In this document: positions 1-50,636 of the stretch, in pieces
Position numbering within the stretch: the first letter of the stretch is position 1
How the letters are laid out: every line of letters starts with the position of its first letter
Assembly: GCA_027858995.1 (NCBI GenBank)
Contig: JAQIBP010000044.1
Location: 1-50,636 of the forward strand
Direction: 5' to 3'
DNA: 50,636 nt
Origin: Deltaproteobacteria bacterium
Lineage (GTDB): Bacteria > Desulfobacterota > Desulfobacteria > Desulfobacterales > Desulfobacteraceae
Notes under the pieces: generated by a model
Seen by the model: the letters and a program-made list of their open reading frames with translations, nothing else
Told to the model about the DNA's origin: nothing
The model's database searches: none
Translations under genes and position numbers: made by a program

Positions 1-222
1 ACATGAAGAACATACCATACGATTGCGTGTCTGGGCCCACGCGTCTTGCTTTATACCACAGACTGGGCAAATAAATGTATCTGGCCAACGCAATTTCCGC
101 AAGAATTTTGCACATGCCTTATTGTCCGGGAACATCGACACAAATTCACGGTAAGTATTCGGATAGTCCCGCCCTGCAAGAAGACTGGTTGAAGATAGTC
201 CAATTTCAGTCTGCTGATTCAT
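1..222 (-). CDS. IS1595-family transposase, N-terminal part (runs off the window)
   Basis: The minus strand carries an uninterrupted frame from an ATG at 222-220 to the window edge, about 74 residues. It reads as the start of an IS1595-type transposase: the opening pattern DYPNTYREFVSMFPD, then LRWPDTFICPVCG, then a second Cys pair (CSSC) at the very edge. These form the N-terminal zinc ribbon of that family. An in-frame TAA lies a few codons upstream of the ATG, which fixes the start. The DDE-type catalytic domain should lie outside the window. An open frame on the plus strand over the same bases is its shadow. Whether the full element is intact cannot be judged. Confidence 0.8.
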   Translation of the reverse strand, partial: MNQQTEIGLSSTSLLAGRDYPNTYREFVSMFPDNKACAKFLRKLRWPDTFICPVCGIKQDAWAQTRNRMVCSSC

Positions 223-268
223 ATCGGCATCTTATCAAAGGAGGAGCTAACCGCCTACCCCCTTACTT
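1..268 (-). mobile_element. IS1595-like insertion sequence, one end
   Basis: This is the transposase start plus a short non-coding lead. The outer end is put at about 248-268, where GCTAACCGCCTACCCCCTTA looks like a terminal inverted repeat. That assignment is tentative because the other end is not in the window. The element sits immediately downstream of the racemase-like gene that closes the first methyltransferase operon. Confidence 0.5.
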
Positions 269-304
269 TATATATCATCTTTATGTTAAAATTGCTGACA
301 CATA

Positions 305-1093
305 TTATACATGCCCATAATAATCTCTGTGTGCAACAACGGAATAGGCATAATCCAGAATAGTCCCCCAAGAGAAGACAGGCATATCAACCTGTTGCTG
401 TATCGCCCTGGCAAACGGCTGCATTCCTGTACACTCGAGCATTATAGCATCAATGCTGGAATTTTTTTTGCAAAAGTCCACACAAGCATCAACCATCTGC
501 TGTTCCTGAATTTTATATACTGCTTCAGGTTTTTCCGACCTGACCTCCCAGTTCCAGAGTTTATCAAGTTCAGTGCATCCGTAATCATCACTGGCTCCGG
601 CAATAATATAGTTGCTGTCCAGAGATATCCCCACTTTTTCAAGATGTGTATCCGTTAAAAATTGTTTTTGATAACAGATAATCCCGACATCTTTTTTGGG
701 TCCAATGATCTGCTGAATAAGGGGAACTTGCAAAAGGCTGGACATGAAAACCGGTATATCGACTGCATCAGCAACTTCAGGTTGAAAATAGGCAAAATAT
801 CCGCATTCTGCTGCAATAGCTCTGCAACCCATCTTCTCAAGCTTTTTTGCAGCTTTTAGTATCGGTTTCAGGCAGGGTGATTTGTCTTTGTTCCAGACCA
901 ATTGTTTGATATCAATCCCTTCTACAATCTCGTATTGAATCGGATAAGGAAAGCCGCTGGCATTTCTAACGTCACCCGGAAACCCGGGGTAGACATCATC
1001 CAAAATCATGATACCGATTCCCATGCCGTAGCAGGAGTGCTTTTTTCGTGTAAAAATCTGTTTAATTCTCAAATCTCTATTTTGATATTTCAT
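305..1093 (-). CDS. Asp/Glu/hydantoin racemase-family protein
   Basis: A 262-residue cytoplasmic protein of the aspartate/glutamate racemase superfamily. Family enzymes use two cysteines as the acid-base pair. Candidates are Cys97 in AAECGYFA and Cys221 in MLECTGMQ, each at the usual position in one of two similar halves. The start is supported by AGAGG five bases upstream. It is the last gene of the seven-gene operon, 47 bases after an MttB gene. Next to a hydantoinase-A-like gene, a hydantoin or amino-acid racemase role is possible, but many relatives are lyases or decarboxylases (maleate isomerase or arylmalonate decarboxylase type). The substrate is unknown. Confidence 0.7.
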   Translation of the reverse strand: MKYQNRDLRIKQIFTRKKHSCYGMGIGIMILDDVYPGFPGDVRNASGFPYPIQYEIVEGIDIKQLVWNKDKSPCLKPILKAAKKLEKMGCRAIAAECGYFAYFQPEVADAVDIPVFMSSLLQVPLIQQIIGPKKDVGIICYQKQFLTDTHLEKVGISLDSNYIIAGASDDYGCTELDKLWNWEVRSEKPEAVYKIQEQQMVDACVDFCKKNSSIDAIMLECTGMQPFARAIQQQVDMPVFSWGTILDYAYSVVAHRDYYGHV

Positions 1094-1140
1094 ATTTACC
1101 TCTATTGAGTTTCTCTATTGATTAGAAAATAATATACTCA

Positions 1141-2652
1141 TCATACCCAGTTTGCAGCCATCCTTCCAAGCTCCTTATAGATTTGTTCCGGCAGGGGTTC
1201 AGGCTTATGTTCTATTATTGTTTTCAAAGTTAAATCTTTAAGTCTCTCATTGAATTGTTTTGACCCGCGACTTGTCCATGTTGACAAGGTTGTCCGGTCA
1301 AATAGTTTTGAATACCACACATCTCTGAAATGATCCATGGTATGTTTTTCCATAAGATAGTGCCCTCCGGGTCCTACCTTGTCAATCACATCAAGAGCAA
1401 GATGCTCTTCGTCCATCCATATCCCTCTCATGTACCGGTTGACTCTCTCAATTACCTCATCAATAAGGAGCATATATTCAGGGGAAATAAGATTGGAGTG
1501 ATCAAGCCAGCCGTTGTCATGAACCATGTTGGCACCACTCATGGCGGAAGTTAAACATGAGAATGTTGCCTCCACAGCAGCCTGGGAATCCGGCAGTTTA
1601 GCATCAGAACAGCCTGATGTTCCAAAAAAAGGAATATTATAGTAGTGCGCAAGCTGTGCCATGGCAGATGACATGATATTCATCTCAGGAGCACCATAGG
1701 AAAAAATTGTTGTGTTCATATCCATAATTGTGGCAAATGCACCATAAATGAAGGGTGCTCCGGGATTGACCATCTGAGCAAGAACAATGCCGAACAGTGA
1801 CTCGGCACTGCCCTGGATAACGGTCCCGGCAAAAGTGGCAGGAGAGGTGCTGCCTGCCTGGGGTCCTGAATAACATACCTGTGGCAGTCCTTTATCTGCA
1901 GCAAAAAGAAGCCGGTCAATGAGGTCATCATTATATGTGAGCGGAGAGATAGGGGCTTGAAAACCAATGATATTGGGCGCATTTATTAAACGCTCTTCAT
2001 CACCGGCAATAATAACTCCCATTTCATAAATATCTTTCATGGCTTCAATGCTGTTGCAGCAGAAAAGCAGAGGCTTGCTGCAGTTTGTTAAAGCCTGTTT
2101 GGCAATCAGTCTGTCACTTATTGCTGCAGGAGCATCAGAGCATACCCCGATGGTCATAACCCAGGAAAAATTATCTAAGGCATCGGCGAGGATCGAGGTT
2201 GTTTTACAGTCTTTTAGAGTAAATGGCCGCCGTTGTCCAGTGTCAGGATCAAGGTAGTCAAAAGCATCAAGAGTAGGGCCGTACCAGGTATCCGTATCTT
2301 TGAGTATCACCTGATTTTTCCTGCTGCGGTCAAAAAAACTCACCTGGGAGGGAACAGTGCTCAATGCCTCTTCAACTACATGACCTGGCAGACGTACTCT
2401 GTCATCCTCAATGGAGCAACCGTAACTACTCAGAATCTCTTTTGCCTTTTCATGGGTAACCTTGAGCCCTGTTCTCTCCATAACGCTTAAAGTGGCTTCA
2501 TGCATTGCCTGGACCTGAGCTGTGGTTAAAAAGTTTTGTCTTGGTTTGATGTGCAGCATGGACTCCAAAACAGAGTCCAAAACAGATTGTCCTGCGGTTT
2601 TTTTTGCTGAACCAGCATCTGTTTTACCGGTAAATTGTGCTTCAGATGTCAT
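1141..2652 (-). CDS. MttB-family (non-pyrrolysine) corrinoid-dependent methyltransferase, copy 1
   Basis: A 503-residue member of the trimethylamine methyltransferase (MttB) superfamily, a TIM-barrel enzyme that moves a methyl group from a quaternary or tertiary amine to the Co(I) of a partner corrinoid protein. Family blocks seen are FFGTSGCSDAKLPDSQAA, VHDNGWLDHS and the C-terminal DKVGPGGHYL. The frame has no in-frame amber codon, so it belongs to the MtgB-like branch that lacks pyrrolysine. About 30 extra residues precede the usual N-terminus. AAGGA lies nine bases before the ATG and overlaps the stop region of the paralogue upstream (12-base gap). No corrinoid protein gene accompanies it. 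The substrate could be a betaine, carnitine-like or another N-methyl compound. Confidence 0.85.
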   Translation of the reverse strand: MTSEAQFTGKTDAGSAKKTAGQSVLDSVLESMLHIKPRQNFLTTAQVQAMHEATLSVMERTGLKVTHEKAKEILSSYGCSIEDDRVRLPGHVVEEALSTVPSQVSFFDRSRKNQVILKDTDTWYGPTLDAFDYLDPDTGQRRPFTLKDCKTTSILADALDNFSWVMTIGVCSDAPAAISDRLIAKQALTNCSKPLLFCCNSIEAMKDIYEMGVIIAGDEERLINAPNIIGFQAPISPLTYNDDLIDRLLFAADKGLPQVCYSGPQAGSTSPATFAGTVIQGSAESLFGIVLAQMVNPGAPFIYGAFATIMDMNTTIFSYGAPEMNIMSSAMAQLAHYYNIPFFGTSGCSDAKLPDSQAAVEATFSCLTSAMSGANMVHDNGWLDHSNLISPEYMLLIDEVIERVNRYMRGIWMDEEHLALDVIDKVGPGGHYLMEKHTMDHFRDVWYSKLFDRTTLSTWTSRGSKQFNERLKDLTLKTIIEHKPEPLPEQIYKELGRMAANWV

Positions 2653-2664
2653 TGTCAGATTTCC

Positions 2665-4101
2665 TTATTTCCAGGTGGACTGCATTCTGTCCAGCTCTTT
2701 GATAATCTTTTGTGATAATGGTTCTGGTTTATGTTTCATCTTTTCAAGGGTAAGTTCTTGAAGCCGCTGTTCAAAATTTTTTGCACCGGCTTTTTCCCAA
2801 TTGCTGTAAATTGTTCGATCAAACAATTTTGAATAACGGATTTCACGGAAATGCTTCATTGTGTGGGGATCCTGAATAAAATTACCGGCGGGGCCAACTT
2901 TATGGATCAGGTCAAGGGCAAGGTTTTCATCATTAATGGGAATTCCTTTCATAAAGTGATCTACGGCATCTACAATTTCGTTGACCAGTACCATGTATTC
3001 AGGGCTGGCCAGTGATCCGTGATCCATCCAGCTTCCGCAGTCATGTACTAGGCCTGAGCCTATGGTTGCAGCAGTCAGGCATTGAAACGCTGCTTCTGCA
3101 CCGGCCTGGGCATCACAAAATTTTGAATCTGTAGCACCTGCAGTACCGAAAAACGGAAGTTTATAGTGCTGTGCCATCTGTGCCAGTGCAGCCGTCATCA
3201 TGGACATTTCACATGCACCATATGAAAATACTGTGGTCTTCATGTCCATCACAGTGGTAAAGGCGCCGGCAACAAACGGGGCTCCCGGATTTGCAAACTG
3301 ATGTAACACCAGACCGCTTAAGGTTTCGGCATTGCCCTGCACAATAATACCGGCCAGGGTTACCGGTGCAGTACCTCCAGTTTGAGGAGCAGGCGAGTTA
3401 ATCACAGGAATCTTGTTTTCCGCGCAAAAGAGAATCTTATCAACGGCAGGGGCATAATATGACAGAGGGGAAATAGGCTCAGAGTAGTGGAGCAGGCAGG
3501 GAACCTTTTCAAAATTATCTCTGCCTCCACAAAGCAGAAGTGCCATTTCAAAAATATCTTTGCTGTTGGCTGTGTCTTTGCTGCAAAAAGCAACAGGTTT
3601 TTCACAATATTCCATGGCATAACGTGCAATGACCCGGTCTGCAACATCCGGAGAGACATCGTCTGCCATGCCGATAAACATACTCCAGTGGAGATGTGGC
3701 AGTGCATCGCACAAAGCTGCCGTGACCTTAACATTCTCACTGACAAAACGGCTCCTGACATGGGTTTTGGGATCCATATAATCAACACAGTCCAGGCTTG
3801 GTCCAAAAAAGGTTTTGTCCCGCTCCAGGACAATGGTTCGTTTGCCGGTCCGTGTTCCCAGAACAAGCCTGTGGGGGGCTTTCAAAATTGCATCCTCAAC
3901 CATCCAGGAAGGCATGCGTACCCTGTTGCCATCCACTTTTGCACCGTTATCGGAGAGGATTTCCAAAGCACCTTCATGGGGGATATCCACTCCGGTTCGT
4001 TCAAGTACATCCAGAGTTGCACAATGAATCTGTTCAATCTGCTCTTCATTAATAACCTGGAGCCTGGGTTTAAAATTTAATTCATCTGTTGTCATTCCCA
4101 T
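2665..4101 (-). CDS. MttB-family (non-pyrrolysine) corrinoid-dependent methyltransferase, copy 2
   Basis: A 478-residue MttB-superfamily protein, clearly paralogous to the gene 12 bases downstream. They share the barrel motifs (FFGTAGATDSKFCDAQAGAE here), the DHGSLASPEYM region and the VGPAGNF block. AAGGAG eight bases before the ATG supports the start. The tandem pair could be a duplication with divergent substrates or could form a hetero-oligomer; the sequence does not decide. There is no internal amber codon. It follows the DUF1638-HyuA gene by 65 bases in the same operon. Confidence 0.85.
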   Translation of the reverse strand: MGMTTDELNFKPRLQVINEEQIEQIHCATLDVLERTGVDIPHEGALEILSDNGAKVDGNRVRMPSWMVEDAILKAPHRLVLGTRTGKRTIVLERDKTFFGPSLDCVDYMDPKTHVRSRFVSENVKVTAALCDALPHLHWSMFIGMADDVSPDVADRVIARYAMEYCEKPVAFCSKDTANSKDIFEMALLLCGGRDNFEKVPCLLHYSEPISPLSYYAPAVDKILFCAENKIPVINSPAPQTGGTAPVTLAGIIVQGNAETLSGLVLHQFANPGAPFVAGAFTTVMDMKTTVFSYGACEMSMMTAALAQMAQHYKLPFFGTAGATDSKFCDAQAGAEAAFQCLTAATIGSGLVHDCGSWMDHGSLASPEYMVLVNEIVDAVDHFMKGIPINDENLALDLIHKVGPAGNFIQDPHTMKHFREIRYSKLFDRTIYSNWEKAGAKNFEQRLQELTLEKMKHKPEPLSQKIIKELDRMQSTWK

Positions 4102-4166
4102 ATTTTATTCTCCTTATATAGTGGATTAAAGTTTGAGCCATATGCAATATTTTTTTCTTTTAATAA

Positions 4167-6989
4167 TCAAACCATATCAACCTGTCCTGTTAAGCCGGCA
4201 TATATGGTTCTTCCTATAAATATCGGATCTCCGCTGGCTGTGGTTGGAATTTTGTCTTTTGTTTCAAGCATAACTTTTTGGCAGCTGGTTCCTGAAGTCT
4301 GTGCTTTTTCCCTGACAATTTTGATAAGTTTTTTCCTGGCAAAGGAGTCAGCATCTTCAAAATTTTTAAATTGATGGGTTCCGGCAATACCTTCCACAAT
4401 AAACCCTTCCTGATCACCGGGTATGATCCTTATTTGTTTTTTTACGACCACACTGCTGGTAATGGCACCTATGGCATTGGCCACATCTGCATCTTCAGGC
4501 AGGACAGCTTCAGCCCCCAAAGGTTTTACAGCTCTGGGAAGAAAATATTTAATGGGAGCACCAATACCTATAACAGGCCGTTTAAGGTTTATCAGGACTT
4601 CATAATTGGGATTTTTATGAGTCAGCAAATTTTGAATCAGAACTTTACATACAGGGCAGGTGTCCATTATTTCAAAATTTGGGATTTTAGAATCTAAGGC
4701 TTCAGGATTTATCTCATCATCCAATTGGCGTTTCAATAGTTCAAGGGTTAATTGGTTAACACCCATATCCAGCAGGTGCCGGGTTAATTCAGGCATCTCT
4801 TTTTTTGATAGAAAACAAAACATCTCACAATACTCTCTGGCAATATCTTTGTCCCATTTAACAAACTTTTCTGTGATATGTAAAATGTCAGTCAGTGTCA
4901 GTCCACATCTTATCAGGATAAAATTTTCTTCAAGCCTTTGAGTTGGAAGGCTGATGTCAGAAAAGGCATCGGTTTTACAGACAAGTTCATCAATGGAGTG
5001 GGGTCTTGTTTTCAAAAGGGAGATAATTTTTTCTTCCATGGGAGTCAATTCAAGCTGTTGAACAGAACCTGTGACAGCAAGAATCTGCATCTTTTTGGTG
5101 GAGGTTGCATGATGCTGTAAATTATGGTTTAAAAATGCCAATGCATCTTTGACATCATGATACATCTGTCCCAGCCATGCAATGGGTGCCACTCTTTTGG
5201 GGCCGATAAGAAATTTGCCTTTATCAAATTGGATCAGACTGTCCCCACCAAGACCTGCTGTGCGAATTTCAAGAGCTTTAACATGGGTTCTATATCCTCC
5301 TATATTTGATCCTTTTTCATTTAAACTTACCGAATCTGCAGTTAGAGCAGCCGTATCAGTTGTTGTGCCTCCCATGTCCACGACCAGAGCATCTTTAATT
5401 CCGGTCAGGTGTCTTGCTCCTGCCACACTGGCAGCCGGCCCTGAAAGAATTGTTTCAACAGGCCGCTGTTTTGCCATGGCCGCACTCATTAAAGAGCCAT
5501 CACCCTTTACTACAACTATTGGTGCACAAATACCTTGATCTGCCATGACTTTTTCAAGATCCAGCAGTAAACCTGTCAGACGCGGAATAATCCTTGCATT
5601 CAGCATGGCAGTTGTTGCCCGGGTTTGAAAATTTAAGGCATCAGACAATTCATGGCCGCAGGTAACAAAGCAGCCTGTCTGTTTATGGATAATCTCTTTA
5701 ACCTGGATTTCATGTTCAGGGTTAATGGAGCCTGCATAACCGGAGACTGCAAATGCTGTTACCCCATGAACCTTCACCATTTGTGAAGCAATTTGGCTTA
5801 CCTCTTCAGGATCAATGGCAAGGATTTGTCTGCCCGTGATTTCAAGCTGCCCTCTAATAACAGATTTTGGCTGGTGTTGTATATTTTTATCAATTCCAAG
5901 ACCATAGGGCGGCATGAGAATCAGTCCAACTTTCTGACCTTCATTCTCTACAATGGCATTGGTTGCAAGAGTAGTGGATAAAGAAACAAGTTCTACATTA
6001 TACAGCTTTTCCTGATCCAGTTTTTTTAAAGCAGAATTGATCCCCAGGGTGAAATCCCATTTTGTGGTCAACGATTTAGCCTTGCAAAGAGTTTGCTTTT
6101 TTTCAAGGTCATAAATCACAGCATCGGTATATGTGCCGCCTGCATCAATCCCCAAACCGATTTTTATGTAAGAACCACTGTCTGTTTGTTGATCTTCCAT
6201 CTCAGTCACAGTGGAGGTTTCATTACTGTTGGTTTTAATATCCAGAATGGGATTGGCAGAGAGGGTGGATTGTATGGCATCAAATCCAATAACATGTTCT
6301 GGAGGTACAAAAAGGATTTCAGATGTTGAATGGTCGGTTGTGATCATTTTTTCGATCAAACTCTGGCTTCCTTTTATTTTATCGTACTTCCATTTGTATT
6401 CTGCGGCCATCTCCCTGGCAAATTTTTCATATTTCAGAGATTTTTTTGCACCTGTTTCAATAAAAGCTGCCCTTTGATAATTTTTCTGCCAGGAATTTAA
6501 GAAATCAAAGGTTTGCCGGGCAGCATTTTGACCGTATTTTTCAACAAGGTCACTGAATTCTAATTTTTTTTCACCAAAATATGCCCACTGTTTTCTCTGG
6601 GACATGGGCTCGGTTTTCTCTTCGCACCATCCTGCTGAAAGATAATATGTGCCAGGATATTTTTTAAATTCACTCTTATATGCCTGATCTCCTCCCAGGA
6701 ACATGGAAATACAGTCATGCACTTTAGGGATAGTCAGAGGGATGGAACGGGCTTGTATGCCAATGGTTCCTTTGCCGCAGACACCGTATCCAATGATAAT
6801 ACGACGGCCTGAACCCGAGGCTGAAATCTCATCAATGGCAGCCTGAAGTTTTTCTTGGAGCAGTTTTGGATTGTTATGCAACCCTGCTTCCAGAAATTTA
6901 TATTCAATATCAAGCCCCAGCTTTTTGGCACTATGCTTCATATCAATGGCCAGGACAGCACAGGCAATTATATACAACTTTTTTTTCAT
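4167..6989 (-). CDS. DUF1638 - hydantoinase A/oxoprolinase (actin-fold ATPase) fusion
   Basis: A 940-residue two-part protein. Residues 1 to about 260 match DUF1638: IIGYGVCGKGTIGIQAR, then IPKVHDCISMFLGG and GTYYLSAGW, with conserved Cys and His. From about residue 276 a HyuA/oxoprolinase-type ATPase begins: phosphate-1 motif GLGIDAGGTYTDA, phosphate-2 motif DMGGTTTDTAAL near 536, and a late CPVC pair near 777. No HyuB partner is present. The ATG overlaps the stop of the upstream oxidase gene (ATGA), so translation is coupled. HyuA proteins hydrolyse hydantoins or oxoproline at the cost of ATP. DUF1638 genes tend to lie near MttB/corrinoid genes (recalled, not checked). The fusion may act on an N-methyl hydantoin-like substrate or may service the corrinoid system; neither is shown. 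Confidence 0.8.
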   Translation of the reverse strand: MKKKLYIIACAVLAIDMKHSAKKLGLDIEYKFLEAGLHNNPKLLQEKLQAAIDEISASGSGRRIIIGYGVCGKGTIGIQARSIPLTIPKVHDCISMFLGGDQAYKSEFKKYPGTYYLSAGWCEEKTEPMSQRKQWAYFGEKKLEFSDLVEKYGQNAARQTFDFLNSWQKNYQRAAFIETGAKKSLKYEKFAREMAAEYKWKYDKIKGSQSLIEKMITTDHSTSEILFVPPEHVIGFDAIQSTLSANPILDIKTNSNETSTVTEMEDQQTDSGSYIKIGLGIDAGGTYTDAVIYDLEKKQTLCKAKSLTTKWDFTLGINSALKKLDQEKLYNVELVSLSTTLATNAIVENEGQKVGLILMPPYGLGIDKNIQHQPKSVIRGQLEITGRQILAIDPEEVSQIASQMVKVHGVTAFAVSGYAGSINPEHEIQVKEIIHKQTGCFVTCGHELSDALNFQTRATTAMLNARIIPRLTGLLLDLEKVMADQGICAPIVVVKGDGSLMSAAMAKQRPVETILSGPAASVAGARHLTGIKDALVVDMGGTTTDTAALTADSVSLNEKGSNIGGYRTHVKALEIRTAGLGGDSLIQFDKGKFLIGPKRVAPIAWLGQMYHDVKDALAFLNHNLQHHATSTKKMQILAVTGSVQQLELTPMEEKIISLLKTRPHSIDELVCKTDAFSDISLPTQRLEENFILIRCGLTLTDILHITEKFVKWDKDIAREYCEMFCFLSKKEMPELTRHLLDMGVNQLTLELLKRQLDDEINPEALDSKIPNFEIMDTCPVCKVLIQNLLTHKNPNYEVLINLKRPVIGIGAPIKYFLPRAVKPLGAEAVLPEDADVANAIGAITSSVVVKKQIRIIPGDQEGFIVEGIAGTHQFKNFEDADSFARKKLIKIVREKAQTSGTSCQKVMLETKDKIPTTASGDPIFIGRTIYAGLTGQVDMV

Positions 6990-8191
6990 TTCAAAAAGGT
7001 GTCTCCCTTTTCAAAAGATCCCTCTTTAAAACGGCTGTAGCGTAAGGGATTATCCTTGTTGTCCATTTTTCCAGTGACAATATCTGCTACTCTTTTACCT
7101 GCTGCCGGTGCCATCATGACACCGCACCAGTAACCGCAATTCAGATGAAACCCCTCTACTTCATCACTGGGACCAATGATTGGTTTATCATCCGGGGTAT
7201 ATACGTAAAAACCAGCTGACACATCAATATCCTCTGCTTTTAAATTATCGGCAATGGTTTCAAAAAACGGACTAAGGCGGGACGCTCTATATATGGATTC
7301 TGCTGCAAAATCCCAATCAGTTGCAATTTCATCTGTGGGGGCACTTTCCGGTTCATCCGGATCTACCCATGCGCACAACAGACCGCCTGCTTCAGGACGC
7401 CAATAGCTGTGATTGACAAGATCTACCGTAAATGGTGCCTCTGCTGGGAGACTTTTATGTGATGTTCTGATATAGGCCTTTTGGCGCTTAACAGTTTTTA
7501 CGGGTATGTCCAGTCCAGCCATTTTTCCAATAATACCGGCATATGGACCGGCACAATTTACCACCAGCCTTGTCTGGATGGTCCCTTTATCTGTATCAAC
7601 ACCACAGATTCCCCTGCCATCTGTTTGCAGTGCTGTCACTTCGGTCCGGGTAAAGAATGTTGCATTTTTTGATCCTTTTGCAAATCCATAAGTTGTTTCA
7701 TGTGTGGATATCCAGCCGTCTCTGTTATTAAAGGTTGCAGCAAGGGTATCAGGTGAAAGAAAGGGGAAACGTTTATGAAGTTCTGTATCTTTGATAAACT
7801 CTGATCCGGGGATACCTATCTCAGCATATCTTTTTACTGCCTTTTTAAGATCCGGTACCATATCAGGGTCATCTGTAACAAAAAGGTAACCTTTCTGAGT
7901 AAGTCCGATATCGATATTGGGGAGCTTTACCACATCCTTGAAACTTTCAAACATCTCCACACTTGGAAGAACAAGGTCAGCCATAGCTTGTTCCGTGAAC
8001 TGGGTTCTGAAACATTCAACACTTGCAGCAGTTGTTAAAGTTGAAAGTCCATCTCTTTTTTCAATGACTATGGTTTTTAAGCCTGCCTTTGACAACCAGA
8101 ATGCAGTGGATGCACCCACTATACCGCCTCCTATGACTACTGCATCGGCTGTAATATTATTAAAATTTTTTGGATCAAATATTTCACTCAT
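6986..8191 (-). CDS. FAD-dependent amine oxidoreductase (DAO family)
   Basis: A 401-residue flavoprotein of the D-amino-acid/sarcosine/dimethylglycine oxidase superfamily. The N-terminal dinucleotide fold shows GGGIVGASTAFWLSKAG followed by the acidic end of the second strand (VIEKRDG). The C-terminal FAD-binding block HLNCGYWCGVMMAPAAGK is intact. There is no folate-binding GcvT domain, so oxidation of an N-methyl amine would release free formaldehyde. It lies 22 bases after the AOR gene and overlaps the next gene by four bases. In an anaerobe the electron acceptor is probably not oxygen. Placement beside AOR and polyferredoxin fits aldehyde handling. Confidence 0.85.
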   Translation of the reverse strand: MSEIFDPKNFNNITADAVVIGGGIVGASTAFWLSKAGLKTIVIEKRDGLSTLTTAASVECFRTQFTEQAMADLVLPSVEMFESFKDVVKLPNIDIGLTQKGYLFVTDDPDMVPDLKKAVKRYAEIGIPGSEFIKDTELHKRFPFLSPDTLAATFNNRDGWISTHETTYGFAKGSKNATFFTRTEVTALQTDGRGICGVDTDKGTIQTRLVVNCAGPYAGIIGKMAGLDIPVKTVKRQKAYIRTSHKSLPAEAPFTVDLVNHSYWRPEAGGLLCAWVDPDEPESAPTDEIATDWDFAAESIYRASRLSPFFETIADNLKAEDIDVSAGFYVYTPDDKPIIGPSDEVEGFHLNCGYWCGVMMAPAAGKRVADIVTGKMDNKDNPLRYSRFKEGSFEKGDTFLK

Positions 8192-8213
8192 TTTATTTTC
8201 CTTATATTCTCAT

Positions 8214-10091
8214 TCAAACACTTAAACCAATAGCATCAAGGGTACCTTGTGTTGGAATACCATTTTGATCCCATCCTCTTTGTGCATAATAGGCATCTAA
8301 AAGTTCATCAAGTTCTTCCTTTTGTATGTAATATCCTCTGTTTGGTCCGCTTGGTGTGGTCTCCTCATAAAATCGTGCAGGCGGATAATCAAATTTGCGT
8401 CCAAAACCTTTTATCTCCCTTGCCCAGATAACTCTTGTCAGGTTCCATACTTTTTCAGATATTTTGATAATATCATCCCAGATTATTTTTCTCCCGGTTA
8501 TAACACCATAGAGTTCAGCATAATTTTCAACTTCAAATCCTAACTCCATCATCTGAAGGCGGCAGCATCCTAAAAGGTCAAAGGCAGGTCTGAGATGTTG
8601 CGACTCAATGACATAACCTGCTGAATCCTCATAGTGTATAACGGCTTTCGGTCTTCTATCACTCTTAGCACCGGCCACTATAAGATCATGGACATTAGTA
8701 TCGGCACCCACCACATCATGTCCTAAAACCCAGGCACGGTTGTGGTGTGCTCCGACATCTGCAGTCATATATGCAAGCATCATGGAGGGTGCATTGCGGC
8801 ATTCATAACCTGTCCACTCAAGACCTTTGACATGAATGGCAAATTTTTCAGATCCTTTTTTAATTTTTTCAGAAGCAATTTTAACACCCTGGGAAAGCAG
8901 ATCACCCAAAGCATTTTTTCTCAGGCTCATTAGATCTAAAAGATAAACAATGGAGTCAAAATCACCAAATTTTATCTCTTTTCCAATCTCTTCTTTTGTA
9001 ATCAGCCCTTTTTCATAACACTCAATGGCAAAGGCAGCTACAGAAGCTCCTGATATGGTGTCAATGCCAAGTTCATCACACAGATAATTTGCATAGGCGA
9101 TCTCCTCAATGCTTTCAAGCATGCAGCTGCCGCCAAAAAGTGAGATGGTTTCAAATTCAGGACCTTCCATATAGGCAGTGCCAAGGGTTGTCTTGGTTTT
9201 TCCATATTTTCCACAGGGCGTGGGGCAGCAATAACAAGCCTTGTCTGTAATTTTCAGGCGTTCCAATACTTTTTTACCATTAATCATATGGCTGTGGTCA
9301 ATATGGGATGTCTGAAAATTTTTAGCTGGAAAGGATCCAACTTCATTGACCCAGTCTGTGATACCAGCGGTCCCTTCAGGAGTCCAGCCTTTAAATCCCG
9401 GTTTTTCAGCTACTTTTTTAAAGGCCTGCTTTCCTTTGGCATAGGCTTTTTTTAGATCAAATACCGGAATGCTGCCAGTGCCTTTTACAGCAATTGCTTT
9501 GATATTTTTAGATCCGAGAACTGCACCAATTCCAGTTCGCCCTGCCTGCCGTCCGAAATCGTGGGAAATACAGGCAAATTTTACAAGTTTTTCTCCGGCA
9601 GGCCCGATGGTCAGTATCTGAAAATCTTCACCCAGATCTTTTTTCATCATCTCTTCACAGGTAAGTGAACCTTTTCCCCAATAGGTTTTTGCATCTCTAA
9701 TTTCTATGATATCATTCTTGATATATAAATAACTTGGAGTTTTTGCCTTTCCGGTTATAACAGCCATATCAAATCCTGCATATTTTAATGCGGGTCCAAA
9801 ATGTCCTCCCATGTTTGAGTCAGCATATCCGCCTGTGGCAGGGGATTTTGATCCAAAATGGGTTTTACCGCTGGCTGGAAGAAAATGACCTGACAAGGGC
9901 CCTGTAGCAATAATAAAAAGGTTGTCTTTACCCAGAGGATCACTGTCAGGAGGAAGCTCTTTATAAAGAGTTTTTGCCACAAAACCTCTGCCTCCGATAA
10001 ACTCTTCACACATTTTTTTAGATAATGGTTCCTTGATTATCTTATCTGTATCAAGATTTATCCTTAAAACTTTCCCTGCATATCCATCCAT
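8214..10091 (-). CDS. Aldehyde:ferredoxin oxidoreductase (tungsten-pterin enzyme)
   Basis: A 625-residue AOR-family protein. The classic N-terminus MDGYAGKVLRINLD, the GRGFVAKTLYKELPP block, GPAGEKLVKFA and the iron-sulfur motif CYCCPTPC near residue 285, with a later Cys in LLGCCRLQM, are all present. Family members oxidise aldehydes to acids with ferredoxin as acceptor. The chosen start is the ATG at 10091-10089. It overlaps the ferredoxin stop as TAATG and has AAGGAG eight bases upstream. A GTG three codons earlier is the alternative. Formaldehyde or a larger aldehyde made by the DAO enzyme is the likely substrate (inference). Confidence 0.92.
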   Translation of the reverse strand: MDGYAGKVLRINLDTDKIIKEPLSKKMCEEFIGGRGFVAKTLYKELPPDSDPLGKDNLFIIATGPLSGHFLPASGKTHFGSKSPATGGYADSNMGGHFGPALKYAGFDMAVITGKAKTPSYLYIKNDIIEIRDAKTYWGKGSLTCEEMMKKDLGEDFQILTIGPAGEKLVKFACISHDFGRQAGRTGIGAVLGSKNIKAIAVKGTGSIPVFDLKKAYAKGKQAFKKVAEKPGFKGWTPEGTAGITDWVNEVGSFPAKNFQTSHIDHSHMINGKKVLERLKITDKACYCCPTPCGKYGKTKTTLGTAYMEGPEFETISLFGGSCMLESIEEIAYANYLCDELGIDTISGASVAAFAIECYEKGLITKEEIGKEIKFGDFDSIVYLLDLMSLRKNALGDLLSQGVKIASEKIKKGSEKFAIHVKGLEWTGYECRNAPSMMLAYMTADVGAHHNRAWVLGHDVVGADTNVHDLIVAGAKSDRRPKAVIHYEDSAGYVIESQHLRPAFDLLGCCRLQMMELGFEVENYAELYGVITGRKIIWDDIIKISEKVWNLTRVIWAREIKGFGRKFDYPPARFYEETTPSGPNRGYYIQKEELDELLDAYYAQRGWDQNGIPTQGTLDAIGLSV

Positions 10092-10498
10092 TATCTGCAC
10101 TCCTTTTCGTTTTCTTCCTTATATATCACAATAGCTTCCCTGGGGCAGACTGAAGCACACTCGCCACATAAAATGCATTTTGCCGGGATATCATCTTCAT
10201 TTTTAATAATCATGACGCCATGGGGACATGCCTCTACACATGCAAGACACCCAATGCATTCATCATCATTTATTTGATAGATTCCGTCCTGAAGTTCAAT
10301 AGCCTCTGTCGGGCATACTTCAGCGCACTCGCCGCATTGATCACAAAAATGAATATGATAATTTCCTGGTTCAGGAAACAATCCTTCGATTCTCAACACT
10401 GCTTTGGAAGGTGTTACCTCTTCAAAATTTCTTATACTGCAGGCAAGCTTACATACGCCGCAGCCTGAACATTTTTCATGGTTAAATTTTAGATTCAT
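10091..10498 (-). CDS. Polyferredoxin with four [4Fe-4S] motifs, AOR partner
   Basis: A 135-residue ferredoxin-like protein carrying four Cys clusters: CSGCGVCKLAC, CDQCGECAEVCP, CIGCLACVEACP and CILCGECASVCP. This arrangement resembles HycB/HydN-type electron-transfer subunits often encoded beside AOR genes. It is the first gene of the operon and ends in a one-base overlap (TAATG) with the AOR gene, which suggests a stoichiometric pair. AAGGAG lies eight bases before the ATG. Confidence 0.9.
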   Translation of the reverse strand: MNLKFNHEKCSGCGVCKLACSIRNFEEVTPSKAVLRIEGLFPEPGNYHIHFCDQCGECAEVCPTEAIELQDGIYQINDDECIGCLACVEACPHGVMIIKNEDDIPAKCILCGECASVCPREAIVIYKEENEKECR

Positions 10499-10596
10499 GG
10501 ATAGACTCCTTATAATTTTTTAAGGTTGTTTGCGGACACTACTATCCATATATGGTTCCTGATATTTTTTCAAGCATCTCTTGGTATTTGGCACAA

Positions 10597-10612
10597 CGCA
10601 TAAGTTATGCCA
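10597..10612 (-). promoter_or_regulatory. Candidate sigma-54 (-24/-12) promoter or palindromic operator
   Basis: Read on the minus strand this is TGGCATAACTTATGCG. The GG and GC dinucleotides are separated by ten bases, as in sigma-54 promoters (consensus TGGCAC-N5-TTGC), about 100 bases upstream of the polyferredoxin start. The same stretch is the perfect palindrome GCATAA-g-TTATGC, so it could instead be a repressor or activator site. Both readings are unproven. Confidence 0.4.
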
Positions 10613-10799
10613 CTAATTTAAGTCTTAAAAGTTACATTGATAAGGTGATACCTCTTTTATATTTCAAAAAAAGTTTGTAAATAGAGACTATTTAGTTTAT
10701 TGGTTGATTAAGGGTGTAACTCTCGGAGAGGTAAAACTTATTCACATATATAAGGGTGTGGCAGCGTTTATGGTTATACAACTGAGAGGTGGATTTGAC

Positions 10800-10839
10800 A
10801 ATCAACAAGATCATATTAAGGTATTGCATCTTGTTGATT
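10800..10839. repeat. 12-bp perfect inverted repeat, operator- or hairpin-like
   Basis: AATCAACAAGAT at 10800-10811 is exactly complementary to ATCTTGTTGATT at 10828-10839, with a 16-base spacer. It lies between the divergent operon and the MFS gene. There is no following T-run, so a terminator is not favoured. Confidence 0.5.
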
Positions 10840-10894
10840 TGCCGGCCATTGAGCACAATCCATTCCAACACCATTTGAATGCCGGTCAAATTGT

Positions 10895-11101
10895 TCGACA
10901 GGCTGTTACATAATGCAAATTTTTGTGAGCATAGCTCTTCTTGAACCAAGTTCAAGGCGGGAAATAAATTTAACCACAGGCATACATGCAGTATGTGAGC
11001 ATAAAGCTCCTCTTCGAGCCCGAGGATTACCCACTTTTATAAGATTGGTATTTTTCCAACGCCGAAATTGGGAAAATTGGGGTTGTGTAACAGCCTGTCG
11101 A
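10895..11101. repeat. MITE-like interspersed repeat, copy A
   Basis: A roughly 207-base element bounded by perfect 16-base terminal inverted repeats, TCGACAGGCTGTTACA (10895-10910) and TGTAACAGCCTGTCGA (11086-11101). Inside are CAAGGCGGGAAA, a small inverted core CATAC...GTATG and TTTTTCCAACGCCG. All three blocks recur in copy B at 33712-33877. It encodes nothing and lies directly against the MFS gene. Confidence 0.65.
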
Positions 11102-11112
11102 GCAGAGATATT

Positions 11113-12345
11113 ATGAATTATCAGGACAATGCTTCCTGCCGGATCGAACCCAACCCTTACTACCGCTATATTATCGTGAGCATAGCATTCATAGTAATGG
11201 TGATTGCCTGGGGAGTCAACTATAGTTTTGGTGTTTTTTTTACTCCGCTTTTAGATGAATTTGGATGGACCAGGGCAATGACATCCGGGGCTTTTTCTCT
11301 TGCAATGTTTTCTGAAGGTTTCGGCGGAGTGTTTATGGGCCGAATTTGTGACAGGTTCGGGCCTCGGTTGGTTGTATCTGTCTGCGGAATACTGCTGGGT
11401 ATGGGATATATGTTGATGTCGCAGGTTTCTACTGTCTGGCATCTTTATCTTTTTTACGGCGTGGTGATCGGTATGGGACTGAGCGGTACTTATGTTCCGG
11501 TTATTTCCACAGTGTCAAAGTTGTTCAAAAGGCGAAGGGGGCTTATGACCGGTATTGTTTCAAGCGGTATGGGGGCAGGCACCCTGTTTGTGACACCCTT
11601 TGCCACCTGGTTGATTCTGATTAAAGGATGGCGCTTTTCCTATATGACCATTGGCCTGGCTACATTGATTATTATCATTGTATCAGCCAGGTTTCTGCGG
11701 AGGCCAGAGGGCAAACACTTTGTACCTGCCATACAATCCAAAACTACCCAACTGACCAGTGAGAGCTCCATAGAGAATGCTAATACTGCCTTGAAAACGT
11801 TTTCTCTCTGGTTGATCTGTATTGTGTTTATATGCTGGGGAATGGTCATCTTTGCAATCCTTGTCCACATTGCCCCGTATGCTATTGAGGCTGGGTTTTC
11901 AAAAATCGAAGCTGCCAATATTCTAACAATATTTGGAGGCAGTGCATTCTTTGCTAAGATCATTACCGGTATTGCAACAGACCGCCTGGGCAGTAAGCCT
12001 GTCTTTGCCATGGGTATAGGAATGCTGACAATTGCCCTTATTATGCTCCTGATAATAAAGGAACTTTGGGTTCTTTATCTGTTTGCTGTTGTTCATGCTT
12101 TCAGCTATGGCAGCGGCTCTGTCACCATACCCAACATTGTTTCTGAGATGTTTGGTCTTCAATTCCACGGGAGTTTAACGGGTATTGTCAATTTTTCTGC
12201 CTGTATCGGATGTGCCATAGGGCCGTTGGCAGCGGGCTGGCTTTTTGACATCACCGGCAATTATTATGCATCTTTTATGAGTGCTGCTTTGCTTGGTGGG
12301 ATCACCTTGATAATGGTTCTGTTTATTAAAACCAAGAAGAATTAA
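11113..12345 (+). CDS. MFS transporter, oxalate/formate antiporter (OFA)-like
   Basis: A 410-residue, 12-helix major facilitator carrier. The N-terminus (WGVNYSFGVFFTPLLDEFGW) and the loop motif GRICDRFGPR between helices 2 and 3 are typical of the OFA/monocarboxylate group. The ATG at 11113 is chosen because an earlier in-frame ATG at 11068 lies inside the MITE-like repeat. No strong Shine-Dalgarno sequence is visible. It diverges from the MttB/AOR operon and could import that pathway's substrate or export a carboxylate product. The cargo is not predictable. Confidence 0.85.
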   Translation: MNYQDNASCRIEPNPYYRYIIVSIAFIVMVIAWGVNYSFGVFFTPLLDEFGWTRAMTSGAFSLAMFSEGFGGVFMGRICDRFGPRLVVSVCGILLGMGYMLMSQVSTVWHLYLFYGVVIGMGLSGTYVPVISTVSKLFKRRRGLMTGIVSSGMGAGTLFVTPFATWLILIKGWRFSYMTIGLATLIIIIVSARFLRRPEGKHFVPAIQSKTTQLTSESSIENANTALKTFSLWLICIVFICWGMVIFAILVHIAPYAIEAGFSKIEAANILTIFGGSAFFAKIITGIATDRLGSKPVFAMGIGMLTIALIMLLIIKELWVLYLFAVVHAFSYGSGSVTIPNIVSEMFGLQFHGSLTGIVNFSACIGCAIGPLAAGWLFDITGNYYASFMSAALLGGITLIMVLFIKTKKN

Positions 12346-12406
12346 TTTTTGTCCCTATATATTGATTTTGATCTGATTTTGAGCGTTAATCAATCTGTAT
12401 AGCCAT

Positions 12407-13609
12407 TTAAGAGGTATGCTTCATTATCTTATAATCAACCTGGTCCTCCACAGATATGCTTTTTGCAATCTCTTTTTTTCTTAAGACATAAGCAACTATA
12501 GTATAAGCAGCGCCAATGCATGTAAAATATGCATAAAATCCATATGGGTTATCTAAAAATTCAATTACTGTTGATGAAATCAGAGGTCCAATTACTGCCC
12601 CGATACCAAAAAAAAGCAGAAGTGCTGAACTTACATTGACAACATCCTTAGGTTCAAACATATCATGGGCCCTTGCCACTGCTGTTGGATAGATAGTAAA
12701 CATAAACCCGCCAAATATTGCAGTTACAGTCAAAAAGGCTGTAAAAGAAATATGGGGAGCTGCCAGCAGTATAAAACAGCTGATTAGAGCAAAGATACCA
12801 CCTAATAAAGGCATTACAACAGATCTGTCAAAACGGTCGGAAAAGGCTCCAACCGGCCACTGGAGCAAAAGGCCTCCCAATACAGTAATAGTCATGAAAT
12901 TAGATACCTGGTACACACTTAAATTTATTTTATGGCAAAAGATCGGTCCCATGGTGTAAAATGAGCTGTTGACTAAACCTGCTGTAAAACATCCAAGTAT
13001 TCCCAAAGGCGCCTTTTGAAAAATCTGTTTTAATCTGATTGTTTCAACTTCAGGCAGATCCGGATGAATTGAACGGGTCAGGGAAACCGGGATAACACAT
13101 AACATCAGTAAAAACCCTATTACGAAAAAAAGAGTTTGATCTTTTACATCTCCAAAGTTGAGAAATTGTTGCCCGATACCGTTTCCAAGATAACATAAGA
13201 TCATGTATATTGAAAAAATCCGCCCCCTTGTGTCTGATTGAGAGCACTCATTGAACCAGCTCTCGATAACCATGAAAAGACCAATGACAGCAATACCGGA
13301 AAAAAATCTGAAAACAGCCCATGCAGCAGGAGACATATAAAGACCATGCAGCATGACCATTGATGTTATAATAGCTGCAAAGGCACAAAATGATCTGATA
13401 TGCCCTACACTTTTTATTAAGCTCTTGCAGTAGAGGCTTCCCACAATAACACCAATGAAATATGATGTTACAATAAGTCCGGCCACTTGCGTTGAAACTC
13501 CTTCCATGGTTAATTTCAAACTGACAAATGTTGTCAGCAGCCCTAAACTCATCATCAGGAATAAAGCGGCTGTATAAAGTGCAATAAATGGTTTTAATAT
13601 TGATGCCAT
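12407..13609 (-). CDS. MFS transporter, YcaD-like
   Basis: A 400-residue, 12-helix major facilitator carrier (FIALYTAALFLMMSLGLL at the N-terminus, RFFSGIAVIGLFMVIESWFN mid-protein) resembling the YcaD subgroup. The start is put at the ATG at 13609, with GGAG eight bases upstream. A longer frame reaches 13657 but has no such signal. It is the last gene of the second MttB/AOR operon, 73 bases after the TIM-barrel gene, and is the probable uptake system for that operon's substrate. It ends convergently with the OFA carrier, about 60 bases apart. Confidence 0.85.
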   Translation of the reverse strand: MASILKPFIALYTAALFLMMSLGLLTTFVSLKLTMEGVSTQVAGLIVTSYFIGVIVGSLYCKSLIKSVGHIRSFCAFAAIITSMVMLHGLYMSPAAWAVFRFFSGIAVIGLFMVIESWFNECSQSDTRGRIFSIYMILCYLGNGIGQQFLNFGDVKDQTLFFVIGFLLMLCVIPVSLTRSIHPDLPEVETIRLKQIFQKAPLGILGCFTAGLVNSSFYTMGPIFCHKINLSVYQVSNFMTITVLGGLLLQWPVGAFSDRFDRSVVMPLLGGIFALISCFILLAAPHISFTAFLTVTAIFGGFMFTIYPTAVARAHDMFEPKDVVNVSSALLLFFGIGAVIGPLISSTVIEFLDNPYGFYAYFTCIGAAYTIVAYVLRKKEIAKSISVEDQVDYKIMKHTS

Positions 13610-13682
13610 AACCAATTCTCCAATAGATAATACCGATAGATATCCCCTCTTTGTCATTTTACTGCAGCTGTGTTTTATATTT

Positions 13683-14606
13683 TTAGGGTTTGCTCCTGCC
13701 TATATTCAGTACATTCCGGCAGTAATCTATACATTTTTTAACGGTTTCAAGCTCAAGTCGCAGGGCAGTCTCCTTGTCTTCAAGACTTATTCCCATATCT
13801 GTTTCAATATTGATCCTGTTGGTGGGAGAGTTTGTTTTTATGAGTTCATAGGCCTTTTCCATATCAATATCACCATCACCTGTTGCCACACCTGTGACTT
13901 GAAAACCATCCTTGCGGAATTCAATACGATTATCTCGAAAGTGGTTTGTAAATGCAACAGGAGAGAGATTTTCAATTGCCTTCATTGGATTTTCACCCAT
14001 ATGCCAGGCATTTACCGTATCAACACAGGCACCTACAAAAGGGTGATCCACTTCTTTTAATATCCATAAAATCTCCTTTGAAAAAGAGTCACAATGATTT
14101 TCAAGTGCAAAGCAGATACCATACTCTTTTGCCATTGAAGAAGCTGATTTTAATCGTATTATAGTTTCTTCAAAATAGGGCATGACCCTTGGATCAAACA
14201 CTCTCCCCGTTCTTGGTCGGGGTCGTGCTATATCCATTCCAACTTTGATCACTTTTGCTCCAAGATCCAAAGCTGTGTTAAGTCCCTCTTTTAAATCATG
14301 CTGGATGCCTGTATCAATGTTTCCAAGGTCCATGGACATATTATATTCAAGATATAGATTTTTCTCTTTTGCTGCTGCTCCAACCTCTTTTACAAAAGAA
14401 GGTTCAAGATTTTCCAGTACACCGTCATCAATATGAAATCCGTCCAGTCCCATTTCAACACCAAGATCAAAAAGCTCAAAAGTGCTGATCTGTCTTTTCC
14501 AGGGAAGTTTAAAGCCAGCCCATGTCTGACCGATTCCATGCAGGTACAGGCTGTAAGTATGCAGACCGAGCAGCATATCTCTATCTTCTGTTATATAGTG
14601 ATTCAT
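13683..14606 (-). CDS. Sugar phosphate isomerase/epimerase-like TIM-barrel protein
   Basis: A 307-residue AP-endonuclease-2/xylose-isomerase-like TIM barrel. Metal-ligand positions typical of the family appear in CFALENHCDSF, VGACVDTVNAW, TNHFRDNR and NIETDMG. AAGGA lies upstream of the ATG. It sits 20 bases after the DAO gene in the MttB operon. Members isomerise or epimerise sugars, but others act on inositols, hydroxypyruvate or betaine-like compounds. Here the role is probably on the carbon skeleton left after demethylation (inference). Confidence 0.8.
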   Translation of the reverse strand: MNHYITEDRDMLLGLHTYSLYLHGIGQTWAGFKLPWKRQISTFELFDLGVEMGLDGFHIDDGVLENLEPSFVKEVGAAAKEKNLYLEYNMSMDLGNIDTGIQHDLKEGLNTALDLGAKVIKVGMDIARPRPRTGRVFDPRVMPYFEETIIRLKSASSMAKEYGICFALENHCDSFSKEILWILKEVDHPFVGACVDTVNAWHMGENPMKAIENLSPVAFTNHFRDNRIEFRKDGFQVTGVATGDGDIDMEKAYELIKTNSPTNRINIETDMGISLEDKETALRLELETVKKCIDYCRNVLNIGRSKP

Positions 14607-14626
14607 AGAATTTAAAGTTCCTTTTT

Positions 14627-15934
14627 TTATCCAATAACTGAAAAACTTGAATCCTGGTTGATTTCACGGTTTCTGCTGAAAAACCCAATATCCAGTGTGT
14701 GATTAATATATTTCATTTTGTATTGCATGGGGTTTTTGTCATGGTTGTTGCCGTTTTCGCAGTATTGAATGAGCTCAGACATAAAAGAGCCGACCGCAGG
14801 CGCATTTTTATACTGATTGCCGCTGGTGCCGATGGCAAGATAAAATCCCGGCAGGCTGGATTTATCATAAATGGGATACCAGTCATCAGATACATCATAC
14901 AAATCCACAATTCCCCGGGGCTTGTTTGGGATGGGAAGATTTGGAATTCGCATGGCTTCCCTCATGGCCTGGGTTCTGATCTGGTCTGTAAAATCGGTAT
15001 TGTAATTGTCCGGGTCAACATAGTCCAATGGATCACAATCAGGCTCTTCACTGCCAATGAGAAAATGGTTGCCGGTTTCAGGCCGGGTATAGACACCAAG
15101 ATCACTGTCCGAAGTTATAATACCTGAATTTTCCCAATCCACACCCTCAGGGCTTGGCACATGGGCAACTTCCACTCTCAGAGCACGGGTTTTAATGTTC
15201 ATCTGATCAGTAATACCAGCCATTCCATTAATAAGATAAGAGTGGGGACCTGCAACATTAATTACCACTGGAGCATCAATTTGTGTGCCATCTTTTAAAG
15301 ATACCCCACAAACCCGTCCCTCTTTTTTCAGGATGTCAGTGACTTCAGTGTTGAACATAAAATCCCCTCCCACATTGCGGGTCGCCATCTCCACATTATG
15401 GGTGGACAGCTTGGGATCGCTCACATATCCACACTCCGGAACAAAAACACCTCCATTAATTTTACTGCCTGTGGGTTTGCCAAATTCAGGATCATCCATC
15501 AGTTTTTGGGGATAATAGGAACGTAAATCAGCATCAGGGAGGTATCTTTCCATCTCTTTCGGAGGTAGATCCAGATATCCCACTCCAAGTTTATCCAAAG
15601 ATGACATAACATTTACAAGATTATTGTTAACCCTGGATTTAAAAACAAGAGCCCCTGTATTTTTATAATAAGCCATGCCGTCAGGATCTGAAACATTTAA
15701 ATACCTTGGCCAGTTGAGCCAGTAGTAATATCCTTCTCTTGCAAGGGCAACTCCCTCAGCCGATGAGTAATAAAGCCTTATAACAGCACAGCTTCCAGAA
15801 GTTGAACCAAAGCCTGAGCCGCCGAGTTTATCTATATTCAGTGTTTTATATCCTTTAAGTGCCAGTTCATATGCAATGCTGTTGCCTATAATACCTGCAC
15901 CAATAATAATTGTATCATACTTTTTTTGCATCAT
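14627..15934 (-). CDS. FAD-dependent amine oxidoreductase (DAO family)
   Basis: A 435-residue DAO-superfamily flavoprotein. The FAD-binding fold is at the N-terminus (IIGAGIIGNSIAYELALKG) and the second FAD block near the C-terminus (YLAIGTSGNQYKNAPAVG). It resembles sarcosine/dimethylglycine dehydrogenases without a folate domain. It differs clearly from the DAO protein of the first operon (435 against 401 residues, different C-terminal block), so it is probably not a recent duplicate. It is 14 bases from the MttB gene. The two starts (MM) are adjacent. Confidence 0.83.
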   Translation of the reverse strand: MMQKKYDTIIIGAGIIGNSIAYELALKGYKTLNIDKLGGSGFGSTSGSCAVIRLYYSSAEGVALAREGYYYWLNWPRYLNVSDPDGMAYYKNTGALVFKSRVNNNLVNVMSSLDKLGVGYLDLPPKEMERYLPDADLRSYYPQKLMDDPEFGKPTGSKINGGVFVPECGYVSDPKLSTHNVEMATRNVGGDFMFNTEVTDILKKEGRVCGVSLKDGTQIDAPVVINVAGPHSYLINGMAGITDQMNIKTRALRVEVAHVPSPEGVDWENSGIITSDSDLGVYTRPETGNHFLIGSEEPDCDPLDYVDPDNYNTDFTDQIRTQAMREAMRIPNLPIPNKPRGIVDLYDVSDDWYPIYDKSSLPGFYLAIGTSGNQYKNAPAVGSFMSELIQYCENGNNHDKNPMQYKMKYINHTLDIGFFSRNREINQDSSFSVIG

Positions 15935-15948
15935 TAATTTTTACTCCA

Positions 15949-17418
15949 TTATCCTTTTTCCAGTTTTGCAGAAATCTCTTTTTCACCCTCTTTTTTCAGA
16001 CGTTCAAGTTCTGATATGATTTTATCGCTTAAAGGCTCAGATTTGTGAGTCTCTATGATATTTTTCACATCTTCTTTTACCCTCTCTTCCATGGTGGGCT
16101 TGCCTGCATCATACCATGACTCAATGTTCTGACGGTTTAAAAGTCTGGATTTCCACAACTCTTTTTTAAAATTATTCAATGTATGTTTATGGGTTATAAA
16201 ATGGTTGCCGGGGCCGACACTCTCTATAACCTCTTTTGCAATGGTTTCCCTGTTTACCGTAATACCCTGCACAAATCGTTTTGTCATGCCGACAATTTCA
16301 TTGCCCATGACAAGCTGTTCCAGGGAGCATGCCATGCCTGAAGCCATATACCCGACATCATGGATTAAATTAAGGCCGGAAAGCCCCTGGCTCAGTATTG
16401 AAAAGGTACTTTCAATGCCTGCCTGGGCATCAAGCAGTTTTGAATCAGTTGCCCCGGCAAGTCCCCAGGTGGGAAGGTTAAAGGATCTGGCCACTTCGGC
16501 CTGGGCAGCAATTGCGAGACTGTTTTCAGGGGCTCCCATTGTCATGAGTGCAGTTTTCATATCAAGTATTCCCACATTCCCGCTCATGGCAACAGGGCAT
16601 CCTTTTTTGCGCAGTTGTGCAATGGTGATATGAATCAGAGATTCTGCCGTCATCTGGGTAATAACTCCTGCCAGTGTTACAGGTCCTGTAAAACCTGCTG
16701 AAACAGTTGAGCCGGGCAGTTGCGGCATGAATCTGTCTGCTGCCACAAAAATACGGTCAATTACCTCATTAGGGAAAAAAAGTGGTGCAATGGGCTCAGG
16801 GTAAACAATAATAAAGGGTTTTTGACTTAAATTATCCCTGCTTCCTGCTATGACAGATGCCATTTCATAAACATACTCACATCCAAGAGCTGTATATCCG
16901 ATAAAAACCGCAGGCTTTGTTGTGTTGGAAAAAACAGCCTGGAATTCATGGAGTTCCGCCCCCAGTGAAGGTATATCCTGGGCAGTTCCCATGGGCATCA
17001 CCCAGTCGATGTTTTCACATGCATCAGCCACTTTTGCACCAAGTTCAATATCATTGATGGTGGTCTCTCTTATTTTATTTGTAAAAACATCCCTTGTATT
17101 GGGGCTGGCTGTGGAGGTACCATAATGGCTTTTTTCACCCTCTACTTCCATGGCTCTTTTGCCGTTCCTGTCATATATTGTCCAGCCCTGGGGAGTTGTC
17201 ACAAGGCATTCCTGCACAATATGTCTGGGAATTTTGATATTGTTATCCAAAACTCTTGCCCCGGCCTGTTTCATCATTTTATGGACTTCTTTGTGCTGAC
17301 ACTTAAACCCGATTTTTTCAATAATATCAAAGGCAGCCTGCCTGATTTCCCATATCTGATCATCTGTCAGAATCTTCATACTGACAGATCTGTTTTGAAT
17401 GTTTGATGATTGAATCAA
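15949..17418 (-). CDS. MttB-family (non-pyrrolysine) corrinoid-dependent methyltransferase, copy 3
   Basis: A 489-residue MttB-superfamily methyltransferase. Key blocks are TWGLAGATDSKLLDAQAGIE, LIHDVGYMASG and VIESVGPGNHFI. By eye it looks closer to canonical MttB/MtgB than the tandem pair at 1141-4101. It has no amber codon. The start is a TTG at 17418 with AAGGAG six bases upstream; an ATG 13 codons later is the alternative. A highly charged Lys/Glu tail ends the protein. A 96-base gap separates it from the AOR gene. It needs a corrinoid partner that is not encoded here. Confidence 0.87.
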   Translation of the reverse strand: MIQSSNIQNRSVSMKILTDDQIWEIRQAAFDIIEKIGFKCQHKEVHKMMKQAGARVLDNNIKIPRHIVQECLVTTPQGWTIYDRNGKRAMEVEGEKSHYGTSTASPNTRDVFTNKIRETTINDIELGAKVADACENIDWVMPMGTAQDIPSLGAELHEFQAVFSNTTKPAVFIGYTALGCEYVYEMASVIAGSRDNLSQKPFIIVYPEPIAPLFFPNEVIDRIFVAADRFMPQLPGSTVSAGFTGPVTLAGVITQMTAESLIHITIAQLRKKGCPVAMSGNVGILDMKTALMTMGAPENSLAIAAQAEVARSFNLPTWGLAGATDSKLLDAQAGIESTFSILSQGLSGLNLIHDVGYMASGMACSLEQLVMGNEIVGMTKRFVQGITVNRETIAKEVIESVGPGNHFITHKHTLNNFKKELWKSRLLNRQNIESWYDAGKPTMEERVKEDVKNIIETHKSEPLSDKIISELERLKKEGEKEISAKLEKG

Positions 17419-17514
17419 TTTTTTCTCCTTTAAATATATTTAGAATTTTTCACAAGACCCGTTCCAGACTAATCGTTTTAGTAAATATTCATATTCTTGT
17501 TTTGCATATAACCT

Positions 17515-19362
17515 TCAGGGAATAACATCTTGTTCATCAGGTATCCCTTTTTCATCCCACCCCATGGCTTTATAATATTCCTGTAACATGGTTTCAAAAT
17601 TTTTCCGGGTTAACCCACGTGTTTTGTCTTTATTGAAGAACATTTCAGGCAGTCTGTCTTCAATATCTCCTTTAGAATGTTTTATATTGAAAAGCTTTTC
17701 AATGGCAGCAACCTTTTCCCCTGTCCTGATAAGGTCACTGTTTGAGATGTTCATACCAGTTAATCCATTGATTAGGTCTGCTTCATTTTCAAGATTAAAC
17801 GATCCAAGAAGCGATAATACAGGAACCTTGCAAAGGCCAAGACTGTCCACGATTATATTGGTAGTTACAGCTTTTTTTATCACCCTGCCTTTTGCCAGAA
17901 TGGATTTAATGTTCACGGCCTGGGAGGTTCCAAACTCATTTTCTGCCTGGATTTTAGTCCAGTTGTATTCAAGACAGGCATACACATTGTTATAATCACC
18001 GCCACGGCTTGATACTGCATATCCAAGGGCAGTTCCCATTATAGCACCTGGATGGTAGGCTGTCAGTTCCAGCCCCTTGACATGGAAAGCATACTTTGAT
18101 GCACCATTACCTATAAGTTCAGCTGCTTTTTTAACACCACAACTCAAAATTTTACCAAGACCTTTGCCATCCACCATCTGATAAATAAGCTTTTCCATGG
18201 TTTTGGCATTTCCCCAGGAAAGATCAAGATCGTCTATTAAATCACTGGGTAAATCACCAGGTAATATTTTTTTTTCAAAAAGATCCATGGCAAAGGCAAT
18301 TACCGAAGCGGTCGTTGTGGTATCTACTCCAAGGCGGCAGCAAAGATTATCCAATTTAATTATTTGGTTCAGATCATTGAGACCGCATTTTGGCCCAAAG
18401 TTGATAATAGGTTCAAATTCCGGTTTTGTAAAAACTTTATCTTTTCCCATTTTGTCCAACCTGATTTCAGCTTTACACTGGACAGGACATCGAAAACAAC
18501 CCGTGTACCTTACAATATTTTTTTCAAGTTTTCTTGTATCTATTTTTTCAATGTGGTCAATTTTTGTCTGGCTGTAATTTTTACTGCCCATTATCCCTAA
18601 ATCATTGACCCATTTAACATATCCAGCACTACCGTATTTTGAAAAAAATTTAAATCCAGGTGATTGTTTGATCCTGTATATATAGTGTTTTACGATATCT
18701 TTTTTTGATGGAGTGTCAGCAGGAAAATGTTTATGATTTCCCTTATCAATTACTATGGCTTTAAGGTTTTTTGACCCCATAACAGAGCCCATGCCGGTTC
18801 TACCGGCTGCATGGTCTTTGCCGCTCATTATTGTGGCAAACCTGATTTTGTTTTCACCTGCCTGGCCAATTGTCAGAATTTTTAAATTTTTATTGTTGTG
18901 GGAATCTTTAATAATATCCTGGGTTTCAAAGGCATCTAACCCTTTAAGATGGGATGCATCTCTAAGATTTGCACCTTTTGAATCAATATATAAATAGACA
19001 GGGTTTTGAGATTGTTCTGTTATTATAATGGAGGCAATGTCACATGATCTAAGCCAGGCACCGGCATAACCTCCGATATTTGAGCTTCCCAGAATTCCAG
19101 TCAAAGGGGAGAGGGCATTTATATGCAGTCTTGCCGAAGTAGGGGCAGATGAGCCGGTTAAAAGACCGCACGACAGCATTAAAATATTTTCAGGAGCCAG
19201 CGGGTCTGTCCTAACCTCTATATTATGATAAAGATACCAGACATTAAATCCACGTCCCCCAAGGAAGCCTGCAGCATCTTCAGGGAAGCTTGAAAAAGAA
19301 CACTGCCCGGATATCAAATCAACATCAAGTATCTGCCCAAATTGTTTTGTTAAACTTATCAC
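17515..19362 (-). CDS. Aldehyde:ferredoxin oxidoreductase, second copy
   Basis: A 615-residue AOR-family tungsten-pterin enzyme. It has the GGRGFNVWYLYHN block near the N-terminus, the iron-sulfur motif CFRCPVQC near residue 288 and a later Cys in SLGLCKVPV. It starts at a GTG overlapping the regulator's stop (GTGA) with no clear ribosome-binding site, so translation depends on coupling. Unlike the first AOR it has no dedicated polyferredoxin gene. Predicted role: oxidation of the aldehyde made by the operon's DAO enzyme. Confidence 0.88.
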   Translation of the reverse strand: MISLTKQFGQILDVDLISGQCSFSSFPEDAAGFLGGRGFNVWYLYHNIEVRTDPLAPENILMLSCGLLTGSSAPTSARLHINALSPLTGILGSSNIGGYAGAWLRSCDIASIIITEQSQNPVYLYIDSKGANLRDASHLKGLDAFETQDIIKDSHNNKNLKILTIGQAGENKIRFATIMSGKDHAAGRTGMGSVMGSKNLKAIVIDKGNHKHFPADTPSKKDIVKHYIYRIKQSPGFKFFSKYGSAGYVKWVNDLGIMGSKNYSQTKIDHIEKIDTRKLEKNIVRYTGCFRCPVQCKAEIRLDKMGKDKVFTKPEFEPIINFGPKCGLNDLNQIIKLDNLCCRLGVDTTTTASVIAFAMDLFEKKILPGDLPSDLIDDLDLSWGNAKTMEKLIYQMVDGKGLGKILSCGVKKAAELIGNGASKYAFHVKGLELTAYHPGAIMGTALGYAVSSRGGDYNNVYACLEYNWTKIQAENEFGTSQAVNIKSILAKGRVIKKAVTTNIIVDSLGLCKVPVLSLLGSFNLENEADLINGLTGMNISNSDLIRTGEKVAAIEKLFNIKHSKGDIEDRLPEMFFNKDKTRGLTRKNFETMLQEYYKAMGWDEKGIPDEQDVIP

Positions 19363-20033
19363 TGTTTATTAGTTCCCATATGCCAGGAAGAGGCTTCTTC
19401 CTGCATGATTTTATCCATTATGGCTGTTTTTGCCTCATCAAGCTCTTTTTGCAAAGCTGTTTTTGCTTTTTCAGGATCATGGGCTTTTAAATGCTCAATC
19501 AATCTTCCGTGAATATCAATCATATGTCTGCCTGAACGAACAATGATGGTGAATCGGGCCAGACGGTCATGTATATGTCCTATCTGCAGTGCCAACTCAT
19601 GATTGCCTGAAGCCTCGGCAATGAGAAAGTGAAAATAACGGTTTTCTTCAATATATCGTGAATAAGTTTCATCCTCCTCATTTGTATAACCTGCATGTAC
19701 CTTTTCAAGAAGAGCAATCTGCTGTTCAGTGATTTTTTTTGCTGCACGTTCCACAGCCGCAAGTTCCAGAATCTGTCGAAGCTCCAGCATATCGTTGAGT
19801 TCTTTTAAGGAAACCTTGGCAACATAATAGCCTGATCTTGGTTTTATGGTTATAAGGTCTTCCTGGTTAAGCATCTGAAAAGCATCCCTGACAGGGGTTA
19901 CACTTGTCCCGAAATCATTTTTCAGAGTATCAATGGACAGCCTTTCACCCGGCTTTTTTTTACCAGTAATGATATCAGTCCTGATTTTTTTATATATGAT
20001 GTGCTTACTGGCTGTACCTGTTTTGCCAGGCAT
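19359..20033 (-). CDS. GntR-family regulator, FadR/FCD type
   Basis: A 224-residue transcription factor. The N-terminal winged helix has GERLSIDTLKNDFGTSVTPV followed by the wing residues SGYYVAKVS. The all-helical FCD effector domain follows (MLELRQILELAAVE, with His positions at HFLIAEASGNHELA and HLKAHDPEKA). FCD domains bind small carboxylates, often with a metal. It is the first gene of the second MttB/AOR operon and overlaps the AOR gene by four bases, so it likely controls that operon and itself. GGAGGAG lies just before the ATG. Confidence 0.9.
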   Translation of the reverse strand: MPGKTGTASKHIIYKKIRTDIITGKKKPGERLSIDTLKNDFGTSVTPVRDAFQMLNQEDLITIKPRSGYYVAKVSLKELNDMLELRQILELAAVERAAKKITEQQIALLEKVHAGYTNEEDETYSRYIEENRYFHFLIAEASGNHELALQIGHIHDRLARFTIIVRSGRHMIDIHGRLIEHLKAHDPEKAKTALQKELDEAKTAIMDKIMQEEASSWHMGTNKQ

Positions 20034-20065
20034 ATATCTCCTCCTGTTTGTCTACAATCCATCTG

Positions 20066-20094
20066 ATAATTTTGCCTGAATATAGCAAAATTAT
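20066..20094. promoter_or_regulatory. 10-bp perfect inverted repeat upstream of the GntR gene, likely operator
   Basis: ATAATTTTGC (20066-20075) and GCAAAATTAT (20085-20094) form perfect arms around a nine-base spacer, 33 to 61 bases upstream of the GntR start codon. Position and symmetry fit an autoregulatory operator for a dimeric GntR/FCD protein. Confidence 0.5.
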
Positions 20095-20237
20095 TTTCTA
20101 TTATCAATAATTATATATTTTAAAAACATATTTTGAAATTTTAATTATTATAATTAATATATCAATTTTCAATATTATAAAATGTAGATATGCTTGATAT
20201 CTTAAGGTAATTTAACAGATTTATTTAGTATTTATGC

Positions 20238-20265
20238 TTGACATCACAATTTTATTCGGTATAAT
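20238..20265 (+). promoter_or_regulatory. Consensus sigma-70 promoter for the Lrp operon
   Basis: TTGACA at 20238-20243 and TATAAT at 20260-20265, both perfect, with a 16-base spacer, in an AT-rich divergent region. Transcription would start about 60 bases before the Lrp/AsnC TTG start codon. Such a strong core promoter suggests control mainly by repression. Confidence 0.75.
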
Positions 20266-20329
20266 TAATAAATTATCGAATTGAGTTTTATTTTTCTGAT
20301 ATAATAGCAAATTAAATTTTGGAGATCAC

Positions 20330-20797
20330 TTGGACAATATTGACAGACACACTTTAAAAGCACTGCAGAAAGATGGGCGAAAAAAGAACTATGAACTTGC
20401 CAAAGAGACCGGGCTCGCACCATCAACCATGCTGGACCGGGTTAAGAAACTTGAAGATAAGGGAATTATTAAAGGATATAGGGCAGTAATGAACCCTGAA
20501 AAACTTGGACTGAAAGCCCAGGGCTTTGCCTGTATTTCCCTTGACCGGCACCAGGTAAAGGATATTGAGATACTGGAAAATGAAATTAAAAAAATTTCCA
20601 ATGTCAGGGCGTGTTATCATATTACCGGCAGGTTTGATTATCTTCTGCATGTTGTTGCTCTGGAACTTGGTGATCTTGGCGATCTCATCAAGGAAAAGCT
20701 TGCTACCATTCCAGGCATGGGAAAAATCGAAACTTTTATAGTTTATGCAGAAGTAAAACCTGACCAGGGGTGGCCCATTGATGCAGCTCAAATATAA
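20330..20797 (+). CDS. Lrp/AsnC-family transcriptional regulator
   Basis: A 155-residue protein with an N-terminal helix-turn-helix (MDNIDRHTLKALQKDGR, then LAPSTMLDRVKKLEDKGIIK) and a C-terminal RAM ligand-binding domain (GRFDYLLHVVALE). It starts at TTG, with GGAG at 20321-20324. The gene leads an operon with an unknown protein and an amino-acid dehydrogenase, so an amino acid is the likely effector. Lrp-type proteins form octamers that wrap promoter DNA. Confidence 0.92.
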   Translation: MDNIDRHTLKALQKDGRKKNYELAKETGLAPSTMLDRVKKLEDKGIIKGYRAVMNPEKLGLKAQGFACISLDRHQVKDIEILENEIKKISNVRACYHITGRFDYLLHVVALELGDLGDLIKEKLATIPGMGKIETFIVYAEVKPDQGWPIDAAQI

Positions 20798-20868
20798 ACA
20801 AATTCATTGATAATTAATAAAAGGCAATTCATAATTTTTATAAAACAGATAAAATGGAGAAGAGTATC

Positions 20869-22131
20869 ATGACTGACCTTAAAGAAATGCTTAAAATTAA
20901 AGCAGAAGATTTAGACATTGTTAATCAGCTCATCACAAATCCTGATAATAAACAGACAAAAGAGCTTTGTGATTTGATTGAAAAATTTGGCGGAGCAAAA
21001 GCCATTAACGAGAAAGCGCAACAGGCCAGAAACCCGGAAACTATGATGAAACGCCTGAAAGAGATGGATTCACCATATGTTGCAGATCTTGAATGGCTTA
21101 TGGAACAAAGAGATAAAAAAGCTTTTGTTTCATTGGATGATTATTGCAAAAACATTCTGGGAAAAAATGGGAATACCTCTTTTGTTGATTCCTCCAATGC
21201 TGTAACCCTTGAAATAAGTGCAATGCAGTTTTTCCCATGGCTCATGGTCCAGGCAAGGCAAGCCATTGAAAAAAAAGAACTCATGCCGGGCAGAATTATC
21301 CGGGTCAGAAATATGGCGGAGCAGGTTGAAGATAAAGGTGATATTATTGCCACTGCACTTGCCATGCAGATCATCGGTGCCACCTATGTGGAATCCCTTG
21401 ATACCAGGGGAACCGATGGAAGTAATGTTCACCTCGGTGGCCCTGACACCATTACCGGATATTTTGGAGGAATCGGCCAGCCCAATAATCATCCCGTCAA
21501 ATGGGCTGAAGAATTTCTCAAATACTACACAACATATGGCATTAAAGAGGTGCTGAATGTAAATGCCGGGACAATTCTCCTTGGATATATGATGCACAGG
21601 CTTGGTGTGGATATTAAATTTAAAATATCTGTATTTGTAGGTAATGACAATCCATACTTTATCATGTGGACCCTCATGACAGCCAGATTATTCTGCCGGG
21701 AAGACGGCACCACACCCCTTGCTGGATTCAATCTTTCCAATTCAGTGAATAATGAAACCATCCGTGGAGCAAATATCATAAGAAAAGAGCTGGGTCTGGA
21801 AAAAGAGGTTCGCTTTGAACACCATATTACGGAAACCTGTCAAGCCATTGTAAATCAACCCTATAACAGAAGAGATGAACTCCTTGAAATTGCAAAAGAG
21901 GTCCCCAATATCTCTGCAAAACATGAGGGAGGGGAAATTGAGATAGAGAAAAAAAGAGAACACCCATCTAATATTCTTGAATATTTCTTAACAAAACAGG
22001 AAATTCTGGAGCAGGGTTTAATGGAGTCACTGGAAACCAATTATCTTGACAAACATCACTCTGTTAATATTACTGCAAAGGCTTTGATAAAATCAGGAAT
22101 AAGCGTTATTGCAGCAAAAAAGCTGCATTAA
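20869..22131 (+). CDS. Unrecognised 420-residue cytoplasmic protein between Lrp and the amino-acid dehydrogenase
   Basis: I do not recognise this family. The ATG at 20869 is preferred because an earlier in-frame ATG (20854) is part of the GGAGAAG ribosome-binding sequence. There is no signal peptide or membrane helix. Residues 1-110 look helical and charged. The middle is rich in short hydrophobic strands and helices (IIATALAMQIIGATYVESLD, LNVNAGTILLGYMMHRLGVD, FKISVFVGNDNPYFIMW), which would fit an alpha/beta, perhaps TIM-barrel, fold. Candidate functional segments are DTRGTDGSNVHLGGPD and RFEHHITETCQ. The operon suggests amino-acid metabolism linked to the next gene. An aminomutase, lyase or transferase role cannot be argued from sequence alone. 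Confidence 0.7.
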   Translation: MTDLKEMLKIKAEDLDIVNQLITNPDNKQTKELCDLIEKFGGAKAINEKAQQARNPETMMKRLKEMDSPYVADLEWLMEQRDKKAFVSLDDYCKNILGKNGNTSFVDSSNAVTLEISAMQFFPWLMVQARQAIEKKELMPGRIIRVRNMAEQVEDKGDIIATALAMQIIGATYVESLDTRGTDGSNVHLGGPDTITGYFGGIGQPNNHPVKWAEEFLKYYTTYGIKEVLNVNAGTILLGYMMHRLGVDIKFKISVFVGNDNPYFIMWTLMTARLFCREDGTTPLAGFNLSNSVNNETIRGANIIRKELGLEKEVRFEHHITETCQAIVNQPYNRRDELLEIAKEVPNISAKHEGGEIEIEKKREHPSNILEYFLTKQEILEQGLMESLETNYLDKHHSVNITAKALIKSGISVIAAKKLH

Positions 22132-22185
22132 TTTTATGCATATAAAGCAACCTGTTTTGATTTGACGGTAAAGGACAATTTAAAA

Positions 22186-24063
22186 ATGATTCCATCAAAA
22201 ATGTATCAATTTCTGCACGAAGCCATGCCGGACAATGTCTGGGAGTATCGTTTGATAAAGGATGGCCCTTTAAGATTTCTTGAGTTCGGACCTCTCGATG
22301 TTGATCGTCTTCAACGGTTGGGGATAAAAGTTGACCGCCTCGGCCCAAGGCTTGTATCCTGCATGTGGAATGAGGAGAGCCCTCTGGAAATAGGCGGCTT
22401 TCTTGTTGTTGACAATCTTGCCATGGGACAGCCATCCATGGGTGGGACAAGGATGCTGCCGGATATCACCCCGGATATTATACATAACCTGGCAAGGGGC
22501 ATGACTCTTAAAAATGCTGCGGCTGACCTTCCTTTTGGCGGAGGTAAGTCAGGTATTATAAGACCTGAAAATCTCTCCGAAAAAGATCGGCATGAAGTTA
22601 TCAGAGGATTTGGGAGGCTTTTAAAAAAGTATAAAAAAATTTATATTCCGGGTCCTGACGTGGGAACAAATGATGCAGATATGAAAACTTTTGCCATTGA
22701 AAACGGACTGAACAATGTTGTCTCAAAGCCGGCGGACATGGGTGGCAACAGGATCGATGAACTGGGCGGTGCTGCCAATGGAGTTGTTGTTGCCACAAAA
22801 GCTCTGCTGGAACATCTGCCCATGTTAAAACAACTGCCCCAGTTTAAAAATATGGTTATTCCTAAATCTTTAGACATGGATGTCCTTATCCAGGGATTCG
22901 GTGCTGTGGGCGCCCATGTGGCAAGAATTTTTCATGACTATGATCCTGAAAACACTCCTGTGATAAAAGGGATCAGTGATGAAAACGGTTTTCTTTTAAA
23001 CAGTGAAGGACTGCCGGTAAAAGAGCTGTTTGATATGTGGAAAGAGTTTGGTACGGTCACTCAAAGATATTATCATGATCGAATCATGCATGAAGACCAT
23101 CCTGAATTAAAAGATATGATTTTTTCCAATTCTGCCAACAACCTGCTGACAGAATCCGCATTCTGCCTGATTCCTGCCTCCCCTGTATTCAATTATCTCG
23201 ATGTTAACAACTTGACAAATCCTTCCATGACCACTGACAGGATGGGAACATGGCGTATTATTGTTGAAGGGGCAAACACTTATTCCCCAAACCCTGCAAG
23301 AAAGGCAGAACGCAGAAGAATGGAACGCCATGTTTTCAGGGACAAAGGAGTGCTCATTGCTACAGATTACCTCGTTAATTCAGGTGGAGTCATTTATGCA
23401 GCCCATGAAAGAATTATTCCCACACCCGGCCACCTGCTGATCCCTGAACATATTATAGGCAATCCCAATGCCATTCAGAAGTGGCTTGAAAAGAACAAGG
23501 ATGATTTTGCAGAACTTGCGGAAATCCGCAGAAAAGCAGCTATAGAAAAACTTGAAACAGTGATTCGCAAAAATATGAAAGAACTCATTGATGGTCTTTG
23601 CAGGGATGCAGACAGCCTGCCCTGTGAAATTGCAGAGAGAATAAGTGTGCAGCGAATAGCTTCAAAAGAGAAGTCAAGAACGGCCAGGGATATCATGAAA
23701 GAAGCTCCCACCATTGATGTTAACAACAGTGTAACCAATGCTGCCAGATTACTGGTAGATGCCCATGTTTCCATTGTCAATGTTGTATCTGAAAAAGGTA
23801 AACTAATTGGTATAGTGACAAACTGGGATATTACCAGGGCAATGGCTTCTAAACTGCCCATGGATTCTCCTTTGACCAAAATCATGACAGCAGATGTAAT
23901 AACAAGTACTCCCGATGCAACCATTATTGACTGCATCCGCAAACTGGAGAATCATGAAATATCTGCCATGCCCATTGTTGAAGAAGACAAAGTGGTGGGC
24001 GTAATTTCAGGAGACATTCTTGCGAAAAGAACACTCTTCAGACTGTTGCAAACCATGACATAG
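22186..24063 (+). CDS. Glu/Leu/Phe/Val-type dehydrogenase fused to a C-terminal CBS pair
   Basis: A 625-residue protein. The first ~490 residues are an amino-acid dehydrogenase: LPFGGGKSGI near 117 carries the substrate-binding lysine, GPDVGTNDADM near 155 the catalytic aspartate, and a Rossmann region follows (VLIQGFGAVGAHVARIFHDY). From about 498 to 620 come two CBS motifs (RTARDIMKEAPTIDV and MTADVITSTPDATI). CBS pairs bind adenine nucleotides, so the fusion suggests control of oxidative deamination by energy state. The ATG at 22186 has AAGGA ten bases upstream; a TTG at 22162 is possible. The 3' end is duplicated at 25365. Confidence 0.88.
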   Translation: MIPSKMYQFLHEAMPDNVWEYRLIKDGPLRFLEFGPLDVDRLQRLGIKVDRLGPRLVSCMWNEESPLEIGGFLVVDNLAMGQPSMGGTRMLPDITPDIIHNLARGMTLKNAAADLPFGGGKSGIIRPENLSEKDRHEVIRGFGRLLKKYKKIYIPGPDVGTNDADMKTFAIENGLNNVVSKPADMGGNRIDELGGAANGVVVATKALLEHLPMLKQLPQFKNMVIPKSLDMDVLIQGFGAVGAHVARIFHDYDPENTPVIKGISDENGFLLNSEGLPVKELFDMWKEFGTVTQRYYHDRIMHEDHPELKDMIFSNSANNLLTESAFCLIPASPVFNYLDVNNLTNPSMTTDRMGTWRIIVEGANTYSPNPARKAERRRMERHVFRDKGVLIATDYLVNSGGVIYAAHERIIPTPGHLLIPEHIIGNPNAIQKWLEKNKDDFAELAEIRRKAAIEKLETVIRKNMKELIDGLCRDADSLPCEIAERISVQRIASKEKSRTARDIMKEAPTIDVNNSVTNAARLLVDAHVSIVNVVSEKGKLIGIVTNWDITRAMASKLPMDSPLTKIMTADVITSTPDATIIDCIRKLENHEISAMPIVEEDKVVGVISGDILAKRTLFRLLQTMT

Positions 24064-24072
24064 AGGATAAAC
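24025..24072 (+). repeat. Direct repeat flanking the Fic gene, left copy
   Basis: Bases 24025-24064 are identical to 25365-25404 (40 bases). Similarity extends a further eight bases with two transitions. The left copy covers the last 12 codons and stop of the dehydrogenase gene. Confidence 0.9.
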
Positions 24073-24134
24073 CTCCTTTACAGGATGTCACAGAACTGGA
24101 TATTTGGCATAATGAGTTGAAAAAACTCTGAACA
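24066..24134 (+). other. Short coding-like remnant after the dehydrogenase gene
   Basis: Just after the left repeat, one frame reads DKPPLQDVTELDIWHNELKKL and then stops, without its own start. It looks like the tail of another reading frame brought in with, or cut by, the Fic segment. It is too short to identify. Confidence 0.25.
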
Positions 24135-24172
24135 TTATCTCATATAATTCGACTTTTTTTTCAATTAAATTA

Positions 24173-25219
24173 CTATTTCTTTTCATACCAGGTGCCTCTT
24201 CCAGCCCCTCTCTTAATTATTAAACCAGATTCAACTAGTTTTTTAAGATGATCTTTAATTGTATTTCTATTTGCCCCAAGTGTAATCTCTGCTTCTTTTA
24301 CAGTCACTCTACCATGCTCTTTTAAAATTCCCATTATTTTTTCGGATAAAAGTGAAAGAGGTGCCATTAATCTTTCACGCTTTATTTTCTTTATCAGCAA
24401 ATTTTTTTGAATATCCAGACATTTTATGAAAAATGAAATCCATTCACCAATGTATGATTCACTGGTTTTCATAGTCGTTTGTGCTTGTCTGAGTGTTCTA
24501 TAATATTCATCTTTATTATCTTCAATAATTTTTTCCAAGGAACAATAAGGGACGTATAAATAACCATTTTGAATTAATAAAAGAGTAGTTAATGCCCTGG
24601 AAAGACGACCATTCCCATCTTGAAAAGGATGAATAGCTAAAAAACGTACAATAAAAGTTGCAATAAGAATTAAAGGGTGATGACTTCGAGTTTTAAAGGC
24701 AATATTTACCCACTGCAATAAATCCTTCATTAAATTTGGTGTTTCAAATGGAGTTGCAGTCTCAAAGATGACACCAATACTTTGCCCAAATCCATCAAAA
24801 ATTTCTACATTATTTGAAAATTTTTTATAATATCCTCTATGTCTTTCATCTTTTTCTGAATATTTTAAAAGAATACTATGTAACTGCTGTATATGATTTT
24901 CTGATAATTGCAGATCACTATATGAATCAAATATCAATTCCATTAAATTTGCATATCCAGCAACTTCCTGCTCATCTCTCGATCGAAATGAATTAATTTC
25001 AAGCCCGGAAAGAAGCCTGCTAACTTCATCATATGAAAGTTTAACTCCTTCAATCCTTGTTGATGAGCCTACAGACTCTATGGTAGCAATACGTTTTAAA
25101 GCAGATAAGCGTTCTGGTACAAGATTCCCAAAAGCAGCCCATCTCCCTTTAAACTCATCTATTTCAGCGATAGATTTAAGTAACTCACCTGAAATAACAA
25201 AATTATTTAGATAATTCAT
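24173..25219 (-). CDS. Fic-domain protein with C-terminal winged helix
   Basis: A 348-residue Fic/DOC protein. The active-site motif HPFQDGNGRLSR near residue 200 fits the AMP-transferase consensus HxFx(D/E)GNGRxxR. An inhibitory helix motif (S/T)xxxE(G/N) appears as SSTRIEG near residue 53, so the enzyme is probably self-inhibited (class II). The C-terminal ~70 residues are a winged helix (GRVTVKEAEITLGANRNTIK), as in the common Fic-wHTH family. Family proteins modify targets with AMP; the target is unknown. It lies opposite to its neighbours between two copies of the dehydrogenase 3' end, a sign of insertion. Confidence 0.9.
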   Translation of the reverse strand: MNYLNNFVISGELLKSIAEIDEFKGRWAAFGNLVPERLSALKRIATIESVGSSTRIEGVKLSYDEVSRLLSGLEINSFRSRDEQEVAGYANLMELIFDSYSDLQLSENHIQQLHSILLKYSEKDERHRGYYKKFSNNVEIFDGFGQSIGVIFETATPFETPNLMKDLLQWVNIAFKTRSHHPLILIATFIVRFLAIHPFQDGNGRLSRALTTLLLIQNGYLYVPYCSLEKIIEDNKDEYYRTLRQAQTTMKTSESYIGEWISFFIKCLDIQKNLLIKKIKRERLMAPLSLLSEKIMGILKEHGRVTVKEAEITLGANRNTIKDHLKKLVESGLIIKRGAGRGTWYEKK

Positions 25220-25814
25220 AATTCCTCCATTACCTCATCCATAAATATCCATTAATTGTTAAAAAAGTCAAGTTTTTTTTGGATGGGAATAGATGGATTA
25301 ATGGATAGTCGAAAAAAGATTGCGATAGAAAGATATCAAAAACTGCAAATATTAAAAGATCTTTAAAAGAACACTCTTCAGACTGTTGCAAACCATGACA
25401 TAGAAGATGAACTGATTCAGTTTCCAATAAAGATGAATATGAAGGATAATGTCAACATCCCATATATTGTGTTTTATAAATTTTGAAAGATTACGTTTTC
25501 GATAGATATTTTTAAAATCTAAGCTTTATTATAATTTTGCTTAGGATAATACTTGAGTGCAATAAGGTATAATTTTTATATATTACTTGACGTAACAAAC
25601 CTTGATATTTCCTGTTTAATATGGAGGAATGGCTTATGACAATGGTTTTGGTTCATATAGTTGAACACCTGGCTACTAAAGATTATTCTTCTCAACTACA
25701 AACTTTTGGATCTAATGATAATTGTGATGAATAGAAAAATACCCACTATCAGTTTGAAATTTTTAAAACCTTTGAAGATTGAATCATATAACCAATCCTT
25801 CCGGTTTAAATTGA
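25220..25814. other. Non-coding stretch after the Fic gene
   Basis: This gap holds the right direct repeat (25365-25412) and AT-rich sequence. A short open frame at 25636-25734 (32 codons from an ATG preceded by GGAGG) might be translated, but it has no recognisable domain. No RNA gene or clear terminator was identified. Confidence 0.5.
25365..25412 (+). repeat. Direct repeat flanking the Fic gene, right copy
   Basis: A second copy of the dehydrogenase 3' end, 1,340 bases from the first: 40 identical bases, then two transitions within eight more. Here it has no upstream gene. The bases just before it include the short frame MDSRKKIAIERYQKLQILKD, ending in TAA within the junction. Confidence 0.9.
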
Positions 25815-26942
25815 TTATCGTTCCAACTCTTGTTTGGCTGCTTGCCCTAATTCCTTAATTTTATAAGGTTTTTTTAAATACCCCCCGGCACCAAGCCTTT
25901 GAGCGTTTTCAACACGGAATGTCTCAGAAAAACCGCTTGCAATAATAGCCTTTTGTTTGGGATGCAATTCAAGGATTCTTTCATAAGTCTCTAAACCGTT
26001 AATTCCCGGGTCCATTATCATATCTAAAACCAGCAAATCAACTGAATGTTCTTTCATATATTGTACAGCTTCTTCACCACTTGACGCGACACAAACAGAA
26101 TAATTAAGCTGTTCCAACATACCTGATGCTATGTCCCGCTGTTCTTTGATATCATCAACTATCAGAATTTTCTCTCCATTCCCTTTGCAATACTCAATCG
26201 AAAAATTTATTTTATCCGTATTTACCACTTCTCTGGTTATTGGAAAATAAAGACTAAATAGGGTTCCGTTTCCAATGGAGCTATGCATATCAATATACCC
26301 ATTATGATCTTTAACAGTTCCCCAAACCACAGCCATGCCTAATCCAGTTCCACTTCTTCCCATAATTTTTTTAGTATAAAAAGGCTCAAATATTTTTTCT
26401 AAATCCTCCGAAGAGATTCCGATACCGGTGTCTGAAATGGTTAACACGCTAAAATCCCCTTCTGTCACGGTATCGTAATTTCCAATAGGTTTATCGATAT
26501 ATTGATTTTTTGTTGTAATAATAATTTTTCCACCATCCGGCATAGATTCAGCAGCATTGGATATCAAATTCATAATCGTTTTTGATAAATGTACTCGGGA
26601 ACCTTTGATATTTAAAAGGTCGACTTCAAAATGCGTTTCTAAGTTAACTTTAGGATGAAAGGATTTGAGTGTAACATATTCAGGACTATCTAAGTATTCG
26701 GATACTATTTCGTTAAGATTCACAACACCTGTAATCGCAACACCTCGCCTTGCAAGTGTTAACAGATCCTGCACTATAGCCGCAGCCTTTAGTCCTGATT
26801 TCTGTATAGTTTCTATCGGTTCTCTAAGCGGATCATCTTCTGCCATATCAAACAACAAAAGATCAGGATAACCTACGATACCACTTAGAACATTATTCAA
26901 ATCATGAGCAACACCACCGGCAAGGGTTCCAATCGCTTCCAT
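25815..26942 (-). pseudogene. Hybrid histidine kinase, C-terminal half (kinase + receiver), separated by a frameshift
   Basis: This frame holds the catalytic part of a sensor kinase. It has the phospho-acceptor H-box (GGVAHDLNNVLSGIVGY), an N-box and G-boxes (LISNAAESMPDGGK, SDTGIGIS, GRSGTGLGMAVVWG) and a C-terminal receiver with its aspartate in LLVLDMIMDPG. The listed ATG falls inside the H-box helix. The same frame runs back to 26994 as NEQSERRKLETKLARAQK, the natural linker from the PAS domain of the next frame. The two halves are one gene interrupted at an A10 tract. No DNA-binding output domain is present, so signalling goes to another protein through phosphorelay. Confidence 0.8.
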
Positions 26943-26991
26943 TTTTTGCGCCCGTGCAAGCTTTGTTTCAAGTTTTCGTCGTTCTGATTGT

Positions 26992-28131
26992 TCATTTTTT
27001 TTTTGTAGTTATATCAATTGCGTGAATGAGAATTGCATTTTTTTCCTGATAAAGGATCAGAGTCGCAAGTAGTTCGAACCACAATGTTTTTCCCTCTTTT
27101 GATAAAACTCTACATTCAAAATGATCCTTCTCTGAGCTATCTTTTTTAAGGTTTTGAATTTTTTTTGTCACCCAGCCACTATCTTTTGGGTGAATAATTT
27201 CCCAGAATTTCAACCCTATAAAATTTTCATAACTGAATTTCAGGGATTGAAGCATCATCGTATTTGCAAACATATATTCGTCTTTTTGAATCATTGCAAT
27301 ATTGGCTAATGAAGACTCTGTCAGGACTCTGTATTGTTCTTCGGAATTTTTTAATTCTTTGATGATTGAACTTATTTTTTCTCTGTCCTTTGCAAGGCTA
27401 TGAACCATGAAATTAAATGCAAGAGATACCTGGGAGATCTCATCTTTTCCTTTAACTGACAATGGTATCAGATTCCCTTTTGAAATTTCTTCCGTGGCTT
27501 GGATAATGCTTTTCAATGGTCGGTTTATACGCCAGATGAATAAAACAATCATTGTGAGCAGAACAATAAAAAGAACACCAAAAGTTCCAATAGAAACAAC
27601 TCTTTTAGCCATTATAATTGGTGCCATATAGTCATCATCAAAAAGAATACTGACCACATGCCAACGCCAGAAAGGAAAAAATTTGTGATATAATCTTACC
27701 CGATAATCTCCTAAGTTTTCAGTAATGATACTATCTTGATTTTTTGGCTGTTTTAGGAGCGAAAACTGATCCGTAGGAACATTGAAACTACTTCCAATAA
27801 TTTTCCAGTCTTTGTCAATGATCAGCATCTGAATGCCGGGAAGGATTTGGCTTATCTTTATTATTTGTTCAATAGCCTCCTTTTTTGAGGCTGCATTCAT
27901 TTCCGGATTATCTTCCATCCGCAGTTCCAAAAGATCGTCAAATCTTTCCTCGCAGGCTATTATACCCATTTTTGCGGCATGCCTTAGACTCCCATCTGTA
28001 CTGTCCTGTAAAAGTGAAATGATTGGCGGGAGTAACAATTGTGTGAGCATAAATGAAAAAAGGGAACCTATTATCACAACTGGTATTATTATTCCCAATA
28101 GAAGGCGATTTTGAAAAATCCCTTTTTGCAT
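26992..28131 (-). pseudogene. Hybrid histidine kinase, N-terminal half (sensor, HAMP, PAS)
   Basis: The first 379 residues of the same kinase. Transmembrane helix 1 is near residues 10-32 and an extracytoplasmic sensor domain spans about 40-175. Helix 2 is near 177-203 (GTFGVLFIVLLTMIVLFIW), followed by HAMP (to about 255) and PAS (about 265-375, ending LLATLILYQEKNAILIHAID). It stops after the run ITTKKK, where a one-base change would continue into the kinase half. It begins six bases after the binding-protein gene, so the periplasmic protein is probably its ligand sensor, as in TorT-TorS pairs. Confidence 0.8.
26995..27004 (-). other. A10 homopolymer at the kinase frameshift
   Basis: On the coding (minus) strand ten consecutive A residues precede the TGA stop. 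Nine or twelve would join the two kinase halves in frame. Options are polymerase slippage or phase variation giving some full-length kinase, a true null mutation, or a sequencing error. Confidence 0.85.
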
Positions 28132-28137
28132 TTTGAG

Positions 28138-29316
28138 TTATTCCGTAGAAAAATTGAATTGTGGCGGTGAAGTGCTCATTTTACTTGGATACACAATCTC
28201 TTTTTTGCCATTTTGCCATTGAACAAGAATCGGATTGTGTCCTACCTGACGACCCGTATGATCCACTTTAAATCTACCCATAATAGTAATCGTATCAAAA
28301 GAACTTATATAATCTCTGATTTTTTCATGATCAATTGCTTGAGCCTGGATTATTGCCTTTTCCAGAATTTGGCATGCCGAATATGCAGAAGCGGCATGAT
28401 AAGAAGGCATCATTCCAGTAGATGCTTTAAAATCTACTACAAACTGTTTTGTCCCGGGAAAAGAGATACGTTCATCTGGTTCCCACTGGGATGGAGCAAA
28501 GATGCCTTCTGCAAAAGTACCAACCTTTTTATAAAAATCAGGATGAATGGGAGCTATTGTAAAAGCTAAAAATTTTGGGTGGTAATCAGCCTTTTTCATC
28601 AAATCAATAAACTTATAACATTCGGGAGGGTAGCCACTGAAAATCAACCCATCAATATTTTTTTCCATTGCTTGTTTCAGGATTATAGAAAGCTCTTTAT
28701 TGGCATCATCAAAACCATTATCGTATGTTACCTTGAGATCAAAACGTTCAGCCCATCCTCTGACACCATTTGCGATGGAAATATTGAAAGCCGTGTTCTC
28801 AAAGATAATTCCTATAGATTCAAAACCTTTTCGTGCTAAGAGATCTTGGAAGCCTATGAAATATCGATCTGCAAGTGCATATACGCCAAATATATTCTTA
28901 TATCCTCTTTCCCAAATTTGTTCACCTGCTGCAGCGCAAGCCAGCATCACATAGCCATGTTTCTCAGTAACTTCAGATGCGACAGTTGTAAGGGGGGTTC
29001 CATATGGTGAAAGTGTTAAATCAACCCTGTCCTCAACAATCATCTTTTCATAAAAAGATGCAACAAGGCTTTTTTGGCTTTTATCATTATAAAGAATAAG
29101 CTTCACAGGACGTCCTAATAAGCCACCTTGTTTGTTTATTTGTTCAACCCATAGTTTATAGCCATTCTGAATCATGGCAGATGTTTCAACATATTTACCC
29201 TCCAGGGATACAGTAGCCCCTATAAGTATTGGCTTTTCACCAGCTTGACATACCGGTATCATAATGAACAATATTGTAATGCTTAAAAGAAGTATCCAGT
29301 TATGGAAATTTTTCAT
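28138..29316 (-). CDS. Branched-chain-amino-acid-type periplasmic binding protein
   Basis: A 392-residue Peripla_BP_6 (LivJ-like) protein with a Sec signal peptide (WILLLSITILFIMIPVCQA). The mature start KPILIGATVSLEGKYVETSA is typical of the family. No permease or ATPase genes of a Liv transporter adjoin it. It is followed six bases later by the sensor kinase, so it is more likely the ligand receptor of that kinase than an importer subunit. The ligand may be an amino acid, amide or related compound. Confidence 0.87.
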   Translation of the reverse strand: MKNFHNWILLLSITILFIMIPVCQAGEKPILIGATVSLEGKYVETSAMIQNGYKLWVEQINKQGGLLGRPVKLILYNDKSQKSLVASFYEKMIVEDRVDLTLSPYGTPLTTVASEVTEKHGYVMLACAAAGEQIWERGYKNIFGVYALADRYFIGFQDLLARKGFESIGIIFENTAFNISIANGVRGWAERFDLKVTYDNGFDDANKELSIILKQAMEKNIDGLIFSGYPPECYKFIDLMKKADYHPKFLAFTIAPIHPDFYKKVGTFAEGIFAPSQWEPDERISFPGTKQFVVDFKASTGMMPSYHAASAYSACQILEKAIIQAQAIDHEKIRDYISSFDTITIMGRFKVDHTGRQVGHNPILVQWQNGKKEIVYPSKMSTSPPQFNFSTE

Positions 29317-29796
29317 AGTGTTTTATTCTCCTATAATTTGGGAGTAATGCTATCTTTTTAAAATTAAAAAAAACTTAAGCGATTTCAATAAAAATTAACA
29401 TACAAGATATTGAGATACAAAACAAATTAAATTTATCTATATGGGAAAAAGCAAAATCAAAAAAAATCAAACTCCCATTACCTTTTATCGGAGGCCAAAT
29501 TGATTTTTTTCAAACCTGAAAATATTATCTCAAAATAAATTTGCTATATTAAATTTCTTATGGAAGAAGGGTCAGGTCTTATAATTTTTGTTCAATGTGT
29601 AAAATGTAATAAAACACCAATTTAAAAAAATCATCTCTTTGGAAGCTCGTGACCATATAATGATTTTGACTGATTATCATTATATGTTGTGTTCCCTTGA
29701 ACCAAAGGGAGGTACGAATTTATAAGATAGCGTGTTCATATTTTCTAAAGAATAAATTTCCTGAATAATATGAGAGCGATTAATCAAACTTATTGA
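29317..29796. other. Intergenic region upstream of the binding-protein/kinase pair
   Basis: AT-rich, with no gene seen. It contains an 11-bp perfect inverted repeat at 29654-29686 and, just beyond it, a small hairpin (TCCCTT/AAGGGA near 29692-29709). The first could be an operator. No clear -35/-10 pair was identified. Confidence 0.5.
29654..29686. repeat. 11-bp perfect inverted repeat
   Basis: CATATAATGAT (29654-29664) and ATCATTATATG (29676-29686) with an 11-base spacer. It lies between the lipoprotein and binding-protein genes, both on the minus strand. It may be an operator or the stem of an RNA; no T-run follows. Confidence 0.45.
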
Positions 29797-30444
29797 TTAT
29801 TGATGAGATATTTTGGCAGCTTTATTAAAATTATTCCACACATCATCTATCACATCTTCCTTATAGCCGTTTGGTGCTTCGCCATGGTAAAAAGTACAAT
29901 TTTCACCCCCTTCTGCATAAATAACATCAACCCATCTAGAACTTCCTAATTGTTTCCGCAAATAAACAACATGCATACAACCTTTATTAACAAATTTTAA
30001 ACCATGTATACGGATTCTTTTGAAAATGTCTTTGGGAATGTATTTGCGCTCAGCTATAAAATAGTAACATACTTTATTATCAATTTTTATTTTACCTTTT
30101 TTAAGAAAATTTTTTACATGGTCATAATTCAAAGACGTTCGTAGATAGTGATGAGGGTCTGTTAATCTTTGAACTAACACACAAACACCACTGTTAATTT
30201 TTTTATTTTTTTCAACAAAAATATGATATGTTCTTTCTATATCTGAACCATATTCATCATCAATGTTTCCAGCATTATAAGCGCCTTTATCAGAGGGTAT
30301 ATACTTTAGATCGTTGTTGATATGTATAACTGTGTTCCCAACAGTAACAGAATTTACAACTGGATTATATTTACTTGACACTGTACCACCACTTACACAA
30401 CTGATTAAAAAAATTAAGCAAAAAAACATTAAACTTTGTTTCAT
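29797..30444 (-). CDS. Putative lipoprotein of unknown function
   Basis: A 215-residue protein with a lipoprotein signal: MKQSLMFFCLIFLISC, a hydrophobic stretch ending in a lipobox with Cys16, then SGG. GGAGATGC lies upstream of the ATG. The mature part is rich in Tyr, Lys and His, with three further cysteines (GVCVLVQR, KVCYYF, GENCTFYHG). I recognise no domain. It probably sits in the inner leaflet of the outer membrane or in the periplasm. It stands alone, with long gaps on both sides. Confidence 0.7.
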   Translation of the reverse strand: MKQSLMFFCLIFLISCVSGGTVSSKYNPVVNSVTVGNTVIHINNDLKYIPSDKGAYNAGNIDDEYGSDIERTYHIFVEKNKKINSGVCVLVQRLTDPHHYLRTSLNYDHVKNFLKKGKIKIDNKVCYYFIAERKYIPKDIFKRIRIHGLKFVNKGCMHVVYLRKQLGSSRWVDVIYAEGGENCTFYHGEAPNGYKEDVIDDVWNNFNKAAKISHQ

Positions 30445-31066
30445 TGTTGCATCTCCTTTCTAAATTAAATTTATGAAAAATAGTGATTTGGTTGAAACAA
30501 ATGAAAGCAGAGATGAATAGGATGCCGAGGACTATACTAAATTGTTTTCAGCTTGATTGGGAAATTCACAATATAAAAACCACTCAGTTTTTAGAAATTT
30601 AACATACTGTATATGGTAGTACAAGTGAAATTAAATTTTATGAATGAAAGTCAACTATAGAATAAAATCACGCTACATAATAAAGTCGCTACATAATTGG
30701 AGATAAAAAACCTTCATCAAAATTAATGGATCACTGTTAAATTTAAATCGGATAAAGAGTTATGACAACGTGCATTCTACTTGATGTCCCCAAGAAGCCA
30801 ACATTTAAAATAAAAATTGAAATTTGCTAAATTGCTGGAACACAATATACAGTGTTTGGGTCAAGTCCCATGATATTCAACTTTCTAATATAGCAAAAAT
30901 ATTCTCAGCAGATTTTAAAAATTATTTTCTGGAAGTTTGGATAAAATCAGGTTACTCTTCAATAAAAAATAATGCTGATCTGATTTATGGGAACACATAT
31001 TCTTTTCAAACCAGTTTAAATAAAGTATAAAAGATTTTTAAATAAGCAAAATTAGAGGAGATTGAT
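30445..31066. other. AT-rich intergenic region
   Basis: About 620 bases between divergent genes. An 11-base sequence CGCTACATAAT occurs twice near 30672-30698. A 68-codon open frame at 30824-31030 has poor coding character and no recognisable domain. No RNA gene was identified. Confidence 0.45.
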
Positions 31067-31756
31067 TTGTTAGGCACTTTAGTAAATGTTGCATCTATAA
31101 TTGCAGGAAGTCTTGCTGGACTTTTATTTAAAGGAAGAATATCTGAAAAATATAATAAAACAATCATACAATCCATAAGCCTTGGTGTGATTCTGATTGG
31201 TCTTAAAAGTGCTTTTCAATGTGATGATTTTATTTTAATAATTATCTCTCTTGCCATTGGCAGTCTAATAGGGGAAATCTGTAAAATTGAGCATCGCCTT
31301 GAAAATGCCGGAGAATGGATTGAAAGAAAATTCTCAAAAAAGAGTGAAGGATTTGCAGCGGGTTTTGTCACAACGTCCATTCTCTATTGTGTCGGGGCAA
31401 TGGCAATTGTTGGTTCTCTTGAAAGCGGTCTTACAGGTAATCATAATACTCTTTTTGCAAAATCTACAATTGACGGCATTGCTGCTGTCATATTTTCGTC
31501 TACCATGGGAATTGGAGTTTTGTTCTCTTCTGTTTCAGTGCTTTTATACCAGGGAGCAATAACCCTTGCGGCAGGATATATCAAACCTTTTCTGATTCCT
31601 GAAGTAATCGCCCAGATGTCTTCTGTAGGCGGACTTTTAATTATAGGACTGGGTATAAATATGCTTGGAACCAATAAAATCAAAGTCGGTAATATGCTGC
31701 CTGCTGTTTTTATCCCGCTCATCTACTATATTGGTATGCAAATTATTAATTTATGA
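31067..31756 (+). CDS. DUF554 integral membrane protein
   Basis: A 229-residue polytopic membrane protein matching DUF554 (YdfK/YqgA-like). The N-terminal LGTLVNVASIIAGSLAGLLFKGRI, the SLAIGSLIGEICKIE segment and the C-terminal GGLLIIGLGINML helix are typical. The start is TTG, with GAGGAG six bases before it. About six to seven hydrophobic helices are visible. Function in the family is unproven; a transport role is often suggested. Confidence 0.85.
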   Translation: MLGTLVNVASIIAGSLAGLLFKGRISEKYNKTIIQSISLGVILIGLKSAFQCDDFILIIISLAIGSLIGEICKIEHRLENAGEWIERKFSKKSEGFAAGFVTTSILYCVGAMAIVGSLESGLTGNHNTLFAKSTIDGIAAVIFSSTMGIGVLFSSVSVLLYQGAITLAAGYIKPFLIPEVIAQMSSVGGLLIIGLGINMLGTNKIKVGNMLPAVFIPLIYYIGMQIINL

Positions 31757-31850
31757 CAAATATCCAGTTACAGAATAAAAATGTTTTCTTTTTTTATATA
31801 AGTACTATATAACACCCTTGTTTAATTATAAAAATGATAAGGTTTAATTC

Positions 31851-32513
31851 ATGGAAAAATATCTTGGCCCCACATATTATATTGAGAGTGAACATCCGGC
31901 AATTATCTCCTTTGCGAATCAGAATATTAAAAAAGGTCAAACTGATTTAGAAAAGGCAGTAAGCCTTTATTATGCAGTAAGAGATGGTATCAGGTATAAC
32001 CCATACAGCATAGAACCTGTAAAAGAGAGTATGAAGGCAAGCTCTGTTTTAAAAAAAGGAGATGGATATTGTGTGGCCAAAGCAGTGCTTCTTGCTGCCT
32101 GTGCAAGAAACCAGAAGATTCCCGCAAGACTTGGATTTGCCGATGTTCAAAACCATCTGAATACAGAGAAGCTCAAAGAATTAATGGGTTCAGATACTTT
32201 TTTTTATCACGGCTTTACAGAGTTGTTTCTCAATAATCAATGGGTAAAGGCAACTCCTGCATTTAATCTCGAGCTTTGCAATAATTTCAATGTAAAACCC
32301 CTGGAGTTTGACGGTACTAAGGATTCCGTATTCCATCCCTTTGATAAATCAGGGAATAGACATATGGAATATATAAAAGATCATGGAAGTTTTGCAGATT
32401 TGCCCTGGGAAACTATTCTGGGTAGTATGAAAAAAGCTTATCCCAAATATTTTGAAAATATTGAAAGGCGTTCAAAGAATTTTTTAACTGAAGCCTTAAA
32501 AGAGAATCAATAA
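31851..32513 (+). CDS. Transglutaminase-like cysteine-peptidase-fold protein
   Basis: A 220-residue cytoplasmic protein of the transglutaminase-like superfamily. The core motif GDGYCVAKAVLLAACARNQ carries the nucleophilic Cys near residue 73. The His is near 120 in YHGFTELFLNNQW and the acidic partner position follows in VKATPAFN, where the usual Asp is not obvious. Bacterial members are mostly amide hydrolases or peptidases, not cross-linkers. Its stop codon lies in the palindrome shared with the convergent core-MetE gene. Confidence 0.8.
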   Translation: MEKYLGPTYYIESEHPAIISFANQNIKKGQTDLEKAVSLYYAVRDGIRYNPYSIEPVKESMKASSVLKKGDGYCVAKAVLLAACARNQKIPARLGFADVQNHLNTEKLKELMGSDTFFYHGFTELFLNNQWVKATPAFNLELCNNFNVKPLEFDGTKDSVFHPFDKSGNRHMEYIKDHGSFADLPWETILGSMKKAYPKYFENIERRSKNFLTEALKENQ

Positions 32514-32514
32514 C

Positions 32515-32530
32515 AGCCTGTCGACAGGCT
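32515..32530. terminator. Shared palindrome between convergent genes, matches a MITE end
   Basis: AGCCTGTCGACAGGCT is a perfect 16-base palindrome. The stop codons of the transglutaminase-like gene (32511-32513) and of the core-MetE gene (32529-32531, minus) lie at or in it. The half-site TAACAGCCTGTCGA is identical to a terminal repeat of MITE-like copy A. It could act as a two-way terminator, though T-runs are weak. Confidence 0.5.
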
Positions 32531-33596
32531 ATTCTAACCTGAATGCATCTGATACCTCTTTGGTCAGCTTTAACACTTTTTTTGCTGAACCAAGATCAAG
32601 AGAGCCGGTACCACAGCTTGGGGTTATAAAAGATTGTGATATAATGGTTTTTTTATCAATTCCTGTTTTACCGGAGAGTTCATCCATCTGTTCATTGAGC
32701 TTTTGAACAAGCCCTTTGGTAGTCTGCTTTGCAATTACTTCTGTTTTATCTGTAGGAACAATCCCCCAGGCAATAATTTTTCCACTGTTGAAATATGTTT
32801 TTATCAATTCAGGATAAAGAATAAATTTGTCAAAATAAGAGAATGCATCAAAGCTTATAATATCAATTTTTGAATCTAAAAGCATATCCCATTGCGTGTT
32901 TGCGCAGACATGAACACCTGCAAGGCCGTTCTGGACATGAATCTCCCGGGCAATTTCATCAATGCTCTGCGTGACATCTTCTTTGGTAATGGTTATATAT
33001 GCAGAAGTTCCAAATCCTGCAAGAGCAGGTTCATCAATGAAAATAACAGGGATTGCTCCCCGTTTTGAAAATTCAGAAGCCTGCCATCTGGCATTTAAGG
33101 CAAGTTTTTTTATGGCAGCATCCCGCAGCTGGTCATTATAAAAAATATCTCTACCCTGTTCATCTTTGACTGCAGTTCCAAAAGTTATGGGGCCTGTCAC
33201 CTGACCTTTGAGAGCTCTATAAGAAGATTGTTTTTCATCAATCTGTTTTAAAAATTCTACAAAACCTTTTGCCCTTGAACCTGACAGGGCAAACCTTGAT
33301 GTCCGGATATCTGATCCTGTGTCTGAAACAGATAAATACTCTTCAAAAAATTCAAGGAGTTCTTTATCAAACTCAGGTTTTGATGTATCAAGAATATTCT
33401 TGTCTGTATCATTGCTGAATCCGGGGAGCCCTGGAAGAAACTGACTGATCATGCCTTCTTCTTTATAGCCTGGCAGCTGTATCCATAAAGGGATATCCGG
33501 TGTATGCTCAAGTACAAGCTTTGTTGCCTCTTCATGGCTTTCCATGGGAAGACTGCCGATCAGCAGGGGAAGCCCGTTTGCTTTGAAGTTTTTCAT
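32529..33596 (-). CDS. Core-MetE-like methyltransferase (UroD/MetE superfamily)
   Basis: A 355-residue protein about half the length of classical MetE, equivalent to the C-terminal catalytic barrel alone. The zinc ligands look present: His and Cys in GVHVCANTQW near residue 227 and a second Cys in ITPSCGTGSL near 327, with IFIDEPALAG supplying an acidic residue. Short MetE proteins in anaerobes have been described as folate-independent methionine synthases taking methyl groups from corrinoid proteins (recalled from the literature). That would suit this genome. A related UroD-like methyltransferase role is the alternative. Confidence 0.7.
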   Translation of the reverse strand: MKNFKANGLPLLIGSLPMESHEEATKLVLEHTPDIPLWIQLPGYKEEGMISQFLPGLPGFSNDTDKNILDTSKPEFDKELLEFFEEYLSVSDTGSDIRTSRFALSGSRAKGFVEFLKQIDEKQSSYRALKGQVTGPITFGTAVKDEQGRDIFYNDQLRDAAIKKLALNARWQASEFSKRGAIPVIFIDEPALAGFGTSAYITITKEDVTQSIDEIAREIHVQNGLAGVHVCANTQWDMLLDSKIDIISFDAFSYFDKFILYPELIKTYFNSGKIIAWGIVPTDKTEVIAKQTTKGLVQKLNEQMDELSGKTGIDKKTIISQSFITPSCGTGSLDLGSAKKVLKLTKEVSDAFRLE

Positions 33597-33877
33597 ATGT
33601 CTGTTCTCCGTTGGTATTTATAATTTAAATCATAATAAGAGACCATAACATTTTTGAAAATAAATTAGAACAGTATCGACCTAAAACTTGGTACTGTTTA
33701 ATCTTATACTATTTAGTGTCTGGCCGAAAACCTGATACCCTAAAGGGCAGAAACTAATTTGTTCAATTACAAGGCGGGAAAAAATTTTAACCACAGGCAT
33801 ACAAATAGTATCCCGAGGATTAAAATTTTTTCCCAACGCCGTAATTGGTCAAATTAGCGGTTTTCGTTCGACACTAT
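33597..33877. other. Intergenic region holding MITE-like copy B
   Basis: The 281 bases between the core-MetE start and the acyl-CoA dehydrogenase stop are mostly the MITE-like element (33712-33877). A small inverted repeat (AACAGTA/TACTGTT, about 33669-33700) lies just beside it. Confidence 0.6.
33712..33877. repeat. MITE-like interspersed repeat, copy B
   Basis: A non-coding element of about 166 bases. The outer inverted ends are AGTGTC...CGAAAACC (from 33715) against GGTTTTCG...GACACT (to 33875). An inner, almost perfect hairpin runs from 33764 to 33848, its arms CAATTACAAGGCGGGAAAAA and the matching TTTTTTCCCAACGCCGTAAT. The loop holds GGCATAC...GTATCCCGAGG. Its right end abuts the stop codon of the acyl-CoA dehydrogenase, so it may also act as that gene's 3' hairpin. 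Confidence 0.7.
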
Positions 33878-35692
33878 TTAACTGGGAAACATATTATCAT
33901 CTATATCAACTGCAGCGCTGCTTGTGTTCATCAGGGCATTTAATCTGCCAAGAGTTATGGGAAGCTGGGTATCAACATAAAACTGCAAAGATTTGATAAT
34001 CCCTTCATAAAAAGGTTTATCCTTCTTTTTAGCTTTTTCAAGTTTTTGTGCAGCAATAGTAGCTCTCCATAACAGCATCCACACCATGGTAATATCGCCT
34101 GTTGCATCCTGGAAAGGATGAGCATTGGCAAAGGCATTTAATACCTTGTCTGACATGGCAGTCTGACCCATGTGAATGGCAACTTCTGCAAGTTTGTTTA
34201 TGGCTTCCTCAACTTTAACAGTCATATTTTCAAGTTCAGGGATGGCTTTTGCATCGGCAACAGATTTCTGCATTGCCCCGAATAGATCCATGATGGGTTT
34301 GCCTTTATTCAAACCCAGCTTTCTTCCAAGAAGATCCATGGCCTGAATACCATTGGTGCCCTCATAGATTTGTGTTATTTTGCAATCTCTTAAAAGCTGT
34401 GATATGGGATACTCTTCAATAAACCCGTAACCGCCGTAAATCTGCATACCTGTGCTGCATATTTCAAAAGCCCGGTCTGTTACATAGCCCTTGGCAATTG
34501 GAGTTAACACTTCCACAAAACCCTGGTGTTTCTCTTTTTCTTCCTTAGTAGGTGCATGAAGAGCCATATCAGCACAATATTGAACAAAATAGAGAAGAGA
34601 TCTCATTCCCTCGACATTTACCTTCATCATCATCAGTTGTCTTCTGATATCAGGATGGTTTATAATGGAGACAGATTTTGCTTCCGGATTCATGAACTCA
34701 AGGATATTTTTACCCTGTATTCTGTTTTTTGCATAATCCAAAGCATACATATATGCAGATGTTGCACATCCAAAACCCTGGAAGCCAACAAGACGTCTTG
34801 CTTCATTCATCATTAGAAACATGGCTTTCATGCCTTTGTTTTCTTCACCAAGAAGAGTACCAATACAATCGCCTTTGGAACCAAGGGAAAGTGAACATGT
34901 GCTGTTCCCATGAATACCGAGTTTGTGCTCTATGCCTGTACAAATTACATCATTAAATTCACCGGGTGTTCCATCTTCATTAACGCGAAATTTTGGAACA
35001 AGAAAAAGAGAGATTCCTTTTGTACCTTCAGGTGCGCCTTCTATCCTTGCAAGAACCGGATGAATGATATTTTCCGTAAGGTCATGCTCACCACCTGAAA
35101 TAAATATTTTTTCACCTGTAATGGAAAAAGTTCCATCATCATTTCTGACAGCTTTGGTTGTTAGAGCACCAACATCAGAACCTGCATCTGATTCTGTTAA
35201 AAGCATGGTGCCAGTCCATTTGCCTGTGTACATGTTTTCAAGATAAATCTCTTTTTGCTCTTTTGTACCAAAGTGATCCACAAGATGACCTGCTCCCTGG
35301 GTCAAACCCGGATACATCATAAAAGGAAAATTTGCACCATTAAAATATTCTGCAGCTGCCGAGGCAACAGTTCTTGGCATTCCCTGACCGCCCCATTCAG
35401 GATCTTCAGTTACAGCGAGCCATTCACCCTCGTTAAATATTTTATAAAGCCTTTTAAAAGAGTCAGGTGTGGTTACCTTGCCGTTTTCAAGAGAGCAGCC
35501 TTGTTCATCACCTTCCTTGTTTGCAGGCAGCAACTCTTTGACTGCAAAGTTTTTTGCTTCTGAAATAACAAGATCAATGGTTTTTTTATTAAAGTCAGCA
35601 AAATTATCATTAAGTTTTGAAAGTTTTTGAGCATCAAGCTGCTCATGGATTACAAATTCAATATCCCTTTTATCGGAAATCAGTTGTGTCAT
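33878..35692 (-). CDS. Acyl-CoA dehydrogenase, long (DmdC-like) type
   Basis: A 604-residue acyl-CoA dehydrogenase with the C-terminal extension of the group that includes 3-methylmercaptopropionyl-CoA dehydrogenase. FAD-binding segments are TGTMLLTESDAGSDVGA and SITGEKIFISGGEHD. The catalytic glutamate is near residue 441 in QIYEGTNGIQAMDLLGRKL. Many anaerobes use such enzymes for ordinary acyl-CoA or aromatic side-chain oxidation, so DMSP metabolism should not be assumed. The gene is monocistronic and ends against a MITE-like hairpin. Confidence 0.88.
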   Translation of the reverse strand: MTQLISDKRDIEFVIHEQLDAQKLSKLNDNFADFNKKTIDLVISEAKNFAVKELLPANKEGDEQGCSLENGKVTTPDSFKRLYKIFNEGEWLAVTEDPEWGGQGMPRTVASAAAEYFNGANFPFMMYPGLTQGAGHLVDHFGTKEQKEIYLENMYTGKWTGTMLLTESDAGSDVGALTTKAVRNDDGTFSITGEKIFISGGEHDLTENIIHPVLARIEGAPEGTKGISLFLVPKFRVNEDGTPGEFNDVICTGIEHKLGIHGNSTCSLSLGSKGDCIGTLLGEENKGMKAMFLMMNEARRLVGFQGFGCATSAYMYALDYAKNRIQGKNILEFMNPEAKSVSIINHPDIRRQLMMMKVNVEGMRSLLYFVQYCADMALHAPTKEEKEKHQGFVEVLTPIAKGYVTDRAFEICSTGMQIYGGYGFIEEYPISQLLRDCKITQIYEGTNGIQAMDLLGRKLGLNKGKPIMDLFGAMQKSVADAKAIPELENMTVKVEEAINKLAEVAIHMGQTAMSDKVLNAFANAHPFQDATGDITMVWMLLWRATIAAQKLEKAKKKDKPFYEGIIKSLQFYVDTQLPITLGRLNALMNTSSAAVDIDDNMFPS

Positions 35693-36183
35693 TTTTAAAT
35701 ACCTCCTGATATTTATGTTTCAAAATTAAATCTTTGTAAATGTTTTATGCCGGTTAATGAATCCATGCTCATTGAAATAGGACAAGCTAATTTTTTTCCA
35801 AAACAAGTTTTAGTATCATATTTGTATACTGTTTCAATCAATAAAAATAGAAAGTTATCAAAAATATTGGTTGTCATAAATCAAAGCATTACCCATTTAA
35901 GCCTATCTAATTAAAAATGAATACTAATTCATTACATTACACTAAATTTTTGATGTGTCAATAATTATTTTTACAAAATCTGAATGATTTTATATTATCC
36001 AGCGCACTCCTGACAATATAAAGCAGTGATAAGTGCTCTGGATAATATATTTCAGTTTTGCTTGACCATATAATTGAATTTTGATATTTCTAATTATTTG
36101 AACATGTGAAATTTTTAGGGGTTAAAGGGTTTAGTTGTTTTAATACCTTTTGACAAAATATTAATTAGATTATGGAGGAAATG
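35693..36183. other. AT-rich divergent promoter region
   Basis: These 491 bases separate the acyl-CoA dehydrogenase from the ABC transporter operon. The only structured element found is the 18-base palindrome at 35916-35933. A TTGACA hexamer near 36150 lies too close to the start codon to be a usable -35 box. Confidence 0.5.
35916..35933. promoter_or_regulatory. 18-bp palindrome, possible operator
   Basis: AATGAAT-acta-ATTCATT lies about 225 bases upstream of the acyl-CoA dehydrogenase start and 250 upstream of the ABC operon. It resembles the TetR-type FadR operators of Gram-positive bacteria, but such palindromes also arise by chance in AT-rich DNA. Confidence 0.3.
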
Positions 36184-37734
36184 ATGAAAAAATTAGTTTT
36201 ATTACTATTATGCCTTTTTATGGCATTCTCTTTCACAGCAACTGCTGGCGCAAAAACTTTAAAAGTCGGCCTTGCTGCAGACCCTGTATCACTTGATCCC
36301 CAGGTGCAGCTTTCCGGTGGAATGCTTCAGCTTTCTCACTGGGTATTTGATCCCCTTGTACGCTGGACCCAGGATGGCGATTTTGAACCCAGACTCGCTG
36401 AAAAATGGGAAAGAATTAATGAGTATAGAGTTCGTTTTTATCTAAGAAAAGGTGTAAAATTTCACAGCGGTAACACATTTACTGCAAAAGATGTTAAATG
36501 GTCCTTTGACCGCATGAAAAAAAGTGTTGATTTCAAGGGTCTTCTTGAACCATTTGTCGGTATCGGTATTATTGATGACTATACTGTTGATGTTGTTACA
36601 ACAAAACCCTATGCACTTCTTCTTAATATGGCAACTTACTTTTTTGCCATGGATTCGGAATTTTATACAGGAACCGATGAAAACGGCCAGCCAAAAGATG
36701 CCTGTAAAAAAACAACTCATACTTTTGCAAATGATAATGAATCAGGAACCGGTGTTTTTAAAATTAAAAGTTATGAGCAGGGTGTAAAAACTGTAATGAA
36801 ACGTTTTGCAGATTACTGGGATAAAGATTCAAAAGGTAATGTTGATAAATTTATCCTCAATCCAATTAAAGCGAATGCCACAAGGGTTGCAGCTCTTCTT
36901 TCAGGTGATGTTGATGTTATTGATCAGGTTCCTCCCCAGGATTATAAAAGACTTCGGTCTGACAGTAAAACAGATCTTGTTACCATTAATGGCGGTAGAA
37001 TTATAACTTTCCAGATGAACGGCAACAGAGTTAAGGCTTTTAAGGATGCCCGTGTCCGTAATGCAGTTGTTTATGCTATTAACAATGCAGGTATTGTTAA
37101 AAAGATCATGAAGGGAACTGTAGAAGTTGCAACACAGCAGAGCCCTCCGGGATATGCCGGATACAAGGCAAGCCTTAAGCCAAGATATGATCTTGAAAAA
37201 GCCAAAGCTCTCATGAAAGAGGCAGGTTACGCAGATGGTTTTGAAATTACCATGATGGCTCCAAATAACCGCTATGTAAATGATGCAAAAATTGCAGAAG
37301 CATCAGCACAGATGCTTGCAAAAATCGGGATCAAGGTTAATCTTAAAACCATGCCAAAGGCGCAGTATTGGGATGAATTTGATGCAAAAGCTGCTGACAT
37401 GATGATGATTGGATGGCACTCTGATACAGAAGATTCAGGTAACTTCAGTGAGTTCCTTGTCATGTGTTATGATAAAGCCACAGGATTCGGCCAGTACAAC
37501 AGTGGTTACTGTAATCCAAAAGTTGATGAACTGACCATTGCAGCACAGTCTGAAATTGATCTTGACAAGAGAGCTGATATGCTCAAGGAAATTGAGCAGA
37601 TCCTTTATGATGATGCAGCATTTGTACCTTATCACTGGCAGAATCATGCCTATGGCGCAAAAAAGAATTTTAAGATCAAACCTATTATTAATTCCATGAA
37701 TTTCCCATACTTTGGAGATCTTGTAATTAAATAG
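36184..37734 (+). CDS. Peptide/nickel-type ABC transporter substrate-binding protein (family 5)
   Basis: A 516-residue periplasmic protein of solute-binding family 5. It has a Sec signal peptide (KKLVLLLLCLFMAFSFTATAGA), then KTLKVGLAADPVSLDPQVQ. The signature RVRFYLRKGVKFHSGNTFTA and the C-terminal QILYDDAAFVPYHW are also present. The ATG at 36184 is chosen because the first in-frame ATG (36172) is part of the GGAGGA ribosome-binding site. It heads an operon with two permeases and two ATPases. The ligand may be a di- or oligopeptide or another amine-bearing compound. Confidence 0.92.
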   Translation: MKKLVLLLLCLFMAFSFTATAGAKTLKVGLAADPVSLDPQVQLSGGMLQLSHWVFDPLVRWTQDGDFEPRLAEKWERINEYRVRFYLRKGVKFHSGNTFTAKDVKWSFDRMKKSVDFKGLLEPFVGIGIIDDYTVDVVTTKPYALLLNMATYFFAMDSEFYTGTDENGQPKDACKKTTHTFANDNESGTGVFKIKSYEQGVKTVMKRFADYWDKDSKGNVDKFILNPIKANATRVAALLSGDVDVIDQVPPQDYKRLRSDSKTDLVTINGGRIITFQMNGNRVKAFKDARVRNAVVYAINNAGIVKKIMKGTVEVATQQSPPGYAGYKASLKPRYDLEKAKALMKEAGYADGFEITMMAPNNRYVNDAKIAEASAQMLAKIGIKVNLKTMPKAQYWDEFDAKAADMMMIGWHSDTEDSGNFSEFLVMCYDKATGFGQYNSGYCNPKVDELTIAAQSEIDLDKRADMLKEIEQILYDDAAFVPYHWQNHAYGAKKNFKIKPIINSMNFPYFGDLVIK

Positions 37735-37757
37735 TAATTTTAAAATTTGTTGAGTCA

Positions 37758-37792
37758 TGCGGGAGTCTGAATTATATTTTCAGATTTCCGCA
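37758..37792 (+). terminator. Hairpin after the binding-protein gene
   Basis: TGCGGGAGTCTGAA (37758-37771) pairs with TTCAGATTTCCGCA (37779-37792) at 12 of 14 positions with a seven-base loop. No clean T-run follows, so it is more likely an mRNA-stabilising or partial terminator hairpin that lets the binding protein be made in excess of the permeases. Confidence 0.6.
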
Positions 37793-37830
37793 CTTGTATA
37801 ATACCTGACCAAAAATCCCATGTTTGGGCG

Positions 37831-37946
37831 TAAAGTTGCCCATATGCAAGGCGCAAAAAATTCTGAAACCGGAGTGTACTGTAGTACATGAGGCCAGTTT
37901 TAAATTTGGCAGAATTTTGAAGCAACGCAGCAGATGGGTGAGTTTA
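37831..37946. repeat. MITE-like interspersed repeat, copy C
   Basis: A long imperfect hairpin. The left arm TAAAGTTGCCCATATGCAAG and the segment GCGCAAAAAATTCT face the right arm AGAATTTTGAAGCAACGCAG and its extension to 37946. The loop GGAGTGTACTGTAGTACATG corresponds in position to the CATAC/GTAT core of copies A and B. It lies between the binding-protein and permease genes and includes an in-frame ATG (37934) that is probably not the real permease start. Confidence 0.6.
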
Positions 37947-37978
37947 AGTTCAAACATTATTTAAAACAAGCGAAGTTT

Positions 37979-38962
37979 ATGTTTGCATTTATTATAAGAA
38001 GAGTCATACAGGCAATCCTGGTCATGCTGGTTATCAGTCTGGTGGGTTTTTCAATTAAAAGTAATATTGGTGATCCTGTTCGTGATCTTGTGGGGGAGAG
38101 GGTCACCCCGGAAGAGCGTGCACAGATGGCTGAGAAGCTGGGTCTTAATGATCCTTTTTTTGTGCAGTATACCAGGTTTTTAAAAAATGCTCTTCATGGT
38201 GATCTTGGAACATCTTTTATATACAGAAAGCCGGCCCTTGAGGTTATATTCAGACATGCTCCTGCAACCATTGAACTGGTTCTTGGGGCAGCCCTGATTA
38301 TAGCGCTGTTTTCATTTCCGCTTGGTGTATATTCAGCATTATACCCGAGAAGCCTGCTTTCCAGATTTACAATGGGTTTTTCCACCCTTGGTGTTTCAAT
38401 ACCGGTTTTTTTAACAGCAATAATGTTTATCTATCTTTTTGCTGTAACCTTGCATATTCTGCCTTCCTATGGGCGGGGTGAGACCATTGATCTCTTTGGA
38501 AATGGTTACTGGCAGACCGGACTGCTCACAATTGACGGTCTGAAACATCTTTTGCTGCCCTGTGTCTCCCTTGCTTCCATTATGATGCCCCTTTTTATAC
38601 GTTTGATCAGATCTGAAATGATGGAAGTCCTTGAAACAGAGTATATAAAATATGCCTGGGCCAAGGGCCTTTCCACAAGGCGTATATGGCTTGTACATGC
38701 ATTTAAAAATACTCTTCTTCCCGTTGTTACGGTTTTTGGCGTACAGATCGGTATCATGTTTGCCTTTACAATTTTAACAGAGACTGTTTTCCAGTGGCAG
38801 GGAATGGGATTTATGTTTCTTGATGCCATACAGAGAGCTGATATTTCCCTTTTGATTGCCTATCTTGTTGTTGTTGCCAGTGTATTTGTAGTTGTAAATA
38901 CTGTGGTGGATATCATGTACAGCTTTATCAATCCCACTGTAAGGATTGCAGGGACGAAATGA
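37979..38962 (+). CDS. ABC transporter permease, DppB-like
   Basis: A 327-residue inner-membrane permease of the peptide/nickel family, with the N-terminal FIIRRVIQAILVMLVISLVG helix and the EAA-loop region TEYIKYAWAKGLSTRRIWL. About six transmembrane helices are visible. The ATG at 37979 is used because the earlier one lies within the repeat. It overlaps the next gene by four bases (ATGA). Confidence 0.9.
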   Translation: MFAFIIRRVIQAILVMLVISLVGFSIKSNIGDPVRDLVGERVTPEERAQMAEKLGLNDPFFVQYTRFLKNALHGDLGTSFIYRKPALEVIFRHAPATIELVLGAALIIALFSFPLGVYSALYPRSLLSRFTMGFSTLGVSIPVFLTAIMFIYLFAVTLHILPSYGRGETIDLFGNGYWQTGLLTIDGLKHLLLPCVSLASIMMPLFIRLIRSEMMEVLETEYIKYAWAKGLSTRRIWLVHAFKNTLLPVVTVFGVQIGIMFAFTILTETVFQWQGMGFMFLDAIQRADISLLIAYLVVVASVFVVVNTVVDIMYSFINPTVRIAGTK

Positions 38963-39876
38963 CAAAATTACAAAAATTCAAGGAATCCTATTTTTTATAC
39001 AGTTTTAAGCGTGACAAGGTTGCCATGGCAAGTTTTATTATCCTTGTCATTCTGCTTATCCTTGCTGTGACAGCACCATGGATTGCTCCCATGGATCCCT
39101 ATGGTGCCAATAACATAGATATTATGAATTCTGAGATTCCTCCCATGTGGAGTGATGGGGGAGAATCACAATTTCCCCTTGGTACTGATAACATGGGAAG
39201 AGATATGTTCTCCACCATGCTCTATGGTCTTAGAACTTCTATAATAATCGGAGTGTGTGCAGTGGCACTGCAAGCTGGTATTGGAATATTTGTGGGCCTG
39301 ACAGCAGGTTTTATTGGAGGTAAAACCGATGCATTCCTCATGCGGCTGGCTGATATACAATTCTCTTTTCCCTATCTTATGCTGGCAATCTTTATTGGTG
39401 CAATTTTTCAAGTCGTTTTCGGGGTGGGAAGCTATGAAAGACTTGCAGTTCCGCTTTTGATCATAATTATAGGCCTTGCTGAATGGCCTGTCTATGCAAG
39501 GACAATCCGAGCATCTGTTATAGGTGAAGTTAATAAAGAGTATGTTGAGGCTGCCCGTATAATAGGTCTGTCACGGCCAACAATAATGGTACGGCACGTT
39601 CTGCCAAATTCTTTGACATCTGTCATGGTAATTTCAACCATCCAGATTGCCAATGCAGTCATGAGTGAAGCTGCTCTTTCGTTCCTTGGTCTGGGAATGC
39701 CTGTTACAAAGCCCTCCCTTGGTTCGTTGATTCAGTCAGGATTTGAGTTTATTTTTTCAGGCTCATGGTGGATAACTGTTTTCCCCGGGGTTTGGCTTAT
39801 TCTGTTTGTCCTTGTGATTAATCTGCTCGGTGACTGGCTCAGGGATGTACTCAATCCAAAACTTTATAAAGGATAG
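38959..39876 (+). CDS. ABC transporter permease, DppC-like
   Basis: A 305-residue inner-membrane permease. An N-terminal helix (FIILVILLILAVTAPWIAPM) precedes the LGTDNMGRDMFSTMLYGLRTS block typical of DppC/OppC. The EAA loop is VEAARIIGLSRPTIMVRHVL. It pairs with the preceding permease to form the channel. Confidence 0.92.
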   Translation: MTKLQKFKESYFLYSFKRDKVAMASFIILVILLILAVTAPWIAPMDPYGANNIDIMNSEIPPMWSDGGESQFPLGTDNMGRDMFSTMLYGLRTSIIIGVCAVALQAGIGIFVGLTAGFIGGKTDAFLMRLADIQFSFPYLMLAIFIGAIFQVVFGVGSYERLAVPLLIIIIGLAEWPVYARTIRASVIGEVNKEYVEAARIIGLSRPTIMVRHVLPNSLTSVMVISTIQIANAVMSEAALSFLGLGMPVTKPSLGSLIQSGFEFIFSGSWWITVFPGVWLILFVLVINLLGDWLRDVLNPKLYKG

Positions 39877-39887
39877 TAATTTTCAAG

Positions 39888-40886
39888 ATGTCTCATCTTC
39901 TACAAATCAATGATCTTGAAGTAAAATTTGCCTTAAGAACCGGGGATATAACAGCAATTGACGGTATACGCTTTACTCTGGACAGAGGTGAAAAACTCGG
40001 GTTGGTGGGAGAAAGCGGTGCCGGCAAATCAGTAACCGGTTTTTCCATAATTAATCTGCTGAGTAAACCAGGATATATTTCCAAAGGGAAAATATTTTTT
40101 CAAGGTAATGAAATAAGCTCATATCCAAATGAAAAGATGCGTAAAATTCGTGGAAATGCCATCAGTATGATTTTTCAGGATCCAATGATGACCTTGAATC
40201 CGGTCTTTACTGTGGGTTTCCAGATGATTGAAACCATACAGGCCCACAGGGAAATTTCAAAAGCCAATGCAAGAAAAATTGCCCTGGAAAAACTGAAAAA
40301 AGTTCATATTCCATCTCCGGAAAAAAGGCTTGAGCAATATCCCCACGAGCTGTCAGGTGGAATGCGCCAGAGAATTATTATTGCCATCTCTCTTCTTACA
40401 GACCCTGCAATTATTATTGCAGATGAACCCACAACAGCACTTGATGTTACCATCCAGGCTGAAATTATGGATCTGCTCCAGGAGTTGTGTGCATCAGATA
40501 ATATGGCTTTGATATTAATTACCCATGATCTGGGAGTTGTATCCCAGGTTACTGAAAAGATTGCAGTTATGTATGCAGGTAAAATTATTGAATACGGGTC
40601 AACAGATCAAGTTGTGAAACATCCGGTTCATCCTTATACAGAGGGGTTGATAAAATCAATACCAGGCACCTTGATAAAGCATGGTGAGGATCTTGTCCAG
40701 ATTCCTGGAATGATGCCGACCTTAACAAATATACCACCTGGATGTGCTTTTAATCCAAGATGCTATTTAAAAGAGTCAATCTGTACTCAAAAGACGCCAG
40801 AGCTGAGAGATATGGGTCAGGGTGTCCAGGCAGCATGCCATGTAAAACAGAGAGGAAATAGACAAAACAACAATGAAGCCGGATAA
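39888..40886 (+). CDS. ABC transporter ATPase, DppD-like
   Basis: A 332-residue nucleotide-binding subunit: Walker A GESGAGKS, signature LSGGMRQR, Walker B IIIADEPTTALD, and the C-terminal oligopeptide/dipeptide extension with CAFNPRCYLKESIC, the four-cysteine region seen in this family. It overlaps the next ATPase gene by 14 bases. Confidence 0.94.
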   Translation: MSHLLQINDLEVKFALRTGDITAIDGIRFTLDRGEKLGLVGESGAGKSVTGFSIINLLSKPGYISKGKIFFQGNEISSYPNEKMRKIRGNAISMIFQDPMMTLNPVFTVGFQMIETIQAHREISKANARKIALEKLKKVHIPSPEKRLEQYPHELSGGMRQRIIIAISLLTDPAIIIADEPTTALDVTIQAEIMDLLQELCASDNMALILITHDLGVVSQVTEKIAVMYAGKIIEYGSTDQVVKHPVHPYTEGLIKSIPGTLIKHGEDLVQIPGMMPTLTNIPPGCAFNPRCYLKESICTQKTPELRDMGQGVQAACHVKQRGNRQNNNEAG

Positions 40887-41895
40887 TATATTACTTTCAG
40901 TGAAAAATGTAGTAAAGCACTTTGATATTACAGGTGGTTTTCTGGATCAGATCAAATTTAAAAATGGCAGAATAGGTCTGGAAAAAATCAGTGTTAAAGC
41001 TGTAAATGATGTCTCTTTTTTTGTGAAAAAAGGTGAAGTTCTCGGTGTAGTAGGAGAAAGCGGGTGCGGCAAATCAACCATCGCAAGGGTGATCATGGGG
41101 CTTTATCCTCCTAATTCCGGGGAAATTTATTATGATGGCAAGAGAATTGATAATCTGACCCATGAGCAGATGCTGCCCTTTAGAAAAAAGATGCAGATGA
41201 TTTTTCAAGATCCTTATGCATCTTTAAATCCAAGAAAAACTGTTCAGCAAACCCTTGAAGAACCTTTGAGATTTCATCACCCTGAATTTTCCAACAAAGA
41301 AATCAAAGATAAGATAGAAGAGGTAATGGATCAGGTGGGAGTTGATCCTGCCTGGATAAAACGATATCCCCATGAATTTTCCGGGGGGCAGAGACAGAGA
41401 ATCAGTATTGCAAGGGGATTGATTCTTGATCCTGAATTTATTGTGGCAGATGAACCTGTGTCAGCTCTTGATGTTTCCATACAGGCACAGATTCTGAACC
41501 TTTTAATGAAAGCAGGGCGGGAAAGAAATCTGACTTATCTTTTTATTACCCATGACCTGTCTGTTGTGCGTCATATAAGTACCAGAGTTGCTGTCATGTA
41601 TCTGGGAACAATATGTGAACTGGCAAAATCCCTGGATCTGTTTGCCAATCCCCGGCATCCATATACTAAAGCTCTTTTAAGTGCTATCCCGGTTGTTGGT
41701 GAAAAAAGGGCAAAACATATCAAATTAAAAGGTGAGGTGCCAACTCCGGTTGAACTGCCCACAGGTTGTGTATTCCATGCCAGATGTGTCTATGCAGATG
41801 AAAGATGCTCAACCCAGGTTCCACTGTTACGGACATTGGACAATGGTTCAAGCGTTGCATGTCATGCCGTGGAGGAAAACAGGATAACAGCCTGA
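40873..41895 (+). CDS. ABC transporter ATPase, DppF-like
   Basis: A 340-residue nucleotide-binding subunit: Walker A GESGCGKST, signature FSGGQRQR, Walker B FIVADEPVSALD, and a C-terminal Cys-containing extension (GCVFHARCVYADERC). It partners the preceding ATPase. It is followed after 44 bases by azlC, so the branched-chain export genes may be cotranscribed with the importer. Confidence 0.94.
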   Translation: MKPDNILLSVKNVVKHFDITGGFLDQIKFKNGRIGLEKISVKAVNDVSFFVKKGEVLGVVGESGCGKSTIARVIMGLYPPNSGEIYYDGKRIDNLTHEQMLPFRKKMQMIFQDPYASLNPRKTVQQTLEEPLRFHHPEFSNKEIKDKIEEVMDQVGVDPAWIKRYPHEFSGGQRQRISIARGLILDPEFIVADEPVSALDVSIQAQILNLLMKAGRERNLTYLFITHDLSVVRHISTRVAVMYLGTICELAKSLDLFANPRHPYTKALLSAIPVVGEKRAKHIKLKGEVPTPVELPTGCVFHARCVYADERCSTQVPLLRTLDNGSSVACHAVEENRITA

Positions 41896-41913
41896 TCACG
41901 GTTGATATCAGGC
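41890..41913 (+). terminator. Small hairpin at the end of the ABC operon
   Basis: GCCTGAT (41890-41896) and ATCAGGC (41907-41913) form a seven-pair stem over the DppF-like stop codon. No T-run follows directly, so it is at most a partial terminator or processing site before azlC. Confidence 0.4.
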
Positions 41914-41939
41914 AGAAAATGGCAGATAATTAAAAAAAT

Positions 41940-42638
41940 ATGAATGGGGAGATGAAAAATGCAGTTAAAGCGGGATTTCCTATTTTTATTGGTTATATAC
42001 CTCCTGCCATGGCGTTTGGTGTACTGGCAAAAACCTGTAGTATAACACTTTTTGAATGTTTTCTCTTTTCAGCAGCTGTCTTTGCCGGTGCAAGCCAGTT
42101 TATAGCTTTAAATCTGTTAATGACTGGTATGGGTACGGCCGGCATTATTTTAACCACTCTGCTTGTTAATTTCAGGCATTTTTTAATGAGTGCCTATCTC
42201 TCCACAAGAATTGATAAACTTGCAAAAAAATATTTGGCTTTATTAGCCTTTGGAGTGACAGATGAAGTGTTTTCTGTTTTATCTTTTCAAAAGGGTCAGC
42301 TGTCAAAATCATTTATTTTAATAGTACAGTTTTCAGCGTATTCAGCCTGGGTTGGTGGTTCTGTGGCTGGTTTTATCCTTGGCGGTTTTCTGCCTGAGCT
42401 TTTGACAAAGAGTATGGGAGTTGCGCTCTACTCTCTGCTGCTTGCTATTATACTGCCTGAAGTTAAAAAATCGTTTAAAACAGCGTTATTGGTTATTACG
42501 TCAGGAGTGCTCAATGCAGTTTTAATTAAACTCGGTTTTCTGCCCGATGGCTGGACCATCATTGTGTGCATTCTTGTGATATCTTGTGCAGGTGCTTTTT
42601 TTATTACAGAAAATCCTCATCAAGAGAAAAGCTTATGA
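41940..42638 (+). CDS. azlC: AzlC-family branched-chain amino acid exporter, large subunit
   Basis: A 232-residue polytopic inner-membrane protein. GFPIFIGYIPPAMAFGVLA, the AAVFAGASQFIALNL segment and LVNFRHFLMSAYLS are characteristic AzlC blocks. It works with AzlD to export branched-chain amino acids or analogues. It overlaps azlD by four bases (ATGA). Confidence 0.92.
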   Translation: MNGEMKNAVKAGFPIFIGYIPPAMAFGVLAKTCSITLFECFLFSAAVFAGASQFIALNLLMTGMGTAGIILTTLLVNFRHFLMSAYLSTRIDKLAKKYLALLAFGVTDEVFSVLSFQKGQLSKSFILIVQFSAYSAWVGGSVAGFILGGFLPELLTKSMGVALYSLLLAIILPEVKKSFKTALLVITSGVLNAVLIKLGFLPDGWTIIVCILVISCAGAFFITENPHQEKSL

Positions 42639-42943
42639 ATAATATAATTCCTATTATTCTTGGCATGGCTGCAGTAACATATCTGCCTCGATTGCTCCCG
42701 TTTTTAATTTTATCCAATAGAACAGTTCATAAAAGACTGGATGTTTTTTTAAAGTGCATCCCGGCTGCTGCTATTGGAGCACTGATTATTCCAGGTGTGC
42801 TCAGTGCCACGCCGGATATGCCCATGGCAGCACTTGGAGGCATGATTTTTACACTATTTTTTGGATTGTGGAGAGGTGGAATTATAATACCTGTACTTGG
42901 CTCAGTGGCTGTAACATATCTTATTTTGCTGGGTATGATTTAA
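42635..42943 (+). CDS. azlD: AzlD-family branched-chain amino acid exporter, small subunit
   Basis: A 102-residue, three- or four-helix membrane protein. MAAVTYLPRLLPFLIL and FLKCIPAAAIGALIIPG are typical AzlD features. The ATG at 42635, overlapping the azlC stop, is preferred over an upstream in-frame ATG at 42566 that lies within azlC. Its stop meets the stop of the convergent transglycosylase gene in a shared TTAA. Confidence 0.9.
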   Translation: MNNIIPIILGMAAVTYLPRLLPFLILSNRTVHKRLDVFLKCIPAAAIGALIIPGVLSATPDMPMAALGGMIFTLFFGLWRGGIIIPVLGSVAVTYLILLGMI

Positions 42944-44961
42944 TCTGTTTTCAGGGCAGCCACAATGGGATATTTTATTTTCTTCCCTGCTTGAAGAGAA
43001 GCAAAATTTGTTTTTGGATTATATTTTTTCAAAAGCCAGAAAGGGATCTCAAGCTCATTTAAACACAGGTTCCAGATATTATCTCCATTTTTTATTTCAT
43101 ATGTATCAATTTCCTGGATAACAAAAGATTCAAAAAAATCCTCTTCAATCTCTTTGTGATATTCATAACGCTGTTCTTCAAATTCCTGGACACTCTTTGT
43201 TTTCAGTGGAATTTTGATTTTCTGATCAACACTTATTGATTTTCCATATTTAAAATTATTTAAGGCCCTTATTTTTTGAGTTGGTATTTGCAGCCAGTCT
43301 GCATAATGCCCCAGCGTCTCTTCTGTTTCAACCTTAATAATTCCAAAAAGGTTATTACCCTTTGAAAAAGTTTTAACAATATTAAGATTGGCTGTGACAA
43401 TATCAGGGTTTATCAAGATTTCTTTTTTTACAGGTTTTGCCGGCAATTCCACAACTGGATTAGCAGGTTCTACAATTTTTTGTCCGGGCTTTTGTTCAGG
43501 TTTTTTTTCTGCAGTTTTTTGCGGTTTTCCTGTTTTGAGTGCCTCTTTTTCTATCTTTGCCAGAATAACTTCCTTTTTAACCTGACGATCACTTGCCACA
43601 GGAATGCGTAAATTTTGCCCGATATAAATAGTTGCCCTGTGGTTCAGGCTGTTTGCAATAATAAGATCATTCAGTTTAACTGAATGAATTCTGGCAATTG
43701 AACCAGCGGTATCTCCTTTTTGTACCCTGTGGAATCTACTTGGTTTTTGTTTGTGTTTATATAATGATGCCAGTTTTTTATTAAAATCCTGCACAGGTAA
43801 ATTCCACGGCAGTTTTAATTTGTATCCTTTTGGAATATATTTCTGCCCGTTAAAGACAGGCTTTCTCAAGGCAGGGTTAAGGGCTTTTATTTTCTCAATT
43901 TTTATATTTAATGTATCAGATAATTGTTTTACGCTAAGGTATCCTTTAGTTTTGATGACTTGAAATACAGCAGGTTTCTTATATTTGATGTCGGTGAAAT
44001 ATTTTTCAGGGTTTTTTGCTACAATCCGCGCTGCGAGAAATTCTGAATAAAAATTTCTTGATGCAAATTTAAATGAACGGCTGCGATAATGTTTTACAAC
44101 ACTTTCATAGGAACCTTTTGATCTTCTCGCCCGTTTCATGCCTGCCAGACCATGGTTGTATGCTGTCATGGCCATAGGCCACTCTCCCAAAGAAGCATAA
44201 TTTTTTTTCAGCAGGCGGGCGGCAGCATCTGTTGAGATGTAGGGATCCCGTCTTTCGTCAACCACATAACCGATTTTCATATATTGTCTGCCCGTGGAAC
44301 GTGTAAACTGCCAGATACCGGCAGCCCCAAATTTGGAATATGCCTTGAAATTATAGGAGGATTCAACACATGGAAGATATATAAGATCTGTTGGCAGTCC
44401 ATGGGAAAGAAAAATTTTTCTAAACTCATCAATTACAGCTCCTGAACGTTCAAGGCCTTTTTTAAACTCCTGTTTTAATCCTGTCTGACACCGGATCCTG
44501 TATGCAGCATTTTTGAAATCTCCCGGTTTTGCATCAGCACTGAAAAGCGCTTCAACCATTTTTGTATCTTTTTTTGGAAAAGATTTTTTGCCATTTGAAA
44601 GATTTAAAAGTATATTTTTATATTTTTTAATCACCTTTTTTATTTCTTTTCTGTTTTTCCTGCGTGCTCTTAAAGTGTTGGAATCATCAAGGGTAATAAT
44701 TTCATATATAATATCAAGATTCCGGTTGTCATGGATAACTCCATGGGATTTTGAATATTTTGTAAATATATCTACCCAGAATTCCACATTGGGTTTAATG
44801 GCTGGATAGGTTGGGAAATCAGTGTCTGGAATCAATATGGCAGAGTCGGTGGCAGCAGATAAATCTGCTGTAAATCCGGGTTGAAAAAACAAGAATAAAA
44901 AGGCGGAAAAACCAACACAGATAAGGCTGTTTGTAAATCTATTCCAATAATTTAATGTCAT
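42940..44961 (-). CDS. mltD: LysM-containing lytic transglycosylase (MltD type)
   Basis: A 673-residue periplasmic murein hydrolase. A signal peptide or anchor (LICVGFSAFLFLFFQPGFTA) is followed by an SLT domain. The catalytic glutamate is in LPCVESSYNFKAYS, with GAAGIWQFTRSTGRQYMKIG and MTAYNHGLAGM also diagnostic. Several LysM-like repeats follow, the clearest being HRVQKGDTAGSIARIHSV near 400-443 and YEIKNGDNIWNLC near the C-terminus. A Lys/Pro-rich linker joins them. It cleaves glycan strands to anhydromuropeptides; LysM modules bind peptidoglycan. It is monocistronic, with no lipobox. Confidence 0.9.
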   Translation of the reverse strand: MTLNYWNRFTNSLICVGFSAFLFLFFQPGFTADLSAATDSAILIPDTDFPTYPAIKPNVEFWVDIFTKYSKSHGVIHDNRNLDIIYEIITLDDSNTLRARRKNRKEIKKVIKKYKNILLNLSNGKKSFPKKDTKMVEALFSADAKPGDFKNAAYRIRCQTGLKQEFKKGLERSGAVIDEFRKIFLSHGLPTDLIYLPCVESSYNFKAYSKFGAAGIWQFTRSTGRQYMKIGYVVDERRDPYISTDAAARLLKKNYASLGEWPMAMTAYNHGLAGMKRARRSKGSYESVVKHYRSRSFKFASRNFYSEFLAARIVAKNPEKYFTDIKYKKPAVFQVIKTKGYLSVKQLSDTLNIKIEKIKALNPALRKPVFNGQKYIPKGYKLKLPWNLPVQDFNKKLASLYKHKQKPSRFHRVQKGDTAGSIARIHSVKLNDLIIANSLNHRATIYIGQNLRIPVASDRQVKKEVILAKIEKEALKTGKPQKTAEKKPEQKPGQKIVEPANPVVELPAKPVKKEILINPDIVTANLNIVKTFSKGNNLFGIIKVETEETLGHYADWLQIPTQKIRALNNFKYGKSISVDQKIKIPLKTKSVQEFEEQRYEYHKEIEEDFFESFVIQEIDTYEIKNGDNIWNLCLNELEIPFWLLKKYNPKTNFASLQAGKKIKYPIVAALKTD

Positions 44962-45008
44962 ATACTCCCTTGGGTTCAGTGCTGTCTCAAAACAGGCTGA
45001 ATCACATA

Positions 45009-45190
45009 TTATATTCTGTTTATGGGTACATTGGCAAGTTTTTCTTCAAGATACTCATCAATGAGATCTTTATATTTATCTTCAGGATAGTTTGTTGTGC
45101 ATGACCTGCAGCAAAAAAAATTTTTGTTCAGGTCCTTTTAATATATAATTTTCCGCCGCAGTTCAGACATCTCTCTTTTATATCTTTCAA
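45009..45190 (-). pseudogene. Small zinc-ribbon protein gene broken by two homopolymer frameshifts
   Basis: From a TTG at 45190 with AAAGGA eight bases upstream, one frame reads MKDIKERCLNCGGKLYIK and then stops. A second frame continues with FFCCRSCTTNYPEDKYKDL and ends at 45009. Removing one A from an A4 run and one T from a T8 run would join them into a protein of about 58 residues with paired cysteines (CLNC, CCRSC), a plausible zinc ribbon. Decay and sequence error are both possible. Confidence 0.55.
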
Positions 45191-45287
45191 CTTTTTTGTC
45201 CTTTATTTTTTTTTATTACAGAGATAAAATAGAACCAATCACTGTAAAAGTCAAAAACTAAAAAATCTTAAAAAGGGTTTTGAGTAT

Positions 45288-45770
45288 ATGAGTGCAAAAC
45301 AAGATAGATACAATAGAAATTTTCCTGTTTCCTGGGATCAGCTTCACAGGGATACCAAAGCTTTGTCATGGCGGCTTCATGATTTGGGAAAGAGATGGAA
45401 AAGAATTGTGGCAGTAACAAGAGGAGGGCTTGTCCCTGCTGCTGTTATAGCAAGGGAGCTTGGGATTCATTATATTGATACTGTGTGTATCACTAGCTAT
45501 AAGTTTAAAGAGCAGGGAGAGATGAATATTTTAAAAAAGATTGATGATTCAGGTGAAGATGTTTTGATAATTGATGATCTCGTAGATACAGGCTCCACAG
45601 CAAAGGTTGTGAAAAATATGCTTCCAGATGCGTATTTTGCAACAGTATATGCTAAACCTGCAGGAAAACCCCTTGTAGATCTTTATGTAACAGAAGTCAG
45701 TCAGGATACATGGATTCTCTTCCCATGGGATTCAGAATCACAGTTTGTTACACCCATAGCAGGAGAATAA
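45288..45770 (+). CDS. gpt: Xanthine (guanine) phosphoribosyltransferase
   Basis: A 160-residue type I phosphoribosyltransferase that salvages xanthine/guanine using PRPP. The PRPP motif [14 protein letters not shown], the [19 protein letters not shown] block and the C-terminal DTWILFPWD match enterobacterial Gpt closely. The 3' end overlaps the convergent argG 3' end by 33 bases. Confidence 0.93.
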
Positions 45771-46997
45771 TTTATGTTTGTCCATAATGCTTTTATGGGC
45801 CATAAGCCTTATGGCATTAATTTTAATAAAACCTTCCGCATCTTCCTGATTATAACCGCCTTCAATATCCATGGAGGATAGATCCTTATTGTAAAGAGAA
45901 GATGGGCTTGTTCTGGCAATGGGATATGCAAGGCCTTTATAAAGCTTTAACGTAACTTCTCCATCAATTCTCTCCTGGCTTTTATCAATGGCTGCCATGA
46001 TAAATTCCATTTCAGGGCTGAACCAGAATCCATTATAAACAAGTTCTGCAAGCCTGCTGGAGAGCATGTCCCTGAGGCGCATGACTTCTCTGTCCATGGC
46101 TACACCCTCAATATCTTTGTGGGCTTCGTGTAAAATTGTTCCCCCTGGAGTTTCATATACACCCCTTGATTTAATTCCCACAAAGCGGTTTTCAACCATG
46201 TCAAGACGGCCTATTCCGTTTTCCCTGCCAAGGGAATTAAGGTATTCAAACAGCTCAAGAGCATCTGTTTTAATGGTATTGTCTTCAAGATTAGTGACTT
46301 TAACAGGGATGCCGTCTTTAAATTTTATTTTTATTTTTGTTGGTTTGTCAGGGGCCTGCTCCGGGGAGAGAGTATGGGAATAAATATTTTCTTCGCACTC
46401 ATAGCCGGGATCTTCGAGAACACCTGCCTCATGGGAAATATGCAGAAGGTTGTCATCTTCGCTGTAGGGCTTTGAGGCACTCTGTTTAGTAGGAATGCCA
46501 TGTTTTTCAGCATAATCAAGAAGATCGGTTCTGCCTTTAAAAGCATTTAAGAATTCTCTGTTTTTCCAGGGGGCAATTACTTTGATTTCCGGGTTCAGAG
46601 CATAGTAGGCAAGTTCAAAGCGTACCTGATCGTTGCCTTTGCCTGTTGCACCATGGGATACATACTGGGCCCCAACCCTGTTTGCAATTTCTATCTGTTT
46701 TTTGGAAATAATAGGGCGGGCAATGGCAGTGCCGAGAAGGTATCGACCTTCATAGAGTGTATTGGCTTTATATACAGGAAAGATATAATCAGTGACAAAT
46801 TCCTTTTTCATATTTTCTATAAATACTTTGGAAGCACCGATTTTCAGTGCTTTTTGTTCAGCTGCTTCAAAATCTTCCTTCTGGCCGATATCAGCCATAT
46901 ATGCGAACACTTCATAGCCTTGTTCCAAGAGCCATTTTAATATAACAGAGGTATCAAGACCTCCTGAATAGGCAAGAACAACTTTTTCTCTGGACAT
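45738..46997 (-). CDS. argG: Argininosuccinate synthase
   Basis: A 419-residue enzyme joining citrulline and aspartate with ATP in arginine synthesis. The PP-loop [31 protein letters not shown] and the [17 protein letters not shown] block are diagnostic. It is slightly longer than the usual ~400 residues. The last 10 residues ([10 protein letters not shown]) are read from the opposite strand of gpt, so the natural stop may have been lost and the frame extended into the neighbour. Confidence 0.95.
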
Positions 46998-47243
46998 TTG
47001 TTTTCCTTTGGTTTTAAAATTTCAAATATATTTTTATAAATGCCTATTAATGAAGAAAAATAGACAAATAGTCAATAAAAAAACTTTATGGTCTGGATAT
47101 TTGTCAAATGCATACTGGATACTTTTCATAAATAAGAATAGAGTTCTGGATATTTTTTTTAGAATCTGCCAAAATGCTTTTTTATACATTATACCAAGGT
47201 GTCTTAATATTGCCACATACAGCACAGAGAATTAGGGGAAATA

Positions 47244-48338
47244 ATGAATTTTACCAAAGAGCAATTATTGGAATATCTGGTACAGATAGCACCTAATCGT
47301 TATCTTCAGGCCTTTTTGATTATTATTTTATTTCTGGCCCTGGCAAAGATTTTAGATGTGATCATTACACGTGTAATTGCAAAATGGATTAAACATACAC
47401 AACTAAAATTAGACGACCAGGTGCTTGAAATCTTCCATAAACCTGTTTTTGTAAGTATCATACTCTTTGGTCTTGCCCTTGCAGCTGAAAGAGTGGAATT
47501 TAAAGATACCATTAGTTTTTTAACCCTTGGCGGCCTGCAAACCATTGCCATATTTTTATGGGCATTTGCAGCTTTACGATTTGTTAAACTTTTACTCAAT
47601 TATTTAAGTAATGATAAACGCCGGTTTCATGTAATACAGGACCGCACACTGCCTCTGTTTCAGAATCTATTTTTGGTTGTAGTAACAGGTCTTTCAATTT
47701 ATATTATGTTTCTGGTCTGGAATATTGACCTTACTGCCTGGGTAGCATCTGCCGGTATCCTTGGCCTTGCTATTTCATTTGCTGCAAAAGATACTCTTTC
47801 CAATCTATTTTCAGGTGTGTTTATAATGGCAGATTCACCTTATCAACTCGGAGACTTTATTGTACTTGATTCAGGAGAAAGAGGTGCTGTGACAAACATT
47901 GGTATAAGGAGCACACGCATTTTAACCCGTGATGATGTGGAAATAACCATACCCAATTCAATTATGGGAAATACTAAAATCATCAATGAGGCAGGAGGCA
48001 GACATGAAAAATATCGTATCCGTGTCAAGGTAGGTGTCGCTTATGGGTCAGATATTGATAAAGTCCATGCAATTTTAATTGATGTGGCAACTAACTCCCC
48101 GGAGGTATGTAAAATACCAGCACCGCGTGTTCGATTCCGTGTATTTGGAAATTCAAGCCTTGACCATGAATTATTATGCTGGGTAGAGACACCAGTGCTG
48201 CGCGGCAAAATATTGCACATTCTCAATAGTGAAATTTACAAACGTTTTGCCAAAGAAGGCATTGAAATACCATTTCCACAGCGCGATATCCATATTAAAT
48301 CCAAAGCAGCAGATAATACGCAAATTGATGTCATTTGA
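47244..48338 (+). CDS. Small-conductance mechanosensitive channel (MscS family)
   Basis: A 364-residue inner-membrane channel. Hydrophobic helices span about 20-40, 65-85, 95-120 and 140-160. The pore-lining and beta-domain signature GLAISFAAKDTLSNLFSGVF is followed by SPYQLGDFIVLDSGERGAV and the conserved ITIPNS block. Such channels release solutes on hypo-osmotic shock. AGGGGA precedes the ATG. It stands alone between argG and the cobT remnant. Confidence 0.92.
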   Translation: MNFTKEQLLEYLVQIAPNRYLQAFLIIILFLALAKILDVIITRVIAKWIKHTQLKLDDQVLEIFHKPVFVSIILFGLALAAERVEFKDTISFLTLGGLQTIAIFLWAFAALRFVKLLLNYLSNDKRRFHVIQDRTLPLFQNLFLVVVTGLSIYIMFLVWNIDLTAWVASAGILGLAISFAAKDTLSNLFSGVFIMADSPYQLGDFIVLDSGERGAVTNIGIRSTRILTRDDVEITIPNSIMGNTKIINEAGGRHEKYRIRVKVGVAYGSDIDKVHAILIDVATNSPEVCKIPAPRVRFRVFGNSSLDHELLCWVETPVLRGKILHILNSEIYKRFAKEGIEIPFPQRDIHIKSKAADNTQIDVI

Positions 48339-48369
48339 AGGCTTAAGATCTTTGGCAGGTCAGCTTATT

Positions 48370-48714
48370 TTATTTTATGAATGACTTTTCAACCTTTGCT
48401 TCGTCAAAGGATGCCATCTGGGTCATGATTTTACATGCAGTCTCTGCCATATCAATTGCAAGGGCAGCGCCTGTGCCTTCGCCAAGTCTCATATTAAAAT
48501 CAATCAGGGGTGTAAGATTCATGTGTGAAAGAGCTGCTTTATGAGCTTTTTCAACGGATTGATGGCCGGAGACAAGATATCCCTGGATTGCCGGATTAAT
48601 GATATATGCCAGAAGCCCTGCAGCAGTAGAGATAACGCCGTCAAGAACTATGGCGATTTTTTTGGAGGCTGCAGCAAGAACAGCACCTGTTATGCCGGCT
48701 ATTTCAAAGTTGAC
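48370..48714 (-). pseudogene. cobT: cobT 3' remnant (nicotinate-nucleotide:DMB phosphoribosyltransferase)
   Basis: The minus strand holds 114 in-frame codons without a start, ending in TAA. They read as the C-terminal third of CobT: ITGAVLAAASKKIAIVLDG, then ISTAAGLLAYIINPA, the SGHQS motif, and MRLGEGTGAALAIDMAETA with the catalytic-site glutamate. Full-length CobT is about 350 residues, so the first two thirds are missing. Similarity stops abruptly at 48714, beside a foreign fragment and an IS3 element. CobT activates the lower ligand of cobamides; another intact copy may exist elsewhere. Confidence 0.85.
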
Positions 48715-48756
48715 TTAACCTACACTTCAGTTTTTTGAGGAGAATCACTATTTGTA

Positions 48757-49367
48757 TTAGTTTTTTTTCAAAATTCTTAACGAAAAGTTATAGATTGGAA
48801 TCGGTTTTGAGAGAATTCCCTTGACGGAATTGTATAGGTCTAAAATCGCTGCTTCAAATTCAGCATTCCTTTCTAATAACCGGGGATCTTGATCATTAGC
48901 GTTTTCAACTACATCGGCCGATGCAACCATTTTAAAATCAAGCAGGGGTTCTATGGGGCCTTCTTCCGCTGGACAAGGTTTATAGTATTCATAGTAATCG
49001 TGATCAGGTCCAAGCCACCATCCACCACCACTTCCGCAGGGTCTATCAATGCGTTTTTTTTGCAGCTCAAGTGTAAAAAGTTGAATTATAGCTTTGTCAG
49101 AGTACCTACCGATAACTTGCTGCTGGACTCCTGCTATTTTCTCTTCAAAACTTTCTCCATAAAAGTCTTCCCAATCGGGCCAGTTAAAATTAAATAAATT
49201 ATATTTTTGTAGCTGCCATTTATCAAAAGACCCTATTGGTGTTATCACCTCAAACGTGTCTGATGCCTGACTTTCTTCGTGCCAACGAAAACCATCATTT
49301 CGATGACTTGTTATACCAACTGAATCAGACACTGCCTCTGTTCTAATAGTTGTGATTTCATCTATAT
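48757..49367 (-). pseudogene. Fragment of an unknown gene truncated by the IS3 element
   Basis: About 200 in-frame codons of unrecognised protein, rich in Trp, Tyr and acidic residues (SFDKWQLQKYNLFNFNWPDW, then GSGGGWWLGPDHDYYEYYKP), ending in TAA. The frame stays open upstream to 49437, but those bases belong to the IS left end and to the transposase start, so the apparent N-terminus is an artefact. The true 5' end was cut off by the insertion. The function is unknown. Confidence 0.6.
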
Positions 49368-49435
49368 TGTACGGTGGTCCCCAAAAACTGGGCAATGTGC
49401 TAAGCTCTAATTTGTAACCAAAAAAGGAGAGCAGC

Positions 49436-49717
49436 ATGAGTAATCAAAGAAAAAAGTATAGTCCAGTATTCAAGGCTAAAGTTGCCCTGGCAGCAATTAA
49501 AAATGAAGTAACCATTTCTGAGCTGGCAGCCAGGTTTGAGGTTCATCCAACAATGATTCATGGTTGGAAACGTTCTCTGCTTGATAACGCAGCAGATGTT
49601 TTCGACAAAGGTCAGAAATCCAAAAAATACAATGAGGTCAAGGTTGATGAACTTTATAAACAGATCGGCAAACTGAAGGTAGCGAACGATTTTTTGTCGG
49701 AAAAGCTCAATTTCTAA
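49436..49717 (+). CDS. IS3-family transposase OrfA
   Basis: A 93-residue helix-turn-helix protein (KYSPVFKAKVALAAIKNEV, then ISELAARFEVHPTMIHGWKR) with a C-terminal leucine-zipper-like stretch. AAAGGAGAG precedes the ATG. In this family OrfA binds the ends and a -1 frameshift makes the OrfAB transposase. The candidate slip site is GGAAAAGC near 49702-49709, where the -1 frame continues as AQFLSKEQRKQM into OrfB. Confidence 0.9.
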   Translation: MSNQRKKYSPVFKAKVALAAIKNEVTISELAARFEVHPTMIHGWKRSLLDNAADVFDKGQKSKKYNEVKVDELYKQIGKLKVANDFLSEKLNF

Positions 49718-49737
49718 GCAAAGAACAAAGAAAACAA

Positions 49738-50568
49738 ATGATAGATTTCAATAGTTCCGAAATAAGTGTTGCATTTCAATGTAATCTTTTGAGCATCAAC
49801 AGATCCTCGGTTTATTATAAACCCAAACAGATAAAAAAAAGGGATCTTGATCTGATGAGGATTATCGATGAACAATATTTGGAAACACCGTTTTACGGTA
49901 GCAGATCAATGAGAAATCATATCAGGAGATTGGGCTGGACAATAAATCGAAAACCCATACAGCGACTTATGAGGCTAATGGGATTACAAGCTATATATCC
50001 AAAACCAAGAACAACAAAACCACATCCTCAAAATAAGGTATATCCATACCTGTTAAGAGGCTTAAAAATTAACCGCCCCGACCAGGTATGGGCCGCAGAC
50101 ATAACCTATGTTCCAATGTCCCGGGGTTTTATGTACCTTGTAGCAATTATGGATTGGCATAGCCGAAAAGTTTTATCCTGGCGTGTATCCAATTCCATGG
50201 ATGCTGATTTTTGTGTAGAAGCATTAGAAGAGGCTATTGATAAATATGGATGTCCAGAAATATTCAATACAGATCAGGGGTGTCAATTTACCAGTGAATC
50301 ATTTATAAACGTATTAAAGAGAAACAATATTAAAATTAGCATGGATGGTCGAGGCCGGTTCCAAGATAATATTTTTATTGAAAGATTATGGTGGACAGTC
50401 AAGTACCAATACCTATATTTAAGGGCCTTTGATGATGGGAAAGAACTAAAAAAAGGTCTCAAAAAATGGTTCCAGTATTATAACCAAGATCGGTTTCATC
50501 AATCCCTGGAGGACTGGACACCGGATGAAATATATTTTATGAAACAGGAGTTAAAGAAAGTAGCATGA
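49738..50568 (+). CDS. IS3-family transposase OrfB (DDE integrase domain)
   Basis: A 276-residue catalytic half. The rve-fold DDE residues look intact: Asp in VWAADITYVP, Asp in IFNTDQGCQFTS, Glu in DNIFIERLWWTVKYQY, 35 residues after the second Asp as usual. The HTH_21 segment with YGSRSMRNHIRRLGW precedes it. The first ATG is at 49738, but the natural product is probably an OrfA-OrfB fusion by frameshift. No truncation is visible, so the element may be active. Confidence 0.92.
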   Translation: MIDFNSSEISVAFQCNLLSINRSSVYYKPKQIKKRDLDLMRIIDEQYLETPFYGSRSMRNHIRRLGWTINRKPIQRLMRLMGLQAIYPKPRTTKPHPQNKVYPYLLRGLKINRPDQVWAADITYVPMSRGFMYLVAIMDWHSRKVLSWRVSNSMDADFCVEALEEAIDKYGCPEIFNTDQGCQFTSESFINVLKRNNIKISMDGRGRFQDNIFIERLWWTVKYQYLYLRAFDDGKELKKGLKKWFQYYNQDRFHQSLEDWTPDEIYFMKQELKKVA

Positions 50569-50636
50569 AAAACCTTCGGCTTCTGACTGACTTTTTCCAC
50601 GCCCTCCGGGCGCAAAAAAAGTAAGCCAGACGTTAC

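Follow-up and report, generated by a model that had tools for sequence, protein, structure and literature searches.

A run of seven tightly packed genes on the minus strand of a Desulfobacula-type marine sulfate reducer (10498 to 305) on balance probably serves the catabolism of a betaine-like quaternary amine, with corrinoid-dependent demethylation joined to an oxidative branch. As a genomic unit, this putative mixed corrinoid and oxidative betaine pathway is well supported by the sequence of the window, by which we mean the whole 50,636-nucleotide stretch of DNA analyzed here, and by that of its relatives. From the genes, their packing, their conservation, and their residue patterns, we infer every reaction that follows, together with the substrate, the aldehyde, and the flow of electrons. 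The methyltransferases MttB1 and MttB2 would transfer a methyl group onto a corrinoid protein (in this genome, probably the MttC of contig C118), and a pterin methyltransferase would pass it on to tetrahydrofolate and into the reverse Wood-Ljungdahl branch, the genes of which are present. DAO1 would then oxidize the leftover tertiary or secondary amine and release a free aldehyde, which AOR1 and its polyferredoxin would convert to the acid, yielding low-potential electrons. Finally, the DUF1638-HyuA protein would spend ATP on maintaining the corrinoid in its Co(I) state, for which the operon ferredoxin might supply the electrons.

Betaines are abundant marine osmolytes that feed sulfate reduction and methane formation, and to our knowledge the carbon route of sulfate reducers past the first betaine demethylation is poorly known. 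A conserved MttB-DAO-AOR unit would put named genes to a more complete oxidative route and allow tests of what becomes of the remaining methyl groups. Desulfobacterium strains are reported, in parts of PMC6716910, to form dimethylglycine.

A packed operon with two tandem MttB methyltransferases

The minus-strand operon begins with a polyferredoxin (Fdx; 10091-10498) that has four [4Fe-4S] motifs and resembles the small subunit of AOR complexes. It is followed by AOR1 (8214-10091), a member of the tungsten AOR family whose closest solved structure is P. furiosus formaldehyde ferredoxin oxidoreductase (FOR); DAO1 (6986-8191), a FAD amine dehydrogenase or oxidase of the dimethylglycine dehydrogenase (DMGDH), sarcosine oxidase, or glycine oxidase kind; the DUF1638-HyuA fusion (4167-6989); the MttB superfamily methyltransferases MttB2 (2665-4101) and MttB1 (1141-2652); and an Asp/Glu/hydantoin racemase-like protein of the PRK07475 subfamily (305-1093). 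Open reading frames and family matches confirm what a sequence-only reading had named here, namely two tandem non-pyrrolysine MttBs with a DAO, a tungsten AOR, and a four-cluster ferredoxin. The seven-gene packing that it described was likewise borne out, and both overlaps that it quoted are exact: TAATG, where the Fdx stop meets the AOR1 ATG at 10091 (with AAGGAG upstream), and ATGA, where the DAO1 stop overlaps the DUF1638-HyuA start. The open reading frame list starts AOR1 at a GTG at 10100, but the ATG at 10091 fits better. The remaining gaps measure 12-65 bases, with AAGGA-type sites ahead of most starts.

A sigma-54 promoter scan of the window gave 6 matches against 6.4 expected, and positions 1-12500 held 32 promoter-like sites (29.9 expected) and 16 terminator-like sites (12.4 expected). 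Scans of the window for tRNAs and for Rfam families at the gathering level found none. Divergent from the ferredoxin gene lies an MFS transporter (11068-12345, plus strand), whose homologues of 33-46% identity come after DUF1638-HyuA in genus g8. For an MR_MLE gene nearby, the best 60 of 165 PDB matches were broad superfamily matches only; hydroxyproline-betaine epimerase is a candidate function.

MttB1, MttB2, and the MttB3 of a second cluster match PF06253 over their full length (317, 305, and 313 bits; cut-off 25), and MttB1 and MttB2 share 46% identity. A pyrrolysine MttB was rejected on the closed frames and on the residue at the pyrrolysine position, which is Cys in MttB1 and Ala in both MttB2 and MttB3. 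Scores for the trimethylamine methyltransferase equivalog TIGR02369, at 393-398 bits, fell below the curated cut-off of 525, and among solved structures MttB2 comes nearest to 2qne and to the glycine betaine methyltransferase 9yce. The window MttBs are putative methyltransferases, which would take the methyl group from a quaternary amine and hand it to a corrinoid. The genome as a whole has 10 matches to MttB that were read as 7 genes, a single PF02607 corrinoid protein match (the MttC of contig C118), and FTHFS; on contig C9, Sox-like, DMGDH, and ETF genes lie beside an MttB.

DAO1 and AOR1 as a putative oxidative branch

Sarcosine oxidase and dimethylglycine dehydrogenase take off N-methyl groups, and these two names, with glycine oxidase, are those of the nearest solved relatives of DAO1. 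A DAO domain was found in DAO1 and in DAO2 of the second cluster, and the folate-binding GCV_T domain had no match in either protein. Since DAO1 has no folate domain, it may release its aldehyde in free form.

The polyferredoxin has 17 Cys and four CxxCxxCxxxC motifs; its PDB matches include 8c0z_C, 9mqx_E, and 6x1o_B, and the polyferredoxin MvhB (9sw6) scores above them. AOR1 has both Pfam domains, AFOR_N and AFOR_C, and its top PDB match is FOR at 445 bits, with AORs at 389 and 378 bits. T244, E317, Y432, and H453, in the second shell around tungsten, are kept in 25/25 AOR1-like sequences; the set of conserved Thr, Glu, Tyr, and His was taken from sections of PMC12096430. Sections of the same paper also state that glutarate binds FOR, that glutaric dialdehyde gives the lowest Km, and that the P. 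furiosus enzyme may prefer glutaric semialdehyde. Two pocket Arg of AOR1 are kept in 25/25 sequences as well. We take these to be the glutarate-binding Arg of FOR, and Tyr307 of FOR presumably corresponds to Phe in AOR1. Such a FOR-like pocket would suit either formaldehyde or an aldehyde with a short carboxylated chain; our first, tentative guess is formaldehyde.

A carboxylated aldehyde would fit a somewhat unlikely alternative, in which DAO1 cleaves the side chain of the demethylated amine to give dimethylamine or methylamine and, for example, succinic or glutaric semialdehyde, which AOR1 oxidizes. The substrate would then be gamma-butyrobetaine, 5-aminovalerate betaine, or a chiral betaine, the last suggested by the nearby racemase-like and MR_MLE genes. 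The ligands reported for FOR and the invariance of the FOR Thr and of both Arg, presumed to bind glutarate, speak for this route; the solved relatives nearest to DAO1 and the presumed Phe in place of Tyr307 speak against it.

A second MttB-DAO-AOR cluster in the same window

A second, separate MttB-DAO-AOR set lies on the minus strand between 20033 and 12407. It is headed by a GntR/FCD regulator (19359-20033), followed by AOR2 (17515-19362), a divergent AOR-family protein with AFOR_N and AFOR_C domains and 31% identity to AOR1; the adjoining non-pyrrolysine MttB3 (15949-17418); DAO2, of the FAD amine oxidase family (14627-15934); a TIM-barrel (AP_endonuc_2) isomerase-like protein (13683-14606), which recurs in both kinds of cluster among relatives; and, at its end, an MFS transporter (12407-13657). 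AOR2 and its homologues keep the Glu in 21/21 and the Tyr in 20/21 sequences, and have the Thr replaced by Gly in 16/21 or Ser in 5/21, and the catalytic His by Tyr in 20/21 or Phe in 1/21. AOR2 thus lacks the complete Thr/Glu/Tyr/His set conserved in AOR/FOR tungsten enzymes, and its reaction is doubtful because the catalytic His is lost.

Among relatives, AOR2 directly adjoins an MttB in 24/29 loci (a count that omits L245 of G066, where a piece of MttB3 at the contig start does not adjoin AOR2), and 13/29 also have a DAO2 orthologue. The AOR2-MttB adjacency is found as well in G190, G272, and G247, which belong to two other families. Sox-like genes, a DAO2 paralogue, and EtfBA lie upstream on the same strand in 6/29 AOR2 loci, of which one is interrupted by other genes and three had no SoxB read.

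Conservation of the operon in relatives

The order Fdx-AOR1-DAO1-DUF1638-HyuA is kept in 6 of the 8 relatives whose AOR1 is at least 81% identical, and the other two end at contig ends. The arrangement therefore goes beyond chance, and since close relatives keep the genes together, the pairing of MttB with an oxidative branch looks real; the concern that these genes might rarely co-occur in other genomes is dispelled. In G041, a divergent sigma-54 activator gene is followed by MttB-TIM-MttC-MeTr-Fdx-AOR1-DAO1-DUF1638-HyuA in one run, and G032 has the same arrangement up to AOR1, where the contig ends, so that in both genomes the corrinoid protein MttC and a pterin methyltransferase share a run with the ferredoxin and AOR1. 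An MttB lies within 6 kb in 24 of the 26 DAO1 loci read (same strand in 22), and in 18/26 DUF1638-HyuA occurs on the same strand no more than 2 kb away, with an intervening ORF in L121. Next to related clusters lie genes of the sarcosine-oxidase-like and dimethylglycine-dehydrogenase kinds, together with ETF. With the second cluster and the G041 and G032 runs, these relatives uphold the mixed route suggested earlier insofar as its genes belong together; its chemistry may follow the course outlined above.

At 55-80% identity, AOR1 homologues have an MttB within 6 kb in 6/23 distinct loci (9 of the 17 loci without one are no more than 2 kb away from a contig end), and at 40-55% in 0/6; these counts exclude the duplicates L255 (= L262) and L256-L261 (= L263-L268). 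Outside the close relatives, AOR1 thus failed as an indicator of linkage to MttB, and the AOR1-ferredoxin pair is a general module, because its lower-identity homologues lie mostly apart from MttB. For DUF1638-HyuA, MttB is within 6 kb in 17/26 loci at 55% identity or above and in 0/5 at 40-55%. G033 carries MttB2-DAO1-DUF1638-HyuA and has neither ferredoxin nor AOR with it. The pair might therefore stand outside the carbon route, clearing stray aldehyde or setting a low-potential ferredoxin pool for corrinoid reactivation, and the MttB-DAO1-DUF1638-HyuA operon does stand without it in seven g8 genomes (L115-L120 and L122). We consider this improbable, given that each of the 8 nearest relatives has the pair either within an MttB operon or where a contig stops, and that a second AOR, AOR2, is separately tied to MttB. 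A loose merger of a ferredoxin-AOR-DAO-HyuA module with an MttB2-MttB1-racemase module, without a common pathway, is highly improbable given the MttBs around DAO1 loci and window genes that overlap or lie at most 65 bases apart, although the window order departs from that of relatives (it has neither a sigma-54 gene nor an MttB or TIM gene upstream, and its MttB2 is downstream) and homologues of the racemase-like gene (78-86% identity) adjoin MttB2 orthologues alone in five other loci (L142, L143, L146, L147, and the divergent L149).

The DUF1638-HyuA fusion as a candidate corrinoid activator

In the preferred betaine pathway, the fusion would supply ATP-driven activation. It joins DUF1638 (about 1-245) to a HyuA-type ASKHA ATPase (about 279-600) and an unassigned C-terminal third, with matches to PF05378 and PF01968, the latter over positions 1-145 of 291. 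What the sequence-only reading called a HyuA-like ATPase is a DUF1638-ASKHA fusion, and a Pfam scan of 30 window ORFs, the whole operon included, turned up no HyuB (PF02538). Hydrolysis of N-methylhydantoin or creatinine was rejected as first choice on this ground, and the HyuA part is unlikely to be a hydantoinase.

A role of the fusion in corrinoid activation is more likely than hydantoin chemistry. Three Cys and one His of DUF1638 are kept in 21/21 rows (20 distinct genes), and DUF1638 lies near corrinoid proteins in 13/19 loci. An AlphaFold model of the fusion from an 11-row alignment had a mean pLDDT of 36. RACo_C (PF14574) is absent from the fusion, which places it outside RamA/RACo, and four RACo_C matches occur elsewhere in the genome, so DUF1638-HyuA need not be the corrinoid activator. 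We regard as rather doubtful the further idea that it is a second, RamA/RACo-independent class of ATP-driven activator, in which a metal-binding DUF1638 is paired with an ASKHA motor, and that the operon primes itself, with AOR1 charging the adjacent polyferredoxin from the aldehyde and the fusion drawing on those low-potential electrons to restore Co(I). If true, a self-priming oxidative branch would use up the demethylated amine and at the same time drive demethylation. The fusion also offers a handle on DUF1638, which in Phaeobacter was genetically tied to B12 reactivation, with its role left open in 2018 in parts of PMC5764234.

Comparison with known systems

No description of the MttB-DAO-AOR combination was found among the matches listed, at the level of titles and abstract starts and with few subscription papers covered, in line with the earlier suggestion that the combination is undescribed. 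For the HyuA part that suggestion was too strong, because HyuA-type proteins are reported in betaine methyltransferase clusters in portions of PMC9768040.

Like the MttB-superfamily quaternary-amine systems (MtgB for glycine betaine; MtpB, MtcB, and MtyB, likened here by kind rather than by sequence comparison), the operon has non-pyrrolysine MttBs and, in two relatives, MttC and a pterin methyltransferase; unlike them, it adds a DAO and an AOR with polyferredoxin, and the window copy is without its own MttC. The glycine betaine cluster of Ca. Formimonas warabiya DCMF, as portrayed in parts of PMC9768040, likewise combines several MttBs, corrinoid proteins, a pterin methyltransferase, and a HyuA-type protein, and is more abundant on betaine. 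DCMF cleaves sarcosine reductively (Grd), whereas we propose flavin oxidation and an AOR, and HyuA is here fused to DUF1638. To P. furiosus FOR and the three-subunit AOR of Aromatoleum, AOR1 is linked by FOR as its best match, by the second-shell residues that it keeps, and by its polyferredoxin partner gene; it differs in being set within a methyltransferase operon, in which no AorC-type FAD subunit was recognized. DAO1 and DAO2 share the DAO fold with dimethylglycine dehydrogenase and heterotetrameric sarcosine oxidase, both of which neighbor related clusters, but are without the GCV_T folate domain. Finally, the fusion resembles the RamA/RACo activators in its ASKHA-type ATPase and Phaeobacter DUF1638 (parts of PMC5764234) in its corrinoid link, and differs from RamA/RACo in being without the DUF4445/RACo domain, in an ATPase of the HyuA branch, and in its union with DUF1638.

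Organization of the operon and features of its proteins

All seven genes claimed for the operon (ferredoxin, AOR1, DAO1, DUF1638-HyuA, MttB2, MttB1 and racemase-like) were found at 305-10498 on the minus strand, and both quoted overlaps proved exact: AAGGAGTGCAGATAATGG joins the ferredoxin stop to the AOR ATG, and ATGA the DAO stop to the HyuA start. The remaining intergenic gaps measure 12 to 65 bases. For AOR1, the ATG at 10091 was preferred over the longest-ORF GTG at 10100. Directly downstream, at the contig end (1-304, minus strand), lies an IS1595-type transposase zinc ribbon fragment (PF12760) preceded by stops.

The ferredoxin carries four CxxCxxCxxxC motifs; its top PDB match is the polyferredoxin 9sw6, and AOR-complex small subunits (8c0z, 9mqx, WOR5 6x1o) also matched. 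AOR1 best matched P. furiosus formaldehyde ferredoxin oxidoreductase (FOR, 445 bits; AORs 389 and 378). Two Arg residues, which we take to be the glutarate-binding positions of FOR, are invariant in 25/25 AOR1-like sequences. So are T244, E317, Y432 and H453, the four second-shell residues of AOR/FOR enzymes named in an excerpt of PMC12096430. The pyrrolysine site holds Cys in MttB1 and Ala in both MttB2 and MttB3, all three being non-pyrrolysine homologues. The PDB structures nearest to DAO1 are dimethylglycine dehydrogenase (DMGDH) and 1y56_B, an entry named sarcosine oxidase that is presumably the P. horikoshii L-proline dehydrogenase; a domain search of DAO1 found no folate domain.

Conservation of the first cluster

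AOR1 matched in 31 of 86 family genomes (E<=1e-150), with eight relatives at 81% identity or more. Six of these (G037, G038, G039, G041, G054 and G084, the ferredoxin of G039 being cut by a contig end) keep the ferredoxin-AOR1-DAO1-DUF1638-HyuA order, and the other two end at a contig edge, after DAO1 (G031) or within AOR1 (G032). A recurrent arrangement is a divergent PAS/sigma-54 activator, then MttB-TIM-(MR_MLE)-MttB2-ferredoxin-AOR1-DAO1-DUF1638-HyuA, where TIM is AP_endonuc_2 isomerase-like. In G041 the place of MttB2 within the same gene run is taken by a corrinoid protein (MttC, 65%) and a pterin methyltransferase (47%), both also carried by G032. In many relatives, an ABC transporter of the branched-chain-amino-acid type is encoded behind the MttB-DAO1 operon's sigma-54 activator (L118 13107-20000 and similar).

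The search for this gene order proposed by the sequence-only reading thus succeeded among close relatives, but MttB linkage was scarce for AOR1 below 80%: an MttB lies within 6 kb in 6/23 distinct loci at 55-80% identity (9 of the 17 without one being <2 kb from a contig end) and in 0/6 at 40-55%. With AOR1 homologues below 80% mostly lacking a nearby MttB, the ferredoxin-AOR pair is a general module, which this lineage recruited to its MttB operon. MttB-DAO1-DUF1638-HyuA occurs without the pair in seven genomes of a related genus, g8 (L115-L120, L122).

DAO1 matched in 33/86 family genomes; among 26 loci read, the window counted, MttB lies within 6 kb in 24 (22 on the same strand), and 18 have a same-strand DUF1638-HyuA no more than 2 kb away. 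DUF1638-HyuA matched in 39/86, with MttB within 6 kb in 17/26 loci at 55% identity or more and 0/5 at 40-55%. MttB2, matched in 25/86, is frequently apart from AOR1 and DAO1. At L142, L143, L146, L147 and L149 its orthologues adjoin a racemase-like gene, with a sigma-54 activator near in several, and AOR1 and DAO1 are absent from the stretches read.

A second AOR-MttB-DAO cluster

A second cluster (20033-12407, minus strand) comprises GntR, AOR2, MttB3, DAO2, TIM and MFS genes. AOR2 shares only 31% identity with AOR1 and matched in 29/86 family genomes (30 matches counting the window). All 29 other loci were read, and 24 have a same-strand MttB directly beside AOR2, separated from it by 30 to 277 bases. 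Elsewhere, L202 and L247 stop at a contig edge, two loci at 42% have none, and in L245 no more than a piece of MttB3 is seen, where the contig begins and not adjoining AOR2. A scripted 6-kb count found MttB in 24/26 loci at 59% or above (window included) and 4/7 below. A DAO2 orthologue occurs in 13/29 AOR2 loci; it is absent from those of g8, where a peptide-type ABC transporter is often downstream. Outside the family, AOR2 matched in 4/395 sampled phylum genomes besides the window (E<=1e-110): MttB adjoins it in G190, G272 and G247 (43-48%), and the G243 protein (38%), nearer AOR1 than AOR2, has no MttB there.

Sarcosine-oxidase-like (Sox) genes join this cluster in several relatives. L196 and L198-L201 carry SoxA-SoxG-DAO-EtfB-EtfA-AOR2-MttB3 on one strand (SoxB was read in L196, L198 and L201 only). 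L197 has this set too, again with SoxB unread, with a sigma-54 gene and two further genes breaking it up. In G037, MttB-MttC-pterin methyltransferase-SIS precedes AOR2-MttB3-DAO2. Since Tyr replaces the catalytic His in 20/21 sequences, AOR2 may be other than a plain aldehyde oxidase.

By simple arithmetic, with 7 MttB genes in a genome of 3.98 Mb, a gene picked at random has a ~2-3% chance of lying within 6 kb of an MttB, and perhaps 10% in MttB-richer genomes. The 24/26 for DAO1 and 24/29 for AOR2 are far above these estimates, although related genomes are not independent.

Base composition differs along the window: the operon has 42.4% G+C, the second cluster 40.3% and the remainder (20854-50636) 37.4%. 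At 22162-24063 a single protein combines glutamate-dehydrogenase-like domains with two following CBS domains; the 425-aa protein just before it (20854-22131) has no Pfam or NCBIfam match.

DUF1638-HyuA and corrinoid proteins

This 940-residue protein fuses DUF1638 to a HyuA-type ASKHA domain, and a domain search found no family match in its last third. Both of what we take to be the ASKHA phosphate motifs are invariant across an 11-row alignment. Within DUF1638, three Cys, a His and a Trp are invariant in 21/21 rows (two rows being the same gene). DUF1638 occurs in 62/247 sampled phylum genomes; four of the matches listed lie in open frames of at least 850 aa, and HyuA was recognised in three (window, G162 and G246), a corrinoid protein following the fusion in G162. 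Twenty loci, mostly top-scoring, were picked from that list; among the 19 scored, a corrinoid protein lies within 6 kb in 13, a RACo-type gene in 8 and an MttB in none. DUF1638-HyuA adjoins DMGDH-ETF genes in L009, L011 and L015, with MttB, MttC and pterin methyltransferase also near in L009 and L015.

In an excerpt of PMC5764234, a Phaeobacter inhibens DUF1638 gene has a fitness pattern like that of a RamA-like protein and split methionine synthase, no specific function being proposed there; the excerpted PMC12478193 predicts that a DUF1638-type protein enables cobalamin recharging. According to part of PMC9768040, the betaine cluster of strain DCMF encodes a HyuA-type protein of raised abundance on betaine, probably the 668-aa table entry named unknown, whose size would approximate the HyuA part of the fusion. 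Together, the DUF1638 literature, the corrinoid-protein neighbours and the DCMF protein support a corrinoid-service role, with corrinoid activation as a candidate function.

Host genome

DUF1638-HyuA relatives in 11 named loci (best-segment identity 74-82%) carry the title Desulfobacula in six cases and Desulfobacteraceae, Deltaproteobacteria or proteobacteria MAGs in the others, which would place the host as a Desulfobacula-type sulfate reducer. Its genome has 10 MttB matches, interpreted as 7 genes, four RACo_C matches and FTHFS. The single PF02607 corrinoid-protein match, on contig C118, adjoins a pterin methyltransferase and an MttB (L055, ~6284-7689) whose three pieces lie in different open frames and which is therefore frameshifted or misassembled. 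In two genomes (L055 151-4668; L195 from 3994), the gene after MttB-MttC-pterin methyltransferase encodes a protein of 1505 aa that includes a SIS (GlmS-like) domain. Contig C9 carries, in order on one strand, SoxB/SoxA/SoxG, a DAO2 paralogue, ETF, DMGDH, ETF and MttB.

Proposed route and comparison with known systems

As the best account of the operon we lean, if only slightly, towards a betaine route that combines corrinoid and oxidative steps, in line with the mixed route of the sequence-only reading. Our first guess for the aldehyde made is formaldehyde; the main rival is a C4-C5 semialdehyde.

The sequence-only reading did not recognise the combination of MttB with DAO, AOR and a HyuA-like ATPase as one already described. 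Among the titles and abstract openings listed in a literature search, none described the MttB-DAO-AOR joining or a DUF1638-ASKHA fusion, and the latter is apparently new to the literature. Available portions of PMC11291895 and PMC8065059 note archaeal genomes that have both AOR and MttB, suggesting AOR for formaldehyde, and describe no MttB-DAO-AOR type operon. The claim appears to stand for this joining but not for HyuA-type genes, already known from betaine clusters in the part of PMC9768040 consulted. MttB chemistry, AOR with polyferredoxin, and DMGDH/Sox are likewise known; the stable union of MttB, DAO and AOR, found twice over, is apparently new.
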